Shown here: piece after piece, positions 1 to 64,000 of the stretch
Numbering within the stretch: position 1 is the stretch's first letter
Layout of the letters: every line of letters starts with the position of its first letter
DNA from: Herbiconiux moechotypicola
Lineage (GTDB): Bacteria > Actinomycetota > Actinomycetes > Actinomycetales > Microbacteriaceae
Direction of reading: 5' to 3'
Length of the DNA stretch: 64,000 bases
Assembly: GCF_024979255.1 (NCBI RefSeq)
Contig: NZ_JANLCN010000015.1
Coordinates: forward strand, 1 to 64,000
Notes under the pieces: generated by a model
What the model was told of the DNA's origin: nothing
Databases searched by the model: none
Seen by the model: only the letters and a program-made list of their open reading frames with translations
Made by a program: the position numbers and the translations under genes

Positions 1-213
1 GTGTTCCGGTGCGGGGTGTTCGGGTGCGGGGTGATCGGGACACGTGGTGATAGTGGTGCGGAGTGCTGGGGATTCGGGGTGCGGGGGTGCGGGGCTGCGG
101 GGGTGTGGGGTGATTGGGGCGCGGGGGATGCGGGTGCTGGGGGTGCGGGGCGCTGGGGGTGCGGGGTACCGGGGGTGCGGGTTGAGAGGGGGTGGCGGCG
201 TCCGGGTGTCTGG
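1..213. repeat. G-rich degenerate tandem repeat field
   Basis: The plus strand is built from variants of GGGTGCGGGG and GGGGGTGC with strong G/C strand asymmetry. No convincing protein frame is seen on either strand. Several G runs satisfy the quadruplex pattern, for example four-to-five-G tracts separated by three or four bases between about 76 and 110. It lies just downstream of the stop codon of the leftward HxlR gene, so that gene's transcript would read through the C-rich strand. Confidence 0.75.
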
Positions 214-720
214 TCAGCTGGGGATGAAGGTGGCCTGGATTCGGTCGCGGGGGATGGGGGTGCCGGAGGTGTCGGTGTCGCGGTCGGTTCCGGTGCTGGT
301 TCCGGTGCTGGTTTCGGCCGTAGTGACGGCGGGCACGACGGGGAGTCCGGTGGCAGAGTCGACGAACCGCATCGCGGCGGGGCGTGACGGGTCGGATGCG
401 GGACGGTGGCGGTCGGCCCAGTCGCCGAGGGCCAGCAGCACCAGGGCGAGGTCGCGGCCGGCGTCGGTGAGCACGTACTCCTCGCGGGTGCGTCCGGAGG
501 CGGGCTTGTAGCTCTGCCGTTCGAGCACGCCGCTCTCGACCAGGCTGGCGAGCCGCGCGGCGAGCACCTCGCGGGGAACGCCGAGCGACTCCTGGAAGGC
601 GCTGAAGCGGGTGCTACCGGCGAGCGCGTCGCGCACGATCATGAGCGTCCACTTCTCGCCCAGCACGTCGAGCGAGCGGGCGATGGGGCAGCGGTCGTCG
701 CCGCCGAGGATTCCGAGCAT
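214..720 (-). CDS. HxlR-family winged-helix transcriptional regulator
   Basis: This 168-residue protein has the HxlR winged-helix domain at about residues 8-100, including the family cysteine (Cys11), the opening helix SLDVLGEKWTLMIVRDAL and the wing region with SGRTREEYVLTDAG. HxlR proteins sense electrophiles or oxidants and usually control a neighbouring oxidoreductase. Here the divergent neighbour is a short-chain dehydrogenase 87 bases away, which fits that pattern. Residues after about 130 form a Thr/Asp-rich low-complexity tail, longer than usual for the family. The start has no ribosome binding site but TAGGAT sits exactly six bases before the ATG (727-732 on the complement), suggesting a leaderless transcript. 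The target and ligand are unknown. Confidence 0.9.
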   Translation of the reverse strand: MLGILGGDDRCPIARSLDVLGEKWTLMIVRDALAGSTRFSAFQESLGVPREVLAARLASLVESGVLERQSYKPASGRTREEYVLTDAGRDLALVLLALGDWADRHRPASDPSRPAAMRFVDSATGLPVVPAVTTAETSTGTSTGTDRDTDTSGTPIPRDRIQATFIPS

Positions 721-739
721 GGATTCATCCTAACTGAGT

Positions 740-778
740 CTGAAACACGAATCCAGCATGCTATGTTCGAATTCCGAA
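740..778 (+). promoter_or_regulatory. Candidate promoter and operator between HxlR and the dehydrogenase
   Basis: CTGAAA (740-745) and TATGTT (762-767) are separated by 16 bases and could be the -35 and -10 for the dehydrogenase gene. Overlapping the downstream edge is TTCG-AATTC-CGAA (766-778), an inverted repeat that could be bound by the divergent HxlR regulator. The stretch is clearly more AT-rich than its surroundings. Assignment is by pattern only. Confidence 0.35.
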
Positions 779-807
779 GTCAGCCCGTCGAGAAAGAAGA
801 CCATGCG

Positions 808-1524
808 ATGACACCCACCACCCCCACCGACCTGAGCGGCGCCGTCGTCCTCGTCACCGGCGCGAACGGCGGCCTCGGCACCGAGTTCGTGCTGCAGGCA
901 CTCGCCCGCGGGGCCGCGAAGGTCTACGCCACCGCCCGCACGCCTCGCGTCTGGAATGACGATCGGATCGTCCCCCTCGCCCTCGACGTCACCGACGACG
1001 CCAGCGTCGACGCGGCCGCCGCCCGCGCATCCGATGTCACCGTGCTCGTGAACAACGCCGGCGTCGGCGGCACCGGATCGTTGCTCGACTCGACCGTCGA
1101 CGACGTCGAGCGCGTGTTCGCCACCAACGTGTTCGGGGCGCTGCGGGTGGCCAAGGCGTTCGCGCCGGTGCTCGCCGCGAACGGCGGCGGCGTGCTCGTC
1201 GACGTGCACTCGGTACTGAGCTGGCTCGCACTGGCCGGCGGTTACTCCGCCTCGAAGGCGGCGCTGTGGTCGATCACGAACTCGCTGCGGGTCGAGCTCG
1301 CACCCCAGCGCACCCTCGTGGTGGGTGCGCACCTGGGCTACACCGACACCCCGATGATCGCGAGCCTCGACGTGGAGAAGAACGACGCCTCGGTGATCGT
1401 GGGGCGCATCTGGGACTCCGTGGCGGCCGGCGAGCACGAGGTTCTCGCCGACCAGGTGAGCCGTGACGTCAAGAGCGCTCTGTCGGCTCCGGTCGCGGCC
1501 TTGTACCCGCAGCTGTCGGTCTGA
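808..1524 (+). CDS. Short-chain dehydrogenase/reductase (SDR)
   Basis: A 238-residue classical SDR oxidoreductase, presumably NAD(P)H-dependent and cytosolic. It shows the cofactor motif TGANGGLG at residues 17-24, NNAG at 82-85 and the catalytic YSASK with Tyr146 and Lys150. The chosen ATG at 808 follows the purine-rich AGAAAGAAGACC; the frame stays open upstream but there is no SDR sequence there. Length is normal for the family. It is divergent from an HxlR regulator, a common arrangement in which the regulator controls a dehydrogenase that clears a reactive carbonyl or quinone. The substrate cannot be told from the sequence. Confidence 0.9.
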   Translation: MTPTTPTDLSGAVVLVTGANGGLGTEFVLQALARGAAKVYATARTPRVWNDDRIVPLALDVTDDASVDAAAARASDVTVLVNNAGVGGTGSLLDSTVDDVERVFATNVFGALRVAKAFAPVLAANGGGVLVDVHSVLSWLALAGGYSASKAALWSITNSLRVELAPQRTLVVGAHLGYTDTPMIASLDVEKNDASVIVGRIWDSVAAGEHEVLADQVSRDVKSALSAPVAALYPQLSV

Positions 1525-1566
1525 CGAGGCGCTGACATCCGCCGCCGGCTACGCCAGACTTGGGGC

Positions 1567-3123
1567 ATGACCGACGAGCACACACCAGCCACCTCCGGTT
1601 CCCCGGTGGTGCTCGTGGTGGGCGCGGGGCCCGTCGGCCTCGTGCTCGCCGTGGAGCTCGCACGGCGCGGCGTGCCGATCAGGGTGATCGACCGGCTCGG
1701 TGAACCCACCACGCAGTCACGTGCGGTGGTGGTGCACGCGCGGAGTCTCGAGATGCTGGATGCGCTCGGCGGCTCGGTGCGCACGGCCGTCGAGCAGGCC
1801 GGGGTCATGACGACCGGCGTGCACCTGCACCTCGGATCGGACTCCGACGGCTCCGCCACCCACCGCTTCTCGTTCGAGGGCGTCGACTCACGTCACCCTT
1901 ACACGGTCACGCTCCCGCAGACCGAGACCGAGCGCATCCTCACCGCCCGCCTCGCCGAACTGGGGGTGGCCATCGAGCGAGGCGTCGAGCTCACCGGGCT
2001 GGTTCAGGACGCGGCGGATGCGGGGGGTGCGGAGGGTGCGGGGGGTGTGGCGGGTGCGCCGGGCGCATCGGGCGCGGTGACGGCGGAGCTCACCGGGCCA
2101 CACGGGCTCGAACGGCTCGACGTGCCCTGGGTGGTGGGCTGCGACGGCGCCCACAGCACCGTGCGGCACCTGGTCGGGGAGCGGCTCGAGGGCAGCTTTC
2201 ACGGCGAGCGCTTTCTCATGGGCGACGTCGAGGCCGACATGGACGCCGACCGCTCGGCCATGCAGATGTACCTCGGATCGCCCGACGGACCGGGCATGGT
2301 GTTCCCGATGGCGGGCACCCGGGCACGCGTGATCGTGGAGGTCTCCGCCGAGGGCGAGGCGCCTCCCGCCACCCTCGACTGGCTGCAGCGGGTGGTGGAT
2401 GAGCGCGGCATGGGCATCAGGATGCACGAGCCGCACTGGCTGACCACGTTCGACATCCATCACGCGCAGGTGGCGCGGTACCGCGTGGGCCGGGTGCTGC
2501 TGGCGGGCGACGCGGCCCACGTGCACAGCCCGGCCGGCGGGCAGGGCATGAACACCGGGATGCAGGATGCCTTCAACCTGGGCTGGAAGCTCGCGAGCGT
2601 GGTCGCGGGCGATCTCACGGGGTCTGACGCCGAGGCGGTCGTCGACAGTTATCACGCCGAGCGGCACCCGGTGGCCGCGCACGTCATCCGGTTCACGACG
2701 GCGCTCACGAAGGTGGGCACGCTCGACTCCGCGGCGGCACGGTTCGTGCGCGGTCAGGTGCTCGCCGCCGTGTCGCGCCTGGCGCCGGCGCGGGCGAGGC
2801 TCGCCGCCGAGATCGAGGAGACCCGGGTGAACTACCGCGACACCCCGCTCGCGACCGCGCGCGATTCGAGGCGTGGCGCGGCGCTCCGGGCCGGCGATGC
2901 GGCGCCGCCGTCGCTGAATGCCGTCGACGAGGTGGCCGGGAGCGCACTGCGGGCCATCACGGTGGAGGTGGATGCGGCGCATCCGGATGCAGGAAGGCTG
3001 GGTCTCGGCACGGCCGATGGTGTGGTGATCGTGCGGCCCGACGGCTATCTCGGGGGAGTGTTCGAACGGGACGATCCCGCTCTCGACGCCGCCCGCGCGC
3101 GACTCGGAGCCGCGAGCGCGTAG
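1567..3123 (+). CDS. FAD-dependent aromatic hydroxylase (PheA/TfdB/MhpA type)
   Basis: A 518-residue class A flavoprotein monooxygenase, which would use NAD(P)H and O2 to hydroxylate a phenolic or polyketide-like ring. The dinucleotide motif GAGPVG lies at residues 19-24, the second FAD motif GDAAHVHSPAGGQG begins at residue 314, and [15 protein letters not shown] follows. A short C-terminal segment with VIVRPDGYLGG matches the thioredoxin-like tail of the family. Residues about 148-171 are a Gly/Ala-rich insert coded by GGTGCG-like repeats (about 2008-2080), unusual inside this fold. CAGACT sits six bases before the ATG (1555-1560), so the gene may be leaderless and independent of the dehydrogenase 42 bases upstream. 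Substrate unknown. Confidence 0.9.
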   Translation: MTDEHTPATSGSPVVLVVGAGPVGLVLAVELARRGVPIRVIDRLGEPTTQSRAVVVHARSLEMLDALGGSVRTAVEQAGVMTTGVHLHLGSDSDGSATHRFSFEGVDSRHPYTVTLPQTETERILTARLAELGVAIERGVELTGLVQDAADAGGAEGAGGVAGAPGASGAVTAELTGPHGLERLDVPWVVGCDGAHSTVRHLVGERLEGSFHGERFLMGDVEADMDADRSAMQMYLGSPDGPGMVFPMAGTRARVIVEVSAEGEAPPATLDWLQRVVDERGMGIRMHEPHWLTTFDIHHAQVARYRVGRVLLAGDAAHVHSPAGGQGMNTGMQDAFNLGWKLASVVAGDLTGSDAEAVVDSYHAERHPVAAHVIRFTTALTKVGTLDSAAARFVRGQVLAAVSRLAPARARLAAEIEETRVNYRDTPLATARDSRRGAALRAGDAAPPSLNAVDEVAGSALRAITVEVDAAHPDAGRLGLGTADGVVIVRPDGYLGGVFERDDPALDAARARLGAASA

Positions 3124-3145
3124 CGGGGGTGGTGCTACAGCGCGG

Positions 3146-3367
3146 CTAGCGCTGCTGCCGGCCTCCGAAGCCGTAGACGATGATGCTCACGATCGGCACC
3201 GCGAGGAAGAACACCCACGCCCAGGCCCAGGCGCCCGCGAGGAAGCCGAGCAGCAGGAACAGCACGAGCGCCACGATGGGCACGATCGAGACGATGGCCA
3301 CGCCCGTGCTCCCGCCGAGCGGGGTCTTGCGTGAGAGCGGATTGGTGTACGGGTCGTTCTCGGTCAT
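3146..3367 (-). CDS. Small membrane protein, unknown function
   Basis: A 73-residue protein starting MTENDPYTNPLSRKTPLGG, followed by two hydrophobic segments (about residues 20-42 and 45-65) separated by Ala/Trp residues, and ending GFGGRQQR. This predicts two membrane spans. The ATG at 3367 is preceded by GGGGGAACGTC and is preferred over an ATG ten codons upstream. It is convergent with the FAD hydroxylase, 22 bases from its stop. I do not recognise a named family; similar tiny two-span proteins are common in actinobacteria. Confidence 0.65.
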   Translation of the reverse strand: MTENDPYTNPLSRKTPLGGSTGVAIVSIVPIVALVLFLLLGFLAGAWAWAWVFFLAVPIVSIIVYGFGGRQQR

Positions 3368-3445
3368 GACGTTCCCCCAGGTCGGCGGACTCCCCATGTC
3401 GGTCGGTCTGGGACATCCGCTGAGTCGAGTGTATCCCGTCTGGCG

Positions 3446-4327
3446 CTACTCGGCCGCCGTCTTCGGCGCCCCGCCCCAGCGCTGCGCCGTGCGGTGCTCG
3501 GTGAGCGCGCGCCCCGCGTGCAGCGCCGGGTAGATGCCGAGGAACACCGCCATCGGCGCCAGCAGCCGCAGGTCGTGGATGCCGTGGGCGTCGTAGGTGC
3601 GCTTGAACCGCTCCACGTAGTAGTAGTAGTCCTTGGGCGAGGAGTCGAGCCGCCTGGCCGACATGCCCACCACCATCGCCGAGACGTAGCCGACCTTGAG
3701 TCCCTTGAGCGCCAGGTGCACCGCGAGGTCGAGGTCTTCGTGCATGAGGTCTTCGCGGTCGGCGCACACCTCACCCCGCACGGCGAGCCAGGCCTCCTTG
3801 GTGATGGCCATGTTCGTGCCGAACAGGAAGACGTACTTGCCCGCCAGCTTCACCTGGATCTTGCGGAAGGTGTCGTCGGCGTGGTGCCCGAACGCCCGCA
3901 TCGGCATGTCGTAGTACTCCACCGGTCCGCTCGCGGCCACGAACTCGCCCGTGGCGAAGGCGCGCTGCACCTGCTCCACCCAGTCGGGCGAGAGCGCGGA
4001 GTCGGCGTCGATGCGGCCGATGACGGTGCCGGTGGCGGCGTCGAAACCGGCGTTCCTGGTGGGGGTGATGCCCTGCTCCGCATCCTGTGTGACGAGGCGG
4101 ATGTTCGAGTCGGGGAACGCGGTGATCATCGCCTCCACCGCGGCGCGAGTGCCGTCGGTGGAACGGTTGTCGACCACGATGATCTCATGCGCCGGCACGG
4201 TCTGTTCGATCGCCGCGACCAGGCAGTGCCGGATGCCCGCCTCCTCGTTGTAGGCCGGGATCACGATCGACACGGTCGGGAGGGCCGCCGGGCCGGGGTC
4301 TGCGGGGAGGAGGGTGCTGTCGGTCAC
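3446..4327 (-). CDS. Family 2 glycosyltransferase
   Basis: A 293-residue GT-A type glycosyltransferase. It begins SIVIPAYNEEAGIRHCL and shows VVDNRSTDGT, the metal-binding DADS in GRIDADSALSPDWV, and MHEDLDLAVHLALKG in the acceptor region. A hydrophobic stretch near the C terminus (LLAPMAVFLGIYP) suggests membrane association. Family members transfer sugars from nucleotide-sugars to lipid or polysaccharide acceptors at the cytoplasmic face. The GTG at 4327 has GAAAGG about seven bases upstream and starts just ahead of the domain; the frame is open further upstream but that part is antisense to the glucosidase gene. It is divergent from the GH3 gene. A TAG microsatellite near 3610 codes four consecutive tyrosines. 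Donor and acceptor are unknown. Confidence 0.85.
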   Translation of the reverse strand: MTDSTLLPADPGPAALPTVSIVIPAYNEEAGIRHCLVAAIEQTVPAHEIIVVDNRSTDGTRAAVEAMITAFPDSNIRLVTQDAEQGITPTRNAGFDAATGTVIGRIDADSALSPDWVEQVQRAFATGEFVAASGPVEYYDMPMRAFGHHADDTFRKIQVKLAGKYVFLFGTNMAITKEAWLAVRGEVCADREDLMHEDLDLAVHLALKGLKVGYVSAMVVGMSARRLDSSPKDYYYYVERFKRTYDAHGIHDLRLLAPMAVFLGIYPALHAGRALTEHRTAQRWGGAPKTAAE

Positions 4328-4513
4328 GGCGTCGCCTTTCGGTCGAGGTGTCGGCGGAGGTGGTGCCAGAACGAGTGATACAGGCAGTGGTCGTTGAGGC
4401 CGGGAGGCGTAGAGACCAGGAGCCGTAGAGGCCAGTCTGGCAGACGGCGGGCATCGCGCGGGCGGGGTGACGGATGCGGAGAGGGAGCGCTCGAGATGGA
4501 GCAGGATGGAAGG

Positions 4514-6970
4514 GTGACCCCGACCGAGCTCCTCGCGCTGCTGACCGACGAGGAGAAGGTCGCTCTCACGGCAGGTGCCGACGCATGGACGACCCCCGCT
4601 ATCGACCGACTCGGCATCCCGCCGCTGCGTCTCGGAGACGGGCCGCACGGTGTGCGCCGCCCACAGGAAGGGTCGGGTCTGTCGATGTTCGACTCGCACC
4701 CCGCGACCTGCTTCCCCACGGCGGCCGCGCTCGGCGCCAGCTGGGACCCGGCGCTGGTGCGGCGCATCGGGGAGGCACTCGGCCGGGAGTCGCAAGAGCA
4801 CGGCGTCGACATCCTGCTCGGCCCCGGGGTGAACCTCAAACGAACCCCCATCGGCGGCCGCAACTTCGAGTACTACTCCGAAGACCCCCTCGTGTCGTCG
4901 ACGCTCGGCTCGGCCTGGGTCGGCGGGGTGCAGAGCGCGGGCATCGGTGCGTCGGTGAAGCACTTCGCGGCCAACAACACCGAGCAGCGCCGCTACGGCA
5001 TCGACTCCGTGGTCGACGAGCGGGCGCTGCGCGAGCTCTACCTGTCGAGCTTCGAACCCGTGGTCACCCGGGAGCGGCCGGCCACGGTGATGGCCGCCTA
5101 CAACCGCCTGAACGGCACGCACTGCACCGAGAACCACTGGCTGCTCACCGAGGTGCTGCGGGAGGAGTGGGGCTACGAGGGGGTCGTGGTCTCCGACTGG
5201 GGCGCGTCGTGGGACAGGACGGCGTCGATCCCCGCCGGCACCGACCTGACGATGCCGGGGCTCGGCCGTGCCGATGACCGCTACGTGCTCGCTGCTCTGC
5301 GCGGAGGCGGTCTCTCGCGGGAGGCGCTCGATGCGGCGGTGCTGCGGGTGCTCGAGCTCGTGGAGCGCTACGGCGGCGATGAGGAGCTCGACCGGCCGGT
5401 CGACCTCGTCGCCCATCACCTCCTCGCCAAGGAGGCCGCCGAGGCAGGGACCGTGCTGCTGAAGAACGACGCGCTGCCGGGCCACGGCGTCGTGCTGCCG
5501 ATGGCACCGGATGCGCGGGTCGCGGTGATCGGGGCTATGGCGGCCGAGCCGCGCTTCCAGGGCGCCGGCAGCTCCCACGTGGTGCCCACGCGCGTCGAGT
5601 CGCTGCTGGAGTCGCTCCGCGAGCGCGAAGCCGGCGGACTCCGCGTCGACTACGCCGAGGGCTACGACCGCTACGCCACCACCACGTCGGCCGAGCAGCT
5701 CGCGGCGGCCGTGCGGGTGGCCGGTGAGGCCGACGTGGCGGTCGTGGTGATCGGCCTGCCCGAGGTGTACGAGACCGAGGGCGTCGACCGCCGGCACATG
5801 CGTCTTCCGGAATGTTTCGATGCGCTGGTCGATGCGGTGGCGGCTGTGAACCCTCGCACGGTCGTGGTGCTGCAGAACGGGTCGCCGGTGGAGCTGCCCT
5901 GGGTGGCCTCGGTGCCCGCCGTGCTCGAGTGCTACCTGGGTGGGCAGGCCTCGGGCAGTGCGCTCGCCTCGGTGCTGGTGGGGGAGAGCGAGCCGGGAGG
6001 TCGACTGGCCGAGACCTTCCCTGTGCGCTACGAGGAGCATCCGGTGTCATGGCTCCCGGCCGGGCCGGCCACGGTGGAGTATCGCGAGAGCCTGTATCTG
6101 GGGTACCGCTACTTCGACACCGCGGCGGAGACCGTCGCATTCCCGTTCGGGCATGGACTGTCGTACACGGACTTCTCGTGGACGGAGGCCGTCGTGACGG
6201 GGACCCCGGAGACCGGCGTGGTGGTGCGGCTCACGGTGACGAACACGGGCGACCGCGAGGGTTGCGAGGTGGTGCAGGTCTATGTGCACGACGTGGTCTC
6301 GACGCTGTTCCGGCCCGAGCAGGAGTTGCGGGGCTTCGGGAAGGTGCGACTGACGGCGGGGGAGAGCCGCGAGGTCGAGATCGTGCTGCCTCCGAGAGCC
6401 TTCGCATTCTGGGATGTGGTGAACGGCGCGTGGGTGGTCGAACCCGGGCGGTTCGAGGTGCGACTCGCGCGCTCGTCGAGGGACGTGGTGCAGCGAGTCG
6501 TTCTCACCGCTGCGGGCGAAGAGCCGGCAACATCGGGCGGCGAGGGGCGTGCACGGGAGGTCGGCCCGGTGGCGGAGGGGTACCGCCGACCCGGACGCGA
6601 TCGGGGTTTCGGCGCAGCGGCTTTCACGGCGCTGCTTGGCCGTGGCGCACCAGCCAACCGCTCCGACCGGCCGGGGGCTTTCACCCTCGACACGGCGCTC
6701 CGCGACATGCAGGGCACACGCACCGGGCGATGGCTGACGCGTTTTCTCACCCGTCAGGCGGTGAAGACGATCGGCGCCCCCGACCTCGGCCCGGTCGACT
6801 ACGTGGCGGGAGAGGTGGTGGGGCAATTCAGCCTGCGCATGCTGCCGACGGTGAGCGACGCGGTCGTCAGCCGCCGCACCGCGGTGCTCGCGCTGCGGGT
6901 GCTGAACCGACTCACCCGGCCGCGCGGGGCGCGTGGCACGCGCGGCCAAGGCACCGGCGAGTCGATCTGA
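4514..6970 (+). CDS. Glycoside hydrolase family 3 beta-glucosidase
   Basis: An 818-residue GH3 enzyme releasing beta-linked glucose (or related sugar) from the non-reducing end of oligosaccharides. Visible landmarks are LGDGPHGVR, SVKHFAANN and the catalytic nucleophile Asp228 in VVSDWGAS, then the alpha/beta sandwich domain and a fibronectin-III-like domain starting near PFGHGLSYTDF. About 130 further residues form a helical C-terminal extension. No signal peptide is present, so it should act in the cytosol on imported sugars. The GTG at 4514 is chosen because CAGGAT lies six bases upstream, matching the leaderless pattern of this window; an in-frame ATG at 4496 with GAGAGGGAG upstream is the alternative. 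It precedes the sugar ABC importer and probably supplies its catabolic step. Confidence 0.92.
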   Translation: MTPTELLALLTDEEKVALTAGADAWTTPAIDRLGIPPLRLGDGPHGVRRPQEGSGLSMFDSHPATCFPTAAALGASWDPALVRRIGEALGRESQEHGVDILLGPGVNLKRTPIGGRNFEYYSEDPLVSSTLGSAWVGGVQSAGIGASVKHFAANNTEQRRYGIDSVVDERALRELYLSSFEPVVTRERPATVMAAYNRLNGTHCTENHWLLTEVLREEWGYEGVVVSDWGASWDRTASIPAGTDLTMPGLGRADDRYVLAALRGGGLSREALDAAVLRVLELVERYGGDEELDRPVDLVAHHLLAKEAAEAGTVLLKNDALPGHGVVLPMAPDARVAVIGAMAAEPRFQGAGSSHVVPTRVESLLESLREREAGGLRVDYAEGYDRYATTTSAEQLAAAVRVAGEADVAVVVIGLPEVYETEGVDRRHMRLPECFDALVDAVAAVNPRTVVVLQNGSPVELPWVASVPAVLECYLGGQASGSALASVLVGESEPGGRLAETFPVRYEEHPVSWLPAGPATVEYRESLYLGYRYFDTAAETVAFPFGHGLSYTDFSWTEAVVTGTPETGVVVRLTVTNTGDREGCEVVQVYVHDVVSTLFRPEQELRGFGKVRLTAGESREVEIVLPPRAFAFWDVVNGAWVVEPGRFEVRLARSSRDVVQRVVLTAAGEEPATSGGEGRAREVGPVAEGYRRPGRDRGFGAAAFTALLGRGAPANRSDRPGAFTLDTALRDMQGTRTGRWLTRFLTRQAVKTIGAPDLGPVDYVAGEVVGQFSLRMLPTVSDAVVSRRTAVLALRVLNRLTRPRGARGTRGQGTGESI

Positions 6971-7100
6971 CAAAGATCCAGGCGCATCGCCGAATAGTCC
7001 ATGTGAGAGGGCTGTGAGGCGAGAACCGACCAGTGAATCGTCCAGGTATTGGGCAGCATCCACCATGTCTCCGGCGCTCGGGATGCACGTAACCTCAGTT

Positions 7101-7129
7101 CGCATCACATCCCGAACCCTCGCATCACA
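7101..7129. promoter_or_regulatory. Direct repeat pair ahead of the sugar-binding protein gene
   Basis: CGCATCACA occurs at 7101-7109 and again at 7121-7129, exactly 20 bases apart, a spacing typical of AraC-type activator half-sites. A third copy sits at 8530-8538 in front of the first permease gene. The 175-base gap between the glucosidase and the binding protein otherwise shows nothing I can name. The repeats are close to the start codon (7146), so activation from this position would be unusual; repression is also possible. Confidence 0.3.
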
Positions 7130-7145
7130 CTTGCAAAGGAGCATG

Positions 7146-8474
7146 ATGTTCGGACTCTCCCTGAACCGCCGGACACGCCTCGTCGTGGCCGGCACCCTCA
7201 CCCTCGCACTGGCCGGAGGCCTCGCGGCCTGCTCGTCGGGATCCTCCGACACACCGAGCGACGGCTCGCCGGTCGAGCTCACCTTCCAGTCGTGGGTGCC
7301 CAACATCGACCAGGCGGTCGACGCGTTCAACGCCTCGCACGACGACGTCCAGGTCACCCTCGAGACCATCACGGCCGGCCCCGACGGCGGCTACGCGAAG
7401 ATGCTCTCCGCGGTGCAGGCGGGTGAGCCGGCCGACGTGGTCCAGCTCGGCTACGACGCCATCCCCGACTTCCTCATCAACGACGCGCTCGAAGACATCA
7501 CCGAGTACGTCGGCGACTCCGAAGACCTGTTCGTGCCCTGGCAGTGGGCCACCGGCAGCTTCGACGGCGCCGTCTACGCGGTGCCGCAGGCCTCCGGCCC
7601 GCTCGGCCAGTTCTACCGCAAGGACATCTTCGACTCGCTCGGACTCGCCTACCCCACCACCTGGGAGGAGTACTACGAGGCGGCCAAGGTCATCCACGCC
7701 TCCGACCCGAACAAGTACATCACCGCCTTCGCCTTCAACCAGGCCCCCTGGCTGATCGGGCTCGCCCAGCAGGGCGGCGCGAACTGGTTCGGTGTGTCGG
7801 GCGACGCCTGGGACGTGACCATCGACGACGAGTCGACCATGAAGGTGGCCGAGTTCTGGCAGAAGCTCATCGACGAGGGCCTGGTGAAGATCGAGGCCGA
7901 CTTCTCGAGCGAGTGGAACGCCGACATCCAGAACGGGAACGTCGCCACCTGGATCTCGGGCTCCTGGGCCGACGCGATCCTCCGCGGCACCGCGCCCGAC
8001 ACCGCCGGCTCCTGGGCCGTCGGCGCCATGCCCCAGTGGGAGGCCGGCGAGAACGTCTCCGCCACCTGGGCGGGCGGCTCGGCAAGCGCCGTGCTGAAGG
8101 GCTCGGCGCACCCGAAGGAGGCGGCCGAGTTCGCGCTCTGGCTGAACTCCGACCCGGAGAGCGTGAACATCCTCACCAACGTGGGCGCCGGCTGGCCGGC
8201 CATCGCCGACACCAGCGAGATCACCTCGCTGCAGAGTGACCCTGAGGTGTTCGAGTTCTACGGCGGCCAGGACATCTGGGACGTGTTCGCCGAGTCCGAC
8301 GCCGCGGTCGACACCTCGTGGATGTGGCCGCCGCTCTCGTCGACCCTGTTCGCCTCGCTCACCGACAACGTCAAGAGCGCGGTGGAGGGCGGCACGCCAC
8401 TGACCGGCGCCTTCGAGGCCACGCAGACTGACATGGTCGACGCGCTCGAGGCCAAGGGCATCGCGGTTAACTAG
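7146..8474 (+). CDS. Sugar ABC transporter substrate-binding lipoprotein (family 1)
   Basis: A 442-residue extracellular solute-binding protein. The signal peptide ends in the lipobox LAAC with Cys29 as the lipid-modified residue, and the mature part opens ELTFQSWVPNIDQAVDAFN, typical of CUT1 oligosaccharide binders. GYAKMLSAVQAGEPADVVQLG and the C-terminal aromatic residues (SWMWPPL) fit the family. The start at 7146 is preferred over the ATG three bases earlier because AAAGGA ends five bases upstream. It is followed by two permeases; no ATPase gene is in the window, so the importer probably borrows a shared MsiK/MalK-like ATPase, as is common in actinobacteria. Ligand is probably a plant-derived oligosaccharide, judged from neighbours. 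Confidence 0.92.
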   Translation: MFGLSLNRRTRLVVAGTLTLALAGGLAACSSGSSDTPSDGSPVELTFQSWVPNIDQAVDAFNASHDDVQVTLETITAGPDGGYAKMLSAVQAGEPADVVQLGYDAIPDFLINDALEDITEYVGDSEDLFVPWQWATGSFDGAVYAVPQASGPLGQFYRKDIFDSLGLAYPTTWEEYYEAAKVIHASDPNKYITAFAFNQAPWLIGLAQQGGANWFGVSGDAWDVTIDDESTMKVAEFWQKLIDEGLVKIEADFSSEWNADIQNGNVATWISGSWADAILRGTAPDTAGSWAVGAMPQWEAGENVSATWAGGSASAVLKGSAHPKEAAEFALWLNSDPESVNILTNVGAGWPAIADTSEITSLQSDPEVFEFYGGQDIWDVFAESDAAVDTSWMWPPLSSTLFASLTDNVKSAVEGGTPLTGAFEATQTDMVDALEAKGIAVN

Positions 8475-8489
8475 CCGGACAGCCCGAAG

Positions 8490-8528
8490 GATGCGGGCGG
8501 GGCGCACCCAGGTCGCCCCGCCCGCATC
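8490..8528 (+). terminator. Strong hairpin between binding-protein and permease genes
   Basis: A perfect 15-base-pair stem, GATGCGGGCGGGGCG against its complement at 8514-8528, encloses a nine-base loop. There is no following T tract. Its place right after the binding-protein stop suggests a partial terminator or mRNA-stabilising 3' end that would raise binding protein over permease, as in many sugar importers. Confidence 0.6.
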
Positions 8529-8585
8529 CCGCATCACACCCCCTCGATCTCCACCCCCTCGACGACGAAGGACCGACGCTCTCCC

Positions 8586-9515
8586 GTGGCCACCATCGCT
8601 CCCGCACCCGCGACCGCACCCGCGACCAGGCGCAGACCCCCGGTCGCGCTCTTCGTGCTCACCGTTCCGTTCCTGGTGATGTTCGCCCTGTTCTTCGTGG
8701 CGCCGATCGTCTACGCCGTGGTGCAGAGCCTGTTCGCCACGAAGTCGTCGGGCCTCGGCTTCGGCGCGCCGGAGACCGTGTTCGTGTTCTTCGACAACTA
8801 CCTCGCCGCGCTCAGCAACCCGTCGTTCGTCGAGAGCCTCGGCCGGCTGCTGCTGTTCTCGCTCATCGAGGTGCCGCTCATGGTGGTGACCGCACTCGGC
8901 CTCGCCTTGCTGCTCGAATCGGCGAGGGCACGTTTTCCCCGGTTCTTCCGGGTCGTGTACTTCGTGCCCTACGGCGTGCCCGGGGTGATCGCGGCCCTGC
9001 TCTGGGGCTTCCTCTACATCCCCGCCACCAGCCCGGTGCTGCAGGGGCTCGCCGCGATCGGCATCGACATCAATCCGCTCTCCTCCGACGGGGTGCTGTT
9101 CGCCATCGCCAACATCGCGCTGTGGGGGTTCGCGGGCTACAACATGCTCATCCTCATCGCCGCGCTGAACGCGATCCCCTCCGAGCTCTACGAGGCCGCG
9201 CGCATCGACGGCGCCTCGGAGTGGACCATCACCTGGCAGATCAAGCTGCCGCTGGTGCGGCCCTCCGTCATCCTGGTGACGGTGTTCACGATCATCGGCA
9301 CGCTGCAGCTGTTCGTCGAACCGCTCGTGCTGAGGCCCCTCACGACGGCGATCAGTTCTGACTTCACCCCCAATCTCGCCGCCTACAACCAGTCGTTCGC
9401 CCAGGGCAACCCGAACCTCGCCGCCGCGATGGCGGTGATCGTGGCCGTGATCGGCTTCGTGTTCTCGTTCGGCTTCCTCCGCCTGGTGAACCGGAAGGGG
9501 AACCGCGCATGGTGA
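8586..9515 (+). CDS. Sugar ABC transporter permease (MalF/UgpA type)
   Basis: A 309-residue inner-membrane permease with about six spans; the first is at about residues 20-45 after a Pro/Ala/Arg-rich cytoplasmic tail. The ATPase-docking motif is EAARIDGASEW at residues 203-213, followed by ITWQIKLPLVRP, characteristic of CUT1 MalF-type subunits. The GTG start has GAAGGA some 13 bases upstream, a long spacing, so the exact start is uncertain. The stop overlaps the ATG of the second permease by seven bases, indicating coupled translation. It forms the membrane channel with that subunit for the sugar bound by the upstream lipoprotein. Confidence 0.92.
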   Translation: MATIAPAPATAPATRRRPPVALFVLTVPFLVMFALFFVAPIVYAVVQSLFATKSSGLGFGAPETVFVFFDNYLAALSNPSFVESLGRLLLFSLIEVPLMVVTALGLALLLESARARFPRFFRVVYFVPYGVPGVIAALLWGFLYIPATSPVLQGLAAIGIDINPLSSDGVLFAIANIALWGFAGYNMLILIAALNAIPSELYEAARIDGASEWTITWQIKLPLVRPSVILVTVFTIIGTLQLFVEPLVLRPLTTAISSDFTPNLAAYNQSFAQGNPNLAAAMAVIVAVIGFVFSFGFLRLVNRKGNRAW

Positions 9516-10453
9516 CCACCGCACCCGGCAGCACGACCGCACCCAACAGCCCCACCGCATCCGCCGCACCCGCCGCCGCACCCGGCCGCGTGGCGCGTGG
9601 CCAGCGTATCCGTCAGCCCCTCGTGAGCACGATCGTGGTGAACGGCGTGCTCGTGCTGGCGGCGATCTACTTCCTGCTGCCCATCCTCTGGGTGCTCATC
9701 GCCGCCACGAAGTCGCCCGGGCAGCTGTTCAACAGCTTCGGGCTGTGGTTCTCCGACTCGCCGCAGGCGTGGCAGAACCTGGTGGCGGTGTTCACCCAGG
9801 ACGGCGGCATCTTCACCACCTGGATCGTGAACAGCGTCATCTACTCGGCGGTGGGCGCCTTCGTGGCCATGGTCATCTCGGCCGCCTGCGGGTACGCCTT
9901 CGCGAAGTACGTGTTCAGGGGCCGCGAGACGCTGTTCTCGATCGTGCTCGGAGGGGTGCTCGTGCCGGCCACTGTCATCGCGCTACCCCTGTACTTCCTC
10001 CTCAACGCGGTCGACCTCACAGGCACCTACTGGGCGGTGCTGCTGCCCAGCATGGTGAGCCCGTTCGGGGTGTACCTGGCGCGCATCCACGCCAACGCGG
10101 CCGTGCCCGACGAGGTGATCGAGGCCGCGCGCATCGACGGTGCGGGCGATCTGCGCATCTTCGCGACCATCGCCACGCGCATGCTGATGCCGGCGCTCGT
10201 GACCATCTTCCTGTTCCAGTTCGTCACCATCTGGAACAACTACCTGCTGCCGCTGGTGATGCTCAACAGCCCGCGCACCTTCCCGCTCACCCTCGGTCTC
10301 ACTCTCTGGAACTCGCAGACGCAGCGCGACCCGATGTTCTACCAGCTGGTCGTGACCGGCTCGGCCGTGTCGGCCATCCTGCTGGTGGTGCTGATGATCT
10401 CGCTGCAGCGGTTCTGGAAGGCCGACCTCACCGCGGGGGCGACGAAGGGCTGA
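9509..10453 (+). CDS. Sugar ABC transporter permease (MalG/UgpE type)
   Basis: A 314-residue permease, the second channel subunit. After a Thr/Ala/Pro-rich N-terminal 30 residues it has about six membrane spans, beginning NGVLVLAAIYFLLPILWVL. The EAA loop reads EAARIDGAGDLRIF from residue 205, and the family signature LPLVMLNSPRTFPLTLGL lies near the C terminus. GGAAGGGG precedes the ATG at a good distance. Overlap with the preceding permease shows the two are co-translated. The gene is followed by a convergent AraC regulator and a hairpin between them. Confidence 0.92.
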   Translation: MVTTAPGSTTAPNSPTASAAPAAAPGRVARGQRIRQPLVSTIVVNGVLVLAAIYFLLPILWVLIAATKSPGQLFNSFGLWFSDSPQAWQNLVAVFTQDGGIFTTWIVNSVIYSAVGAFVAMVISAACGYAFAKYVFRGRETLFSIVLGGVLVPATVIALPLYFLLNAVDLTGTYWAVLLPSMVSPFGVYLARIHANAAVPDEVIEAARIDGAGDLRIFATIATRMLMPALVTIFLFQFVTIWNNYLLPLVMLNSPRTFPLTLGLTLWNSQTQRDPMFYQLVVTGSAVSAILLVVLMISLQRFWKADLTAGATKG

Positions 10454-10461
10454 CCGGATGC

Positions 10462-10496
10462 GCGGCAGGCCGGCCGTTGCGACCGGCCGGTGCCGC
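10462..10496. terminator. Bidirectional terminator between permease and AraC genes
   Basis: GCGGCAGGCCGG at 10462-10473 pairs with CCGGCC and TGCCGC at 10483-10496, with a two-base bulge in the right arm. It fills nearly the whole 43-base gap between two convergent stop codons, so it can serve both transcripts. Confidence 0.6.
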
Positions 10497-11372
10497 TCAG
10501 CCCTTGCGCTGCGAACGGTAGGTGCTCGGGCTCACGCCGTGCATGCGCCGGAACTGGCGGGAGAAGTAGAACGGGTCGGCCATGCCCACCTCGCGGCCGA
10601 TCTCGGCCACCGAGAGCGCGGTCGTGTCGAGCAGCCGGCGGGCCCTGGCCATCTTGAGCGAGGTGTGGTGCGCGAGCACCCCGCCTCCGGTCGCATCGCG
10701 GAACAGGGCGGAGAGATGCGACGACGACACCCCCACCAGTGCCGCGAGCTCGGGTACCCGGATGGAGCCGTCGACCCGGTCTTCGAGGTAGCGCATCGCG
10801 CGCTCGAGCGGCTCGCCCTCCTCGGGGAGGCGGCGGTCGACGGCCAGCTGGGTGAGCATCCGCCACGCCATCCCCGCCGTCGCCACCAGGCGGGCGGGGG
10901 ACTGGTCGCGTTCGAGGGCGCTCACGATCTCGTCGAGCATCGCCGTGAGGCGGTCGACCGAGCGCAGCGAGACCGTGATGCGCGAGGGGTCGACGCCCGA
11001 AGCCTCCACCAGCTCGGCGACGTCGCTGCCGCGCACATGGCACCACCAGATCGTCCAGGGGTCGCTCTCCGAGGCGCCGTAGGCGTGCGGTACACCGCCG
11101 GGGATGACTGCGGCGGTCGACGAGCCGATCCTGTGGCGCACGCCGCCGGCCTCGATCCAGCCCGAGCCGCCCACGCAGACGATCACGATGGTCTCCTCGG
11201 CGCCCCGCGGCCGATGGCGGCCATGCGCGTCGGCGTGCGGAAAGTAGCCCGCGTCGGTGACGACGAGGCGCCTGGTGACCGGCCTCCCCAGCGCCTCGGC
11301 GACCAGGGGGCGCGGGAGTACGCAGAGACGCTGGTTGTCGAATCCGGTCGCGCGTTCGAGCGGGGAGTCCAT
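10497..11372 (-). CDS. AraC-family transcriptional regulator (sugar-responsive)
   Basis: A 291-residue protein with an N-terminal cupin-like sensor (about residues 50-110, with VIPGGVPHAYG) and a C-terminal double helix-turn-helix at about 185-288. The second helix pair ends in the family signature DPFYFSRQFRRMHGVSPSTYRSQR. AraC proteins of this layout bind a mono- or disaccharide and activate neighbouring transport and hydrolase genes. It lies between the ABC importer and the DUF5107/cellulase/esterase genes and is divergent from the latter, so it is the obvious regulator of both. CATGAT lies five bases before its ATG (11378-11383 on the complement), pointing to a leaderless transcript. Confidence 0.9.
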   Translation of the reverse strand: MDSPLERATGFDNQRLCVLPRPLVAEALGRPVTRRLVVTDAGYFPHADAHGRHRPRGAEETIVIVCVGGSGWIEAGGVRHRIGSSTAAVIPGGVPHAYGASESDPWTIWWCHVRGSDVAELVEASGVDPSRITVSLRSVDRLTAMLDEIVSALERDQSPARLVATAGMAWRMLTQLAVDRRLPEEGEPLERAMRYLEDRVDGSIRVPELAALVGVSSSHLSALFRDATGGGVLAHHTSLKMARARRLLDTTALSVAEIGREVGMADPFYFSRQFRRMHGVSPSTYRSQRKG

Positions 11373-11490
11373 GCTTCATCATGGCACGCGGGCGGCGACG
11401 GAGTGACTCCCACGCGAATCAGCGGATCCTCCATCCCGTGCCCATCATCTGCCATGGATGCCCCGGCCGCCGCTGCCTAGTCTCGAGCGT

Positions 11491-14400
11491 GTGAACACCG
11501 CCGTGACCCCCGCCCACACCCCGGCGACCCCCGCCCACGCCCCGGCGACCCCCGCCCACACCCCGGCGACCCCCGCCCACGCCCCGGCGACCCCCGCCCA
11601 CGCCCCGGCGACCCCCGCCCACGCCCCCTCGAGCGTGCTGCGGCTCCCCGAGGCGCCGCCCGACCAGGCCGCGGTGCTCGCCGCGGGAGGGGTGGCGTGC
11701 TGGAGCGCCCCGCTCGAGATCGACACCTACGAGCCGGCCGCACCCGACCGCTACCCGGTGTTCCTCGACCGGCGGGTGTACCAGGGGTCGAGCGGCAAGG
11801 TGTACCCGATGCCGTTCATCGACCGCATCGCCACCGAGAAGGCGCCCCGCGCCTGGCAGGCCGTGCACCTCGAGAACGAGTATCTGCGCCTCCTGCTGCT
11901 GCCCGAGATCGGCGGGCGCATCCACCTCGGCTACGACAAGACCGCCGACTACGACTTCTTCTACCGCAACAACGTCATCAAGCCCGCCCTCGTGGGCCTC
12001 GCGGGACCGTGGATCTCGGGCGGCGTCGAGTTCAACTGGCCGCAGCACCACCGGCCGGGCACCTTCCTGCCCGTCGACACCCGCATCGAGCGCGGTGACG
12101 ACGGCGCGGTGACCGTGTGGCACAGCGACATCGACCCGCTGCAGCGGATGCGCGGGCTGCACGGCGTGCGCCTCACCCCGGGCAGTTCGCTGATCGAGGT
12201 GCTCGCCGAGCTCACCAACCGCACTGACGAGCCGCAGACCTTCCTCTGGTGGGCCAACGTGGCGGCGCGGTCGCACGAGCGGTACCAGTCGTTCTTCCCC
12301 ACCGACGTGCGCTACGTGGCCGACCACGCCCGGCGTGCTGTCACGGCGTTCCCGCGCGCAGACCGGCCGTACTACGGGGTCGACTATCCGGCGCTCGTCG
12401 ACGCCGCGCATCCGGATGCCGACCGGCTCGACATCTACACCTCCATCCCGGTGCCCACCTCCTACATGGTCACCGACACGGTCGACGACTTCTTCGGCGG
12501 CTACGACCACGACGCGCAGGCGGGGTTCGTGCACTGGGCCGACCGCGCCATCTCGCCGGGCAAGAAGCAGTGGACCTGGGGCAACGGGCCCATCGGCCAC
12601 GCCTGGGACGAGCAGCTCACCGACGGCGACGGCCCCTACGTGGAGCTCATGGCCGGGGTGTACACCGACAACCAGCCCGACTTCAGCTACCTCGCGCCGG
12701 GGGAGACGCGCGGGTTCAGCCAGTTCTGGTACCCGATCCAGCGGATCGGGCCGGCGCACCAGGCGAACCGCGAGCTGGCGGTGAGTCTCGAGGTGGTTCC
12801 GGATGCACGCGGTGCGGGTGCGGGCGGTGCGGGTGCGGGCGGTACGGGTGCGGGGGCGCGTGACGGGGATGCGGGCGAGACCGTGCGGGTCGGGGTGGCG
12901 TCGGCGATCGTGGTGCCGGATGCGAGGGTGGTGCTGGTGCGCCGCGCTGGGACGGATGTCGACGGTGCCGTGGGCGCATGGACCGTCGAACTCGCGCCCG
13001 GTGAGCCGTTCCTCGTGGAGGTGGTGCTGCCGGCGGGCGTGCGGACCGAGGAGCTGACGCTGACCGTGGAGCGGGAGGGGGAGACGCTGATCGAGTGGAC
13101 GCCCCGGCCCGGCGCACCGGAGCCCGGCGAGGGGGCGGGCACGGGCGCGGGCATGGGCACGGGCACAGAGCCGTGGACCGCCAGCGAGCCACCCGCGCCC
13201 GAGGAGATCGTCTCGGCCGACGAGCTCTACCTCACCGGGGTGCACCTGCAGCAGTACCGGCATCCCACCCGCTCGGCGGTGCCGTACTTCGAGGAGCTGC
13301 TGCGCCGTGACCCTCTCGACTCCCGCGCGTCGACCGCGCTCGGGGCCTGGCACCATCGCCGCGGCGAGTACCGCGAAGCCGTGCGCCTGTTCGAGAACGC
13401 GCTGACGCGACTCACCGCGCGCAACCTCAATCCGGCGAGCGGCGAGACCAGCTACCGGCTGGGCCTGTCGCTCGAACGGCTCGGTGAGCTCGACGAGGCG
13501 CATGACCGGTTCGCGAAGGCGGCCTGGGACGGCGCCTGGGCGGTGCCGGCCGGTGTCGCCATCGCTCGCCTGGCCCTTCGTCGAGGCGACGCCGCTGCGG
13601 CGCTGGGCGCGCTGGCGGGGACGGGGTCGCGATCGGCCGAGCCGGAGCGGCTGAAGGTCATGGCGCTCCGGCGACTCGGGCGCGTGGCCGAGGCGGAGGA
13701 GCTGATCGCCGGGCTGATGGACGCCGATCCGCTCGACCCCGCGACCCGGGCGCTGGCGGGCGGGCGTGCGGCCACGGCTGCGGCCCTGTCCGTCGACCCC
13801 AAGGCCGCGTTGCTGGTGGCCTGCGACTGGGCACGGGCCGGGCTCTGGGCCGAGGCGGTGGCGCTGACAGACGCACTGATCGCCACGACCGGGGGAGACG
13901 GTGACGAGGGGGGCACCCAGGCCCCCGGGAAGCCGGCCTTCGGGAACGCGGCCTTCGGGAACCCGGTGCCGCTCGCGCACTACCTGCGCGCATCCTGGTT
14001 CGACCGTCTCGGCGATGCGGTCGCGTCCGCATCCGAGCGAGGGCGGGCGAGGGGCGCCGACACGCTGCACGCCTTCCCGGCCGGGCTCGACGAGTACGAC
14101 GCCCTGCAGGCTGCGATCGACGCCGACCCGGGCGACGCCGTGGCTCACGCTCTACTCGGCGCCTGGCTGCTCGACGCCGGCCGCACCGATGACGCCCGTG
14201 ACACGCTTGCCACGGCGACGCAGCTCGGCAGCACCGACCCGGTCGCCTGGCGCAACGCGGCGATCGCGCTGGTGAACAGCGGTGGGGATCCGGATCGGGC
14301 CGATGAGCTGCTCGCCCGCGCCCTCGAGCTCAGCCCGGGCGACGCCCGGCTCGTGTTCGAGCGCGACGTTCTCGCGGGCATCCGCGGTGTCGACCCGGCC

Positions 14401-15090
14401 GAGCGGCTGCTCGCCCTCGAGCGGGAGCCCGAGGCCGTGGCCAGGCGCGACGACCTCGCACTCAGTCACCTGGGCCTGCTGCTCGACGCGGGGCGGGTCG
14501 ACGAGGCGCTCTCGATCCTCGGCACCCGCCGTTTCCAGCCCTTCGAAGGAGGGGAGGGCAAGGCGATCGCGGCCTACGACCGGGCGACTCTGGCGGTGGC
14601 GCGGCGGCTGCTCGTGACGGATGCGCGGGCAGCGGTCGAGCTGCTGCGAGCGGGCATCGAGGTTCCCGCGAACCTCGGTGAGGGCCGGCACCCCGCCGGC
14701 AGCATGGCGGAGCGGTTCGTGCTGCTCGGCGACGCCCTCGATTCGCTCGGCGAGACCGCGGAGGCCACCGCCGCCTGGCGGCGGGCGCGCTCGGGGGCGG
14801 GAGCCCTCGACGTCGCGCCCCGCCCGGTCGAGGCCGCCGACTTCTGGGTCGGTGTGGCGCACCTGCGCCTCGGCGAGACGGCAGAGGCCGACGCGCTGTG
14901 GGCGGCGCTCGACGCCCGGGCGGCCGTGCTCGAGACCGAGAAGCCGAAGGTCGACTACTTCGCCACCTCGCTCCCCGAGCTGCTGCTGTTCGACACCGAC
15001 ACGAGCGGCGCGCGTGCCCGCACCGCGGCGCTGCTGCGAGACTGGGCTGCGCGCGGTCGCTCGCTGGCCGCCGGAGAGGATGCGGCATGA
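11491..15090 (+). CDS. DUF5107 domain protein with C-terminal TPR repeats
   Basis: A 1199-residue cytoplasmic protein. After a Pro/Ala/Thr-rich repeat segment (residues 6-47) comes a large beta-rich DUF5107-like domain to about residue 450, a linker, and TPR-like helical repeats from about 580 to the end (ALGAWHHRRGEYREAVRLFENAL is one unit). Proteins of this kind are regularly encoded beside glycoside hydrolases and sugar importers; the N-terminal part resembles galactose-mutarotase-like folds, but the biochemical role is not established. Gly/Ala-rich linkers at about 12800-12870 and 13120-13165 are coded by GGTGCG-type repeats. TAGTCT lies seven bases before the GTG at 11491, supporting this start; GTG at 11635, after the repeat array, is the alternative. 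Its stop overlaps the next gene (ATGA). Confidence 0.85.
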   Translation: MNTAVTPAHTPATPAHAPATPAHTPATPAHAPATPAHAPATPAHAPSSVLRLPEAPPDQAAVLAAGGVACWSAPLEIDTYEPAAPDRYPVFLDRRVYQGSSGKVYPMPFIDRIATEKAPRAWQAVHLENEYLRLLLLPEIGGRIHLGYDKTADYDFFYRNNVIKPALVGLAGPWISGGVEFNWPQHHRPGTFLPVDTRIERGDDGAVTVWHSDIDPLQRMRGLHGVRLTPGSSLIEVLAELTNRTDEPQTFLWWANVAARSHERYQSFFPTDVRYVADHARRAVTAFPRADRPYYGVDYPALVDAAHPDADRLDIYTSIPVPTSYMVTDTVDDFFGGYDHDAQAGFVHWADRAISPGKKQWTWGNGPIGHAWDEQLTDGDGPYVELMAGVYTDNQPDFSYLAPGETRGFSQFWYPIQRIGPAHQANRELAVSLEVVPDARGAGAGGAGAGGTGAGARDGDAGETVRVGVASAIVVPDARVVLVRRAGTDVDGAVGAWTVELAPGEPFLVEVVLPAGVRTEELTLTVEREGETLIEWTPRPGAPEPGEGAGTGAGMGTGTEPWTASEPPAPEEIVSADELYLTGVHLQQYRHPTRSAVPYFEELLRRDPLDSRASTALGAWHHRRGEYREAVRLFENALTRLTARNLNPASGETSYRLGLSLERLGELDEAHDRFAKAAWDGAWAVPAGVAIARLALRRGDAAAALGALAGTGSRSAEPERLKVMALRRLGRVAEAEELIAGLMDADPLDPATRALAGGRAATAAALSVDPKAALLVACDWARAGLWAEAVALTDALIATTGGDGDEGGTQAPGKPAFGNAAFGNPVPLAHYLRASWFDRLGDAVASASERGRARGADTLHAFPAGLDEYDALQAAIDADPGDAVAHALLGAWLLDAGRTDDARDTLATATQLGSTDPVAWRNAAIALVNSGGDPDRADELLARALELSPGDARLVFERDVLAGIRGVDPAERLLALEREPEAVARRDDLALSHLGLLLDAGRVDEALSILGTRRFQPFEGGEGKAIAAYDRATLAVARRLLVTDARAAVELLRAGIEVPANLGEGRHPAGSMAERFVLLGDALDSLGETAEATAAWRRARSGAGALDVAPRPVEAADFWVGVAHLRLGETAEADALWAALDARAAVLETEKPKVDYFATSLPELLLFDTDTSGARARTAALLRDWAARGRSLAAGEDAA
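11506..11631 (+). repeat. 21-base tandem repeat, six copies, inside the DUF5107 gene
   Basis: Six in-frame copies of a 21-base unit code TPAHAPA or TPAHTPA, the last ending TPAHAPS. The 10-base word CTCGAGCGTG flanks the array at 11482-11491 and 11628-11637. Because the unit is seven codons, copy-number change would alter linker length without shifting frame. Confidence 0.9.
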
Positions 15091-16436
15091 GCGCGATCGA
15101 CGGGACTGCGCTCACCGCGGCCGCGCTCACCGGAGTTGTTCCCTCCCACCTGCCGAGCCGTCTCACCGTCACGCTCTGGGACTTCTCCTGGTACACCAGG
15201 GCCGAACCGGGCGGGCCGTTCGACGACCTCGACCGCGCGTGCGCCGAGGCGGTCGACCGCGGGTACAACGCCATCCGCATCTGCGCGGCCCCCATGCTGC
15301 TCACGTTGCCCGAGCTCGCGGGCGAGGCTGCCGGTCTGGCGATCGAGGGGCTCGGGCGAACCCCGTTCGACGGCGAGACCTCCGACGGGACGGCGACGGT
15401 TCCGTACTACGGCGCCCGCACCCGGTGGTACGACACCCCCGGCGGGTACACGGTCGACCTCGGCGCGCGACTGATCGAGCTGTTCGACGCGGCGGAGCGC
15501 CACGGGCTCGTGGTGCTGCTGGCGAGCTGGGAGTACCAGCAGTCGCCGGCCTTCGCCCGCTCCGACGCGTGGTTCCGGGCGCTCGACGCCGTCCCGCTCG
15601 CCGACCGCTACACCACGCTCGAACTGGCCTGGAACCGCCTCCTCGCGCGGCTCACCGACGCGGGGCACCGCGAGCGCATCGCGATGGTCGAACTGCACAA
15701 CGAGGTCGACTTCTCGTTGCTGCCTCCGCTGGCCGACGGCGGGGCTGAGGCGGTGCAGCGGCTGCGGGCCGCGCATCCCGACCTGCTCGTCACCGCGAGC
15801 TACGGCAAGCCGCCGCACCTCGCGATGCACCAGGTGCCCGAGGGTCTGGGTGCCGCTCAGTTCCACGTGTACAGCTACGGCGTGCTCGACGCGTTGCAGA
15901 GCGAGCTCGACATCCGCTCGGAGGGCAGCGACGACTTCCCCAACGCGGCACTGCGAGCGATGCTCGTGCCCGGGGCGCCGAACCCGGCCGAGTACGGCAG
16001 GGCCGCCGAGTGGAAGTACCGGGCCACCGTGGTGACCGACCAGATGTTCTACGGCTACGACTTCCTCGACGCCGACGCCTGGGACGCCTGGCTGTACGCC
16101 CACTACGGCGACTACCGTGAGGTGATGCTGCGCGAGATCGAGTCGAGGGTGATCGCCATCGCCGAGTGGGCGCGCTGGAAGGCGGTGCCCGCCGTGGTGG
16201 GTGAGGGATGGATCGGGTACACGCCGCTGCACGGCACCTTCGAGGAGGGGCCGGTGGGCCGGGCGCTCGCCGAGCACGGCATCCGCACCGCCCTCGAGCA
16301 CGGGGTGTGGGGGATGGTGCTGTGCTCCAACGCGGCACCCCACCACCCGATGTGGGCCGACGTGGAATGGCAGCGGCGGATGAACGCCGAGATCCTCGCC
16401 GCGCCGCTGCCGATGCCGTCGGGGGTCTCGCGCTGA
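15087..16436 (+). CDS. Cellulase-like glycoside hydrolase
   Basis: A 449-residue TIM-barrel hydrolase of the cellulase-like (GH5-clan-like) group. It opens RLTVTLWDFSWYTRAEPGGP; the presumed acid/base Glu is in VELHNEVDFS and the presumed nucleophile Glu in VVGEGWIGYTPLHG. No signal peptide is present, so it should act in the cytosol on imported oligosaccharides. The ATG overlaps the stop of the DUF5107 gene as ATGA and has GGAGAGGA upstream; the next gene starts at its own stop. This places it in the DUF5107-hydrolase-esterase operon. Exact specificity (glucan, xyloglucan, rhamnogalacturonan side chain) cannot be read from the sequence. Confidence 0.82.
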   Translation: MSAIDGTALTAAALTGVVPSHLPSRLTVTLWDFSWYTRAEPGGPFDDLDRACAEAVDRGYNAIRICAAPMLLTLPELAGEAAGLAIEGLGRTPFDGETSDGTATVPYYGARTRWYDTPGGYTVDLGARLIELFDAAERHGLVVLLASWEYQQSPAFARSDAWFRALDAVPLADRYTTLELAWNRLLARLTDAGHRERIAMVELHNEVDFSLLPPLADGGAEAVQRLRAAHPDLLVTASYGKPPHLAMHQVPEGLGAAQFHVYSYGVLDALQSELDIRSEGSDDFPNAALRAMLVPGAPNPAEYGRAAEWKYRATVVTDQMFYGYDFLDADAWDAWLYAHYGDYREVMLREIESRVIAIAEWARWKAVPAVVGEGWIGYTPLHGTFEEGPVGRALAEHGIRTALEHGVWGMVLCSNAAPHHPMWADVEWQRRMNAEILAAPLPMPSGVSR

Positions 16437-17419
16437 TGCCCCAGTACGACCTGCCCCTGCCCGAGCTCGAGCGCTACCGGCCCGAGCGGCACGAGCCCGC
16501 CGATTTCGACGCGTTCTGGAGCCGCACCCTCGCCGAGACGGCCGCGCATCCGCTCGCCGCCGTGTTCACCGAGGTCGACGCCGGGTTCACCGAGCTAGTC
16601 ACCGAAGACGTCGTGTTCGCGGGGTTCGGCGGGCACCCCATCCGGGGCTGGATGCTGCGGCCGCGTCACGCGGAGGGGCCGCTGCCCGCGGTGGTGACCT
16701 ACATCGGCTACGGCGGCGGTCGCGGGCATCTCGCCGAGTGGACCGCGCTGCCGAGCGCCGGGTTCGCGCACTTCGTGATGGACCTGCGCGGCCAGGGGGC
16801 CGGGCACCGCAGGGCCGACACCGTCGACCCGGGGGTGGGAGGTCCGCACTTCGGGGGCTTTCTCACGCTCGGCATCGAGTCGCCCGAGGGGTACTACTAC
16901 CGGCGCGTGTTCGCCGACGCGGTGCGGGCCGTGGAGGCGGTGCAGGGGCATCCGGCGGTCGACCCCGCCCGGGTCGTGATCTCGGGCGGCAGCCAGGGCG
17001 GGGCGATCGCGCTCGCCGCGGCCGCGCTCACCCCGGGCGCGGTGCCGGTGACACCGGTCGGGGTGATCGTCGACGTGCCGTTCCTCAGCGACGTGCGCCG
17101 GGCGGTGCGGCTCGTCGACACGGCGCCGTACTCCGAGCTCGTCAGCTGGCTCGGCGTGCAGATCGACCCCGAGCGGCAGGAGCGCGCGTTCTCGACGATC
17201 GACTACTTCGACGGGGTGAACCTCGCGGCGCGGGGCACGATGCCGGCGTCGTTCGCGGTGGCGCTTCTCGACGACATCTGCCCGCCGTCGACCGTCTACG
17301 GCGCCTACAACTCCTACGCGGGCGAGAAGACGATGACCGTGTACCCGTTCAACGGGCACGCCAACGGGGGAGCGGCGCGGATCGCGGAGCACATCGCGTT
17401 CGCGCGGTCGCTGACCTGA
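16436..17419 (+). CDS. Acetylxylan esterase-like deacetylase (CE7/AXE1 family)
   Basis: A 327-residue alpha/beta hydrolase of carbohydrate esterase family 7, which removes acetyl groups from xylo-oligosaccharides in the cytosol. The start MPQYDLPLPELERYRP is typical. The nucleophile is Ser186 in SGGSQGGAI, the acid is in LLDDICPPSTVYGAYN and the His is in PFNGHANGG. CE7 members also have activity on cephalosporin C. The ATG shares one base with the stop of the cellulase-like gene (TGATG), so translation is coupled. It closes the operon; a hairpin follows. Confidence 0.9.
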   Translation: MPQYDLPLPELERYRPERHEPADFDAFWSRTLAETAAHPLAAVFTEVDAGFTELVTEDVVFAGFGGHPIRGWMLRPRHAEGPLPAVVTYIGYGGGRGHLAEWTALPSAGFAHFVMDLRGQGAGHRRADTVDPGVGGPHFGGFLTLGIESPEGYYYRRVFADAVRAVEAVQGHPAVDPARVVISGGSQGGAIALAAAALTPGAVPVTPVGVIVDVPFLSDVRRAVRLVDTAPYSELVSWLGVQIDPERQERAFSTIDYFDGVNLAARGTMPASFAVALLDDICPPSTVYGAYNSYAGEKTMTVYPFNGHANGGAARIAEHIAFARSLT

Positions 17420-17437
17420 GTGCGCGCTGACATGAGG

Positions 17438-17457
17438 CGTGGTCGCGGGCGACCACG
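17438..17457. terminator. Hairpin between esterase and DUF2000 genes
   Basis: CGTGGTCG (17438-17445) and CGACCACG (17450-17457) form a perfect eight-base-pair stem with a CGGG loop between two convergent stop codons. It can end both transcripts. Confidence 0.6.
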
Positions 17458-17463
17458 GAGCGC

Positions 17464-17874
17464 TCACGCGTGCAGGCGGGCGCCCTTGACGATCTTGTCG
17501 ACGGCGTTGCGGGGGCCGCGCAGGGCGAGCCCCACGAGGTCGAGCTCCGCGGTGGACACAGCGGCGACGGCGGCGCGGTTGGCCTCGTCGTGGCCCGTGG
17601 AGAACATGTCGCGGGTGTAGACCGCCGCCCGTAGGCCACGGGATGCGGCGCGGTCGAGCGCTGCGGCGAGCATCCCGGAGTCGCCCGAGTACACGAGGAC
17701 GGGCTGGCGCAGCAGCGGGAGGTACTCGCGGCCGTCGGCGTCGCGGTAGGGCTCGCCGACGAGGTCGGGCTCGCTGGTGGCCACACCGCTCAGGAGGAAG
17801 GCGGTCACGTTGAGCTCCTGCCAGGGGAGCAGGTCGTCGCGGAGCAGTACCGCGACCTTGGTGTCGAATCGCAT
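17464..17874 (-). CDS. DUF2000 family protein
   Basis: A 136-residue protein beginning MRFDTKVAVLLRDDLLPWQELNVTAF, matching the DUF2000 family, which is related to peptidyl-tRNA hydrolase folds. Motifs PVLVYSGD, AVYTRDMFSTGHDEANRAAV and DLVGLALRGPRNAVDKIVKGARLHA are evident. Function is unknown. CAGGCT sits six bases before the ATG (17881-17886 on the complement), so the message may be leaderless. It is divergent from an AraC-type regulator with which DUF2000 genes are often paired, 104 bases away. Confidence 0.82.
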   Translation of the reverse strand: MRFDTKVAVLLRDDLLPWQELNVTAFLLSGVATSEPDLVGEPYRDADGREYLPLLRQPVLVYSGDSGMLAAALDRAASRGLRAAVYTRDMFSTGHDEANRAAVAAVSTAELDLVGLALRGPRNAVDKIVKGARLHA

Positions 17875-17924
17875 GCGTTCAGCCTGGCGGCGCGGGCGGG
17901 GTGGAGTCTTGTACGTTTCTTGCA

Positions 17925-17969
17925 CGGGATGCGAGGGAACGGGATGCGCGGGCACGGGATGCGAGGGGG
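17925..17969 (+). repeat. 15-base tandem repeat, three copies, in a divergent promoter region
   Basis: Three 15-base units begin at 17925, 17940 and 17955, each starting CGGGATGCG followed by a G-rich half. They lie between the DUF2000 and AraC genes; the last copy supplies the GAGGGGG ribosome binding site of the AraC gene. They could be binding sites or simple slippage products. Confidence 0.7.
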
Positions 17970-17978
17970 TGGTCGGCG

Positions 17979-18770
17979 ATGAACGAGCAGGTGCGGGCGT
18001 GGCGGCCTCGGGTGCCTCTCGTGCGCGAGGTGCTGCACGCGACCTTCGAGCAGCACGCCTATCCCGCGCACACCCACGACGTGTGGACGGTGCTGCTCAT
18101 CGACGAGGGCGCCGTGAGCTACCGTATGGACGGCGCGGCCCACGAGGCGCGGCCGGCCTCGGTGAGTCTCCTGCCGCCACACGTGCCCCACGACGGGCGC
18201 TCGGCCGTGCGCGGCACGGCGTTCCGCAAGAGGGTGCTTTATCTCGACGAGGGTTGGCTGCCCCCGTCGGCCGTGGGGGCCGCAGCGGCGCGGCCGTTCG
18301 CCGCCGACGCCCGCGTGCAGCCGCTGATCACCGCGCTGCACGCGACGATCCTCCACCCCGGGGACGAGCTCGTCGCCGAGCACGGCGTGCTGCGGCTGGC
18401 CGACCTGGTACAGCTCGGGCTCGGCGGTGCCAGGGCGCATCGGCACGACGCCCCGATCGCGCGGCGGCTGCGGCAGCTTCTCGACGACCGGTTCACCGAG
18501 GCGATCACCCTCGACGAGGCGGCGCGGATGCTCGGGGCCCACCCCAGTCACCTGGTGCGCTCGTTCTCGGCCGCCTACGGCATCCCGCCGCACCGCTACG
18601 TGACGGGACGCCGGGTCGACCTCGCGCGCCGCCTGCTGCTCTCCGGGCACACGGCGGCCGCGAGCGCGGTGCAGGCCGGATTCCACGATCAATCGCATCT
18701 CACCCGGCATTTCCGCCGCACGCTCGGCACGACGCCGGCCGCGTTCGCCGCAGCCGGCCGGGCGGCCTGA
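17979..18770 (+). CDS. AraC-family regulator with cupin sensor
   Basis: A 263-residue regulator. The cupin sensor at about residues 15-90 contains HAYPAHTHDVWTVLLIDEGA and LPPHVPHDGRS; the helix-turn-helix pair spans about 165-258 with GIPPHRYVTGRRVDLARRLL and HDQSHLTRHFRRTLGTTP. The ATG at 17979 follows a GAGGGGGTGG site; upstream codons are repeats, not conserved sequence. It is divergent from the DUF2000 gene and presumably regulates it. The inducer is unknown. Confidence 0.88.
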   Translation: MNEQVRAWRPRVPLVREVLHATFEQHAYPAHTHDVWTVLLIDEGAVSYRMDGAAHEARPASVSLLPPHVPHDGRSAVRGTAFRKRVLYLDEGWLPPSAVGAAAARPFAADARVQPLITALHATILHPGDELVAEHGVLRLADLVQLGLGGARAHRHDAPIARRLRQLLDDRFTEAITLDEAARMLGAHPSHLVRSFSAAYGIPPHRYVTGRRVDLARRLLLSGHTAAASAVQAGFHDQSHLTRHFRRTLGTTPAAFAAAGRAA

Positions 18771-18833
18771 ACGGCGAGGGAACCCGGCCGCCCCATCCGG
18801 ACATCACGGGGTAGGAAGGGTGTGGGGGTGCTG

Positions 18834-19973
18834 ATGGCTGGTGAGTCTGCGGGCGAAGAAGCTTCGGATGGGGGCGGAAGTGGTGGACCTCGTCGATCCG
18901 TACTCGCGACGACGGCCGTCGTCGTCGGGGCGGCGACGGTTCTGGTGGTGCTGATCGTCGTGGCGTTCTTCTGGCCGACGTACGCGGCCGACACCGGCGG
19001 GGTGGGCGCCGGCGGGAGTGGAGTCGCCGAGACGGCGGCCGAGATGCCGGCCGACCAGGCGCTCGAGACCACAGCCCTCTCCCCGGCGGGAACCGGGGCG
19101 GACCCGGCGGCGGGCCTGTTCGGGGACTGGCGGATGAGCGGGGCGCCGGCAGAGGAGGGCGACTGGCTGAGGATCCACAGCAGCGGACTGCAGGTGGTCA
19201 GGGCGTGCGGTCATCTGGGGTGGTCGTTCGCGGCGGCCGACGGGCTCCTCGTGACGGCGCTCGGCGCGGGATCGGAGGCCTGCTTCCGTGGTGCGGAAGG
19301 CGGCTGGCTGGCCGAGGGGCCTGACCAGGACTGGGGGCTGTCGCTCCGGGGATACCGGGCGACGGAGACGGGGTGGGAGCTGCTCGACGCCACGGGCACG
19401 GTGGTGGCCACGCTGCATCCGCCGGTCGGCCCCGACGGCTCACCGCTGGCGTCTCCCTGGGAGGTGGAGGGGGTGCCGCTGCTCGACGACGAGCTCGACG
19501 ACGCCCTGGTCGCCTCGCTGTATGAGCGGCCGGCGCCGCTCGGCGACGGGCTCGTCGCGGCGCGGGCGGATCAGCTGCTCGGCACCTGGAAGGTCGTGGG
19601 AGACCAGGGCGTCGCGCAGGACGGCGGCGCGGGAGCGGGGGACGCGGGAGAGGTCGGCGTGGGCGACGACAGCGTGGCCACGATCACCATCACGCCCGAG
19701 GGCGTGCGCACGCGGGACTGCCACTCGCTGTCGTGGCCGGGGAGGCAGGGCCCGCTCGACCCGCCTCTCGCGGAGCCGGCCGGCAGCGGTACGCCATGGG
19801 CCGGGGACGGATCCCTGTTCCTCATGCCCTTCGTCGCCTCCGATGCGATGGCCTGCGTGCCCACGTTCCCGGTGCTGGCCGGATGGGTGCGCACGATCGC
19901 CTACGACGAGGGGCAGCTGGTGCTCTTCGACCCCGCCGGGGTGGAGCTCGGCCGTCTCGAGCGAGCCGGGTAG
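18834..19973 (+). CDS. Membrane-anchored protein of unknown function
   Basis: A 379-residue protein with a short cytoplasmic Gly/Ser-rich N terminus, one membrane span (about residues 28-50: SVLATTAVVVGAATVLVVLI) and a large outside part. That part contains two similar units, each with FGDWRMSG or LGTWKVVG, then a Cys that follows VRACGHLGW or VRTRDCHSL, suggesting an internal duplication of a META/lipocalin-like module. A Gly/Ala/Asp-rich linker lies near residues 262-280. I do not recognise a named family. The ATG at 18834 is preferred (GGGGGTG just upstream); a GTG at 18822 is possible. Confidence 0.6.
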   Translation: MAGESAGEEASDGGGSGGPRRSVLATTAVVVGAATVLVVLIVVAFFWPTYAADTGGVGAGGSGVAETAAEMPADQALETTALSPAGTGADPAAGLFGDWRMSGAPAEEGDWLRIHSSGLQVVRACGHLGWSFAAADGLLVTALGAGSEACFRGAEGGWLAEGPDQDWGLSLRGYRATETGWELLDATGTVVATLHPPVGPDGSPLASPWEVEGVPLLDDELDDALVASLYERPAPLGDGLVAARADQLLGTWKVVGDQGVAQDGGAGAGDAGEVGVGDDSVATITITPEGVRTRDCHSLSWPGRQGPLDPPLAEPAGSGTPWAGDGSLFLMPFVASDAMACVPTFPVLAGWVRTIAYDEGQLVLFDPAGVELGRLERAG

Positions 19974-19989
19974 GGCGATCGTGTTCCGA

Positions 19990-20697
19990 TCACTCCTCGA
20001 GGGCGCCGCCGAGCGAGCGCAGGTGCTCCCGGAACGTCGTGCCCGACGCGGCACGCGCCCGCAGGTACTCGCCGAAATGCAGTTGGTGCCGCAACGAGAC
20101 GCCCGAGGCCACGAGCTCGGCCTGCCGGCGCTCGGTGTCCCGGATCTCCCGAGCGCGCTCGGCGACCTCGACCACGCGGTCGAGCGGGAGGAACACGATG
20201 CCGTCGTCGTCGCCTAGCACGACGTCGTCGGGGGAGACCGTATGGTCGCCGACGCGGGCCGAGCGGAGCGCATCCGGATGCTGAGGGTCGAGCCGGAGGG
20301 GACCGGTGGGCAGCGCCCCCTCGCTGAACACGGGCAGACCGATGGCGTGCAGCTCGCTCGTGTCGCGGTGCAGGCCCCACACGACCATGCCCGCGAGCCC
20401 GGCGCCCTGCACCTCGAGCGCCGTGAGATCGCCGACGCAGGCCTCGCCGCGGCGGCCGCCGTTGTCGACGACGAGCACCTCGCCCGGCGCGGACTGCTCG
20501 AGTGCCTCGAGGAAGACGTCGACGCTGCCGGCGTGACGGGCCGGTCGTACGCGCCCCGCCACGCGGGTGCCGGGCTGCAGTGGTCTGACCGTCGCCGGGG
20601 CGCAGCGCACGGGCAGGCCGAGCCGCAGCAGTGCGTCGGCGACATGAGGGGTGGTCAGGCCCTCGAGGAGGTGAGCCGGAGTGGAGGAAGCGTTCAT
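19990..20697 (-). CDS. RraA-like family protein
   Basis: A 235-residue protein of the RraA / 4-hydroxy-4-methyl-2-oxoglutarate aldolase fold. Evidence is VLVVDNGGRRGEACVGDLTA, GAGLAGMVVWGLHRDTSEL (the Arg-Asp pair that binds metal and pyruvate in aldolases) and LPVFSEGALPTGPLRL. Members are either class II aldolases on oxaloacetate-like acids or inhibitors of RNase E; the Arg-Asp pair leaves aldolase or decarboxylase activity open. About 60 C-terminal residues extend beyond the usual core. TAGCGT lies six bases before the ATG (20704-20709 on the complement), consistent with a leaderless message. Convergent with the membrane protein on its left. Confidence 0.8.
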   Translation of the reverse strand: MNASSTPAHLLEGLTTPHVADALLRLGLPVRCAPATVRPLQPGTRVAGRVRPARHAGSVDVFLEALEQSAPGEVLVVDNGGRRGEACVGDLTALEVQGAGLAGMVVWGLHRDTSELHAIGLPVFSEGALPTGPLRLDPQHPDALRSARVGDHTVSPDDVVLGDDDGIVFLPLDRVVEVAERAREIRDTERRQAELVASGVSLRHQLHFGEYLRARAASGTTFREHLRSLGGALEE

Positions 20698-20769
20698 GGC
20701 GCCACGCTACCGAGCCGTCGATCGCCGAACGGGCATGCGGATGGCGCGCGGGTCGCGGCGAGGAGTGCC

Positions 20770-21222
20770 GTGAGCGCGGTGGGACTCGCGACGGCCGTTC
20801 TGCTGGCCGGCTGCACGATCGATCCGCCGGCACCCGCGCCCATCTCCGCCTCCACCGATGCCGCGAGCGAGGGAGTGCTCTGGCGGCAGGTGGAGTACGA
20901 CGCGACCCGCCCGCCGGAGGACTGGGTGGACACGGTGGAATGGGTGGATGCGGCGGAGGGGGTGATCCGGCTGACGGTGATGGGGTCTCCCCACTGCGAC
21001 GAGCGCCTCGACCACGTGCGATCCTTCGAGTCGGGCATCGACTTCGTCACCGAGTGCGATCCGCCCGGAGGCCCCGACATCGGCGAGATGAAGACCTTCC
21101 TCACCGAGCTCCCCGTCGGCTTCGACCGCACGGTGCCCGTGCTGGTGTGGTTCGACACCCGGGTCGTGGGTGAGCTGACGCCGGCCGACGAGATGCTGGA
21201 CAGCGACAGCGACGCGAACTAG
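20770..21222 (+). CDS. Small lipoprotein, unknown function
   Basis: A 150-residue protein with a very short signal ending LLAGC; Cys15 would be lipidated. The mature part has DWVDTVEWVDAAEGVIRLTV, two cysteines (SPHCDERL and TECDPPGG) that may form a disulfide, and an acidic tail ending DSDSDAN. The GTG at 20770 is supported by GAGGAG five bases upstream, and no other start codon lies in frame nearby. The signal's n-region then lacks Arg or Lys, which is odd for an exported protein. Family not recognised. It is divergent from the RraA-like gene. Confidence 0.65.
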   Translation: MSAVGLATAVLLAGCTIDPPAPAPISASTDAASEGVLWRQVEYDATRPPEDWVDTVEWVDAAEGVIRLTVMGSPHCDERLDHVRSFESGIDFVTECDPPGGPDIGEMKTFLTELPVGFDRTVPVLVWFDTRVVGELTPADEMLDSDSDAN

Positions 21223-21305
21223 CCTGATCGTGCTCGACAGGTGTGCACGCCGTGCGCCCACCCCCTGTGCTCACCCCCTCCGTCCGCATCCGCCGGAAGG
21301 TCGCC

Positions 21306-23135
21306 ATGCGCCGCGTCCGTCCCACCTCCGCCGCCGTGACGGCGCTCGTCGGTCTCGTCGTGGCGGCGCTCCTCGCCGGCTGCGTCGCGGTCACGCCCAC
21401 CTGGTGGAACCCCGGAGGCGGAGGCGGAGGCGTCGTCACCGAGCAGCAGTTGACCGCCGCCGGAATCGAGATCGTCGACGACGAGACCGCCGTCACGACC
21501 GAGACGATCCCGACCGCGTACACGGTCACGCGAATCCAGGCCGAGCGGATGCTCGCCGAGGTACGCGCGGGCGCCGGCCGCACCGGGGCCGAGATCGACG
21601 CTATGGTGCCGCTCGACCCCACCCTGCCCCGCATGAGCTACCTGCTCGCGGCCTACCTCAGCGCCGACGACCTGCCCGGCGACCCCGCGGGCCAGCGGGT
21701 CGCTCGCACGCTGTACCCGGGCGACACGGACTGGACGCACCCCGAGGTCATCGTCTTCCCGATGGCGGTCATCGCGCTGTTCGAGCAGGACCTGATGACG
21801 GCGGCGCTCGCCGAGGGCTCGTTCGAGGCGGAGACGCCTGCCGCCGAGGGGATGGGGCTCGGGCCCGCCGCGATCACGCCGGCCGTTGCTCCCGCCCTGG
21901 CGCCCGCCGTGATCGACTCCCCGTGCAGCACGGTGACCGCCTTCATCTCGAGCACCATCCAGAGCCTGTTCGACGTGCTCCGGGTGATCCCGCGCGAGAT
22001 CACGAAGATCAGCGAGCTCGGCATCTTCGGTGTGCTGCTCGGCGCGCTCGTGGAGAGCGCCATCGGGCTCGCCCAGGGAGTGGTCGAAGGTCTCGTCGCT
22101 GTGGTCACCGGACCCGTGCTCAACGCCCTGCGTGTGGGGCTCTCCGGTCTCGGCACGGCCTCGCTCGTGCTCAGCTACTTCACCAACGAACGGCTCGTGG
22201 TGAAGGTCACGCCCGCCGACCACACCTCGTTCGGCATCCAGCCCGCGCCCGGAAACACCGGCACCTTCACCGCCAGCACCCTCTCGCTCACCAAGGACTG
22301 GCCCTCCGCGCTGGCCGACTGCGCCAAGGTGAGCGGGGCGAGCATCCCGGAGCTCATCAGGGCCGGCGACGCCGCGGAGTGGACGCTCACCCAGGGTGTG
22401 ACGCTCATCAGCCTCGACGGTACGCAGTCGACGGTCACGAACGACAAGACCGCGATCATGAGCTTCGTGACGGCCACGGAGGATGCCGAGACGGCCAAGG
22501 GACCCGAGATCACCGAGGCCGCCCGGGTGACGGTGAAGGTGCCCCGCAAGGAGGTCGGCGACTTCCTCGACCTCGCCGCGAAGCAGGTCGAGACGGTGAA
22601 GGCCGACATCCTCGCCAAAGTGCCCGACCTGTTCAAGAACACCGCCTCGACCGTGCTCGACGCGGCCATCGACCCCGTGGTGTCGAGCCTCCGTTCGTCG
22701 CTCGAGGGCGCCGCGGGGGAGGTGGGGATGCTCAACCTCAAGGGCGACGGGACCGTGTGGGTGACGCATCACCAACCGAAGGAACCAGACCCCCCTGCCG
22801 CGCCCGAGGAACCGGTCGAGCCCGGCGACGGCGACGGGGACTTCTGCACGCAGTTCAGCGAGCAGGCGGCGATCGGGGCTGCCTCGCTCCCGAGCGCGGG
22901 GGACCCGTTCAGCTGGGCGGCTTCGTTCGCGGCCGGGTTGCACTCCATCACCGCCGAGCCGCCCGCCGAGCTCGCCGGCGACTTCTCGACGGTGGTGCAG
23001 TTCTACGACATCGCGGCCAGGAGCAGCTTCTCCGACGCGCAGGAGCTGGCCGACTTCGTGGCGTCGCACGACATCGACAACGCCCGAGTGCGCCTCTGGG
23101 CGGCCTGCGACGCCCCTCAGATCGACGGTTTCTGA
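21306..23135 (+). CDS. Large lipoprotein, unknown function
   Basis: A 609-residue exported lipoprotein: signal MRRVRPTSAAVTALVGLV followed by the lipobox LLAGC (Cys26). The mature protein begins with a Gly-rich hinge (GGGGGGVV), then an alpha-helical region. A hydrophobic, helix-prone stretch near residues 230-310 (STIQSLFDVLRVIPREITK and GVLLGALVESAIGLAQGVV) might interact with membrane. A beta-rich middle (residues about 315-430) is followed by helices, a Pro/Glu linker and a C-terminal helical part. No catalytic motif is visible and I know no family. GGAAGG lies five bases before the chosen ATG. It stands alone between two unrelated genes. Confidence 0.7.
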   Translation: MRRVRPTSAAVTALVGLVVAALLAGCVAVTPTWWNPGGGGGGVVTEQQLTAAGIEIVDDETAVTTETIPTAYTVTRIQAERMLAEVRAGAGRTGAEIDAMVPLDPTLPRMSYLLAAYLSADDLPGDPAGQRVARTLYPGDTDWTHPEVIVFPMAVIALFEQDLMTAALAEGSFEAETPAAEGMGLGPAAITPAVAPALAPAVIDSPCSTVTAFISSTIQSLFDVLRVIPREITKISELGIFGVLLGALVESAIGLAQGVVEGLVAVVTGPVLNALRVGLSGLGTASLVLSYFTNERLVVKVTPADHTSFGIQPAPGNTGTFTASTLSLTKDWPSALADCAKVSGASIPELIRAGDAAEWTLTQGVTLISLDGTQSTVTNDKTAIMSFVTATEDAETAKGPEITEAARVTVKVPRKEVGDFLDLAAKQVETVKADILAKVPDLFKNTASTVLDAAIDPVVSSLRSSLEGAAGEVGMLNLKGDGTVWVTHHQPKEPDPPAAPEEPVEPGDGDGDFCTQFSEQAAIGAASLPSAGDPFSWAASFAAGLHSITAEPPAELAGDFSTVVQFYDIAARSSFSDAQELADFVASHDIDNARVRLWAACDAPQIDGF

Positions 23136-23189
23136 GCCAGACTCCAGCCCAGGTGACGCGGCCGATGGGTTCGCCGCCGGTACCAGGGG

Positions 23190-23723
23190 TCAGGCGGCGG
23201 GGATCTCGCCGGTCACGACGAGGGTGGCGCGCGCCAGCAGGTGGGGCACGGCGTTGAACTCGGCGAACGCCGGTGTGCTGTCGGCCGGCAGGTCGAGGGT
23301 GGCGACGTCGAGCGCCTCGACCGAGACGAAGTACCGGTGCGGCCCGTGGCCCGCAGGCGGGGCGGCGCCGTAGAAGCGCGGAGCGTCGGCATCGTTGGGG
23401 AACTGCACGGCCCCTGCGGGCAGACCCTCGACCGAGGCGTTCTCGGGCAGCTCGGTGACGGCGGCCGGGATGTTCGCCACGGCCCAGTGCCAGAAGCCCG
23501 ACTGGGTGGGCGCATCCGGGTCGTAGACGGTGACGAGGTAGCTCTGCGTGCCCTCCGGCGCGCCCGACCAGCTCAGCTGCGGCGACACGTCCTCTCCGCC
23601 CGGCACGCCGAACGCTGCCGAGTACTGCGGCGCCGGCCAGGTGCCGCCGTCCACCACCGTGGTGCTCGTGAGGGTGAACGTGGGCACCTCTGCCGCACGT
23701 GCGAACGGATCGTTCCCGGTCAT
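23190..23723 (-). CDS. YbhB/YbcL-family (PEBP, Raf-kinase-inhibitor-like) protein
   Basis: A 177-residue phosphatidylethanolamine-binding-protein fold. Diagnostic pieces are VSPQLSWSGAPEGTQSYLV, the ligand-site motif YDPDAPTQSGFWHWAVANIP and GPHRYFVSVEALDV. Bacterial members bind small anionic ligands; function is mostly unknown. The ATG at 23723 is preceded by GAAAGGGACGACG; the longer upstream frame has no family sequence. Convergent with the large lipoprotein gene and divergent from the sigma-factor gene, whose start is about 160 bases away. Confidence 0.9.
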   Translation of the reverse strand: MTGNDPFARAAEVPTFTLTSTTVVDGGTWPAPQYSAAFGVPGGEDVSPQLSWSGAPEGTQSYLVTVYDPDAPTQSGFWHWAVANIPAAVTELPENASVEGLPAGAVQFPNDADAPRFYGAAPPAGHGPHRYFVSVEALDVATLDLPADSTPAFAEFNAVPHLLARATLVVTGEIPAA

Positions 23724-23849
23724 CGTCGTCCCTTTCCGGTCGCGCTGTCGCGCCGACCTCCTTCCACCATCGTAGGAACCTCCGCGCCCTGCTCGCACTG
23801 ACCTCCCGGGAACCCGGGAGCCGGATGCGGACATCACTGTGCGGGAACT

Positions 23850-23878
23850 GGAACCGGAAGGGCGATGCCGGACATGAT
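23850..23878 (+). promoter_or_regulatory. Candidate ECF-type promoter of the first sigma-factor gene
   Basis: GGAACC (23850-23855), a 17-base spacer and CATGAT (23873-23878) precede the GTG start by six bases. A GGAAC -35 box is typical of ECF sigma factors, so autoregulation is possible. The other sigma gene in this window has the -10-like hexamer but no such -35 box. Confidence 0.35.
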
Positions 23879-23884
23879 CGATGT

Positions 23885-24484
23885 GTGGGGTCTGAGATCG
23901 ACGAGGGGGCGCTGTGGTCGCGCGTGCGTGACGGCGATGCGGAGGCCTTCGGTGCGGTGTTCGACCTGCATCACGCTCGGGTGTTCCGGCAGGCCAGGAG
24001 GGTGACGGCGACGGTGCACGACGCGGAGGACGTGACCGCACTGGTGTTTCTCGAGGCCTGGCGGCGGAGGGCCTCGGTGCGGGTGGTCGACGGCACGGCG
24101 ATCGGCTGGCTGGCGGTGACCGCGACGAACGTGGCCCGCAACGTCACCAGGTCGCGCAACCGGCAGCGCGCGCTGATCGCGCGGTTGCACGAGGTCGACC
24201 GCGAATCGGCGTGGGCCGAAGACCACGCCGTCGAGGTGGGGGAGCGACTCGACCGTGAGGCGGGCGCCGCAGCCGTGCGGAGGGCGCTCGCGGCGCTGCC
24301 GGCCCGCGATCGTGACGTGATCACACTCTGTGTGCTGCAGGAGATGAGCACCGCTGAGGCGGCCAAGGCGCTCGGGGTCGCTCCCGGCACCGTCAAGTCG
24401 CGGCTCTCGCGGGCGCGCGCGCGGCTGAGCGCCGAGGTGCTCGCACGGCTGCAGCCGCGCGGGGGAGAGGAAGAGGCGGGATGA
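23885..24484 (+). CDS. Sigma-70 family (ECF-like) RNA polymerase sigma factor
   Basis: A 199-residue sigma factor. Region 2 covers about residues 10-80 (DAEAFGAVFDLHHARVFRQA, then DAEDVTALVFLEAWRRRASV) and region 4 about 125-185 (LPARDRDVITLCVLQEMSTA, VAPGTVKSRLSRARARL). GTG at 23885 aligns with the start of the paralogue at 59881 (GSEIDEGALW against GDEIAVADEADAVLW). The stop overlaps the following membrane-protein gene (ATGA). Pairing with a membrane protein suggests control by sequestration, but that protein lacks a zinc-finger anti-sigma motif. Confidence 0.88.
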   Translation: MGSEIDEGALWSRVRDGDAEAFGAVFDLHHARVFRQARRVTATVHDAEDVTALVFLEAWRRRASVRVVDGTAIGWLAVTATNVARNVTRSRNRQRALIARLHEVDRESAWAEDHAVEVGERLDREAGAAAVRRALAALPARDRDVITLCVLQEMSTAEAAKALGVAPGTVKSRLSRARARLSAEVLARLQPRGGEEEAG

Positions 24485-25116
24485 GCGGCGACGAGATCGA
24501 TCCGCGGCGACGAGAGCGGATGCGCGCCCTGTTGGTCGAACACGCGCGGCGCTCCGGGTCGACGGTGGGGCACCGGGCACCCAGATGGGTGGGCGTCGCG
24601 GCGGCCGTGGCGGTGCTGGTGGGCCTGGCGGGAACGGCCGCGATCGTGTCGCGGCCCGTCAGCGGCGGCGAGGCGTCGGCCGGTGCGACGTCGACGCCGT
24701 CCGCCGAGGCCGGCGCGGAATCCCATCCGCTCGACCCCGCAGGAGTGCCGTTCGCGAACACCTCGTCACCGCCCGCCGGCGGCCCTCAGAGTAACGGAGA
24801 GGCCGCGAGCGCCGGCGACGCGGGTGATTCCGGGGCAGTCGCCGATGCCGCCTCAGCGTACGCGTGGTGCGTCGAGGCGTCCGACGTGTGGGACGCACCG
24901 GTGGACGCGGGCGAAGGGATGCTCCCCGCCGCACCCACGCTGAGCGTCGCTTCGCTCGCTGACAGCGAGGTGCTCCAGCCCTCACCCGGGGTCTGGACCG
25001 TCGTCATCCCGGTGGTGCGCCTGCACCCCGAGGGCGAGCGCGTCGGCGTCAAGGTGTGCACGATCACCGGGCCTGCCGATCAGCCCGTGATCGAGGTCAC
25101 CGACGCCCTGGACTGA
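24481..25116 (+). CDS. Membrane protein co-encoded with sigma factor
   Basis: A 211-residue protein with an Arg-rich cytoplasmic N terminus (about 35 residues), one membrane span (WVGVAAAVAVLVGLAGTAAI) and a Ser/Ala/Gly-rich outer linker, then a small outside domain with two cysteines (YAWCVEASD and VKVCTITG). Its ATG overlaps the sigma-factor stop by four bases. The cytoplasmic part is short and lacks the HxxxCxxC zinc motif, so it is not a classical anti-sigma factor but may still tether or regulate the sigma protein. The paralogous pair at 60498-61400 has the same layout. Confidence 0.7.
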   Translation: MSGDEIDPRRRERMRALLVEHARRSGSTVGHRAPRWVGVAAAVAVLVGLAGTAAIVSRPVSGGEASAGATSTPSAEAGAESHPLDPAGVPFANTSSPPAGGPQSNGEAASAGDAGDSGAVADAASAYAWCVEASDVWDAPVDAGEGMLPAAPTLSVASLADSEVLQPSPGVWTVVIPVVRLHPEGERVGVKVCTITGPADQPVIEVTDALD

Positions 25117-25150
25117 GCCGGTTGTGATGGGCGCGGGTATCCTGGGGGCG

Positions 25151-25504
25151 ATGACCAGACACCGCATCTTCGGCATGAGCTTCGCCCGCATCTACCCGCT
25201 CTACGTGGCGAAGGTGGAGCGGAAGGGGCACGGCCAGGCCGAGGTCGATCAGGTGATCGAGTGGCTGACGGGCTACGACGACGCAGGACTCGCCCGGGTG
25301 ATCGCCGACGGCACCGACCTGGAGACCTTCTTCGCCGAGGCGCCCGCCTTGAACGAGAATGCGCCGCTCATCACGGGCGTGATCTGCGGGATGCGGGTGG
25401 AGGAGATCGACGACCCCCTCATGCAGCGCATCCGGTGGATGGACAAGCTCGTCGACGAGGTCGCCCGCGGCAAGAAGATGTCGTCGATCCTGCGCGGCTC
25501 GTGA
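25151..25504 (+). CDS. DUF2200 domain protein
   Basis: A 117-residue protein matching the DUF2200 family: MTRHRIFGMSFARIYPLYV, KVERKGHGQAEVDQVIEWLT, then APALNENAPLITGVICGMR and KLVDEVARGKKMSSIL. Function is unknown although the family is widely conserved as a stand-alone gene. TATCCT lies seven bases before the ATG (25138-25143), so the message is probably leaderless; a slightly longer reading from 25124 is possible but not conserved. Confidence 0.85.
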   Translation: MTRHRIFGMSFARIYPLYVAKVERKGHGQAEVDQVIEWLTGYDDAGLARVIADGTDLETFFAEAPALNENAPLITGVICGMRVEEIDDPLMQRIRWMDKLVDEVARGKKMSSILRGS

Positions 25505-25519
25505 GACTGCGCGGCTGAA

Positions 25520-26029
25520 TCAGGCGGCGACGTCGACCACGAGCGAGATCGGGTCGACGGAGGTGTCGGTGGCGACGATCGAGAGCGTGCGCGAGAACGG
25601 CCGGGAGTCGGAACCCGTGAACGAGATCACGAGGAAGAGCGCCGCGCTCGAGCCGCCCGCGGCGATCTCCCCGGTATAGGAGAAGGTCACCGAGCTGTCG
25701 CTCTCTCCGGACACGTAGGCCCAGCCGGTGCCCGGGAAGGAGCCGGCCGTGAAGCCCTCCGACATGCCGCTCACCACCACGGTGAGCTCGGCGATCTCGT
25801 CGGTGGTTCCGGTGTTGCGGATGGTCAGGCCTGAGGTGGTCCCCGTCTGGCCGCTCCCCATCGCGGCGGGGTTCGGCGAGGCCTCGAAGGCCCAGATCGA
25901 AGCTGTTCCTCCGCTCGCGGCAGCGCCCGGCGCCGCGACCGCCACGGCCACGACGGGAACCGCCCACGCCGCCCCCAGCACCGTCCTTCGCGCGAGCGTG
26001 CCGGATGGATTCGTGTCTGTGTTCCCCAT
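25520..26029 (-). CDS. Tat-exported small protein, unknown function
   Basis: A 169-residue protein with a twin-arginine signal: LARRTVLGAAWAVPVVAVAV, ending near GAAASGG. The mature domain is a single beta-sandwich-like unit rich in Ser, Thr and Gly (TIRNTGTTDEIAELTVVVSG, SVTFSYTGEIAAGGSS), reminiscent of an invasin or DUF11-like extracellular module. TACGGT is six bases before the ATG (26036-26041 on the complement). Likely a secreted or surface protein; role not known. Confidence 0.7.
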   Translation of the reverse strand: MGNTDTNPSGTLARRTVLGAAWAVPVVAVAVAAPGAAASGGTASIWAFEASPNPAAMGSGQTGTTSGLTIRNTGTTDEIAELTVVVSGMSEGFTAGSFPGTGWAYVSGESDSSVTFSYTGEIAAGGSSAALFLVISFTGSDSRPFSRTLSIVATDTSVDPISLVVDVAA

Positions 26030-26122
26030 GGTCTCACCGTAGCGGAGGCGGAAGACCGCCTGTGACCGTCGTTCTCCACATCCGTTCACCACCCGTTCGT
26101 GTGCGGCGGTTAGGGTGCCGGC

Positions 26123-26890
26123 ATGCGGGGGCGGGCAATCGGGGTGGCGGCACTCATCGGGCTGGCAGGCCTGCTGCAACTGGCCCCCTCGCTGGAGCGA
26201 TGGGTGGTGCTCGCCCCGGCCTGGGGTCGCACCGACATCTCGATCGAGGACCACCGCTTCGACTACACGATGCCCTCCGACCCGTGGGAGAACCTCGGCG
26301 TGACCGCCCAGGTGCACGGGCTCGGGATGCTCGTACTGTCGGTCGGCGTGCTGCTGCTGCCGATGTCGGTGGCCCTGTCGGTGGGGGCGCGGTCGTCGGC
26401 GCTGGAGCGCGTGGTGGCCGCCGTGTGCGCGACGGGCTTCGCCGTGAGCGGGATGCACGCGCTGGTGTCTGGATTCCTCGGCGTGCCGACGCCCCTTCAG
26501 GCCATGCCGGTGCAGCTGCTGGCGACAGGGCTGCCGTTCCTCGCTCTGCTCGTGCTGGCGGGAGTGTGGCTGCGGAGCGCGTGGCCCGCATCCGTGACCT
26601 GCGTTCTGCTGCTCGGGAGCACCCTGCCGGGGTATCTGGTGGCGACCTTCCTCATCGCACCCGGGATCGCCGGGTACCAGTCGCACGACACGACGCCGTG
26701 GAGCGAGACGATCGCCGCGATCGCCACTCTCGCGGCGGCTCTGGCTACGGCTGGTCTCGCGACGACTGCGGAGAGCCGTGGGCCGCGGTCTGGCCGTGTG
26801 CCACCGAAAGCAGCAGGCGGCAGCCGAGAGGCCCCGGCACCCACCGGTGCGGCACCGACGACGGATGCGTCACCGCGCCGCCGGGCTTGA
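26123..26890 (+). CDS. Multi-span membrane protein (DUF998-like)
   Basis: A 255-residue protein with about six predicted membrane spans: residues about 6-25, 65-85, 98-118, 130-150, 155-178 and 195-215. The first loop (ISIEDHRFDYTMPSDPWENL) is outside. Topology and length resemble DUF998-type proteins, but I cannot confirm the family. TAGGGT lies six bases before the ATG (26111-26116). The last about 48 codons run antisense through the end of the convergent XRE-cupin gene and code a Pro/Ala/Arg-rich tail; this 146-base overlap is unusually long. Confidence 0.6.
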   Translation: MRGRAIGVAALIGLAGLLQLAPSLERWVVLAPAWGRTDISIEDHRFDYTMPSDPWENLGVTAQVHGLGMLVLSVGVLLLPMSVALSVGARSSALERVVAAVCATGFAVSGMHALVSGFLGVPTPLQAMPVQLLATGLPFLALLVLAGVWLRSAWPASVTCVLLLGSTLPGYLVATFLIAPGIAGYQSHDTTPWSETIAAIATLAAALATAGLATTAESRGPRSGRVPPKAAGGSREAPAPTGAAPTTDASPRRRA

Positions 26891-27341
26891 GACTGAAGCT
26901 CCTGCCGTCGTCGAGCTCGACGGTCACCGAGCCCTCGATCACGAACAGCGTCTGCTCGCCCGGGCCGCTGAACCAGCCACCGAGCGACTCGCCGGGGGCC
27001 ACGCGGTACTCGACGACCTCGAGGGGATGGCCGGCGCCGATCGTGAGCATCCGGCCCGAGGCGGAGCCGGGCTCGGCCGAGACCGGGATCATCCGGCCGC
27101 CGTCGGCGCCGACCTGCAGCACGTCGCCGGCCGAGACGGCCTCGGGCAGCAGCGCGCTCGCCGGAACACCGAGGGCGTCGGCGAGGCGGTAGAGCGTGGC
27201 CAGCGAGGGGTTCGCCCTGCCGTTCTCGACCTGGCTGAGAAAGGGCTGGCTCACCTCGACGAGCGCGGCGAGAGCTCTCATCGAGAGCCCGGCCCGCGAG
27301 CGGGCCTCCCGCACGAGCTCGCCGATGGTGGTGGCGCTCAC
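26745..27341 (-). CDS. XRE-family regulator with cupin sensor
   Basis: A 198-residue regulator. Helix-turn-helix at residues about 6-60 (LSMRALAALVEVSQPFLSQV, ENGRANPSLATLYRLADALG) and a cupin barrel at about 105-185 (EQTLFVIEGSVTVELDDG, PGGAVTHPSSVPHRWVPG). Such proteins sense a small molecule in the cupin and repress or activate nearby catabolic genes. Its ATG overlaps the stop of the monooxygenase gene to its right by four bases, so it is the last gene of the monooxygenase operon and a likely autoregulator. The palindrome at 28707-28725 is a candidate site. Confidence 0.9.
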   Translation of the reverse strand: MSATTIGELVREARSRAGLSMRALAALVEVSQPFLSQVENGRANPSLATLYRLADALGVPASALLPEAVSAGDVLQVGADGGRMIPVSAEPGSASGRMLTIGAGHPLEVVEYRVAPGESLGGWFSGPGEQTLFVIEGSVTVELDDGRSFSLKPGGAVTHPSSVPHRWVPGPLGCRLLLSVAHGQTAAHGSPQSSRDQP

Positions 27342-28690
27342 ACCGTGTACCGGGCACCCGGGTGGTCGGCGGGCAGCCGGGCCGAGCCGCCGGTGAGCAT
27401 CTCGCGCAGGGTGCCGCGGCGGGGCTCGTCGGGCAGCAGGCCGCGCGAGCGGAGCAGCGGCATGACCTCGTCGATGAACCGGCGGTAGGTGGCGACGCCG
27501 CCGACGGAGTGCTCCACCAGGAAGCCGTCGACGTCGGTGATCCGCACGATCTCCTCGATCTGGTCGGCCACGCTCTCCGGGGTGCCGGTGACCTTGAACC
27601 CGCCCATCGTCTCGCGCAGCCGGTCGAGCACGCCGCCGACGGTGAGCGTGGGGTCCTGGTATTGGGCGAGCAGTGACTGGCCCACCTCGGTGCGGATCTC
27701 GGCGAGGGTCGCATCCGGGTCGAGCGAGAGCAGGTCGACGCCGCTCCAGCCCATGAAGAGCGCTCCCATGGCTTCACGGCTGGGCGCTGTGGTGAGCGCC
27801 TCCCGGGCGACGGCGGCCTCCTCCTCGGTGTCGGCGATCACCAAGGAGAGACCGTTCACGAGCTTGATCGACTCGGGGGCGCGGCCGTGAGCGGCGGCAC
27901 GCTCGCGCAGTTCCTGCACGAGCGCCGCGCCCTTGGCGAGGTCGCGCTCCTGGATGAAGACGCACTCCGCGTAGGTCGACGCGAAGTCCTTGCCGCGCGA
28001 GGAGGCGCCGGCCTGGAACAGCGTGGGGGTGCGCTGCGGCGATGGCGGGATGGGGTAGTAGCCCTCGAGGTCGAAGCTCTCGCCGTGGTGCTGCACCTCG
28101 TGCAGGCGCTCGAGGTCGACCAGCTCACGGCTCTCCTTGCGCATGACGAGGGCGCCGTCCTCCCACGACCCCTCCCAGAGCTTCAGCGACAGGTCGACGA
28201 ACTCGGCGGCGCGGCGGTAGCGCTCGTCGTGCGGGGTGATGCCCTTCTCGCCGAGGAGCTTCACCATGGCCTCCTGGTTGTCGGAGGTGACGATGTTCCA
28301 GCCGATTCGGCCGCGCGTGAGGTGGTCGACGGTGGAGAACCGCCTGGCGTTGGTGAACGGCCGCTCGGCGGTGGTGGAGGTGGTGACGACGAAGCCCAGG
28401 CGGTCGACCGTCGCGGCGAGGCCGGTGATGAGGGAGAGCGGCTCGAGCACCGGGAACTGCACACCCTCCCGGAGCGCCACCTCGGAGGCGGCGCCGTCGG
28501 CCGTCATGGGGTAGCCGAGCGCCTCGGCGAAGAAGAGGAAGTCGAAGCCGCCGGCGTCGAGCGCGCGGGCGAGCTCCTGCCAGTAGGCGAGGGTGGTGAA
28601 GCCGCGGGTGTCCGAATCGGGGTGGCTCCAGGCGTTGCTGAGAAAAGTGGGGCCCACGATCTCGAAGGCGCCGAGCACGATGTTCTTCAT
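27338..28690 (-). CDS. LLM-class flavin-dependent monooxygenase (NtaA/SnaA/DszA type) 1
   Basis: A 450-residue flavin-dependent monooxygenase of the nitrilotriacetate/dibenzothiophene-sulfone group. It uses reduced FMN from a separate reductase and O2 to cleave C-N or C-S bonds. Signatures are FDFLFFAEALGYPM, the flavin-site segment FSTVDHLTRGRIGWNIVTS, then HDERYRRAAEFVDLSLKLWE and SPQRTPTLFQAGASSRG. CACAAT lies six bases before the ATG (28697-28702 on the complement), giving it its own probable leaderless promoter even though another monooxygenase gene ends only 32 bases upstream. The XRE-cupin gene overlaps its stop. Substrate unknown. Confidence 0.92.
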   Translation of the reverse strand: MKNIVLGAFEIVGPTFLSNAWSHPDSDTRGFTTLAYWQELARALDAGGFDFLFFAEALGYPMTADGAASEVALREGVQFPVLEPLSLITGLAATVDRLGFVVTTSTTAERPFTNARRFSTVDHLTRGRIGWNIVTSDNQEAMVKLLGEKGITPHDERYRRAAEFVDLSLKLWEGSWEDGALVMRKESRELVDLERLHEVQHHGESFDLEGYYPIPPSPQRTPTLFQAGASSRGKDFASTYAECVFIQERDLAKGAALVQELRERAAAHGRAPESIKLVNGLSLVIADTEEEAAVAREALTTAPSREAMGALFMGWSGVDLLSLDPDATLAEIRTEVGQSLLAQYQDPTLTVGGVLDRLRETMGGFKVTGTPESVADQIEEIVRITDVDGFLVEHSVGGVATYRRFIDEVMPLLRSRGLLPDEPRRGTLREMLTGGSARLPADHPGARYTV

Positions 28691-28706
28691 GCCCCGATTG
28701 TGTCAG

Positions 28707-28725
28707 TGATAAGTGGTACTTATCA
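28707..28725. promoter_or_regulatory. Perfect inverted repeat in the promoter of monooxygenase 1
   Basis: TGATAAGT and ACTTATCA are perfect complements separated by GGT. The site is AT-rich in a very GC-rich setting. On the complement it ends four bases before the -10-like CACAAT (28697-28702), so it covers the spacer and -35 position. It also contains the stop codon of monooxygenase 2. The likely ligand is the XRE-cupin regulator at the end of the same operon. Confidence 0.6.
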
Positions 28726-30126
28726 AGTGGACGCGCTGAATTCGGGGCGGAGATCGGCGCCGTGGTGCTCGGCTGCGAGATGCGGGCCCTTGCCGATGAG
28801 CCGTTCCCGCAGGGTCGTGCCCTCGGGGGCGGGGTCGAGTCGGCCGCGCCGCCGCAGCTCCGGCAGCACGAGGTCGATCACGTCGCGCATAGAGGCCGTG
28901 TTGAAGACCGCCTCCAGCATGAAGCCGTCGAGATCGGTGAGGTCGATCATCCGCTCCAGCTCGTCGGCCACCTCGACCGGGTCGCCCGTGATGGCGAAGC
29001 CGCGGGTGCCCTTGCCCTTGAGGTCGTCGAGGATCTCACGCACCGTGGGCGCCGAGCCGTCGGGGCGGGTGTAGAAGCGCTCGATGTTGCTGACGCCCAT
29101 CTGGCCGGCCAGGCCGTCGTCGGGCAGCTGGTCTTTGAGGGGCCGGTCGAAGTCGTATTCGAGCAGGTTGAGGCCGGTGTTGCCCGAGTAGTAGTGCGCG
29201 GCCAGCTCGTCGCTCTGCAGCGCCTCGAACTCGGCCCGCAGGCGGTGCGCCTCGGCGCTCGTGGGCGCGGTGATGACGGTGACGCCCACGATGAGCTTGA
29301 GGTCGGCCGGGTCGCGGCCCTCCTCGGCGGCGCGGCGGCGGATGTCGGCCACGTTCGCCGCGGTCTGCTCGTAGGTGGTGCCCTGCACGAACACGGCCTC
29401 GGCGTGCCGGGCGGCGAACGCGCGACCCGCAGCCGAGGTGCCGGCCTGGAAGAGCACGGGGGAGCGCTGCGGCGACGGTGGCTGCGTGTGGTAACCGTTC
29501 GAGCGGTAGTACTCGCCCTCGTGCACGACGGGGTGGATCTTCTGCGGGTCGGCGAACACCCCCGTCGCGCGGTCGAGCACCACCGCGTCGTCGTCGTTGC
29601 CGCCCTCCCAGAACTTCAGCGCCACCTCCACGTACTCGGCCGCGGCCTCGTAGCGCTTGTCGTGCGGCACCATCTCGGTCTGGCCGAGCATCTTGGCCAT
29701 GGTGTTCTGCGAGGCGCCGGTGACGATGTTCCAGCCGATGCGGCCCTTCGTGACGTGGTCGAGCGTGGAGTACTTGCGCACCGTGTGCAGCGGGTGGTCC
29801 GACCCCGTCGTGGTGGTCACCACGAAGCCGAGGCGGGAGGTGGCGGCGGCGAGCGCGGGGATGATGTACGAGCCGTCGAGCCCGAACATCATCCCCTCGC
29901 GCACCAGCACGTCGGAGAGCTCGCCCTTCAGCGAGGCGTAACCGAAGGAGCCGCCGGCGAAGAAGAGCAGGTCGAATCCCGCGTCGTCGAGCATCCGGGC
30001 CATCCCGATCCAGTACTCGATGTCGCGGTAGTCGCCGTTCTGGCTCTTCGGGTGGGCCCAGCTGGTGGTGCCGCCCACCTGCTGAGTGCCCGCCTCGAAG
30101 ACGCCCAGGATCATCCTCTTCGCCAT
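28723..30126 (-). CDS. LLM-class flavin-dependent monooxygenase 2
   Basis: A 467-residue member of the same NtaA/SnaA/DszA-type family: FDLLFFAGGSFGYASLKGEL, YSTLDHVTKGRIGWNIVTGA, HDKRYEAAAEYVEVALKFWE and SPQRSPVLFQAGTSAAGRAF. It is the most divergent of the four paralogues (AGGSFGY where the others have AxxxGYP; a GNDDD loop near residue 190). TAGGAGCCC precedes the ATG at 30126, and the upstream binding-protein gene stops ten bases earlier, so it is translated from the ABC-importer transcript. Together this suggests the imported compound is its substrate. The identity is not readable from the sequence. Confidence 0.92.
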   Translation of the reverse strand: MAKRMILGVFEAGTQQVGGTTSWAHPKSQNGDYRDIEYWIGMARMLDDAGFDLLFFAGGSFGYASLKGELSDVLVREGMMFGLDGSYIIPALAAATSRLGFVVTTTTGSDHPLHTVRKYSTLDHVTKGRIGWNIVTGASQNTMAKMLGQTEMVPHDKRYEAAAEYVEVALKFWEGGNDDDAVVLDRATGVFADPQKIHPVVHEGEYYRSNGYHTQPPSPQRSPVLFQAGTSAAGRAFAARHAEAVFVQGTTYEQTAANVADIRRRAAEEGRDPADLKLIVGVTVITAPTSAEAHRLRAEFEALQSDELAAHYYSGNTGLNLLEYDFDRPLKDQLPDDGLAGQMGVSNIERFYTRPDGSAPTVREILDDLKGKGTRGFAITGDPVEVADELERMIDLTDLDGFMLEAVFNTASMRDVIDLVLPELRRRGRLDPAPEGTTLRERLIGKGPHLAAEHHGADLRPEFSAST

Positions 30127-30136
30127 CGTCGGGCTC

Positions 30137-31204
30137 CTACTCGGCCGCGATCTCGTCGAGCAGGCTGAGGTCGACCGCGTCGGCGACGGGCGGCAGGTCG
30201 GTGATGCCCGAAGCCTCCATCGCCGGGTACATCTCGGTCTCCACGCGGTCGACATCCATGTAGAGCAGGCCGTGCTCGTCGGTGGTGGGGCTCTCCATGA
30301 GCTCGGCGAAGGCCTCGCCCGAGAGGGTCTGCTGCTCGAGGTCGAGGCCGAGGTCGGCTCCGAAGTCGTTCACCGCGAGCTCCGCGCCCGACGCCGGGTC
30401 GGCGAGGAAGTCCTCCCAGCCCTTGATCGAGGCGCGCAGGAACTTGAGGTAGAGGTCGCGGTTCTCCTCGAGCGCGGTGTCCTTCGCGAAGATCGACGAG
30501 GCGTAGGCGGGAGCGCCCAGGTCGCCCGAGAGGGTGCAGCCGAAGTCGTTGCCCGGCTCCAGGTCGAAGCTCAGCTCGAGGGTGATCGGCTGGTTCGTCG
30601 AGTACGCCGTGTACACGTCGCCGTCGCCGTTCACGAGCGGTGCGGGGTCGAAACCGGTGGGGATGATCGTGACCTGGTCGAGCGGGATGTCGTTGAGGGT
30701 GAGCACCTGCTCGACGGTGGCCTCGCTCTGGGCCAGGATGCGCTTGCCGATGAGGTCTTCGGGCGTCTCGATCGGGTCGTCGGCGAGCCAGAGGAAGCAG
30801 CCCGGGTTGTCTTGGAAGACCGATCCGATCACGGCGAGCTCGTCGTCGGCCATCGCGGCGAAGGCGCTCGACATGCCCGCGGTGATGCCCGCGTCGGCGG
30901 CGTCGGCCGCCACCTGCGACTCGGCGGTAGGGGCGTCGGGGCCGCCGGGGAGCCACTCCACCTCGAGCCCCTCGTCTTCGTAGTAGCCGTTGGCGGCGGC
31001 GAGCCAGAAGCCGCCGTACTCCACGTTGGAGATCCACGACATGGCCACCTTGAACGGCACGGTCTCGCCGGCGGCCGACTCGGTGGACTCGGTGCTCGAG
31101 GCGCCGGTGCTGCAGCCGGCGAGGAGGAGGGCGCCGGCGGCGAGGGAGGCGCCGGCCGCGAGGGCGCGGCGACGGCTGCGGTGAGGGGTGGGGGAACGGT
31201 GCAT
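30137..31204 (-). CDS. NMT1/THI5-type ABC substrate-binding lipoprotein
   Basis: A 355-residue periplasm-equivalent binding protein. Signal peptide with RSRRRALAAG and lipobox LLAGC (Cys31). The mature start VPFKVAMSWISNVEYGGFWL matches the SsuA/ThiY/NMT1 group, which binds sulfonates, taurine, nitrate, pyrimidines or riboflavin. GITAGMSSAFAAMADDELAV and LIGKRILAQSEATVEQVLTL are typical. An in-frame ATG six codons upstream (31222) is an alternative start. It sits after two permeases and before monooxygenase 2 in one operon, with a repeat-filled 101-base gap upstream. Ligand unknown. Confidence 0.9.
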   Translation of the reverse strand: MHRSPTPHRSRRRALAAGASLAAGALLLAGCSTGASSTESTESAAGETVPFKVAMSWISNVEYGGFWLAAANGYYEDEGLEVEWLPGGPDAPTAESQVAADAADAGITAGMSSAFAAMADDELAVIGSVFQDNPGCFLWLADDPIETPEDLIGKRILAQSEATVEQVLTLNDIPLDQVTIIPTGFDPAPLVNGDGDVYTAYSTNQPITLELSFDLEPGNDFGCTLSGDLGAPAYASSIFAKDTALEENRDLYLKFLRASIKGWEDFLADPASGAELAVNDFGADLGLDLEQQTLSGEAFAELMESPTTDEHGLLYMDVDRVETEMYPAMEASGITDLPPVADAVDLSLLDEIAAE

Positions 31205-31249
31205 GACGGTGCTCGCTTTCATCGTTGGTGGTGGTACGGGCATCTCAGG

Positions 31250-31305
31250 GGGGTGGTGCGGGTGACACCGGTGGTGCGGGGTGACACGGGTGGTGCGGCG
31301 GGGGG
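31250..31305. repeat. 18/19-base tandem repeat between permease and binding-protein genes
   Basis: The word GGTGGTGCGG starts at 31252, 31270 and 31289, each followed by a variant of GGTGACAC. The array directly follows the permease stop (on the complement) inside the importer operon. It may act as a processing or pausing element or be neutral slippage; the word resembles the G-rich field at 1-213. Confidence 0.65.
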
Positions 31306-32124
31306 TCAGGTGACGCGGTCGACGACGCGGCGCTCGAGGCTCTGGGCGAGCCCAAAGCAGAGCACCGAGAGCGCGGTCGCGACGAGGGCGGAGGCCCACT
31401 CGCGCTCGAACTGCAGGCGGTCGGCCGATGACCGGAGCAGGTCGCCGAGGCCCACTCCGGAGATGAGGTACTCGGCCAGCAGCACTCCGAGGATGGCGAT
31501 CGGGGCGCTCAGCCGCAGTGCGAGCATGATGCTCGGGATGGCGGCGGGCAGGTGCAGTCTGAGCACCCGGGTGAGCAGTCCCGCACCCAGCACGCCGAAC
31601 AGGTCGCGGCTCGACTTCGCCACCGACGACATGCCGGAGACCGTCAGCGAGAACGCCGGGAAGAACACCAGGATCACCACGATCACGACCACCGTGCCCG
31701 AGCCGTACCCGAACAGGCGGGCGAGGATGGGGATCATCGCGGTGACGGGCACGACGCGCAGGATGAGGGCGCTCGGCATGAGCAGGCCCGAGGCGAGCGG
31801 AGACATCCACACCAGTACTCCGAGCACGACGCCCACGAGCATCCCGAGCGCCAGGCCTCCCACCGCGAACAGCGTCGTCCAGAGCACGGGCCACACGTAG
31901 ACGTCGGGGTGGAGCACGAGGTCGGTGGCCACGTCGAGCGGCGAGGGTGCCACGGCACGGCTGTAGCCGTTGGCCCAGAGCCACACCGGCCAGGCGATGA
32001 GCAGCAGGATGATGGGCCAGTAGCGCTGCAGCACCACGAGCAGGAACCGTCCGACGGCGCCGCCGACGCGGCCGAAGAGGCCGCCGGTGGTGCGGGCGGC
32101 CGCCACGCTGAGGCTCTGGGTCAT
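31306..32124 (-). CDS. ABC transporter permease (SsuC/TauC type) B
   Basis: A 272-residue permease with about six spans after a cytoplasmic N terminus, beginning YWPIILLLIAWPVWLW. The family region is RDLFGVLGAGLLTRVLRLHLPA, here the equivalent of the EAA loop, followed by AIPSIMLALRLSAPIAILGV and LLAEYLISGVGLG. Its ATG overlaps the stop of the other permease by four bases. It is clearly different in sequence from that permease, so the channel is a heterodimer rather than the homodimer usual for SsuC-type systems. Confidence 0.9.
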   Translation of the reverse strand: MTQSLSVAAARTTGGLFGRVGGAVGRFLLVVLQRYWPIILLLIAWPVWLWANGYSRAVAPSPLDVATDLVLHPDVYVWPVLWTTLFAVGGLALGMLVGVVLGVLVWMSPLASGLLMPSALILRVVPVTAMIPILARLFGYGSGTVVVIVVILVFFPAFSLTVSGMSSVAKSSRDLFGVLGAGLLTRVLRLHLPAAIPSIMLALRLSAPIAILGVLLAEYLISGVGLGDLLRSSADRLQFEREWASALVATALSVLCFGLAQSLERRVVDRVT

Positions 32125-32870
32125 GCGAACCTCCTGGCCACGGCGCGCTGGGCGGCCACGGCGATGCCGTAGATGATGAGCGAGCAGATCACCGAGAGGG
32201 CGGCCGCCGCCCAGAGCAGGTCTATGCGGTAGTTCTGCATCGCGCTGATGAAGAGCACGCCGAGCCCGCGCTTGGCCCCGAACCACTCGCCGATCGTGGC
32301 GCCGAGGATCATCGCGGGCGCGGCGAGCGCGAGGCCGTCGAAGAACTTCGGCAGCGCGGCCGGCAGGTCGACCAGACCGAGTCGCGTGCCCCGGCGGGCG
32401 CCGAGCACCGTGAACAGGTCCTGGTAGGGGTGGCTCGCGACCGAGAGGCCCGAGCTCATCGAGATGTAGATGATGAAGGTCACCGAGAGTGCCACCACGA
32501 GCACGGGGGTGCCCTCGCGGCCGAGGATGAGGATGAGGAAGGGGGCCAGCGCGACGGCCGGTACGGCGTCGATGACCGCGGCGAAGCGATCCAGCCCGGG
32601 CGCCAGCACCGGCACGAGCACGGCCAGCAGGGCGAAGAAGACGCCCGCGGCGATGCCGATGGCGCCGCCGATCAGCGCTTCGGTGACCGTGGCCGCGAGC
32701 GCGTTGCCGAGCAGGGTGTGGTTGTCGGGGTCGAGGAGGAAGGCCACGACGGTCGACAGCGGCGGCCAGGTGGTGCCGAGCAGCCCCAGCTGCCCGATCA
32801 GCTCGGCCAGCACGAGGAGCACGACGACCCCCGAGACGCCGTACAGCACGGGTCGCAGACGCGAGGTCAT
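32121..32870 (-). CDS. ABC transporter permease (SsuC/TauC type) A
   Basis: A 249-residue permease with about six spans, from LYGVSGVVVLLVLAELIG on. YQDLFTVLGARRGTRLGLVDLP is the ATPase-docking loop, and LALAAPAMILGATIGEWFGA with KRGLGVLFISAMQNYRIDLL is the characteristic C-terminal part of NMT1-linked permeases. The stop overlaps permease B (ATGA); it starts four bases after the ATPase stop. All four transporter genes are therefore one operon. Confidence 0.9.
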   Translation of the reverse strand: MTSRLRPVLYGVSGVVVLLVLAELIGQLGLLGTTWPPLSTVVAFLLDPDNHTLLGNALAATVTEALIGGAIGIAAGVFFALLAVLVPVLAPGLDRFAAVIDAVPAVALAPFLILILGREGTPVLVVALSVTFIIYISMSSGLSVASHPYQDLFTVLGARRGTRLGLVDLPAALPKFFDGLALAAPAMILGATIGEWFGAKRGLGVLFISAMQNYRIDLLWAAAALSVICSLIIYGIAVAAQRAVARRFA

Positions 32871-32874
32871 CGGA

Positions 32875-33684
32875 TCAGGCGTCCTTCGGGGCGTCGAGGA
32901 GGCCGGTCAGGCGGTCGACGATGTCGTGGAACTCGGGGGAGCGGGTGAGTTCGGAGTGCTCGCGCAGCGGGAGGTCGACGTCTTCGATGTGGCGGATGCT
33001 CCCCGGGCGCCCGGTCATCACGACCACGCGGTCGGCGAGCAGCACGGCCTCATCGACGTCGTGGGTGACCAGCAGTGTGGTGATGCGCAGTTCGCTCCAG
33101 ATGCGCCCGAGCTCGCGGTTCATCCGCCGCCTCGTGACGGCGTCGAGCGCCCCGAAGGGCTCGTCGAGCAGCAGCACCTCGGGGTCGAGCACGAGGGCGC
33201 GGGCGATCGAGGCGCGCTGGCGCATGCCGCCCGAGAGCTGCTTGGGCCTGGCGTCTTCGAACCCCGCGAGTCCGACGAGGTCGATCAGTTCCTGCACGTG
33301 CGCGGTGTCGACGCTCCGCCCGGCGACGCGGTAGGGGAGGGCGATGTTCTGGCGGATGGTGAGCCAGGGGAGCAGTGAGTGCTCCTGGAAGGCGACACCG
33401 AGCCGGTGCTCGCGCGAGAGTGCCTGCGGGGTGGAGTCGCCGACCGTGACGGTGCCGGAGCTCGGCTGCTCGAGGCCCGCGACGATGCGCAGGATGGTCG
33501 ACTTGCCGCATCCGCTCGGCCCGAGCAGGGCCAGGAACTCGCCGTTGCCGATGGTGAGCGAGATGTCCTGCAGCGCCGTGAGCGTGGCGCCGCGCTTCAG
33601 TGGATAGCTCTTGCTCACCTCGGTGAGGGAGATCTCCCGCGACGGCGTGCGGGTGACCTGCTGAAGAACCGAACTCACGGGCAC
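32875..33684 (-). CDS. ABC transporter ATP-binding protein (SsuB/TauB type)
   Basis: A 269-residue ATPase. Walker A is GPSGCGKST, the Q loop is in VAFQEHSLLPWL, the signature is LSGGMRQRASIARAL, Walker B is VLLLDEPFGALD and the H loop is LVTHDVDEAV. These match the nitrate/sulfonate/taurine subfamily. GGAAG lies four bases before the GTG at 33684; GTGs at 33687 and 33678 and an ATG at 33729 are alternatives. First gene of the leftward importer-monooxygenase operon, divergent from a TetR gene, with a candidate operator 16 bases upstream. Confidence 0.92.
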   Translation of the reverse strand: MPVSSVLQQVTRTPSREISLTEVSKSYPLKRGATLTALQDISLTIGNGEFLALLGPSGCGKSTILRIVAGLEQPSSGTVTVGDSTPQALSREHRLGVAFQEHSLLPWLTIRQNIALPYRVAGRSVDTAHVQELIDLVGLAGFEDARPKQLSGGMRQRASIARALVLDPEVLLLDEPFGALDAVTRRRMNRELGRIWSELRITTLLVTHDVDEAVLLADRVVVMTGRPGSIRHIEDVDLPLREHSELTRSPEFHDIVDRLTGLLDAPKDA

Positions 33685-33699
33685 CACGCTTCCGATTGA

Positions 33700-33715
33700 T
33701 GAACTGTTCGCTTCA
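33700..33715. promoter_or_regulatory. Candidate TetR operator, copy 1
   Basis: TGAACTGTTCGCTTCA lies between the ATPase gene and the divergent TetR gene, with inverted ends TGAA/TTCA. It matches, at 14 of 16 positions, the complement of the site at 34416-34431 upstream of the other monooxygenase pair. The shared sequence is TGAACTGWTCGMTTCA. Confidence 0.6.
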
Positions 33716-33780
33716 GAGTAGGAGCGCATTGTTACCGCGGCATTACGATCGCTTTTCGTTCTGTGCGCTACTGTCGAGAC

Positions 33781-34362
33781 ATGCCAGCGCCCCTGTCCAA
33801 AGAGCGCCGCAGACTGCTCGGACTGGTGGCCGACCACATCCTCGAGCACGGGGTGAACGACATCAGCCTGAGCTCGCTCGCCCGTTCGATCGGCTCGAAC
33901 AACCGCATGCTGCTCTATTACTTCGGCTCGAAGGAGGACTTGCTCGACGAGGCGTCGCTCACGGCGCTCGAGCGGTTCCCCGGCATCCACCACCTGATGG
34001 GCGAGCTCGACGAGGACGGCGAGCCAGAGGTGCTGCTGAACCGCGCGTGGACGCGGATCGCCGACAAGCGCAACCGTCCGTTCCTCAAGCTCTTCTTCGA
34101 GCTGTTCTCGCTGCACGCCCGCCGGCCCGAGCGCAACGACGGGTACTTCCGGCGCATCGCGACGCAGTGGCCGGAGGGGGTGGCGCGACTGCTCGTGCGG
34201 GAAGGCGCCGATCCGGCCACCGCCGAGGTGTGCGCCGTCTCGATCGTCGGGCTGTGGCGCGGGCTGCAGATCTCGCTGCTGGCCGGGGTCGACGCCGACG
34301 AGCTCACGGCCGCCCATCGCCGCTCGCTCGCGGCGCTGCTGGCACCCGTGCCCGCATCCTGA
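33781..34362 (+). CDS. TetR-family transcriptional regulator
   Basis: A 193-residue TetR protein. Helix-turn-helix at about residues 15-60: ILEHGVNDISLSSLARSIGS, NNRMLLYYFGSKEDLLDEAS. The ligand-binding half has LFFELFSLHARRPERNDGYF. TACTGT lies six bases before the ATG (33769-33774), so it is probably leaderless. It lies between the divergent importer operon and the downstream monooxygenase pair, and two nearly identical operator candidates flank it (33700-33715 and 34414-34431), so it probably controls both units. Ligand presumably the imported compound or a product. Confidence 0.9.
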   Translation: MPAPLSKERRRLLGLVADHILEHGVNDISLSSLARSIGSNNRMLLYYFGSKEDLLDEASLTALERFPGIHHLMGELDEDGEPEVLLNRAWTRIADKRNRPFLKLFFELFSLHARRPERNDGYFRRIATQWPEGVARLLVREGADPATAEVCAVSIVGLWRGLQISLLAGVDADELTAAHRRSLAALLAPVPAS

Positions 34363-34413
34363 GTCAGATCGTCACGCCGATGTGACGAGGCCGAAACATC
34401 GCGCGTCTAGATT

Positions 34414-34431
34414 GTGAATCGATCAGTTCAC
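34414..34431. promoter_or_regulatory. Candidate TetR operator, copy 2
   Basis: GTGAATCGATCAGTTCAC has perfect five-base outer arms and a central GATC; 14 of 18 positions are symmetric. It is 35 bases ahead of the monooxygenase 3 start. Its complement contains TGAACTGATCGATTCA, nearly the same as copy 1 at 33700-33715. Confidence 0.65.
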
Positions 34432-34466
34432 TTTCGCAGTACGGACGACTCGGGAAGAGGTGGCGG

Positions 34467-35843
34467 ATGCCGGCTCCGTGGACCATCGGCATGTTCCAGA
34501 CGGCGGGTCTCATGGGCACCTGGCAGCTGCCGGAGAACCGGTCGACGAGCTTTCTCGAGCTCGGTCACTGGCTCGCGATGGCGCGGTCGCTCGACGCCGC
34601 AGGGGTCGACTTCCTCTTCTTCGCCGACGACTACGGCTACCCGCTGATCGACGGGGCGCTGCCGGCGCAGGCGATGCGGGGCGGCATCTCGTTTCCGCGG
34701 GCGGATCCGATGGCGATCCTGCCCGCCCTCGCCGCCGTCACCGAGCGGCTGGGGCTCGTGGTCACGCTGTCCACCACCGTGGAGAAGCCGCCGATGGTCG
34801 CGCGGAAACTCGCCACCCTCGACCACCTCACCGGCGGCCGGATCGGCTGGAACATCGTCACGGGAGCGGGCCAGAACGCCTCCACCCGGCTCTTCGGCGA
34901 GGCGATGACGCCGCACGATGAGCGGTACTCGATCGCCGACGACCACGTCGACCTCACCCTGAAGCTCTGGGAGGGCAGCTGGGACGACGACGGGTTGGTC
35001 GTCGACCGCGAGGCCAATCTGTACGCCGACCCGGAACGGGTACGCGAGATCCACCACCGGGGGTCGCACTTCTCGGCCGACGGCATCCTCACCACACCGC
35101 CCGGTCCCCAGCGCACACCGGCGCTGTTCCAGGCCGGAGCCTCGGAGCGGGGGCGTGAGCTCGCCGCGAAGTACGCCGAGGGGGTGTTCATCGCGGCCGA
35201 GGTGCCTGCCATGCGCGCGCAGATCGCCGACATCCGGCGGCGCGCCGCGGAGAACGGGCGAGACCCGGAGGCCGTGAAGTGCCTCATCGCGGGCACCATC
35301 TTCGTGGCCGAGACGGGCGCCGGGGCCCAGGAGCTGCGTCGCCGCACCGAGTCGGTGCGCAGCCTCGCCGACGCCGCGGTGCAGTACGCGTTCTTCACGG
35401 GCCTCGACCTCTCGCGGATGGACCCCGACCGGCCGCTCGAGGCGAGCGCCGCGCTCACCGAGACCGGGCGCACCAACGTCGAGCGGTTCCTCGGGCCGGG
35501 CGCGCCGACGGTGCGCCAGATCCTCGAGGAGTTCCAGCGCAACAGCGTCATGGGCTCGCCGCTGATCGGAGACCCCCGCGAGATCGCCGATCGGGCCGAG
35601 GCCGTGATGGCCGAGACCGGGGCCGACGGGTTCCTGGTGCAGCCCGACGCGTTCGGGGTGTTCGACTCGTTCGTCGAGCTGGTGCTGCCGGAGTTCCGGC
35701 GGCGCGGCCTCGTGGCGCCCGTGCCGGCGGCGGACGAACCCGTGCTCACGCTGCGCGAGCGCCTGGGTGGCGGCCCGCACCTCGACCCCGCGCATCCGGG
35801 GGCCGCTCATCGCGTGCCCTCGCGCGTCGCGATCGCGACGTGA
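34467..35843 (+). CDS. LLM-class flavin-dependent monooxygenase 3
   Basis: A 458-residue NtaA/SnaA/DszA-type monooxygenase. VDFLFFADDYGYPLI, LATLDHLTGGRIGWNIVTGA, HDERYSIADDHVDLTLKLWE and GPQRTPALFQAGASERGREL mark the family. GAAGAGGTGG precedes the ATG. Monooxygenase 4 follows after 42 bases on the same strand, and the two are close paralogues (both carry the VDFLFFADxYGYP and GRTNVERFLGP-like segments), suggesting local duplication. The candidate operator at 34414-34431 ties its control to the neighbouring TetR. No flavin reductase gene is visible in the window to supply reduced FMN. Confidence 0.92.
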   Translation: MPAPWTIGMFQTAGLMGTWQLPENRSTSFLELGHWLAMARSLDAAGVDFLFFADDYGYPLIDGALPAQAMRGGISFPRADPMAILPALAAVTERLGLVVTLSTTVEKPPMVARKLATLDHLTGGRIGWNIVTGAGQNASTRLFGEAMTPHDERYSIADDHVDLTLKLWEGSWDDDGLVVDREANLYADPERVREIHHRGSHFSADGILTTPPGPQRTPALFQAGASERGRELAAKYAEGVFIAAEVPAMRAQIADIRRRAAENGRDPEAVKCLIAGTIFVAETGAGAQELRRRTESVRSLADAAVQYAFFTGLDLSRMDPDRPLEASAALTETGRTNVERFLGPGAPTVRQILEEFQRNSVMGSPLIGDPREIADRAEAVMAETGADGFLVQPDAFGVFDSFVELVLPEFRRRGLVAPVPAADEPVLTLRERLGGGPHLDPAHPGAAHRVPSRVAIAT

Positions 35844-35885
35844 TCCCCGTCACGACGACCTGACACACCACGAAGGAGACGCACC

Positions 35886-37250
35886 ATGACGAAGAAGCTG
35901 GCCATCGGCATGTTCCAGGGCGGAGGCGTGCGTCAGAGCTGGAAGATCGCCGGCCGCGAGAACGACCCGAACTTCACCGACCTGGGTTACTGGATCGACC
36001 TGGCGAAGAAGTGCGAGGCGGCGGGCGTCGACTTCCTGTTCTTCGCCGACTCCTACGGTTACCCCACGCTGCACGGCGAGATCGTGCCCACCGCGGTCGA
36101 ACGCAACGTGCAGTTCAGCACGGTCGACCCGCACACGCTCATCGCCGCGCTGGCGGCGGTGACGACCAAGCTCGGGCTCGTCACCACCACGTCGACCATG
36201 GTGGAGGCCCCGCCCGCCCTCACCCGCCAGTACCGGTCTCTCGACCACTTCTCGGCGGGACGCGTGGGATGGAACATCGTGACGGGGTCGGCGCAGGCGG
36301 CTTCGGCGATGCTGTTCGGAGAAGACCTCATGCCGCACGACGAGCGGTACGCGAAGGCGGCCGAGCACGTGGAGCTGTCGCTGAAGTTCTGGGAGGGATG
36401 CTGGGAACCCGACGCCCTGGTGCGCGACGGGGCGAACGGCGTGTGGGCCGACCCCGCCAAGGTGCACGAGATCGTGCACGACGGCACCTACTTCAAGGCC
36501 AAGGGGGTGCTCGTCACGCCGCCGAGCCCGCAGGTGACGCCCGTGCTCTTCCAGGCCGGTGCCTCGAGCGCCGGCCGGGCCCTCGCGGCGCGCTACGCCG
36601 AGGCGGTCTTCCTCGCCGCGGAGTCGAAGGCACTGGCGGCGCAGATCGCCGACATCCGCCGGCTCGCGGTGGAGAACGGGCGTGGGGCGGATGCGGTGAA
36701 GTGCCTCATCGCCGGCACCTTCCGGGTGGCCGACAGCCGCGCCCAGGCGGAGGCGGAGCACCAGGCGATCATCGACCGCATCTCGCTCGAGCACGCCGCC
36801 ACCCTCTACGCCTACTTCACCGGAATCGACCTGCTCTCGCTCGACCTCGACAAGCCCATTCCCGAGAGCGCGGCGAACGGCGACAACGGGCGCACCAACA
36901 TCGAGCGCTTCCTCGGCCCCGACGCGCCCACGGTGCGCGAGGTGCTCGAGGAGTTCCGGGCCAACGGCGTGATGGGCAAGCCGTTCCTCGGCACACCGGA
37001 GGAGATCGCCGACCAGGCCGAGGCGATGATCGAGGAGACCGGTGCCGACGGCTTCCTGGTGCAGCCCGAGTTCGACGGCGGGCACGACCTCTTCTTCGGC
37101 CGGGTGATGCCGGAGCTGCGGCGGCGTGGGCTGCTGAAAGACGAGCTCGAGGGGGCGACGCTGCGCGAGCACCTGTTCGGAGAAGGGTCGGTGCTGCTGC
37201 CGGAGAGCCACCCGGGAGCGGGGTTCCGCGCCGCGAACGCGCTGGTGTAG
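35886..37250 (+). CDS. LLM-class flavin-dependent monooxygenase 4
   Basis: A 454-residue paralogue of monooxygenase 3, beginning MTKKLAIGMFQGGGVRQSWK. VDFLFFADSYGYPTLHGEI, YRSLDHFSAGRVGWNIVTGS, HDERYAKAAEHVELSLKFWE and SPQVTPVLFQAGASSAGRAL identify the family. GAAGGAG lies seven bases before the ATG. It is the last gene of the TetR-side unit. Two oxygenases acting in sequence, or on different substrates, would both require reduced flavin from elsewhere in the genome. Confidence 0.92.
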   Translation: MTKKLAIGMFQGGGVRQSWKIAGRENDPNFTDLGYWIDLAKKCEAAGVDFLFFADSYGYPTLHGEIVPTAVERNVQFSTVDPHTLIAALAAVTTKLGLVTTTSTMVEAPPALTRQYRSLDHFSAGRVGWNIVTGSAQAASAMLFGEDLMPHDERYAKAAEHVELSLKFWEGCWEPDALVRDGANGVWADPAKVHEIVHDGTYFKAKGVLVTPPSPQVTPVLFQAGASSAGRALAARYAEAVFLAAESKALAAQIADIRRLAVENGRGADAVKCLIAGTFRVADSRAQAEAEHQAIIDRISLEHAATLYAYFTGIDLLSLDLDKPIPESAANGDNGRTNIERFLGPDAPTVREVLEEFRANGVMGKPFLGTPEEIADQAEAMIEETGADGFLVQPEFDGGHDLFFGRVMPELRRRGLLKDELEGATLREHLFGEGSVLLPESHPGAGFRAANALV

Positions 37251-37310
37251 CCGGTGCGGTGGCCGACTGGCTTCGTGGCCGACCGGCGCTCTGTGTCGTA
37301 GCCTGGCGGT

Positions 37311-38816
37311 GTGACGGGGGTCGCGACGGGCGCACCGGCGGGGTCGCGCATCCTGCCGCGGTTCGCGCGCCTGCCCGTGCTCTCGGCGGCGGGTGCGCTC
37401 GCCCTGGTGCTCGCGCTCACGGCCGGAGGCTACGGGTACCACCGTGATGAGCTCTACTTCAGGATGCTCGAGCCGGCCTGGGGCTACCTCGACCAGCCGC
37501 CCCTCACACCCCTGCTGGCCAAGCTGAGCACGCTGATCGCCGACGAGCCCTGGGCGTTGCGGCTGTGGCCGCTGCTGTTCGCGGTGGCATCCGTCGCGGT
37601 GGTGGCTCTCCTCGCCCGAGAACTCGGCGGTGGGGCCTTCGCGCAGGGGCTCGCCGCGTGGGGGTACGCCTTCGGGTCGTTCACGCTCACCTTCGGTCAC
37701 GCCCTCTTCACGGCGTCGCTCGACCTGCTCGTGTGGCCGCTCGTGGTGCTGGCCGTGCTGCGGGCGCTCCGAGGCTGGCCGGAGCCCGCGCAGCCCTGGT
37801 GGTGGCTCGTGGCCGGAGCGATCGTGGGGCTCAGCCTCGACAACAAGCTGCTGGTCGCGCTGCTGCTGCTCTCGCTCGCCGCGGGCATCCTCGTCGCCGG
37901 GCCCCGCGGCGTGCTGCGCACACGCTGGCCCTACCTCGGGGTCGCGGTCATGTTCGTGCTCGGCGCCCCCGCCCTGGTCTACCAGGCGCTGAACGGATGG
38001 CCGCAGCTCGCGATGGGCGGTGCGCTCTCGAGCGGCAACGCCGGCGAGGTGCGGGTGCTGATGTGGCCGTTCCTCGCGCTGCTGCTCGGGCCGCTGCTGG
38101 TGCCCATCTGGGTGGCCGGCCTCGTCGGGCTGCTCCGCCGTGCGGCCTGGCGTTCTGCGCGCTTCCTGGCGGTCGCCTTCGGTGTGCTGCTGGTGCTGGT
38201 GGCGATCGCGGGGGCGCAGTTCTACTACCCCTACGGGCTGCTGGTGTGCGTGTACGCGGCCGGATGCGTCGTGGTCGCCGACTGGGCGGGGTCGTGGCCG
38301 GGGCGGAGGCTGCGGCGGGTGCTCCTGGTTGCGGCCGTTGCGGTGAACTCCGTGGTGAGCGCCGTCATCTCCCTGCCGATCGTGCCGGTCGACGTGCTCG
38401 GGGCCACGCCCATCCCGGCGATGAACCAGTCGGTCGCCGACCAGGTCGGGTGGCCCGCCTACGTCGCGCAGGTGGAGCGTGCCGCCCTCGACTCCGGAGC
38501 CGACGTCGTGATCGCGAGCAACTACGGCGAGGCGGGCGCGCTCGACCGGTACGGGGGTGATGCGCTCCCGCCCGTTGTGAGCGGGCACAACGCCCTGGCC
38601 GCGGCCAGACGCCCGGCGGCCGACGCCGAGGCGGCGGTCGTCGTCGGTGGTCAGTTCGAGCGGGTGCGAGATCTGTTCGCCCGCTGCGCCGTCGTCGACG
38701 AGCTCGACTCGGGTCTCGGCGTCGACAACGAGGAGCAGGGCGAGCCGATGGCCGTCTGCTCCGGCCCCGTGCGCCCGTGGGCCGAGCTCTGGCCTTCGTT
38801 CGCCCACCTGAACTGA
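37311..38816 (+). CDS. GT39-like membrane glycosyltransferase
   Basis: A 501-residue polytopic protein of the ArnT/dolichyl-phosphate-mannose mannosyltransferase type. The first outside loop has GYHRDELYFRML with the Asp-Glu pair of the catalytic site, followed by WGYLDQPPLTPLLAKLST, then about ten membrane spans to residue 360 and an exported C-terminal domain of about 130 residues. Such proteins transfer sugar from a polyprenyl-phosphate donor to lipids, wall polymers or proteins on the outer face. TAGCCT lies six bases before the GTG (37299-37304), so the message is probably leaderless. Acceptor unknown. Confidence 0.8.
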   Translation: MTGVATGAPAGSRILPRFARLPVLSAAGALALVLALTAGGYGYHRDELYFRMLEPAWGYLDQPPLTPLLAKLSTLIADEPWALRLWPLLFAVASVAVVALLARELGGGAFAQGLAAWGYAFGSFTLTFGHALFTASLDLLVWPLVVLAVLRALRGWPEPAQPWWWLVAGAIVGLSLDNKLLVALLLLSLAAGILVAGPRGVLRTRWPYLGVAVMFVLGAPALVYQALNGWPQLAMGGALSSGNAGEVRVLMWPFLALLLGPLLVPIWVAGLVGLLRRAAWRSARFLAVAFGVLLVLVAIAGAQFYYPYGLLVCVYAAGCVVVADWAGSWPGRRLRRVLLVAAVAVNSVVSAVISLPIVPVDVLGATPIPAMNQSVADQVGWPAYVAQVERAALDSGADVVIASNYGEAGALDRYGGDALPPVVSGHNALAAARRPAADAEAAVVVGGQFERVRDLFARCAVVDELDSGLGVDNEEQGEPMAVCSGPVRPWAELWPSFAHLN

Positions 38817-38828
38817 GCCAGGTTCAGG
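38807..38828. terminator. Short hairpin spanning two convergent stop codons
   Basis: CCTGAAC (38807-38813) pairs with GTTCAGG (38822-38828) around an eight-base loop. It includes the stop codons of both the GT39-like gene and the convergent hydrolase. The stem is only seven pairs, so its strength is uncertain. Confidence 0.4.
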
Positions 38829-39612
38829 GTCGGGGCGCGCCGGCTGCCGCCACATGTCGGAGTATGCCGGGCACGATGACGTCCCAGCTCGGCGGAGGCG
38901 GGAACTGGTGGCCAAGCCCGGGCACCTCGAGCAGGCGGGCACCGCGAATGCGCCGGGCGAGCGAACGCCCGTGCTCGAGGGGGAACAGGGGGTCTTCGGT
39001 GCCGTGCACCACGAGCGTCGGGGCCACGACACGGGCCAGCCGGGGGCGTTCGCTCTCGCTGCCCCCGAGCATCCCGTGGTTGCCGGCGGCGGCGAGGTCG
39101 ACCGAGCGGTCGAAGACGGAGTCGGAGATGGCCCGGAGGCGGTCGACGTCGATCGGGAGGGTGCCGCCGAAGGCCCGCTCGTCGGCGAGGGCGGCGCGGA
39201 ACGCGGATTCCCGGTCTGCCGGAGCCGGCCGCTCCGCGAGCACCTCGAAGTACTCCTCGAGCTCGGGGGTGATGCCGGGCAGCTCTTCCGCCGGATCGGA
39301 CGGGTCGATCGCCGTGGTCGACAGCAGCGTCAGCGAGGCCACGCTGCCGGGATGCTCGGCCGCGAGCTGCTGGGCGAGCGCTCCGCCCATCGACAGGCCC
39401 GCCACGTGGGCGGGGCCGCGGCCGAGCACGGCGACCAGTCCGCGCAGGTCGGCGACCAGGTCGTCTCCGCCGTAGTCCGGGCTCCCGGGTGGCCGGGTGG
39501 TGGACTCGCCGGTGTCACGCAGGTCGTAGCGCACCACGCGGTGGCCCCTGCTGGAGAGCGCGGAGCAGAAGCCCGGGTCCCACCAGTCCGAAGCCGACGA
39601 CGCCCCGGGCAC
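38824..39612 (-). CDS. Alpha/beta hydrolase, start codon uncertain
   Basis: At least 262 residues of an alpha/beta hydrolase: PGASSASDWWDPGF (oxyanion region), YDLRDTGESTT, nucleophile elbow GLSMGGALAQQLA, acid in LVVHGTEDPLFPLEHG and His in VPGLGHQFPPP. Only GTG at 39612 is available as a standard start, but it lies inside the first core strand (IVLVPGAS). Family-like sequence (GVNGVDLSVEIFSNEG) continues upstream in the same frame to about 39717, eight bases from the stop of the DUF805 gene, with no ATG, GTG or TTG in frame. So the true start is non-standard, or there is an error or a decayed start. Substrate unknown. Confidence 0.75.
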   Translation of the reverse strand: MPGASSASDWWDPGFCSALSSRGHRVVRYDLRDTGESTTRPPGSPDYGGDDLVADLRGLVAVLGRGPAHVAGLSMGGALAQQLAAEHPGSVASLTLLSTTAIDPSDPAEELPGITPELEEYFEVLAERPAPADRESAFRAALADERAFGGTLPIDVDRLRAISDSVFDRSVDLAAAGNHGMLGGSESERPRLARVVAPTLVVHGTEDPLFPLEHGRSLARRIRGARLLEVPGLGHQFPPPPSWDVIVPGILRHVAAAGAPRP

Positions 39613-39724
39613 CAGAACGATGTCGCCCGCGGGGCCGCCGCGCGGCGCATCCGGACCCTCGTTCGAGAAGATCTCGACCGAGAGGTCGACGCCGTTGACC
39701 CCGACCCGGTGGTGGATGCTCGGG

Positions 39725-40168
39725 CTAGCGGTCGAAGCGGGCTCCGGCGGGCACGGGTGCGAGGAGGGTGAAGACGAGCAGGATGATGCCGCCGACGAAG
39801 GGCACGAAACCGATGAAGATCCAGCCGGCGCTCCGGTCGGTGTCGTGCAGGCGCCGGGCGAGCAGGGCCAGCGAGGGCACGATCACGGCCAGCGCCCAGA
39901 GGCCCCAGAGCACGAAGATCACGACGGCTCCGGCGCTCGGCGTGGCGTAGGTACCGTCGAGCTGCATGCCATAGCCGCCGAGGGTGAAGGCGAGGATGTT
40001 GAACACCGTGTTCACGATCACCGAGATGAGGTACCACCACCAGTACTCGCTGCGGCTGGCCCGGCCCGAGAAGGTGCCGTACTTCGTGAAGAACCGGGTG
40101 AACGCGGCTCCGATGGGAGCGTTGTAGTACGGTGCGTCGAGCGGCACGGCGGTGGCTGGCACGGTCAT
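39725..40168 (-). CDS. DUF805 membrane protein
   Basis: A 147-residue protein with the DUF805 layout: cytoplasmic N terminus containing FFTKYGTFSGRASRSEYWWW, then about four membrane spans, and the conserved LALLARRLHDTDRSAGW between the third and fourth. Family function is unknown; members are inner-membrane proteins. GGGGGAG lies seven bases before the ATG. The hydrolase gene follows almost directly on the same strand. Confidence 0.88.
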   Translation of the reverse strand: MTVPATAVPLDAPYYNAPIGAAFTRFFTKYGTFSGRASRSEYWWWYLISVIVNTVFNILAFTLGGYGMQLDGTYATPSAGAVVIFVLWGLWALAVIVPSLALLARRLHDTDRSAGWIFIGFVPFVGGIILLVFTLLAPVPAGARFDR

Positions 40169-40203
40169 CTGATCTCCCCCTGGAGTGTGTCGTTGCTCGG
40201 AGG

Positions 40204-41805
40204 CTACCAGGCCTGCTGGATGAGCGCTGCCACCGCGCCGACGTCGTCGTTGGCGCTGAACACGCCGACGGCGTCGTCGAAGAAGCCCTGGTTGACGGCG
40301 ATCGTGAAGGCCAGGTGCCGCCCGTCCTCCGAGTCCATCACGCCGCCGAGCGCCTTCGTCACCAGGCGGTAGCGATCGTTGAAGGCGTCGTAGCCGAGCA
40401 GGGTTCCGGTCTTGGCGAACACCTTGCCCGCGGCCGGGCTGTCAGACGCGACGTCGGCGAGCGAGCCGTCGACGCCCAGGATCGGAAGGGTGTCGCGCCA
40501 CCGCTCGGCGTCGGGGCGCTCGGCCAGGAGGGTCTGGATCTGCACGGCGTTCTCGGGTGTGATGACGTTCCCGTCGAGCCCCGACCCGTCGACGAGGGAG
40601 GCGCCGAGCACGTCGAGCCCCGCCTCCTTCCAGATGCGGTTCTCCTCGGCCATGCCGTCGTCGCAGTCGTCGGAACCCGCCTGCACCGCGAGCCGGCACA
40701 CCAGGGTCTGGGCGCCGCGGTTGTAGCTGATCTTCATCACGTAGGTGATCTCCTCACCGAGCGGAAGCGACTCGATCTCGGCGACCGAGGGGAGCGCTTC
40801 GACGTCGGCGAACGCAGGCAGGGCGGCCGTGGAGTTCGTGGCCAGCGGGTCGGTGGTGACGGCCACGCCGGCGCGGCCGAGGGCCTCGATGAAGGCCGTC
40901 CGGGCGAAGGTCGCGGGGTCGTCGAAGGCGTAGACCTTGAGCTGGGGTCCTGCGTCGGCGGCCACCGTGCCCGTGACGGTGAGGGTGCCGTCGGTTCCTT
41001 CGACGGGCGCCGAGATGGCGGTCTCGCCGCCGGCCTCGACGGTCTCGACCTCGCTCACCACGGTCCAGGGAGCCACGGCGGGGGTGAGCGCCGCGGTCGC
41101 GGTCTCGCCCACGGCCCCGGGCGTGATGAGCACGTCGAGGATGTTCTGGTTGATGATGATCGGTGAGATCGGCTGGTTCTCCAGCTCGCCCGAGAACAGG
41201 CGGTCATCGACCAGCACGTCACCGGCCACGCTGTCGATGCCCGCGGCCTTCACCTGGGCGGCCAGCTCGTCGAGCCCGGCGAGCGGGTCTTCGGTGGTGA
41301 GCGTGGCGCCCGGCAGCGGGTTCGCGTCGTTGTGGTCGAGGTTGGTGAAGTCGACGGTGCCGTCGGGCTTCGTGCGACCACCCATCGTGAGGTCGCCCAT
41401 CCCCACCAGCACGAGGTCGCCCGCGAGAGTGCCGTCTGCCACGTCGCCGGTGCGCTTGACCGGGGTGGTGATGGTGTGGTCGGGGCCCCAGGTGAGCCAG
41501 GCCGCACCGGCGCTGTAGGTCTTCACGAAGGAACCGGGCTCCACCATCTTGTCGGCGTCGAGGTCGATGAGCACCTCGCCGGTGTCGATGTCCTTCACCG
41601 AGATGAGCCAGCGCCCGTGGGCGTACTGCGGCTGGTTCATGACCGCGAGAGCGCCCTCGGGCAGGCCGTGCACGTCGGAGTAGGGCACCGGTGCCGCCTG
41701 CGGTTCGGCGGGAGCGCCGGACACGCAGCCCGCGAGCAGGGAGGCCGCGGCGGCCAGCGCCACGACACCGGCCGGGCGGCGGAGGCGGGCGAGGCGGGCG
41801 ATCAC
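40204..41805 (-). CDS. dacB: D-alanyl-D-alanine carboxypeptidase/endopeptidase (PBP4, peptidase S13)
   Basis: A 533-residue penicillin-binding protein that trims or cleaves peptidoglycan cross-links outside the cell. It carries a lipoprotein signal (LLAGC, Cys27). Active-site motifs are SFVK (Ser92, Lys95), SYN in KISYNRGAQTLVC, and KTG in VFAKTGTLLGYD. Between the first two lies the long insertion typical of DacB proteins. A disulfide may join cysteines in VCRL and SDDCDDG. The GTG overlaps the stop of the class C serine hydrolase by four bases (GTGA), so the two envelope enzymes are made together. Confidence 0.9.
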   Translation of the reverse strand: MIARLARLRRPAGVVALAAAASLLAGCVSGAPAEPQAAPVPYSDVHGLPEGALAVMNQPQYAHGRWLISVKDIDTGEVLIDLDADKMVEPGSFVKTYSAGAAWLTWGPDHTITTPVKRTGDVADGTLAGDLVLVGMGDLTMGGRTKPDGTVDFTNLDHNDANPLPGATLTTEDPLAGLDELAAQVKAAGIDSVAGDVLVDDRLFSGELENQPISPIIINQNILDVLITPGAVGETATAALTPAVAPWTVVSEVETVEAGGETAISAPVEGTDGTLTVTGTVAADAGPQLKVYAFDDPATFARTAFIEALGRAGVAVTTDPLATNSTAALPAFADVEALPSVAEIESLPLGEEITYVMKISYNRGAQTLVCRLAVQAGSDDCDDGMAEENRIWKEAGLDVLGASLVDGSGLDGNVITPENAVQIQTLLAERPDAERWRDTLPILGVDGSLADVASDSPAAGKVFAKTGTLLGYDAFNDRYRLVTKALGGVMDSEDGRHLAFTIAVNQGFFDDAVGVFSANDDVGAVAALIQQAW

Positions 41806-43019
41806 AGCACGCCCTGCGCGGTCAGCACCTCGGCCAGGCGGCGGAAGGTCTGGTCGGCGGGATGCGCGTCGTCGACGTCGGACTCGTTCATGAACACCAC
41901 GATGCTCGCCCCGCTCTCGGACTGATGGAAGACCGCCGCCGTGAAGCCGACGCCCTCGCCGTTGTGACCCCACCAGCCGGCGGTCTCGCCCATCCCGAGG
42001 GCATAGCGGTCGTAAGGAGGCCCCGCGTCCAGCGGTGCGCCTTCCTGTCGCTCCGCCTGGGTCTCCGGCGTGAGGAGGGTTCCGTCGCCGAGCGTGTCGG
42101 CCCACACCCGGGAATCGTCGAGGGTGGAGAACATCGCGCCTGCCGCACCGAGGATCGACGGGTTCTGATCCTGCGCCTCCGGCCCCGTGGCACCCGGCTG
42201 GTAGCCGGTCGGATGCGGGCCGGTCCAGTCCGCCACGTCGACGATGTAGTGGGTGCCGGTCTGGCCGAGCGGGTCGAGGATGCGTTCCTGCAGCACCTGG
42301 TCGTAGTCCGCTCCGGTGACCTTCTCGATCACCGCGCCGAGCAGATTGGTGTTGGCGTTGGTGTAGACCTTGGCGGTACCCGGCTCGAACTGCGCGGGCA
42401 GGCCGAGCATGAAGCCGTTGAGCTCGTCGATCGTGTAGATCTTCGTGGTGTCCTGGCTGAAGTCGGCGAGGAACGCGTCGTTCGTGTAATCGGCGTTGCC
42501 GCTGGACATGTCGGCGAGCTGGCGGATGGTGATGCGGTCGCCGTCGGTGACTCCCTCGACGTACTGGTCGATGGTGTCGTCGAGGCTCAGCTTGCCCTCG
42601 TCGACGAGCTGGAGGATGAGGGTGACGGTGTACGACTTCGTCACGCTGCGCAGGGGCCAGCTCATCTCGGTGGTGACGGGCACGTTCCCGGCGATGTCGG
42701 CCAGGCCCGACGCGGTGGTCCACGACCCCACCCCGGGTATCCACACGCCCACGGCGGCTCCCGGCACGGAGTACTCTGCCATCGTCGACTCGAGGGTGCT
42801 CTGCAGTTCGCTCTGCAGCTCGGCGGGCAGCTCGCCCTCCGGGGCCGCGGGACGGGTGGGCTCGGGCACGGCGGCGGCCTCATCGGAGACCCCGGCGGGT
42901 GCAGCGGTCGAGGTGGTGGTGCCGCCGCCCGCCGAGCAGCCGGCGAGCAGCAGCCCTCCGGCCGCGATCACCGCGAGCGCCCCCATCGTCTTCGATCGCC
43001 GAACCGTCAACCTCGCCAT
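41802..43019 (-). CDS. Class C beta-lactamase-like serine hydrolase, lipoprotein
   Basis: A 405-residue serine hydrolase anchored by a lipobox (LLAGC, Cys28). SxxK is SVTK in PLRSVTKSYTV, YxN is YTN in KVYTNANTNLLG, and the third motif HNG is in WWGHNGEGVGF, as in beta-lactamase/DD-peptidase family proteins (PF00144). It is more likely a D-Ala peptidase or esterase than a drug-resistance enzyme. GAGGG lies six bases before the ATG. It is translationally coupled to dacB, which supports a wall-remodelling role. Confidence 0.88.
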   Translation of the reverse strand: MARLTVRRSKTMGALAVIAAGGLLLAGCSAGGGTTTSTAAPAGVSDEAAAVPEPTRPAAPEGELPAELQSELQSTLESTMAEYSVPGAAVGVWIPGVGSWTTASGLADIAGNVPVTTEMSWPLRSVTKSYTVTLILQLVDEGKLSLDDTIDQYVEGVTDGDRITIRQLADMSSGNADYTNDAFLADFSQDTTKIYTIDELNGFMLGLPAQFEPGTAKVYTNANTNLLGAVIEKVTGADYDQVLQERILDPLGQTGTHYIVDVADWTGPHPTGYQPGATGPEAQDQNPSILGAAGAMFSTLDDSRVWADTLGDGTLLTPETQAERQEGAPLDAGPPYDRYALGMGETAGWWGHNGEGVGFTAAVFHQSESGASIVVFMNESDVDDAHPADQTFRRLAEVLTAQGVL

Positions 43020-43115
43020 GTGCAACCCTCGCTGTCGTGGGCGCGCACCTGACCGGTCACGCACCTCTGAGGTCATGCTCCCAAGTCGGTCGTCGCACTC
43101 GCAAGGGACCTAGGT

Positions 43116-43892
43116 CTACGCCTGCGCGGTCGTTGCCGATTCGAAGTCCGTGGGCAGGCCCAGATCGGCGGCCAGGCGCAGGAGCACGGCATCGAAGTAG
43201 TCGTCCCGGTCGCTGACCGATCCGACCAGGTGGCCGAACAACTCGAAGGAGATCGTGCCGAACACCGTGGTCCAGGCCAGGAGGGTGCGGATGACGAGCT
43301 CGGCGGGAACCGCGACCTCGGGCGCGACCAGGTCGCGCATCCGCACCCATCCGATAGCGTCGGCGACGGCGGCCTCGTCGCGCCGGAGGTCTGCCGAGGG
43401 GGGAGGCGGGCTCGGCTCGGCACCGGCCGCCGCGCCGTCGAGCACGATGCCGAGGATGACGAGGATCACCCTCGCGGCAGGCTCGACCGTGGTCTGCGGT
43501 GCCGCGTAGCCGGGCACGGGGGAACCGTAGAGCAGGGCATAGTCACCGGGGTTCGCCAGGGCCCAGCGGCGCACGGCGCGCAGCGAGACGAGCCAGCGGG
43601 CGCCGAGATCGCTGCGATCGGCCACCGTCGCATCCGCCCGCTCGGCCGCGAGGCCGAGGTCGTCGTAGGCGAGCACGAGCAGGGCGGTGAGCAGCTCGTC
43701 ACGACTCGCGAAGTAGCGGTACACCGCCGAGGAGACCATGCCCACGTCACGGGCGACGGCGCGCAGCGACAGCCCGGCGGGCCCCTCTGCGGCGAGCCGG
43801 ATGCGCGCGGCGGCGAGGATCTCGGCCGTGATCTGATCGCGGGCGCGCGCCCTGGCCGACCGGGCGGGCGCGGGGGAGTCGTCGCTGTGCAT
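43116..43892 (-). CDS. TetR-family regulator
   Basis: A 258-residue TetR protein. Helix-turn-helix at about residues 35-80: LSLRAVARDVGMVSSAVYRY, FASRDELLTALLVLAYDDLG. The C-terminal ligand domain with RRWALANPGDYALLYGSPVP fits the WHG/TetR_C_13 group. CAGAGT lies six bases before the ATG (43899-43904 on the complement), suggesting a leaderless message. It is divergent from an NAD-dependent epimerase-like gene, and two identical palindromes in the 152-base gap are its obvious operators. Confidence 0.9.
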   Translation of the reverse strand: MHSDDSPAPARSARARARDQITAEILAAARIRLAAEGPAGLSLRAVARDVGMVSSAVYRYFASRDELLTALLVLAYDDLGLAAERADATVADRSDLGARWLVSLRAVRRWALANPGDYALLYGSPVPGYAAPQTTVEPAARVILVILGIVLDGAAAGAEPSPPPPSADLRRDEAAVADAIGWVRMRDLVAPEVAVPAELVIRTLLAWTTVFGTISFELFGHLVGSVSDRDDYFDAVLLRLAADLGLPTDFESATTAQA

Positions 43893-43933
43893 CCCCTCAC
43901 TCTGGCCTCTTGAGAGAGCAGGCGCAACAAACG

Positions 43934-43946
43934 AGAGCAGTGCTCT
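43934..43946. promoter_or_regulatory. Palindromic operator candidate, copy 1 (TetR/epimerase gap)
   Basis: AGAGCAGTGCTCT has perfect six-base arms around one central base. The same 13 bases occur again at 43982-43994, centre to centre 48 bases. A half-site AGAGCA lies at 43915-43920, beside the TetR promoter. Confidence 0.75.
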
Positions 43947-43980
43947 TGCGATCGGACCGGCGATCTGCGAGAGTGATTGC

Positions 43981-43995
43981 GAGAGCAGTGCTCTC
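43981..43995. promoter_or_regulatory. Palindromic operator candidate, copy 2 (TetR/epimerase gap)
   Basis: GAGAGCAGTGCTCTC is a perfect 7-1-7 palindrome containing the 13-base site of copy 1. It lies 49 bases ahead of the epimerase-like start and presumably blocks its promoter when TetR is bound. Confidence 0.75.
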
Positions 43996-44044
43996 CGTTC
44001 GGATCGGCTCGCGGTCCGGACCGGTTCATCAGGGAGGATTCATC

Positions 44045-44986
44045 ATGTCGGATCGTCACGTCGTCGTCGGGGCAGGGCCGGTGGGGCGGCACGTCGCCGC
44101 GCTGCTCGCAGAGCGGGGGTCGGAAGTGGTGGTCGTCACGCGGTCGGGCACCGACGTGGGTCTGCTGGGTGTGCGGTCGGTGCAGGCCGACGCGAGCGAC
44201 GTCGAGCAGCTCACGCGCGCGGTGGAGGGAGCCGACGTGCTGTACAACTGCGCCAACCCCGGCGACTACACCACCTGGGACACCGTGTGGCCGCCGCTCG
44301 CGAGCTCGCTGCTCGAGTCGGCCAGGCGCACCGGTGCCGTCTACGCCATCACGGGAAACCTCTACCCCTACGGTCCCGTCGACGTGCCGATGACCGAGGA
44401 GCTGCCGGATGCGGCGACCGACCACAAAGGGGTGCTCCGCGCCCGGCTGTGGGCCGATGCACTGGCTGCGCACCGCGCGGGCGAGGTGCGTGCCGTGGAG
44501 GTGCGGGGTTCCGACTACGTGGGGCCGGGTGTGGGGGCCAATGGGCATGTCACCCGCCAGCTGCCGACCGCCCGGCGGGGCAAGCGGGCCTGGGTGATCG
44601 GCGACCCCGACCAGCCGCACAGCTTCACCGACGTGCTCGACGTGGCGCGCATCCTGGTGGCCGCCGCCGAGGACGGCTCGGCGCACGGGAGGGTGTGGCA
44701 CGTTCCGTCGAACCCGCCGCGGTCGCAGCGGCAGGCGCTCACCGAGGTGCTCGCCGCCGGAGGGCTGCCGCCGGTGGCGGTCAGCGCCATCCCGCGCGCG
44801 GTGCTGCGACTGGGTGGCCTGGTCGTGCCGATGCTGCGCGAGATCGGCGAGCTGTCGTACCAGTGGACCCGCCCGTACGTGCTCGACGACAGCGCGTCGC
44901 GGGCGCACTTCGGCCTCGCGCCGACCCCGTGGGAGGACGTGTGCCGGCGTACCCTCGGATCGGGGATGGCGCCGGCGGCCATCTGA
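44045..44986 (+). CDS. NAD-dependent epimerase/dehydratase family protein
   Basis: A 313-residue Rossmann-fold oxidoreductase of the extended SDR type. The nucleotide motif reads [28 protein letters not shown]-like (VLYNCANPGDYTTW), ITGNLYPYGPV and VRGSDYVGPGVGANGHVTRQ are typical of actinobacterial NAD-dependent epimerase-like proteins that lack a clear Tyr-x-x-x-Lys pair. The substrate is unknown and some relatives are NADPH-binding stress proteins. GGGAGGATTCATC before the ATG is a strong ribosome binding site. Divergent TetR with twin palindromes implies it is inducible. Confidence 0.82.
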   Translation: MSDRHVVVGAGPVGRHVAALLAERGSEVVVVTRSGTDVGLLGVRSVQADASDVEQLTRAVEGADVLYNCANPGDYTTWDTVWPPLASSLLESARRTGAVYAITGNLYPYGPVDVPMTEELPDAATDHKGVLRARLWADALAAHRAGEVRAVEVRGSDYVGPGVGANGHVTRQLPTARRGKRAWVIGDPDQPHSFTDVLDVARILVAAAEDGSAHGRVWHVPSNPPRSQRQALTEVLAAGGLPPVAVSAIPRAVLRLGGLVVPMLREIGELSYQWTRPYVLDDSASRAHFGLAPTPWEDVCRRTLGSGMAPAAI

Positions 44987-45002
44987 GGGCACAATCTGTC
45001 GC

Positions 45003-45530
45003 ATGAGCGATCCGTTCACCAACCTCGTCGAGAAGACCGGCCGCGACATGCCCGCGTGGATCGCGATCGTGGGGTCGTCGGGTCTCGAGAAGCACGGGCA
45101 GATCGTCGCCTGGCTCAAGTCGGAGCACGGGCTCACGCACGGGTTCGCGAACGGCATCGCCCAGGCCTACCTGAATCGGGGTGCCTCCACCGACGCCGAC
45201 GACCTCGTCGCCGCGCAGTACGCCGGGGCGAAGGCGGCGCTGCGGCCCGTCTACGGCGGTCTTGTGGCCGCGGCGCTCGCGCTCGGTGACGACGTGGAGG
45301 TCGCGCCGAAGAAGACCGGAGTCTCCCTGCGGCGCAGCAAGCAGTTCGCCCTCATCGAGGTGCCGAGCGCCGCGCGGGTACAGCTGGGCCTGCAGCTGAA
45401 GGGGGTCGAGGCGACCGAGCGCCTGCGGGCCGGTAACACCATGTGCTCGCACCGCGTGGTGCTCACGGGCGTCGACGAGATCGACGACGAGCTGCGGGGG
45501 TGGCTGCGCGAAGCCTACGCCCGGGCCTGA
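45003..45530 (+). CDS. DUF4287/DUF5655 domain protein
   Basis: A 175-residue protein. The first part, VEKTGRDMPAWIAIVGSSGLEKHGQIVAWL, matches DUF4287; the second, from about residue 85 (LRPVYGGLVAAALALGDDVE, KTGVSLRRSKQFALIEVPSA), matches DUF5655. Proteins with this pair are common, single-copy and uncharacterised. CACAAT lies seven bases before the ATG (44990-44995), pointing to a leaderless message. Confidence 0.85.
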   Translation: MSDPFTNLVEKTGRDMPAWIAIVGSSGLEKHGQIVAWLKSEHGLTHGFANGIAQAYLNRGASTDADDLVAAQYAGAKAALRPVYGGLVAAALALGDDVEVAPKKTGVSLRRSKQFALIEVPSAARVQLGLQLKGVEATERLRAGNTMCSHRVVLTGVDEIDDELRGWLREAYARA

Positions 45531-45573
45531 GCCTGGGTGTCGTCGGGGCGCGCGGCGTTGTCGCTGGTGAGGT

Positions 45574-45864
45574 CTACGCCGTGCGTTCGGCGGCGACGCC
45601 GCGGAGCTCGGCGGTCGGCGGGTGGGCCCACTCCGCCGCGAGTTCGTCGAGCGACAGACCGAGGGTGGCGGCCAGGGCGGCGACCACACCGAAGGCGGGG
45701 CTCGGCAGGCGGCCGGTCTCGATCTTGCGGAGGGTCTCGGGCGAGATGCCCGAGAGGGTCGCCACTTCGTTGAGCGACCGTGACCCGCGGGCGGTGCGCA
45801 GGGCCGTGCCGAGCCGTCGCCCGGCCTCGAGCTGCTCGGGGGTGAGTGGTGCGCGCACCATCAT
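45574..45864 (-). CDS. Small XRE-type helix-turn-helix regulator
   Basis: A 96-residue protein consisting almost only of an XRE DNA-binding domain (residues about 10-75): TALRTARGSRSLNEVATLSG, ISPETLRKIETGRLPSPAFG. GGAGA precedes the first of two consecutive ATG codons. It is divergent from a methionine aminopeptidase gene, 64 bases away, and the gap contains two copies of GGTATTATCAT, so it very probably regulates that gene and itself. Confidence 0.88.
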   Translation of the reverse strand: MMVRAPLTPEQLEAGRRLGTALRTARGSRSLNEVATLSGISPETLRKIETGRLPSPAFGVVAALAATLGLSLDELAAEWAHPPTAELRGVAAERTA

Positions 45865-45890
45865 GTGAGTCTCCGGTCTGCCATCGCAGC

Positions 45891-45921
45891 GGTATTATCA
45901 TCCCGCATTCGGTATTATCAT
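45891..45921. promoter_or_regulatory. Duplicated operator/-10 element between HTH and methionine aminopeptidase genes
   Basis: GGTATTATCAT occurs at 45891-45901 and 45911-45921, exactly 20 bases apart, on one face of the helix. The second copy continues to GGTAT-TATC-ATACC, a perfect inverted repeat. TATCAT (45916-45921) is seven bases before the aminopeptidase ATG and can be its -10 box, so a bound regulator would block it. Confidence 0.65.
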
Positions 45922-45928
45922 ACCAGTC

Positions 45929-46687
45929 ATGATCGAACTCCACACGCCCGCCGAGATCGACCGGATGCGCGCCGCGGGCGACTTCGTGCGCACGACGCTG
46001 GCCGGGCTGGCCGCCCGCGTCGAGGTCGGGGTCAACCTGCTCGAGCTCGAGCACGCCGCACGCCGGGCCATCGAGCGACGTGGTGCGGTCTCGTGCTACT
46101 GGGACTATGCACCCTCGTTCGGCGAGGGACCGTTCCGTAACGTGATCTGCCTCTCGGTGAACGACGCCGCGCAGCACGGCCTGCCGCACGACTACGTGCT
46201 GCGCGACGGCGACGTGCTCAGCCTCGACTTCGCTGTCTCGGTCGACGGCTGGGTGGCGGATGCGGCGGTCACCGTGATCGCGGGGCGGCCCGATCCCGAC
46301 GACGAGCGCCTCATCCGCTCCACGCGCGAAGCGCTCGAGGCCGGCATCGCGGCCGCGGTGCCCGGCAACCGCATCGGTGACATCTCCGCGGCGATCGGCG
46401 CGGTGGCGGCGGCCTATGGCTACCCCGTCAACCGCGAGTTCGGCGGGCACGGCGTCGGCCGCACCATGCACGGCGACCTGTTCATCTGCAACGACGGCCG
46501 CCCCGGTCGCGGCTACCGCATCCGGCCCGGACTCGTGATCGCCCTCGAACCCTGGTGGGCGAAGACGACCGCGCGCATCCGGATGGACCCCGACGGCTGG
46601 ACCGTGCGCTCGGCCGACGGCAGCCGGGCCGCCCATACGGAGCACACCCTCGCCGTGACCGAGGACGGCCCGCTCGTGCTCACCTGA
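45929..46687 (+). CDS. map: Type I methionine aminopeptidase
   Basis: A 252-residue metalloaminopeptidase that removes the initiator Met. Metal ligands are visible: two Asp in SLDFAVSVDGWVADAAVTVI, His in REFGGHGVGRTMH, Glu in VIALEPWW and Glu in HTEHTLAVTEDG. Length fits bacterial MetAP-I without the N-terminal extension. TATCAT is seven bases before the ATG, so it is likely leaderless. A dedicated HTH regulator and duplicated operator are unusual for map, which is normally constitutive next to secY/adk; this is probably an accessory, regulated copy. Confidence 0.92.
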   Translation: MIELHTPAEIDRMRAAGDFVRTTLAGLAARVEVGVNLLELEHAARRAIERRGAVSCYWDYAPSFGEGPFRNVICLSVNDAAQHGLPHDYVLRDGDVLSLDFAVSVDGWVADAAVTVIAGRPDPDDERLIRSTREALEAGIAAAVPGNRIGDISAAIGAVAAAYGYPVNREFGGHGVGRTMHGDLFICNDGRPGRGYRIRPGLVIALEPWWAKTTARIRMDPDGWTVRSADGSRAAHTEHTLAVTEDGPLVLT

Positions 46688-46692
46688 GGCGA

Positions 46693-46720
46693 CCGCCGGC
46701 ACGGCACTTGACACCGGCGG
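46693..46720 (+). terminator. Weak hairpin after methionine aminopeptidase gene
   Basis: CCGCCGG (46693-46699) pairs with CCGGCGG (46714-46720) around a 14-base loop, six bases after the stop codon. There is no T run, so the assignment is tentative. Confidence 0.35.
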
Positions 46721-46742
46721 GGGTGAGGACGAAGGTCGCTGC

Positions 46743-47399
46743 ATGACCGGACGAATCGAGATCGATCTGTTCACCACGCTCGACGGGGTCTCCCAGGCGC
46801 CGGGCGGGCCCGACGAAGACCGCGACGGAGGCTTCGCCTTCGGCGGGTGGCAGGCGCCGTTCGACGACGACGAGATCGGCGCCGACGTGATGGCGGGCAT
46901 CGGGCGGCTCGACGCGCTGCTGCTCGGGCGAAAGACCTACGACATCTTCGCGTCGTACTGGCCGCACCACCTCGACGGCCCGGAGGGCGAGATCGGCCGC
47001 ACCTTCGACGAGGTGCCGAAGTACGTGGCGTCGCGGCACCGGCCCGAACTGACGTGGCGAGGTGCGCGGCTGCTCGACGACGATCCCGGCAGCGGCGGCA
47101 GCGGGCGGACTTCCGTGCTCGCCGGCCAGGTCGCCGCGCTGCGTGAGCGGCACCGCGAGGTGCACGTCATCGGCAGCATCGACTTCGCGCGCTCGCTCGT
47201 GGCCGACAACCTGTTCGACCGGCTCACCCTGTGGGTGTTCCCGATCGTGCTCGGGGCGGGCAAACGGCTCTTCCCCGACGACGGCCCGGCGAACCGGCTC
47301 ACGCTGCTGGAGCCGGCCGTGAGCACCCCGGCCGGCATCCTCATCCTGCGCTACGGCCCCACCGGAGAGACGCCGGCGACCGGCGACATGACGCGCTGA
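46743..47399 (+). CDS. Dihydrofolate-reductase-like / RibD C-terminal domain protein
   Basis: A 218-residue reductase-fold protein: IEIDLFTTLDGVSQAPGGPD, DALLLGRKTYDIFASYWPHH, VHVIGSIDFARSLVADNLFD and TLWVFPIVLGAGKRLFPDDG. These are the hallmarks of the DHFR-like RibD_C group, NADPH-binding proteins mostly of unknown substrate. The ATG follows a purine-rich stretch (GAGGACGAAGG) at long spacing. Convergent with the small acidic gene, four bases between stops. Confidence 0.9.
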   Translation: MTGRIEIDLFTTLDGVSQAPGGPDEDRDGGFAFGGWQAPFDDDEIGADVMAGIGRLDALLLGRKTYDIFASYWPHHLDGPEGEIGRTFDEVPKYVASRHRPELTWRGARLLDDDPGSGGSGRTSVLAGQVAALRERHREVHVIGSIDFARSLVADNLFDRLTLWVFPIVLGAGKRLFPDDGPANRLTLLEPAVSTPAGILILRYGPTGETPATGDMTR

Positions 47400-47402
47400 G
47401 GC

Positions 47403-47606
47403 TCAGGATCCGCTGTCGCTGTCGTCGGAGGGCGTGTCGTCGTCGGGCGTGGTGTCCCCGGCCTTGGCGTCGTAGAACGCCGCGTCGGCACGCTCCTGCG
47501 CGGCCCGGCCGGCTGCCTTCTCATCCTCGGTCGCCTCGTCGGAACCGCTCATCACCGGTTCGTCCTGGGTGTCGCCGGTGCCTTCGGGTGTGCTCGCATC
47601 GCTCAT
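47403..47606 (-). CDS. Small acidic hypothetical protein
   Basis: A 67-residue protein very rich in Asp, Glu, Ser, Thr and Gly (GDTQDEPVMSGSDEATEDEK, GDTTPDDDTPSDDSDSGS). No fold or motif is recognisable and it is probably disordered. TAGGGT lies seven bases before the ATG (47614-47619 on the complement), and its start is ten bases after the pgi stop on the same strand. It may be a real small gene, but composition alone cannot prove it. Confidence 0.5.
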   Translation of the reverse strand: MSDASTPEGTGDTQDEPVMSGSDEATEDEKAAGRAAQERADAAFYDAKAGDTTPDDDTPSDDSDSGS

Positions 47607-47616
47607 GCGCGCGACC

Positions 47617-49332
47617 CTACTCCTCGCGGAGCTCCAGGTACTTCGCGATCAGCGACTTCGTCGACGAGTCCTGCGACTCCAGCGCGGCGGCGTCGCCGTC
47701 GACCGCGGGGGCGATCTGCAGCGCCAGCTGCTTGCCGAGCTCGACGCCCCACTGGTCGAACGAGTCGATGCCCCAGATGGTGCCCTCGGTGAACACGATG
47801 TGCTCGTAGAGGGCGATCAGTTGACCGACCACGCCCGGCGTGAGAGCCGGAGCCAGGATGGAGGTGGTGGGCCGGTTGCCGCTGAACACGCGGGCGGGCA
47901 CGACCGACTCGGCGGTGCCCTCGGCGCGCACCTCGTCGGCCGTCTTGCCGAAGGCGAGCGCCTTGGTCTGGGCGAAGAAGTTCGCCAGGAACAGCGAGTG
48001 CACGTCGGCGTCGCCGTCTTTCAGCGGATGCGCGGGGTTGGCCACCGCGATGAAGTCGGCCGGGATGAGCCGGGTGCCCTGGTGGATGAGCTGGTAGAAG
48101 GCGTGCTGACCGTTGGTGCCCGGCTCGCCCCAGAAGATCTCACCGGTGTCGGTGGTGACGGGCGATCCGTCCCACCGCACGCTCTTGCCGTTGGACTCCA
48201 TCGTGAGCTGCTGCAGGTAGGCGGGAAACCGGTGCAGGTACTGCGCGTAGGGCAGCACCGCGTGGCTCTGCGCCCCGAGGAAATTGGTGTACCAGACGTT
48301 GAGCAGGCCCATCAGCACCGGCACGTTCTCGGCGAGCGGGGTGGTGCGCATGTGCTCGTCGATCGCGTGGAAGCCGGCCAGGAACTCGCGGAACCCGTCG
48401 GGGCCGATGGCGATGGCGACGCTCGTGCCGATGGCCGAGTCGACCGAGTAGCGGCCGCCCACCCAGTCCCAGAAGCCGAACGCGTTCTCGGGGTCGATGC
48501 CGAAGGCCGCCACCTTGTCGAGCGCGGTCGAGACGGCCACGAAGTGCTTGGCCACCGCTCCGGTGCGAGCGCTCTCGTCGTCGGCGATGGCTCCGGATGC
48601 GGTGAGCCCCTTCCACAGCCACTCGCGCGCCAGGCGGGCGTTGGTGAGCGTCTCGAGGGTGCCGAAGGTCTTCGACGCCACGATGAAGAGAGTGGTCTCG
48701 GGGTCGAGGCCGGCGGTCTTCTCGTAGATGTCGGAGGGGTCGATGTTCGACACGAAGCGGCACTCGAGCCCGGCCTGCACGTAAGGCTTGAGGGCCTCGT
48801 ACACCATCACCGGGCCGAGGTCCGACCCGCCGATGCCGATGTTCACCACCGTCTCGATGCGCTTGCCGGTCACACCGGTCCAGGCACCTGAGCGCACACG
48901 GTCGGCGAAGGCGAACACCTTCTCGAGGGTCGACTGCACCTCGGCGTCGATGTCGGCGCCGTCGACCACGAAGCCCGAGGCCGGGTCGAGGTCGGCCGCG
49001 GCCGGCGTGCCGGGAGCGGGGCGGCGGAGGGCGGTGTGCAGCACGGCGCGGTTCTCGGTGACGTTGATGTGCTCGCCGGCGATCATCTCCTGGTAGCGCG
49101 CGGCCACCCCGGCGTTCTCGGCGAGGGCGAGAAGGTGACCCAGGATCTCCTCGGTGACGAGGTTCTTCGACAGGTCGACCGTGAGGTCGGCGGCCTGGAA
49201 GGTGTAGCGGGCGGCCCGCTCGGGCTCCGCGGCGAACCAGGCCCGCAGGTCGGGCGCGAAGCCGGAGGCGATGCCCTCGAGCTCCTTCCACGCGGTGCTT
49301 GCAGTCGGGTCGATGGGCGCCGTTCCGGCCAT
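47617..49332 (-). CDS. pgi: Glucose-6-phosphate isomerase
   Basis: A 571-residue phosphoglucose isomerase that interconverts glucose-6-phosphate and fructose-6-phosphate in glycolysis. [52 protein letters not shown] and the C-terminal [17 protein letters not shown] are the standard signatures. Length is full. AGGAGAACC lies directly before the ATG. It stands alone apart from a possible small downstream gene. Confidence 0.97.
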
Positions 49333-49440
49333 GGGTTCTCCTGGAGACTCGAGCGTCGCATCCGGAGTCGTGAGCGGACGCGCTTACCTCGAACCTACCG
49401 CTTCGGAGTGACCCGGAGGTGACCGCCGGGAGACCGGGCG

Positions 49441-49454
49441 CTGACGCGCGTCAG
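49441..49454. terminator. Palindrome at the end of the second serine hydrolase gene
   Basis: CTGACGCGCGTCAG is a perfect 14-base palindrome covering the stop codon of the leftward serine hydrolase gene. With no loop it would form a stem only with fraying at the centre; a weak terminator or protein site are both possible. Confidence 0.35.
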
Positions 49455-50740
49455 TCGGCGTAGACCTCGTCGACCAGGTCGAGCGCGATCGTCGAGGCCG
49501 GGGCGCGGCCGTCGGCGGCCGGAGCGACGTTGGCCCACACCACGAGCGTCACGTCGTTCACCGGGTCGTAGCCCATGAACGAGTTGTAGCCGGGCAGCTC
49601 CCCGGTGTGACCGAAGAACGGACCGAGCCTGGCCAGGCCCCATCCGTATCCCGCGGCCGGGGCGCCGGCCGTGTCGGGGCTCGCCTCGGTGGTGGGCGCG
49701 ATGCTGTCGAGCCGGGCCTGCTGCAGCTCGGGATCGAGCAGGGCGACGGGGGTGCCGGGCTTGCCGCCGAGCGCCTCGACCCAGTCGGCCAGGTCGGTGG
49801 CCGTCGAGATGCCCGCCCCCGCCGACCAGGCCCACGACGGATTGTCGACGGTGCTGTCGTTCGGCTGGAGCGTGCCGGCCTCGGCGGCGGCGAAGAGGTC
49901 GGCGGGCAGGGCCGGGTTCGACATCGTGCCCACGTTGGTCCACCAGTAGTAGCCGTCCGAGCGCGGTTCGGGCAGCTGGGCGTCGTCGAGGGCGGGGAGC
50001 GAGGTCTCGTCGAGTCCGAGCGGGCCGAACAGCCTGTTCTCGAAGATCTGCGGCAACGGCTTGCCGTCGAGCTGCTCGGCGATGAGTCCGAGCAGCACGG
50101 TGTTCGTGTTGGAGTAGTGCCAGCCCTCGCCCGGCGCGAAGTAGGGCGGCAGGGAGAGACCGATGGCCACGAGCTCTTCGGGGTTCCAGACCCGCTCCGG
50201 CTCGTCGTCCATGGCCGCGTTGAGCTCGTAGGTCTCGGTGTAGTTGAACAGTCCGCTGCGCATCGTGAGGAGCTGCTCGATGGTGATGTTCTCGCCGTTC
50301 GGCACGTCGGGGCGGTAGAGCGATACCGGGTCGTCGAGGGCGATGCGGCCCTCGCCGACGAGCTGCAGGATGACGGTGCCGGTCCACGTCTTGGTGTTCG
50401 ACCCCACCCGGATGTGGTCATCGATCGAGACGGGGGTGTCGCCGCCGCGGGTGGTGGTGCCGAAGGTCGCGGTCACCTCGCCCTCCGGCGTGCGCAGCAG
50501 CAGGGCGGCGCCCGCCTGCCCGAGGTCTTCTGCGGTCGACTCGAACAGCGAGACCAGGCCGTCCCGGTCGAGGGGCGCCAGCGTCTGGTAGACGCGCGCC
50601 GCGTCGCCGCCGGCGGTGGCGGACGGTGTGGGCACAGCGCTGCTCGAGGTGGGCGTACCCACGGTGCACCCCGCGAGGAGGAGTGCGGACACGGGGAGCA
50701 CCAGGAGGGGGTGCGCTGCGGTGAGGGCGCGTCTGATCAC
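49451..50740 (-). CDS. Beta-lactamase-family serine hydrolase, lipoprotein
   Basis: A 429-residue PF00144 serine hydrolase with a lipobox (LLAGC, Cys25). SxxK is SNTK in RVGSNTKTWTGTV, YxN is YSN in GWHYSNTNTVLLGL and the third motif is HTG in PFFGHTGELPGYNSF. It belongs to the D-Ala-D-Ala carboxypeptidase-like group and should act outside the membrane. The start is a GTG with GGGAG upstream. It is divergent from the decarboxylase operon with a 117-base gap. Confidence 0.88.
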   Translation of the reverse strand: MIRRALTAAHPLLVLPVSALLLAGCTVGTPTSSSAVPTPSATAGGDAARVYQTLAPLDRDGLVSLFESTAEDLGQAGAALLLRTPEGEVTATFGTTTRGGDTPVSIDDHIRVGSNTKTWTGTVILQLVGEGRIALDDPVSLYRPDVPNGENITIEQLLTMRSGLFNYTETYELNAAMDDEPERVWNPEELVAIGLSLPPYFAPGEGWHYSNTNTVLLGLIAEQLDGKPLPQIFENRLFGPLGLDETSLPALDDAQLPEPRSDGYYWWTNVGTMSNPALPADLFAAAEAGTLQPNDSTVDNPSWAWSAGAGISTATDLADWVEALGGKPGTPVALLDPELQQARLDSIAPTTEASPDTAGAPAAGYGWGLARLGPFFGHTGELPGYNSFMGYDPVNDVTLVVWANVAPAADGRAPASTIALDLVDEVYAD

Positions 50741-50857
50741 CCCACCACGCTCCCATCCGGCCGGGATGCGCGGAATAGACCCAGGTCCCCAGGCGCGGAG
50801 AAGGGATGCTGGGGTTCGGCGCTCCGGCTGGGTATCGTATGGTCACCGGAGGTGCCG

Positions 50858-52291
50858 ATGACCGCACAGAACTCGAGCGCAGCGACGACCGTCGCCGCCG
50901 CGCGGATGCACGAGGTGACCGAGGAGAACCGCGACATCGTCGACCGGGTGCTCGACTACTCGCGGCAGCGGCTGCTCATGGTCGACACCCCACTCGACAA
51001 GCCCCAGAGCGCCACCGAGCTGAGCCGTCTGGCGGGGGCGACCGTCACCGAGCAGGGCATCGGCGCGGCGAAGGCGCTGTCGATCTTCGAGCACATCCTG
51101 GCCCCGGCCTGCATCACCACCGACGACCCGCGGTACCTCTCGTTCATCCCGAGCGCGCCCTCGAAGGCCGCCGCCGCGTTCGACGTGGTGGTGTCGGCGA
51201 GCGCTCTCTACGGCGGCTCGTGGCTCGAGGGCGCGGGAGCGGTGCACGCCGAGAACGAGGTACTGCGCTGGCTCGCCGCCGAGTTCGGCATGCCCGCCGG
51301 TGCGGGCGGCGTGTTCGTGCAGGGCGGCACGCTCGGCAACCTGTCGGCCCTGGTCGCGGCCCGCGAGGCGGCCCGCGATCGGGCTCGTGAGGCGGGCGGC
51401 CCGCTGCCCGAGCGCTGGCGGGTGGTCTGCAGTGCGGAGGCGCACTCCTCGATCGCCTCGGCCGCGCGGGTGATGGACGTGGAGGTGGTGGCGGTGCCGG
51501 TCGACGCCGACGGCACGCTGCGCGGCCCGGCCGTGCGCGCCGCGCTGGAGGAGCACGGCGGCAGCGTGTTCGCCGTGGTCGCCACGGCGGGCACCACCAA
51601 CTTCGGCATCGTCGACGACCTCGCCGGTGTCGGCGAGGCGGCGGCCGCGCACGGTGTCTGGTTCCACGTCGACGGGGCCTACGGGCTGTCGGCGATGCTG
51701 TCCCCGGAAGCCCGGCCGAGGTTCGCCGGCGTGGAGCGGGCGGACTCGCTCGTGGTCGACCCGCACAAGTGGCTGTTCGCCCCCTTCGACGCCTGCGCCC
51801 TGCTCTACCGCGACCCCGAGCTGGGCCGCCGGGCGCACACCCAGCACGCCGACTACCTCGACACCCTCACCGAGACGACCGACTGGAGCCCCTCTGACTT
51901 CGCGGCGCACCTCACCAGGCGCCCGCGCGGGCTGCCGCTGTGGTTCTCGCTCGCCAGCTACGGGGCTGCGGCATACCGCGAGGCCATCACCGCCTCACTC
52001 GTGCTGGCCCGCGAGGCGGCCGAGCTCATCCGTGAGCGACCCGGATTCGAGCTGGTGCGCGACCCGCAGCTCTCGGTGGTGGTGTTCGAACGGGTCGGCT
52101 GGTCGAAGGCCGACTACTCCGCCTGGTCGGCGAGACTGCTCGACGAGCAGCTCGCTTTCGTCACCCCGAGCGCCCACCACGGCAGGGCGAACGCCCGGTT
52201 CGCCATCGTCAACCCGCGCACGACGCTCGCCGACCTGGTGCTCATCCTCGACACCATGGACGCCCACGGCACCGCCGGGGGACAGTCGTGA
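50858..52291 (+). CDS. PLP-dependent group II decarboxylase
   Basis: A 477-residue pyridoxal-phosphate enzyme of the aromatic-amino-acid/glutamate/diaminobutyrate decarboxylase family (PF00282). SFIPSAPSKAAAAFDVVVSA and GGVFVQGGTLGNLSALVAAR lie in the cofactor domain; WFHVDGAYGLSAML holds the Asp that pairs with the ring nitrogen, and Lys304 in VVDPHKWLFAPFDACAL binds PLP. GGAGG lies five bases before the ATG. It overlaps the agmatine deiminase gene by four bases (GTGA). That context suggests it makes or uses an amine feeding polyamine metabolism, but substrate preference cannot be assigned; the family also includes aromatic decarboxylases. Confidence 0.9.
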   Translation: MTAQNSSAATTVAAARMHEVTEENRDIVDRVLDYSRQRLLMVDTPLDKPQSATELSRLAGATVTEQGIGAAKALSIFEHILAPACITTDDPRYLSFIPSAPSKAAAAFDVVVSASALYGGSWLEGAGAVHAENEVLRWLAAEFGMPAGAGGVFVQGGTLGNLSALVAAREAARDRAREAGGPLPERWRVVCSAEAHSSIASAARVMDVEVVAVPVDADGTLRGPAVRAALEEHGGSVFAVVATAGTTNFGIVDDLAGVGEAAAAHGVWFHVDGAYGLSAMLSPEARPRFAGVERADSLVVDPHKWLFAPFDACALLYRDPELGRRAHTQHADYLDTLTETTDWSPSDFAAHLTRRPRGLPLWFSLASYGAAAYREAITASLVLAREAAELIRERPGFELVRDPQLSVVVFERVGWSKADYSAWSARLLDEQLAFVTPSAHHGRANARFAIVNPRTTLADLVLILDTMDAHGTAGGQS

Positions 52292-53358
52292 CCTGGCGCA
52301 TGCCCGTCGAGGGCGCACCGCACGAGCGCACCTGGATGACCTTCCCGCGCGTCGGAGAGACCCTCGGGCGCACGCCCGCCGAGACGGAGGGCGGCTACGC
52401 CGCGTGGGCCGCCGTGGCCAACGCGGTCGCCGGCTTCGAGCCGCTCTCGATGCTCGTCGACCCCTCCGAGACGGCCCGAGCCCGGTCGCTGCTCGACGGG
52501 GCGATCGACCTCGTCGAGACCCCCGTCGACGAGTTCTGGATGCGCGACTCGGGCCCCACCTTCGTGCTCGACGCCGAGAGGCCGGGAGCGCTCGGCGCGG
52601 TCGACTGGATCTTCAACGGCTGGGGCGCCCCCGCCTGGGCCGAGTGGCAGAAGTCGGCGAGGCACGGAGCCTTCGTGGCGGACGCGGTCGGTGCCGAGCT
52701 CGTGAGCTCGCTGCTCGTGAACGAGGGCGGGGGCATCCACGTCGACGGCGAAGGCACGGTGCTGCTCACCGAGACGGTGCAGCTCGACCCGCGCCGCAAC
52801 CCGTTCGCCGACCGGGGGCGCGTGGAGGCCGAGATGCTCCGCACCCTCGGCACCCACCACCTGGTGTGGCTGCCCCGCGGGCTCACCCGTGACTACGACG
52901 ATTTCGGCACCAACGGTCACGTCGACATCGTGGCGGCGATCCCCTCGCCCGGGCGGCTGCTGCTGCACGCGCAGCCCGACCCCGCGCATCCCGACCACCT
53001 CGTGGTGCAGCAGCTGCGCGAGGTGCTCGCCGGCCAGACGGATGCAGCCGGCCGCGCCTTCGAGATCGTCGAGCTGCCCGCACCGGCCACGCTGACCGAC
53101 GAGCACGGGCCGGTCGACTGGAGCTACGTCAACCACTACGTGCTGAACGGCGCGGTGATCGCGTGCGGCTTCGGCGACCCGGTGGCGGATGCGCGGGCGG
53201 CGTCGATCCTGGCCGAGGAGTACCCGGGTCGTGAGGTGGTGACGGTCGACGCGCGCGAGATCTTCGCGCGCGGCGGGGGCATCCACTGCATCACGCAGCA
53301 GCAACCCGCGCTGCCCGAGCTGCCCGCGCGCGAGGCGGGGACGGGCGCCGGCGCATGA
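52288..53358 (+). CDS. aguA: Agmatine deiminase family protein
   Basis: A 356-residue guanidine-modifying enzyme that would convert agmatine to N-carbamoylputrescine and ammonia. Family landmarks are ERTWMTFP, the substrate-binding VDEFWMRDSGPTF, LLVNEGGGIHVDGEG, the catalytic His region FGTNGHVDIV and the nucleophile Cys334 in ARGGGIHCITQQQP. Length is normal. It starts at a GTG inside the decarboxylase stop and ends overlapping the amidase start (ATGA), so three enzymes are translationally coupled. Confidence 0.92.
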   Translation: MTWRMPVEGAPHERTWMTFPRVGETLGRTPAETEGGYAAWAAVANAVAGFEPLSMLVDPSETARARSLLDGAIDLVETPVDEFWMRDSGPTFVLDAERPGALGAVDWIFNGWGAPAWAEWQKSARHGAFVADAVGAELVSSLLVNEGGGIHVDGEGTVLLTETVQLDPRRNPFADRGRVEAEMLRTLGTHHLVWLPRGLTRDYDDFGTNGHVDIVAAIPSPGRLLLHAQPDPAHPDHLVVQQLREVLAGQTDAAGRAFEIVELPAPATLTDEHGPVDWSYVNHYVLNGAVIACGFGDPVADARAASILAEEYPGREVVTVDAREIFARGGGIHCITQQQPALPELPAREAGTGAGA

Positions 53359-55060
53359 GCTTCGACGTCGTGGAGGCGCCGATCGCGGTGCTCCGCTCTG
53401 CGCTGGAGGAGGGCCGCACCACGAGCGTCGAGCTCGTGAACGCCTACCTCGCCAGAATCGAGGCCTACGACCGCGGGGGGCCGCGGCTGAACGCCCTGGT
53501 CGAACTGAACCCCGGAGCGCTCGACGAGGCACGCGCCTCCGACGCGCGGCGGGCAGCGGATCCTGTGCTCGGGCCGCTGGACGGCATCCCGTACACCGCG
53601 AAGGACAGCTACCTCGTGCGAGGCCTCACGGCGGCGGCCGGCAGCCCGGCCTTCGCAGGCCTGCGGGCACAGCGCGACGCCTTCACCGTGGAGCGGCTGC
53701 GCGCCGGCGGTGCGATCTGCCTCGGCCTCACCAACATGCCGCCGATGGCCAACGGAGGCATGCAGCGCGGACTCTACGGGCGCGCCGAGAGCCCCTACAG
53801 CGCCGGGTACCTCACCTCGGCCTTCGCCTCGGGGTCGTCCAACGGATCGGGCACGGCCACCGCCGCGAGCTTCGCGGCCTTCGGCCTGGCCGAGGAGACC
53901 TGGTCGAGCGGCCGGGCGCCGGCCACCAACAACGCGCTCTGCGCCTACACGCCGTCGCGCGGGGTCATCTCGGTGCGCGGCAACTGGCCTCTCGTGCCCA
54001 CGATGGATGTCGTGGTGCCGCACGCCCGCACGGTCGCCGACCTGCTCGAGGTGCTCGACGTCGTGGTCGACGACGACCCGGATGCGCGGGGCGACTTCTG
54101 GCGGTCGCAGCCGTGGGTCGAGATCCCGGCCGCGTCGAGCATCCGGCCGCCGTCGTTCCCGGCGCTGGCCCCGGCCAGCGACGACCATGCGCAGGCCGCC
54201 CTTGCCGGCGTGCGGTTCGGGGTGCCGCGCATGTATCTCGGCACCGACGAGCACGCGGGTACGGGCACCGGGATCGGCGGACCGACGGGGGAGCGGATCG
54301 TTCCGCGGCCGAGCTCGCTCGAGCTGTTCGGGCGGGTGCGCCGGGTGCTCGAGGCGGCGGGTGCGGAGGTCGTGGAAGTCGGCTTCCCCGCGGTGACGAA
54401 CTACGAGGGCGACCGGGCCGGCGCGCCCACGATCGCGACGAGGGGCTTGGTGTCTCCGGAGTTCCTGAAGCGCGAGATCGTCGACCTCTCGGCGTGGGCG
54501 TGGGACGACTTCCTCGCCGCCAACGGCGATCCCGCCCTCTCGACGCTCGTCGGAGTCGACGGCTCGGCGATCTTCCCGCATCCGGCCGGCGCGCTGCCCG
54601 ACCGGTACACCGGCTTCGACGACGACATCGCGGGCTACCCCGAGCAGGTGCGCGAGCATCCGTACTCCGCGTTCACCGACATCCCCGCCCTCGCCGACGG
54701 CGTGCGGGGCCTCGAACGCACGAGGGAGCTCGACCTGGAGGAGTGGATGGACGACCTCGGGCTCGACGCCGTGCTCTTCCCCGCCGTGGCCGACGTCGGG
54801 CCGGCCGACATGGACGTGAACCCGGAATCGGCCGACGCCGGGTGGCGCAACGGGGTGTGGGTGGCGAACGGCAACCTCGCGGTGCGGCACCTCGGCATCC
54901 CGACCGTCACCGTACCGATGGGGGAGATGGCCGACATCGGCATGCCCATCGGGGTCACGCTCGCGGGGCCGGCCTACTCCGACGTGCTGCTGCTCCGGCT
55001 GGCCGCGGCCCTCGAACGACTGCACCCTGCGCGCACCGAGCCGCCGCGCACCCCGCGGCT

Positions 55061-55064
<4 letters not shown>
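53355..55064 (+). CDS. Amidase-signature family amidase
   Basis: A 569-residue serine amidase. The catalytic Lys is in IPYTAKDSYLV; the cis-Ser region is ASGSSNGSGTATAASFA and the nucleophile Ser is in EETWSSGRAPATNN, as in allophanate hydrolase/GatA relatives, though with a Trp-Ser-Ser variation of the usual TDTGGS. A C-terminal region with PTVTVPMGEMADIGMPIGV is typical. Given the agmatine deiminase next to it, a plausible substrate is N-carbamoylputrescine or another amide, replacing the nitrilase-type AguB, but this is inference. It overlaps both neighbours. Confidence 0.88.
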
Positions 55065-59322
<4,258 letters not shown>

Positions 59323-59325
<3 letters not shown>

Positions 59326-59367
59326 TCGTCTCTCGACTGACCGTCTCGCTCCTGATCGCCTCTACCG
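59323..59367 (+). repeat. 15-base repeat, three copies, with repeated in-frame stops
   Basis: Imperfect 15-base units start at 59323, 59338 and 59353, each opening TGAYCGYCTCK. Because the unit is five codons, TGA recurs in the same frame three times at the end of the monooxygenase gene. The last copy overlaps the end of the convergent membrane-protein gene. Confidence 0.6.
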
Positions 59368-59808
59368 GAGTCGTACCCGCACCTTGTTGAGCGGCTTCTG
59401 TGTGGCCGGCGGATGGCGCAGCAGGCGCACCGAGGAGTGGGCGTAGGCGGTCGCGATCAGGCCGTCGAACAGGAGTCCGCTGACGGCCTGGGCGGGATGC
59501 GCAGCGCTCAATCCGGTCAGGGCGAAGACCACGCCGGTCACGGTGAAGACGGCGAACAGGCTCGCCACCACGAACCCGGCGGTGGGCCGCGAGGTCATCC
59601 GCCACCAGGCCCGAGGGGGCAGCAGCGGTTCGTCTCGACCGCGGAACGAGCGGGTGCCGACGGCGAACACCAGCACGAAGAAGGCATTGCCCAGCACTTC
59701 GGCGACCACCCAGGGAGTCGCGCGGAGAAGGGTGTTGACGAGGAAGATCGCAACCACGGCACCGACGATGTAGAGCAGCTTCCAGCCGGTCTTGACGATG
59801 CGGGGCAC
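59362..59808 (-). CDS. Membrane protein, unknown function
   Basis: A 148-residue protein with about four hydrophobic spans: LLYIVGAVVAIFLVNTLL, GNAFFVLVFAVGT, FVVASLFAVFTVTGVVFAL and AVSGLLFDGLIATAYAH, with basic loops (RSFRGRDEPLLPPRAWWRM). No family is recognised. TACGAT lies six bases before the GTG (59815-59820 on the complement), supporting a leaderless start there; the frame continues upstream but is antisense to the sigma-factor gene. Confidence 0.65.
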   Translation of the reverse strand: MPRIVKTGWKLLYIVGAVVAIFLVNTLLRATPWVVAEVLGNAFFVLVFAVGTRSFRGRDEPLLPPRAWWRMTSRPTAGFVVASLFAVFTVTGVVFALTGLSAAHPAQAVSGLLFDGLIATAYAHSSVRLLRHPPATQKPLNKVRVRLR

Positions 59809-59880
59809 GGGGTGATCGTAGCGGCGGATGCGGGTGGGGTGTCCCCATTCGACGGGTGTTGGACATACCAGGATGTGAGT

Positions 59881-60501
59881 ATGGATTCCGGGGATGAGAT
59901 CGCGGTGGCCGATGAGGCGGACGCGGTGTTGTGGGGGCGGTGCCTCGACGGGGACGGCGAGGCGATGGCGATGCTGTTCGACCGGCATGAGCGGCGCCTT
60001 TTTCGCGCGGCGCTGAGGGATGCGAGTACGGTGCACGACGCGGAGGACATCGTGTCGACGGTGTTCCTGGAGCTGTGGCGGTCACGGGCACGGGTGCGGG
60101 TGGTCGACGGTTCGCTGCTGCCCTGGCTGCTCGTGACGTGCGCCAACGTGTCGCGCAATGTGGCCCGCAGTCGGCGCCGCTACCGCACGCTGCTGGCGAA
60201 ACTGCCACCCGACGAGCACGAGCCCGACCCGGCCGACGGGGCGCTCGACGCCATCGAGGCGCTCCAGCGCGACCGGCGGGTGGCCGCCGCGCTCCGGGAG
60301 CTGCGGCCGGCCGACCGGCAGATCCTGGTGCTGTCGGCGGTGGAGGGACTCTCGCTCGCCGAGTGCGCGTCGGCGCTCGGCATCGGCCACGACGCTGCCA
60401 AAGCACGGCTGACCCGGGCGCGGCGACGCGCCAAGAGCCTGCTGACCGAGAGCATGGGCGACCCTTTCGTCGCCGTGCGGATGGAGGAGACACGAGCATG
60501 A
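59881..60501 (+). CDS. Sigma-70 family (ECF-like) RNA polymerase sigma factor
   Basis: A 206-residue sigma factor paralogous to the one at 23885. Region 2: GEAMAMLFDRHERRLFRAAL, DAEDIVSTVFLELWRSRARV; region 4: LRPADRQILVLSAVEGLSLA, IGHDAAKARLTRARRRAKSL. Region 2 shares RVRVVDG and the following W-L-xVTxxNVxRNVxRSR pattern with its paralogue. CAGGAT lies six bases before the ATG (59869-59874). The stop overlaps a membrane-protein gene (ATGA), the same two-gene layout as at 23885-25116. Confidence 0.88.
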   Translation: MDSGDEIAVADEADAVLWGRCLDGDGEAMAMLFDRHERRLFRAALRDASTVHDAEDIVSTVFLELWRSRARVRVVDGSLLPWLLVTCANVSRNVARSRRRYRTLLAKLPPDEHEPDPADGALDAIEALQRDRRVAAALRELRPADRQILVLSAVEGLSLAECASALGIGHDAAKARLTRARRRAKSLLTESMGDPFVAVRMEETRA

Positions 60502-61400
60502 GCATCCCCGAATTCGACCTCCGCCGCCGCGCCGCGGTGCGGCGGATGCTCGCCGACACGGTGTCGGCGCCCCGCCGCGCGCGGCGTGTCCCCTGGGCGG
60601 GCTTCGCCGCCTTCGTGCTCGCGGGCCTCCTGGCGGGCGGCGCCGTGACGGCGGCGTCGGCGAGTTTTGGCCCGAGCACCGTCGTGGGTTCCGTCTCAGG
60701 CGAACCCGTCGATCCGGCCGAGGGTCTCGACGGCATGCCCGCACTTGTGGGCACACCACCCGGCGCGCCCATCCCGGTGCTCGTCGGCGGTGCGCAGTCG
60801 GTGATCATCGAGGCCGACGGCAGCTCGCTCTACCCGGCGCCGGAGGGTTCGGGATGGACGGCGGTCATTCCGCTGGCACCACCAGAACGGGCCACCCACA
60901 TGCGCGTCGCGACCCAGTGCCTCACACCAGGAGCGGTTCGCGCGGGGCAGAACGCCGACGGCAACAACGGGTCATCGACGTGCGGAGGGCCGTGGGAGGG
61001 GCCGGTCACCGGCCCGCGCACCGGCCAGGACGAGCCGCTCTCCGACGGCCTCATCTACTACGTCGACCTCGACCCCGGCACGAGCGTCGTGCTCACGTTC
61101 GAGTTCCTGCTGCATGTCGAGACCACGTGGGGTGTGAACGCCCGGGGCGAGACCTACGGCACCTACAAGGAGGGCGCCGGCGAACCCGATCTTCTGTCGG
61201 CGAGTGGCACGAACGGCGCCCGCGGTTACGTGCGCCGAAGCGAGCTCGCATTCGTCGACGGCACCGCCGCGATGGAAGGCTTCCGCAGCTTCGACGACGT
61301 GACCCGCTGGCAAGAGGAGACCGCCGGGAGGACCTACCTCGTGCCAGTGTACGAGTCCGACGGCGTGACCGTCATCGGCGAGATGCAAGTGGGCGGATGA
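60498..61400 (+). CDS. Membrane protein co-encoded with sigma factor
   Basis: A 300-residue protein with an Arg-rich cytoplasmic N terminus of about 35 residues, a single span (WAGFAAFVLAGLLAGGAVTA) and a large outside domain. The outer part has two cysteines (ATQCLTPG and SSTCGGPW) and an aromatic-rich region (GLIYYVDLDPGTSVVLTFEF). It overlaps the sigma gene by four bases. As with the shorter partner at 24481-25116, no zinc-type anti-sigma motif is present. It may sense an envelope signal and control the sigma factor; this is inference from gene order. Confidence 0.7.
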   Translation: MSIPEFDLRRRAAVRRMLADTVSAPRRARRVPWAGFAAFVLAGLLAGGAVTAASASFGPSTVVGSVSGEPVDPAEGLDGMPALVGTPPGAPIPVLVGGAQSVIIEADGSSLYPAPEGSGWTAVIPLAPPERATHMRVATQCLTPGAVRAGQNADGNNGSSTCGGPWEGPVTGPRTGQDEPLSDGLIYYVDLDPGTSVVLTFEFLLHVETTWGVNARGETYGTYKEGAGEPDLLSASGTNGARGYVRRSELAFVDGTAAMEGFRSFDDVTRWQEETAGRTYLVPVYESDGVTVIGEMQVGG

Positions 61401-61416
61401 GCCCGCCCGGATCGCG

Positions 61417-61902
61417 TCAGACCGTCGCCTGCGGCAGCACCCGCTCGAAGGCGTCGAGGCTGATGCCCTGGTCGAGCACGTGCTTCGACCACTCGCGGGC
61501 CGTGTGCAGAGAGTGGTCGCGGTAGTTGCCGCACTCGCGCGCGGTGACGGCCGGCACATCCGACTCGACGGCCTCGAACGCGATGAACCGCAGGCTCGCG
61601 TCGAGCGCGGCCACCACGTCGGCCACCTCGGGCTCGCCCCACATGAGCAGGTGGAACCCGGTGCGGCAGCCGAACGGCGAGATGTCGATGACGCCGTCGA
61701 TGCGGTCGCGCAGCAGCCCGGCGAGCAGGTGCTCGAGGGTGTGGATGCCCGCGGTCGGTATCTCCTGCACGTTCGGCTGGGTGAGGCGCACGTCGAAGTT
61801 CGTGACCGTGCCGCCGCCCGGGCCGTGCTCCACCCCGATGCGCCGCACGTAGGGGGCCAGCACCGCGTTGTGGTCGAGCGTGAAGCTCTCGATCTCCGCC
61901 AT
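61417..61902 (-). CDS. luxS: S-ribosylhomocysteine lyase
   Basis: A 161-residue LuxS. Zinc ligands are His54 and His58 in [11 protein letters not shown] and Cys124 in [12 protein letters not shown]; the catalytic Cys79 is in [11 protein letters not shown]. The enzyme splits S-ribosylhomocysteine into homocysteine and the autoinducer-2 precursor, in the activated methyl cycle. Its ATG shares one base with the stop of the aminotransferase gene, so it is the last gene in the methionine operon. This context argues for a recycling role first, with signalling possible. Confidence 0.96.
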
Positions 61903-63131
61903 CAGTCGTTCTCCTGTCGGGTGGGGCCGGGCGCGACGATCCGCCCGGAGGTTCTCGTGAACGCGTCGAGGCGCTCGATCAGCTCGTGCAGGGTGGCGTC
62001 GTCGCTCACGAGCCCGAGCCGGATGTGCCCGGCGCCACGCGGTCCGAAGCCTTCACCGGGCGCCACGGCGACCCTGGCCTCCTCGCGCAGCCGCGCCGCG
62101 AATCCGATCGCCCCGCCCTCGGCGGCAGCGGCCTCGGGCAGCCGCACCCACACGAAGAAGGTGCCCTCGGGCTCCACCACGTCCCAGCCCAGGCGTCGCA
62201 GGCCCGACACCACGAGGTCGCGCCGGCGCTGGTAGACGCCGACGAGCTCGCGCGCCGCCGTCTGGTCGCCGCCGAGAGCTGCTGCCGCGGCCTCCTGCGA
62301 AGCGCCGAACATGGTGCTGAAGGCCTGCGACTGGTACTTCTTCATGGCCGTGACGAGCGAGGTGTTGCCGGCCGCGAAGCCGATGCGCCAGCCCGCCATG
62401 CTGTAGGTCTTCGAGAGCGTCTGCGCCTCCACGGTCACCGCGAGCTCGCGGTCGACGGCGAGCGCCGAGAGGGGCGCGCGCCCGTCGAACCCGAGCGAGG
62501 AGTAGGCGAAGTCGTGCACGAACGACGCTCCCGTGCGCAGCGAGAAGGCGATCGCCTCCTCGAACGCGGCCGGGGTGGCGAGCGCACCCGTGGGATTGTT
62601 CGGGTAGTTGAGCAGCAGCAGTGCGGCCTCGTCGAGACCGTCGAGCGCGGCGAAGTCGGGCTGGTAGCCCGGCTCCGACAGAGGCACGGATGCGATGCGC
62701 CCGCCCGCGAGATCGGTCGCCGAGGTGTACATGGGGTAGCCGGGATCGGGCAGCACCACAGTCGTGCCGGGGTCGACCCGGGAGAGCACCGCGGCCATGA
62801 TGGCCTCGTGCGACCCGTGGAAGACCGCGACCTGCGCATCCGGGTCGATCTCGACGCCGTGGTCGTCGCGGTAGCGCAGCGCCACCGCCTCACGGAAGCG
62901 GGCCCGGCCGGCGTAAGAGGGATAGCGGTGGTTGGCCGCATCGGCCACCTCGCGCTGCATCGCCGTCACGATGTGCTCGGGCGTGGGCAGGTCGGGGTTG
63001 CCCTTCGAGACGTCGATCATGCGGGGACCCGGCTGGGCGCCGAGCCGCGCGATCTCGCGGTCCATCTCACCCCAGAAGTTCGGGGGCAGCGCCTGCACGC
63101 GGGCGGCGGGTGCGAACTCGACCACCGTCAC
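61902..63131 (-). CDS. PLP-dependent aminotransferase class I/II
   Basis: A 409-residue fold-type I aminotransferase. [13 protein letters not shown]-like start ([20 protein letters not shown]), [16 protein letters not shown] and the PLP lysine in [19 protein letters not shown] are diagnostic; the C-terminal Arg is in [11 protein letters not shown]. The GTG at 63131 overlaps the stop of metI by four bases (GTGA). Its place between metI and luxS suggests a sulfur amino acid substrate such as methionine or its keto acid, although relatives accept other amino acids. Confidence 0.9.
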
Positions 63132-63796
63132 CGCCTCCGGAACCGGCGGGCGATGACCGTGCCGAGCAGCTGGATGCCCTGCACGAGCACGATCAGGGTG
63201 ACCACGGTGATGACCATGGCGAAGCCGTCGTAGCGCTGGTAGCCGTAGGAGAGCGCGAGGTCGCCGATTCCGCCTGCACCCACGGTGCCGGCCATCGCGG
63301 TGGCGTCGAGCAGACCCACCGAGGCGATGGTGATGGCCAGGATGAGCGAACCGCGCGCCTCGGGCAGCATGAACCGCCAGAAGATCTGCCAGGGCGACGC
63401 GCCCATCGCCCGCGCCGCCTCGATGACGCCGCGCGGCACCTCGAGCAGGGAGTTCTCGACCAGGCGGCCGATGTAGGGCGCGATCATCACCGTGAGCGGC
63501 ACGATGGCAGCCCACACGCCGATGCTCGTGCCGACCAGCAGCCGCGTGAACGGGAGGATCGCCACGAGCAGGATGATGAACGGCAGCGAGCGGATGAGGT
63601 TGACGACCACCGCGAGGCCGAGGCTGATCGGACGGTTCTCGAGCACTCCGCCCGCCCGAGTGAGGGCGAGCACGGCGCCGATGATCACACCGAGGATCGA
63701 CCCGAGCACGAGCGAGACGCCGAGCATCTGCAGCGTCTCGCCGAGCGCCTTGAAGAACAGCTCGGGGGTGATGAGGGTCCACTTGTCGCCGTTCAC
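63128..63796 (-). CDS. metI: Methionine ABC transporter permease
   Basis: A 222-residue permease with about five spans. FFKALGETLQMLGVSLVLGS, NLIRSLPFIILLVAILPF and the docking loop EVPRGVIEAARAMGASPWQI, followed by VGAGGIGDLALSYGYQRYD, are typical of MetI subunits. GAGGAGG precedes the GTG start. The stop of metN overlaps the start by four bases and its own stop overlaps the aminotransferase gene. Confidence 0.94.
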   Translation of the reverse strand: MNGDKWTLITPELFFKALGETLQMLGVSLVLGSILGVIIGAVLALTRAGGVLENRPISLGLAVVVNLIRSLPFIILLVAILPFTRLLVGTSIGVWAAIVPLTVMIAPYIGRLVENSLLEVPRGVIEAARAMGASPWQIFWRFMLPEARGSLILAITIASVGLLDATAMAGTVGAGGIGDLALSYGYQRYDGFAMVITVVTLIVLVQGIQLLGTVIARRFRRR

Positions 63797-64000
63797 GGGC
63801 GCACCTCCTCGAGGTGCACGACGCGTTCGGTGAGGAAGGCCCGGGCGGCGGCCACTCGGTCGGGGGCACCCGTGACCTTCACGATCATCTGGCCCACCGT
63901 GTGCTCCTGGATCTCGGTCATGTCGGCGTGCAGCATGTTCACCTCGACACCGAGCTTCGAGATGAGGTCGGAGAGCAGGGGCTGCGTGACCTGCTCGTCG
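63793..64000 (-). CDS. metN: Methionine ABC transporter ATP-binding protein, C-terminal part
   Basis: The window ends inside this gene; the last 68 residues are present. They read as the NIL/ACT-like regulatory domain of MetN: VTQPLLSDLISKLGVEVNML, HADMTEIQEHTVGQMIVKV, then ARAFLTERVVHLEEVRP before the stop. This domain binds methionine and inhibits transport. The frame is open to the edge. Overlap with metI (GTGA) and the neighbour luxS support the identification. Confidence 0.88.
   Translation of the reverse strand, partial: DEQVTQPLLSDLISKLGVEVNMLHADMTEIQEHTVGQMIVKVTGAPDRVAAARAFLTERVVHLEEVRP

Follow-up and report, generated by a model that had tools for sequence, protein, structure and literature searches.

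Operons for the use of alkanesulfonates (ssu) and of NTA/EDTA share a logic of importer, LLM oxygenase and flavin reductase, and the LLM enzymes as a family cleave C-N or C-S bonds. Importers of thiamin precursors (ThiY) are typically under TPP-riboswitch control, and the rca cluster contains a kinase-like gene. In the five-gene RcaE cluster of Microbacterium maritypicum G10, likewise of a Microbacteriaceae genus, the riboflavin monooxygenase RcaE is described as releasing ribose from riboflavin (PMC12746152). The cytokinin deaminase Patl2390 is reported to take N6-methyl- and N6,N6-dimethyl-adenine and to reject adenine and adenosine alike (PMC13296781), and further specialists for alkylated nucleobases are named in PMC13054789.

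The locus described here is a ten-gene block in a 64-kb stretch of Herbiconiux DNA, the whole of which we call the window, and eight of its genes form a cassette. With the RcaE cluster the cassette shares the LLM subgroup of the solved riboflavin lyase 5w48 and FMN dependence; however it has its own NMT1-type importer and a TetR regulator, and 5w48, 38-42% identical to the four LLM proteins of the block, branches outside them. The ssu and NTA/EDTA operons differ from it in that the cassette combines up to three LLM families with TetR control and a binder of aminopyrimidine-type fold, and its relatives have a deaminase. In common with the FAMP-binding protein ThiY and its importer are the PF09084 family, the fold and the two-permease/ATPase layout, whereas the cassette has no riboswitch match, is linked to LLM oxygenases and, in relatives, to a deaminase, and has importer paralogues near purine genes. 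This deaminase, found in most of the cassettes, is of the same family as Patl2390 and the COG1816 enzymes; the gene is absent from the window. An earlier interpretation of this DNA, which we call the sequence-only reading, knew of no named pathway with this gene order, and no paper describing the arrangement was found among the open-access literature matches listed, in which few subscription papers are covered.

Composition and origin of the block

The ten genes, at 26,745-37,250, all lie where the sequence-only reading had placed them, and Pfam and NCBIfam confirm their families: an XRE-HTH plus cupin regulator, four LLM proteins, a PF09084 binder, two BPD_transp_1 permeases, an ABC ATPase and a TetR_N protein. 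The four LLM proteins score 399.5-438.1 bits with TIGR03860 (cut-off 279.7), placing them among the NtaA/DmoA FMN-dependent monooxygenases, and the PF09084 binder, two permeases and ATPase constitute an importer of NMT1/THI5 type. As had been noted before, none of the ten genes (0/10) encodes a flavin reductase; nor is a flavin reductase or an adenosine-deaminase-family gene present anywhere in the 64-kb window. Matches to PF00296 number 65 in the 4.28-Mb genome (at least two proteins being counted as two rows each) and those to TIGR03860 at least 33 (33 of the 65 PF00296 candidates scored), and because LLM proteins are so common in this genome the presence of four together is less striking than it appears.

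Judged from comparison with related genomes, the block is a composite of a resident XRE-cupin/LLM1 pair (26,745-28,690) and the eight-gene cassette (28,723-37,250). In the resident unit, on the minus strand, the start of the XRE-cupin gene (26,745-27,341; PF01381/PF13560 and PF07883) overlaps the stop of LLM1 (27,338-28,690; 438.1 bits) by 4 bp. Beyond the left edge of the cassette (28,691-28,722) the same strand carries LLM2 (28,723-30,126; 423.2 bits), the NMT1/THI5-type substrate-binding lipoprotein (30,137-31,222; PF09084), permease 1 (31,306-32,124) and permease 2 (32,121-32,870), both PF00528, and the ATPase (32,875-33,684; PF00005), for which we chose a GTG start. Divergent from these, on the plus strand, are TetR (33,781-34,362; PF00440), LLM3 (34,467-35,843; 399.5 bits, homologues 57-81% identical) and LLM4 (35,886-37,250; 404.3 bits).

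Two congeners, G155 and G307, have an orthologue of LLM1 (89-90% identical) followed by an XRE orthologue (71-72%), and the cassette binding protein is absent from both (E <= 1e-60). As the pair exists there without the cassette, LLM1-XRE is a unit apart, and the earlier proposal that the four oxygenases form one pathway set does not hold. Gene order in both congeners parallels that of the window, running from the gene at 25,127-25,504 (83%) through XRE and LLM1 to that at 39,725-40,168 (71-77%), with collinearity continuing at 43,116 and 44,126 and on to 47,617-49,332. LLM1 and the counterpart of the 39,725 gene are about 1.1 kb apart in G155, with one 304-aa gene between them, as against 11 kb in the window. 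Blastn similarity to G155 and G307 ends at the LLM1 start (28,691-28,692) and picks up again near 39,731, indicating that the genes at 28,723-37,250 and the next two are extra here. The flanks also differ from both genomes at 25,520-26,890, 37,311-39,612 and 40,204-42,986, so the insertion was not one clean event. In the Herbiconiux MAG with the nearest full cassette (G301), the cassette and an LLM1 homologue (60%) lie on separate contigs. The cassette was probably acquired from another bacterium and placed directly upstream of the resident LLM1-XRE pair. No direct or inverted repeats of 11-14 bp were found between 28,640-28,760 and either 37,200-37,420 or 38,780-39,780, and the cassette does not stand out in composition (GC 70.2%, flanks 72.3% and 71.6%). 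The flank genes at 26,123 and 37,311, tried as an empty-site test, were each present in 3 of 16 genus genomes and proved uninformative.

A perfect 19-bp palindrome (8-3-8) at 28,707-28,725 overlaps the LLM2 stop codon and is a possible operator. Three XRE-LLM pairs of the genome (that of the window, L080 and L088) have such a palindrome ahead of the LLM gene, and the 8-3-8 form occurs in 8 of 492 upstream windows, those of the XRE-LLM pairs included. We do not claim it as an XRE operator, since the orthologous LLM1-XRE pairs of G155 and G307 carry none.

Distribution of the cassette and its predicted TetR regulon

Scanning genome contigs with the LLM3 alignment returned 13 close loci and a distant one (Sphingobium L067, 36%), 14 in all, the last being left out of the cassette count; two loci with LLM3 but no importer (L061 and L065) were entered as LLM3 loci only, and same-genome pairs were counted once (L054/L066, L040/L056, L039/L068, L042/L064 and L041/L059). 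When loci from two other scans are added, the importer orthologue is present in 13 genomes including this one. The comparison of gene order that had been proposed for other genomes thus yields cassette homologues in 12 more, eleven of Microbacteriaceae type and one Nakamurella: Herbiconiux nzgw89, Nakamurella leprariae, Planctomonas, Microbacterium lacus, a Cryobacterium MAG, M. excoecariae, two VKM Microbacteriaceae strains, Rathayibacter, Glaciihabitans, Naasia and G072. TetR and LLM3 accompany the importer in 13/13, LLM3 lying elsewhere in the genome in Naasia and TetR-LLM3 on another contig (L188) in G072. An LLM2 orthologue is found at 8 of the 13 cassette loci and LLM4 at 6, the G072 locus (L043) being cut by the contig end, past the deaminase and before either; LLM1-XRE is at one cassette locus of 13. 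In ten of the 13 an adenosine-deaminase-family gene follows that of the binding protein, and the three that lack it (the two Herbiconiux and Nakamurella) all have the divergent layout. The Nakamurella copy is 72-87% identical though from another order, near the level of the congener copy (78-90%), and this fits horizontal transfer. The best place among 1263 plasmid records with an LLM3 match was below 60% identity.

The motif TGAA-N8-TTCA occurs twice in the window, as predicted TetR operator A (TGAACTGTTCGCTTCA, 33,700-33,715), 15 bp from the chosen ATPase start, and predicted operator B (TGAATCGATCAGTTCA, 34,415-34,430), 36 bp before LLM3. Searching the window with TGAACTGNNCGNTTCA and up to two mismatches gave three matches, both operators exactly and one with two mismatches inside LLM4, where the chance mean is 0.65 and three or more were reached in 4 of 100 shuffles. 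A like 16-bp site precedes the ATPase in all 13 cassettes. Such a site also precedes LLM3 in all 15 homologues examined, even where the gene is remote from the importer (Naasia) or the locus has no importer (L061 and L065). A fuller pattern occurs at 37 distinct places across the 13 whole genomes, 24 of them cassette sites, 12 elsewhere and one in Frondihabitans, between the genes of a TetR (40%) and of a homologue of LLM2 (58%); as it was written from sites already seen, its cassette matches hold by construction and it is informative for rarity elsewhere. In this genome and in G301 it is confined to the two block sites, and in M. excoecariae one additional TGAA-N8-TTCA lies in the 21-kb locus.

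A palindrome thus stands before each transcription unit and is conserved along with TetR, which suggests that the importer and LLM2-4 form one TetR regulon, with TetR the predicted ligand of both sites. Taking cassette and regulon together, we hold this view with high confidence on sequence grounds. The importer had earlier been tied to several LLM oxygenases, and the shared predicted operator bears this out for LLM2-4, though not for all four as one set.

Oxygenases, importer and substrate class

Identity among the four LLM proteins is 41-53%. Their closest solved structure is in each case 5w48, though for LLM1 and LLM2 dimethyl-sulfide monooxygenase scores nearly as well; other solved relatives include alkane, hexachlorobenzene, NTA and EDTA enzymes. 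The tree that had been called for (FastTree, 73 sequences) does place the four near riboflavin lyase, in one clade (0.976) within a wider one (0.985), but with 5w48 just outside (node 0.79); LLM3 and LLM4 are sister families (0.995) that stay distinct across genera. To judge by 5w48, the proteins thus appear related to riboflavin lyase without being its orthologues, the tree reference being this solved chain and not M. maritypicum RcaE.

The importer family is present in 77 of 299 Microbacteriaceae genomes, and purine markers lie within about 8 kb of 25 of 40 of its loci compared with 1 of 40 control windows, which makes it purine-linked as we define the term here. These loci were hand-picked from the importer-family rows listed, leaving out the cassettes, 14 importer loci already inspected, loci close to a contig start and some repeats within a genus, and the markers were picked from loci inspected before the test; p in this comparison is nominal because the controls are random places, not other importers, and several genomes share a genus. 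The importer paralogues show no enrichment of LLM genes in their neighbourhood (8/40 loci, 5/40 controls, p=0.27), so that importer and deaminase are what carries the purine link. The window has no purine marker beside the importer; the homologous cassettes carry the deaminase in the proportion given above. A purine link for the whole LLM clade was considered and dropped: about three of its seven other members in the genome (L052, L079 and L080) have purine neighbours, and the lack of LLM enrichment undercuts it further.

In fold the AF2 model of the binding protein appears closest to thiamin- and FAMP-binding proteins, sulfonate binders scoring lower. Compared with paralogues the cassette binders have Q60 changed to A/S, E72 to F and Y/F73 to W (11 of 13 cassette proteins against 80 paralogue sequences, some entered twice from overlapping loci), so the ligand may have changed. 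Riboswitch control was considered and set aside: no Rfam family matched at gathering score in the window, where the TPP riboswitch of ThiY importers is thus not seen, or in 20 short importer-paralogue loci. The marker TenA was found in none of 40 importer-paralogue windows.

The deaminase of the Planctomonas cassette scores 252.9 bits with TIGR01430 (cut-off 216.55), and its best solved match is 3ou8, which we take to be the adenine deaminase PA0148. The specificity of Patl2390 makes an N-substituted purine attractive, though not proven, as the cassette substrate. The nearest deaminase of this genome (43% identical; C22:215,920) has a paralogue of LLM2 (51%) at a distance of about 9 kb, and the best match in G301 is 34%.

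Proposed function and its alternatives

On balance we lean towards reading the cassette as a TetR-controlled catabolic unit that takes up a purine-like N-heterocycle and breaks it down oxidatively, set beside the resident LLM1-XRE pair; for the substrate class itself we infer a purine-like compound with modest confidence. The lipoprotein and ABC importer would carry in a flat N-heterocycle of purine or aminopyrimidine type, and TetR at the two 16-bp operators would repress both divergent units until the compound or an early product arrives as the presumed inducer. LLM2, LLM3 and LLM4 would then oxidise the compound with reduced FMN produced elsewhere in the cell, by a chemistry that, from that of the family, may be cleavage of C-N bonds, for example by N-dealkylation or by opening of the ring, in an order we leave conjectural. 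In most related cassettes the adenosine-deaminase-family enzyme would strip an exocyclic amine, a step whose gene is missing here. Against this reading stand the three cassettes of 13 without deaminase, this one among them, the nearest solved binder structures, which take thiamin or aminopyrimidine and not purine, the importer paralogues at which LLM genes are not enriched, and the altered binder motif at 60, 72 and 73.

The same cassette and regulon could instead serve a thiamin-type aminopyrimidine (HMP, FAMP or thiamin fragments), the relatives' deaminase acting on the 4-amino group. The binder fold points that way, as does another locus of the genome, at which an NMT1-type importer is found together with LLM genes, an amidohydrolase and two TenA-like proteins that score below cut-off; however, with no Rfam match in the window or the 20 paralogue loci, TenA at 0/40 and purine markers enriched, we consider such a substrate unlikely. 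The substrate might also have nothing to do with purines and be an N-alkyl or C-S compound, natural or xenobiotic, taken up by an importer recruited from a purine-linked family with its ligand changed. The range of solved LLM relatives, from dimethyl-sulfide to EDTA enzymes, and the substitutions in the binder motif agree with this, but the deaminase-family gene that 10 of 13 cassettes carry speaks for an aminated ring and sulfonate binders score lower in fold, so that this too seems improbable. Of the substrates guessed by the sequence-only reading, sulfonate looks less likely from the binder fold, and its pyrimidine-like guess comes closest, if widened to a pyrimidine/purine-type heterocycle.

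Its third guess, riboflavin, would make the cassette one for flavin degradation, with at least one LLM protein a riboflavin lyase. 5w48 is indeed the best solved match of all four, with the near-tie for LLM1 and LLM2; yet its position outside their clade and its identity of 38-42%, in a comparison that RcaE itself stands outside, and the fact that inspection of the listed cassette neighbours, by eye and not by dedicated search, recognised no kinase-like gene make this very unlikely. That the ten genes are functionally unrelated and merely resemble one block is hardly conceivable: LLM1-XRE is indeed separate and the genome is full of LLM genes, but the core is conserved and the palindromes are shared across genera, an argument that speaks for the eight-gene cassette only.

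Within the purine-like reading we favour, a more specific scheme, doubtful as a whole, is an undescribed O2-dependent route for modified purines, e.g. cytokinin-type N6-alkyl adenines or purine alkaloids. A purine-analogue importer would feed a deaminase-family enzyme and up to three two-component flavin oxygenases, relatives of riboflavin lyase, which would take off substituents or open the ring with no part for xanthine dehydrogenase; a single TetR would govern the set, which would move between actinobacterial orders, and the deaminase-less Herbiconiux version would take a substrate already in the oxo form. The cassette is a plausible means for soil or plant actinobacteria to use or inactivate modified purines. 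The favoured reading suggests that riboflavin-lyase-related flavin oxygenases act on imported purine-like compounds, for which the open-access literature matches listed hold no description, and would give a widespread Microbacteriaceae importer family a likely substrate class. What had been an unassigned cluster can now be put to the test as a regulon, with two candidate operators defined and few ligands to try.

Flavin reductases resembling HsaB/HpaC and SsuE (NCBIfam, below cut-off) adjoin the Planctomonas and Glaciihabitans cassettes, and M. excoecariae and PS02343 have a reductase after LLM3, with 35% and 55% identity, respectively, to that of Glaciihabitans; the nearest Glaciihabitans-type flavin reductase in this genome is 37% identical.

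Luciferase-like monooxygenase loci elsewhere in the genome

The 4.28 Mb genome of Herbiconiux moechotypicola gives 65 matches to PF00296, the luciferase-like monooxygenase (LLM) family, in a whole-genome family search, and across 16 genomes of the genus TIGR03860 is matched 9 to 51 times per genome (E <= 0.001), some of these counts being read as "at least". At locus L079 (contig C22, 204,000-222,000) a paralogue of the cassette enzyme LLM2 (51%) adjoins an amidohydrolase, and a gene of the adenosine deaminase family, 43% identical to the deaminase type of the cassettes, is also present. We take the ABC importer here to be of the nucleoside type and the oxygenase genes to be Rieske-type; one of the latter matches a methylsterol monooxygenase model below its cut-off, and another has no match. 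Locus L089 (C1, 65,000-84,500) carries an LLM3-like gene (48%), immediately preceded by genes resembling UbiX and UbiD. At locus L047 (C5, 70,000-89,500) an NMT1-type importer is clustered with LLM genes, two TenA-like proteins, a GMC-type oxidoreductase and an amidohydrolase, labels taken from NCBIfam matches below cut-offs. This cluster possibly serves thiamin or aminopyrimidine breakdown.

Frondihabitans loci

Homologues of the cassette TetR (40%) and LLM2 (58%) occur together in Frondihabitans (L190, genome G716, C3:444,969), with a palindrome like those of the cassette positioned between them; this locus is separate from the LLM3 locus of the same genome. A further Frondihabitans locus, L065, holds LLM3 and a deaminase-family gene (31%) but no importer. 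The genes that follow the deaminase-family gene look to us like an aldehyde dehydrogenase, an LLM2-like oxygenase, parts of a TPP enzyme and a GMC oxidoreductase, and further steps of the pathway may be visible there.

Surroundings of the XRE gene

Three XRE-LLM pairs of the H. moechotypicola genome have a 19-bp palindrome (8-bp arms, 3-bp spacer) upstream of the LLM gene, at 28,707-28,725 in the window, 4,043-4,061 in L080 and 8,959-8,977 in L088; in two congeners the LLM1-XRE pair showed no such palindrome. On the strand opposite the window's XRE gene, a membrane-protein ORF (26,123-26,890) overlaps its 3' end by 146 bp, and matches to this ORF in two congeners end about 30 residues short of the ORF's end.
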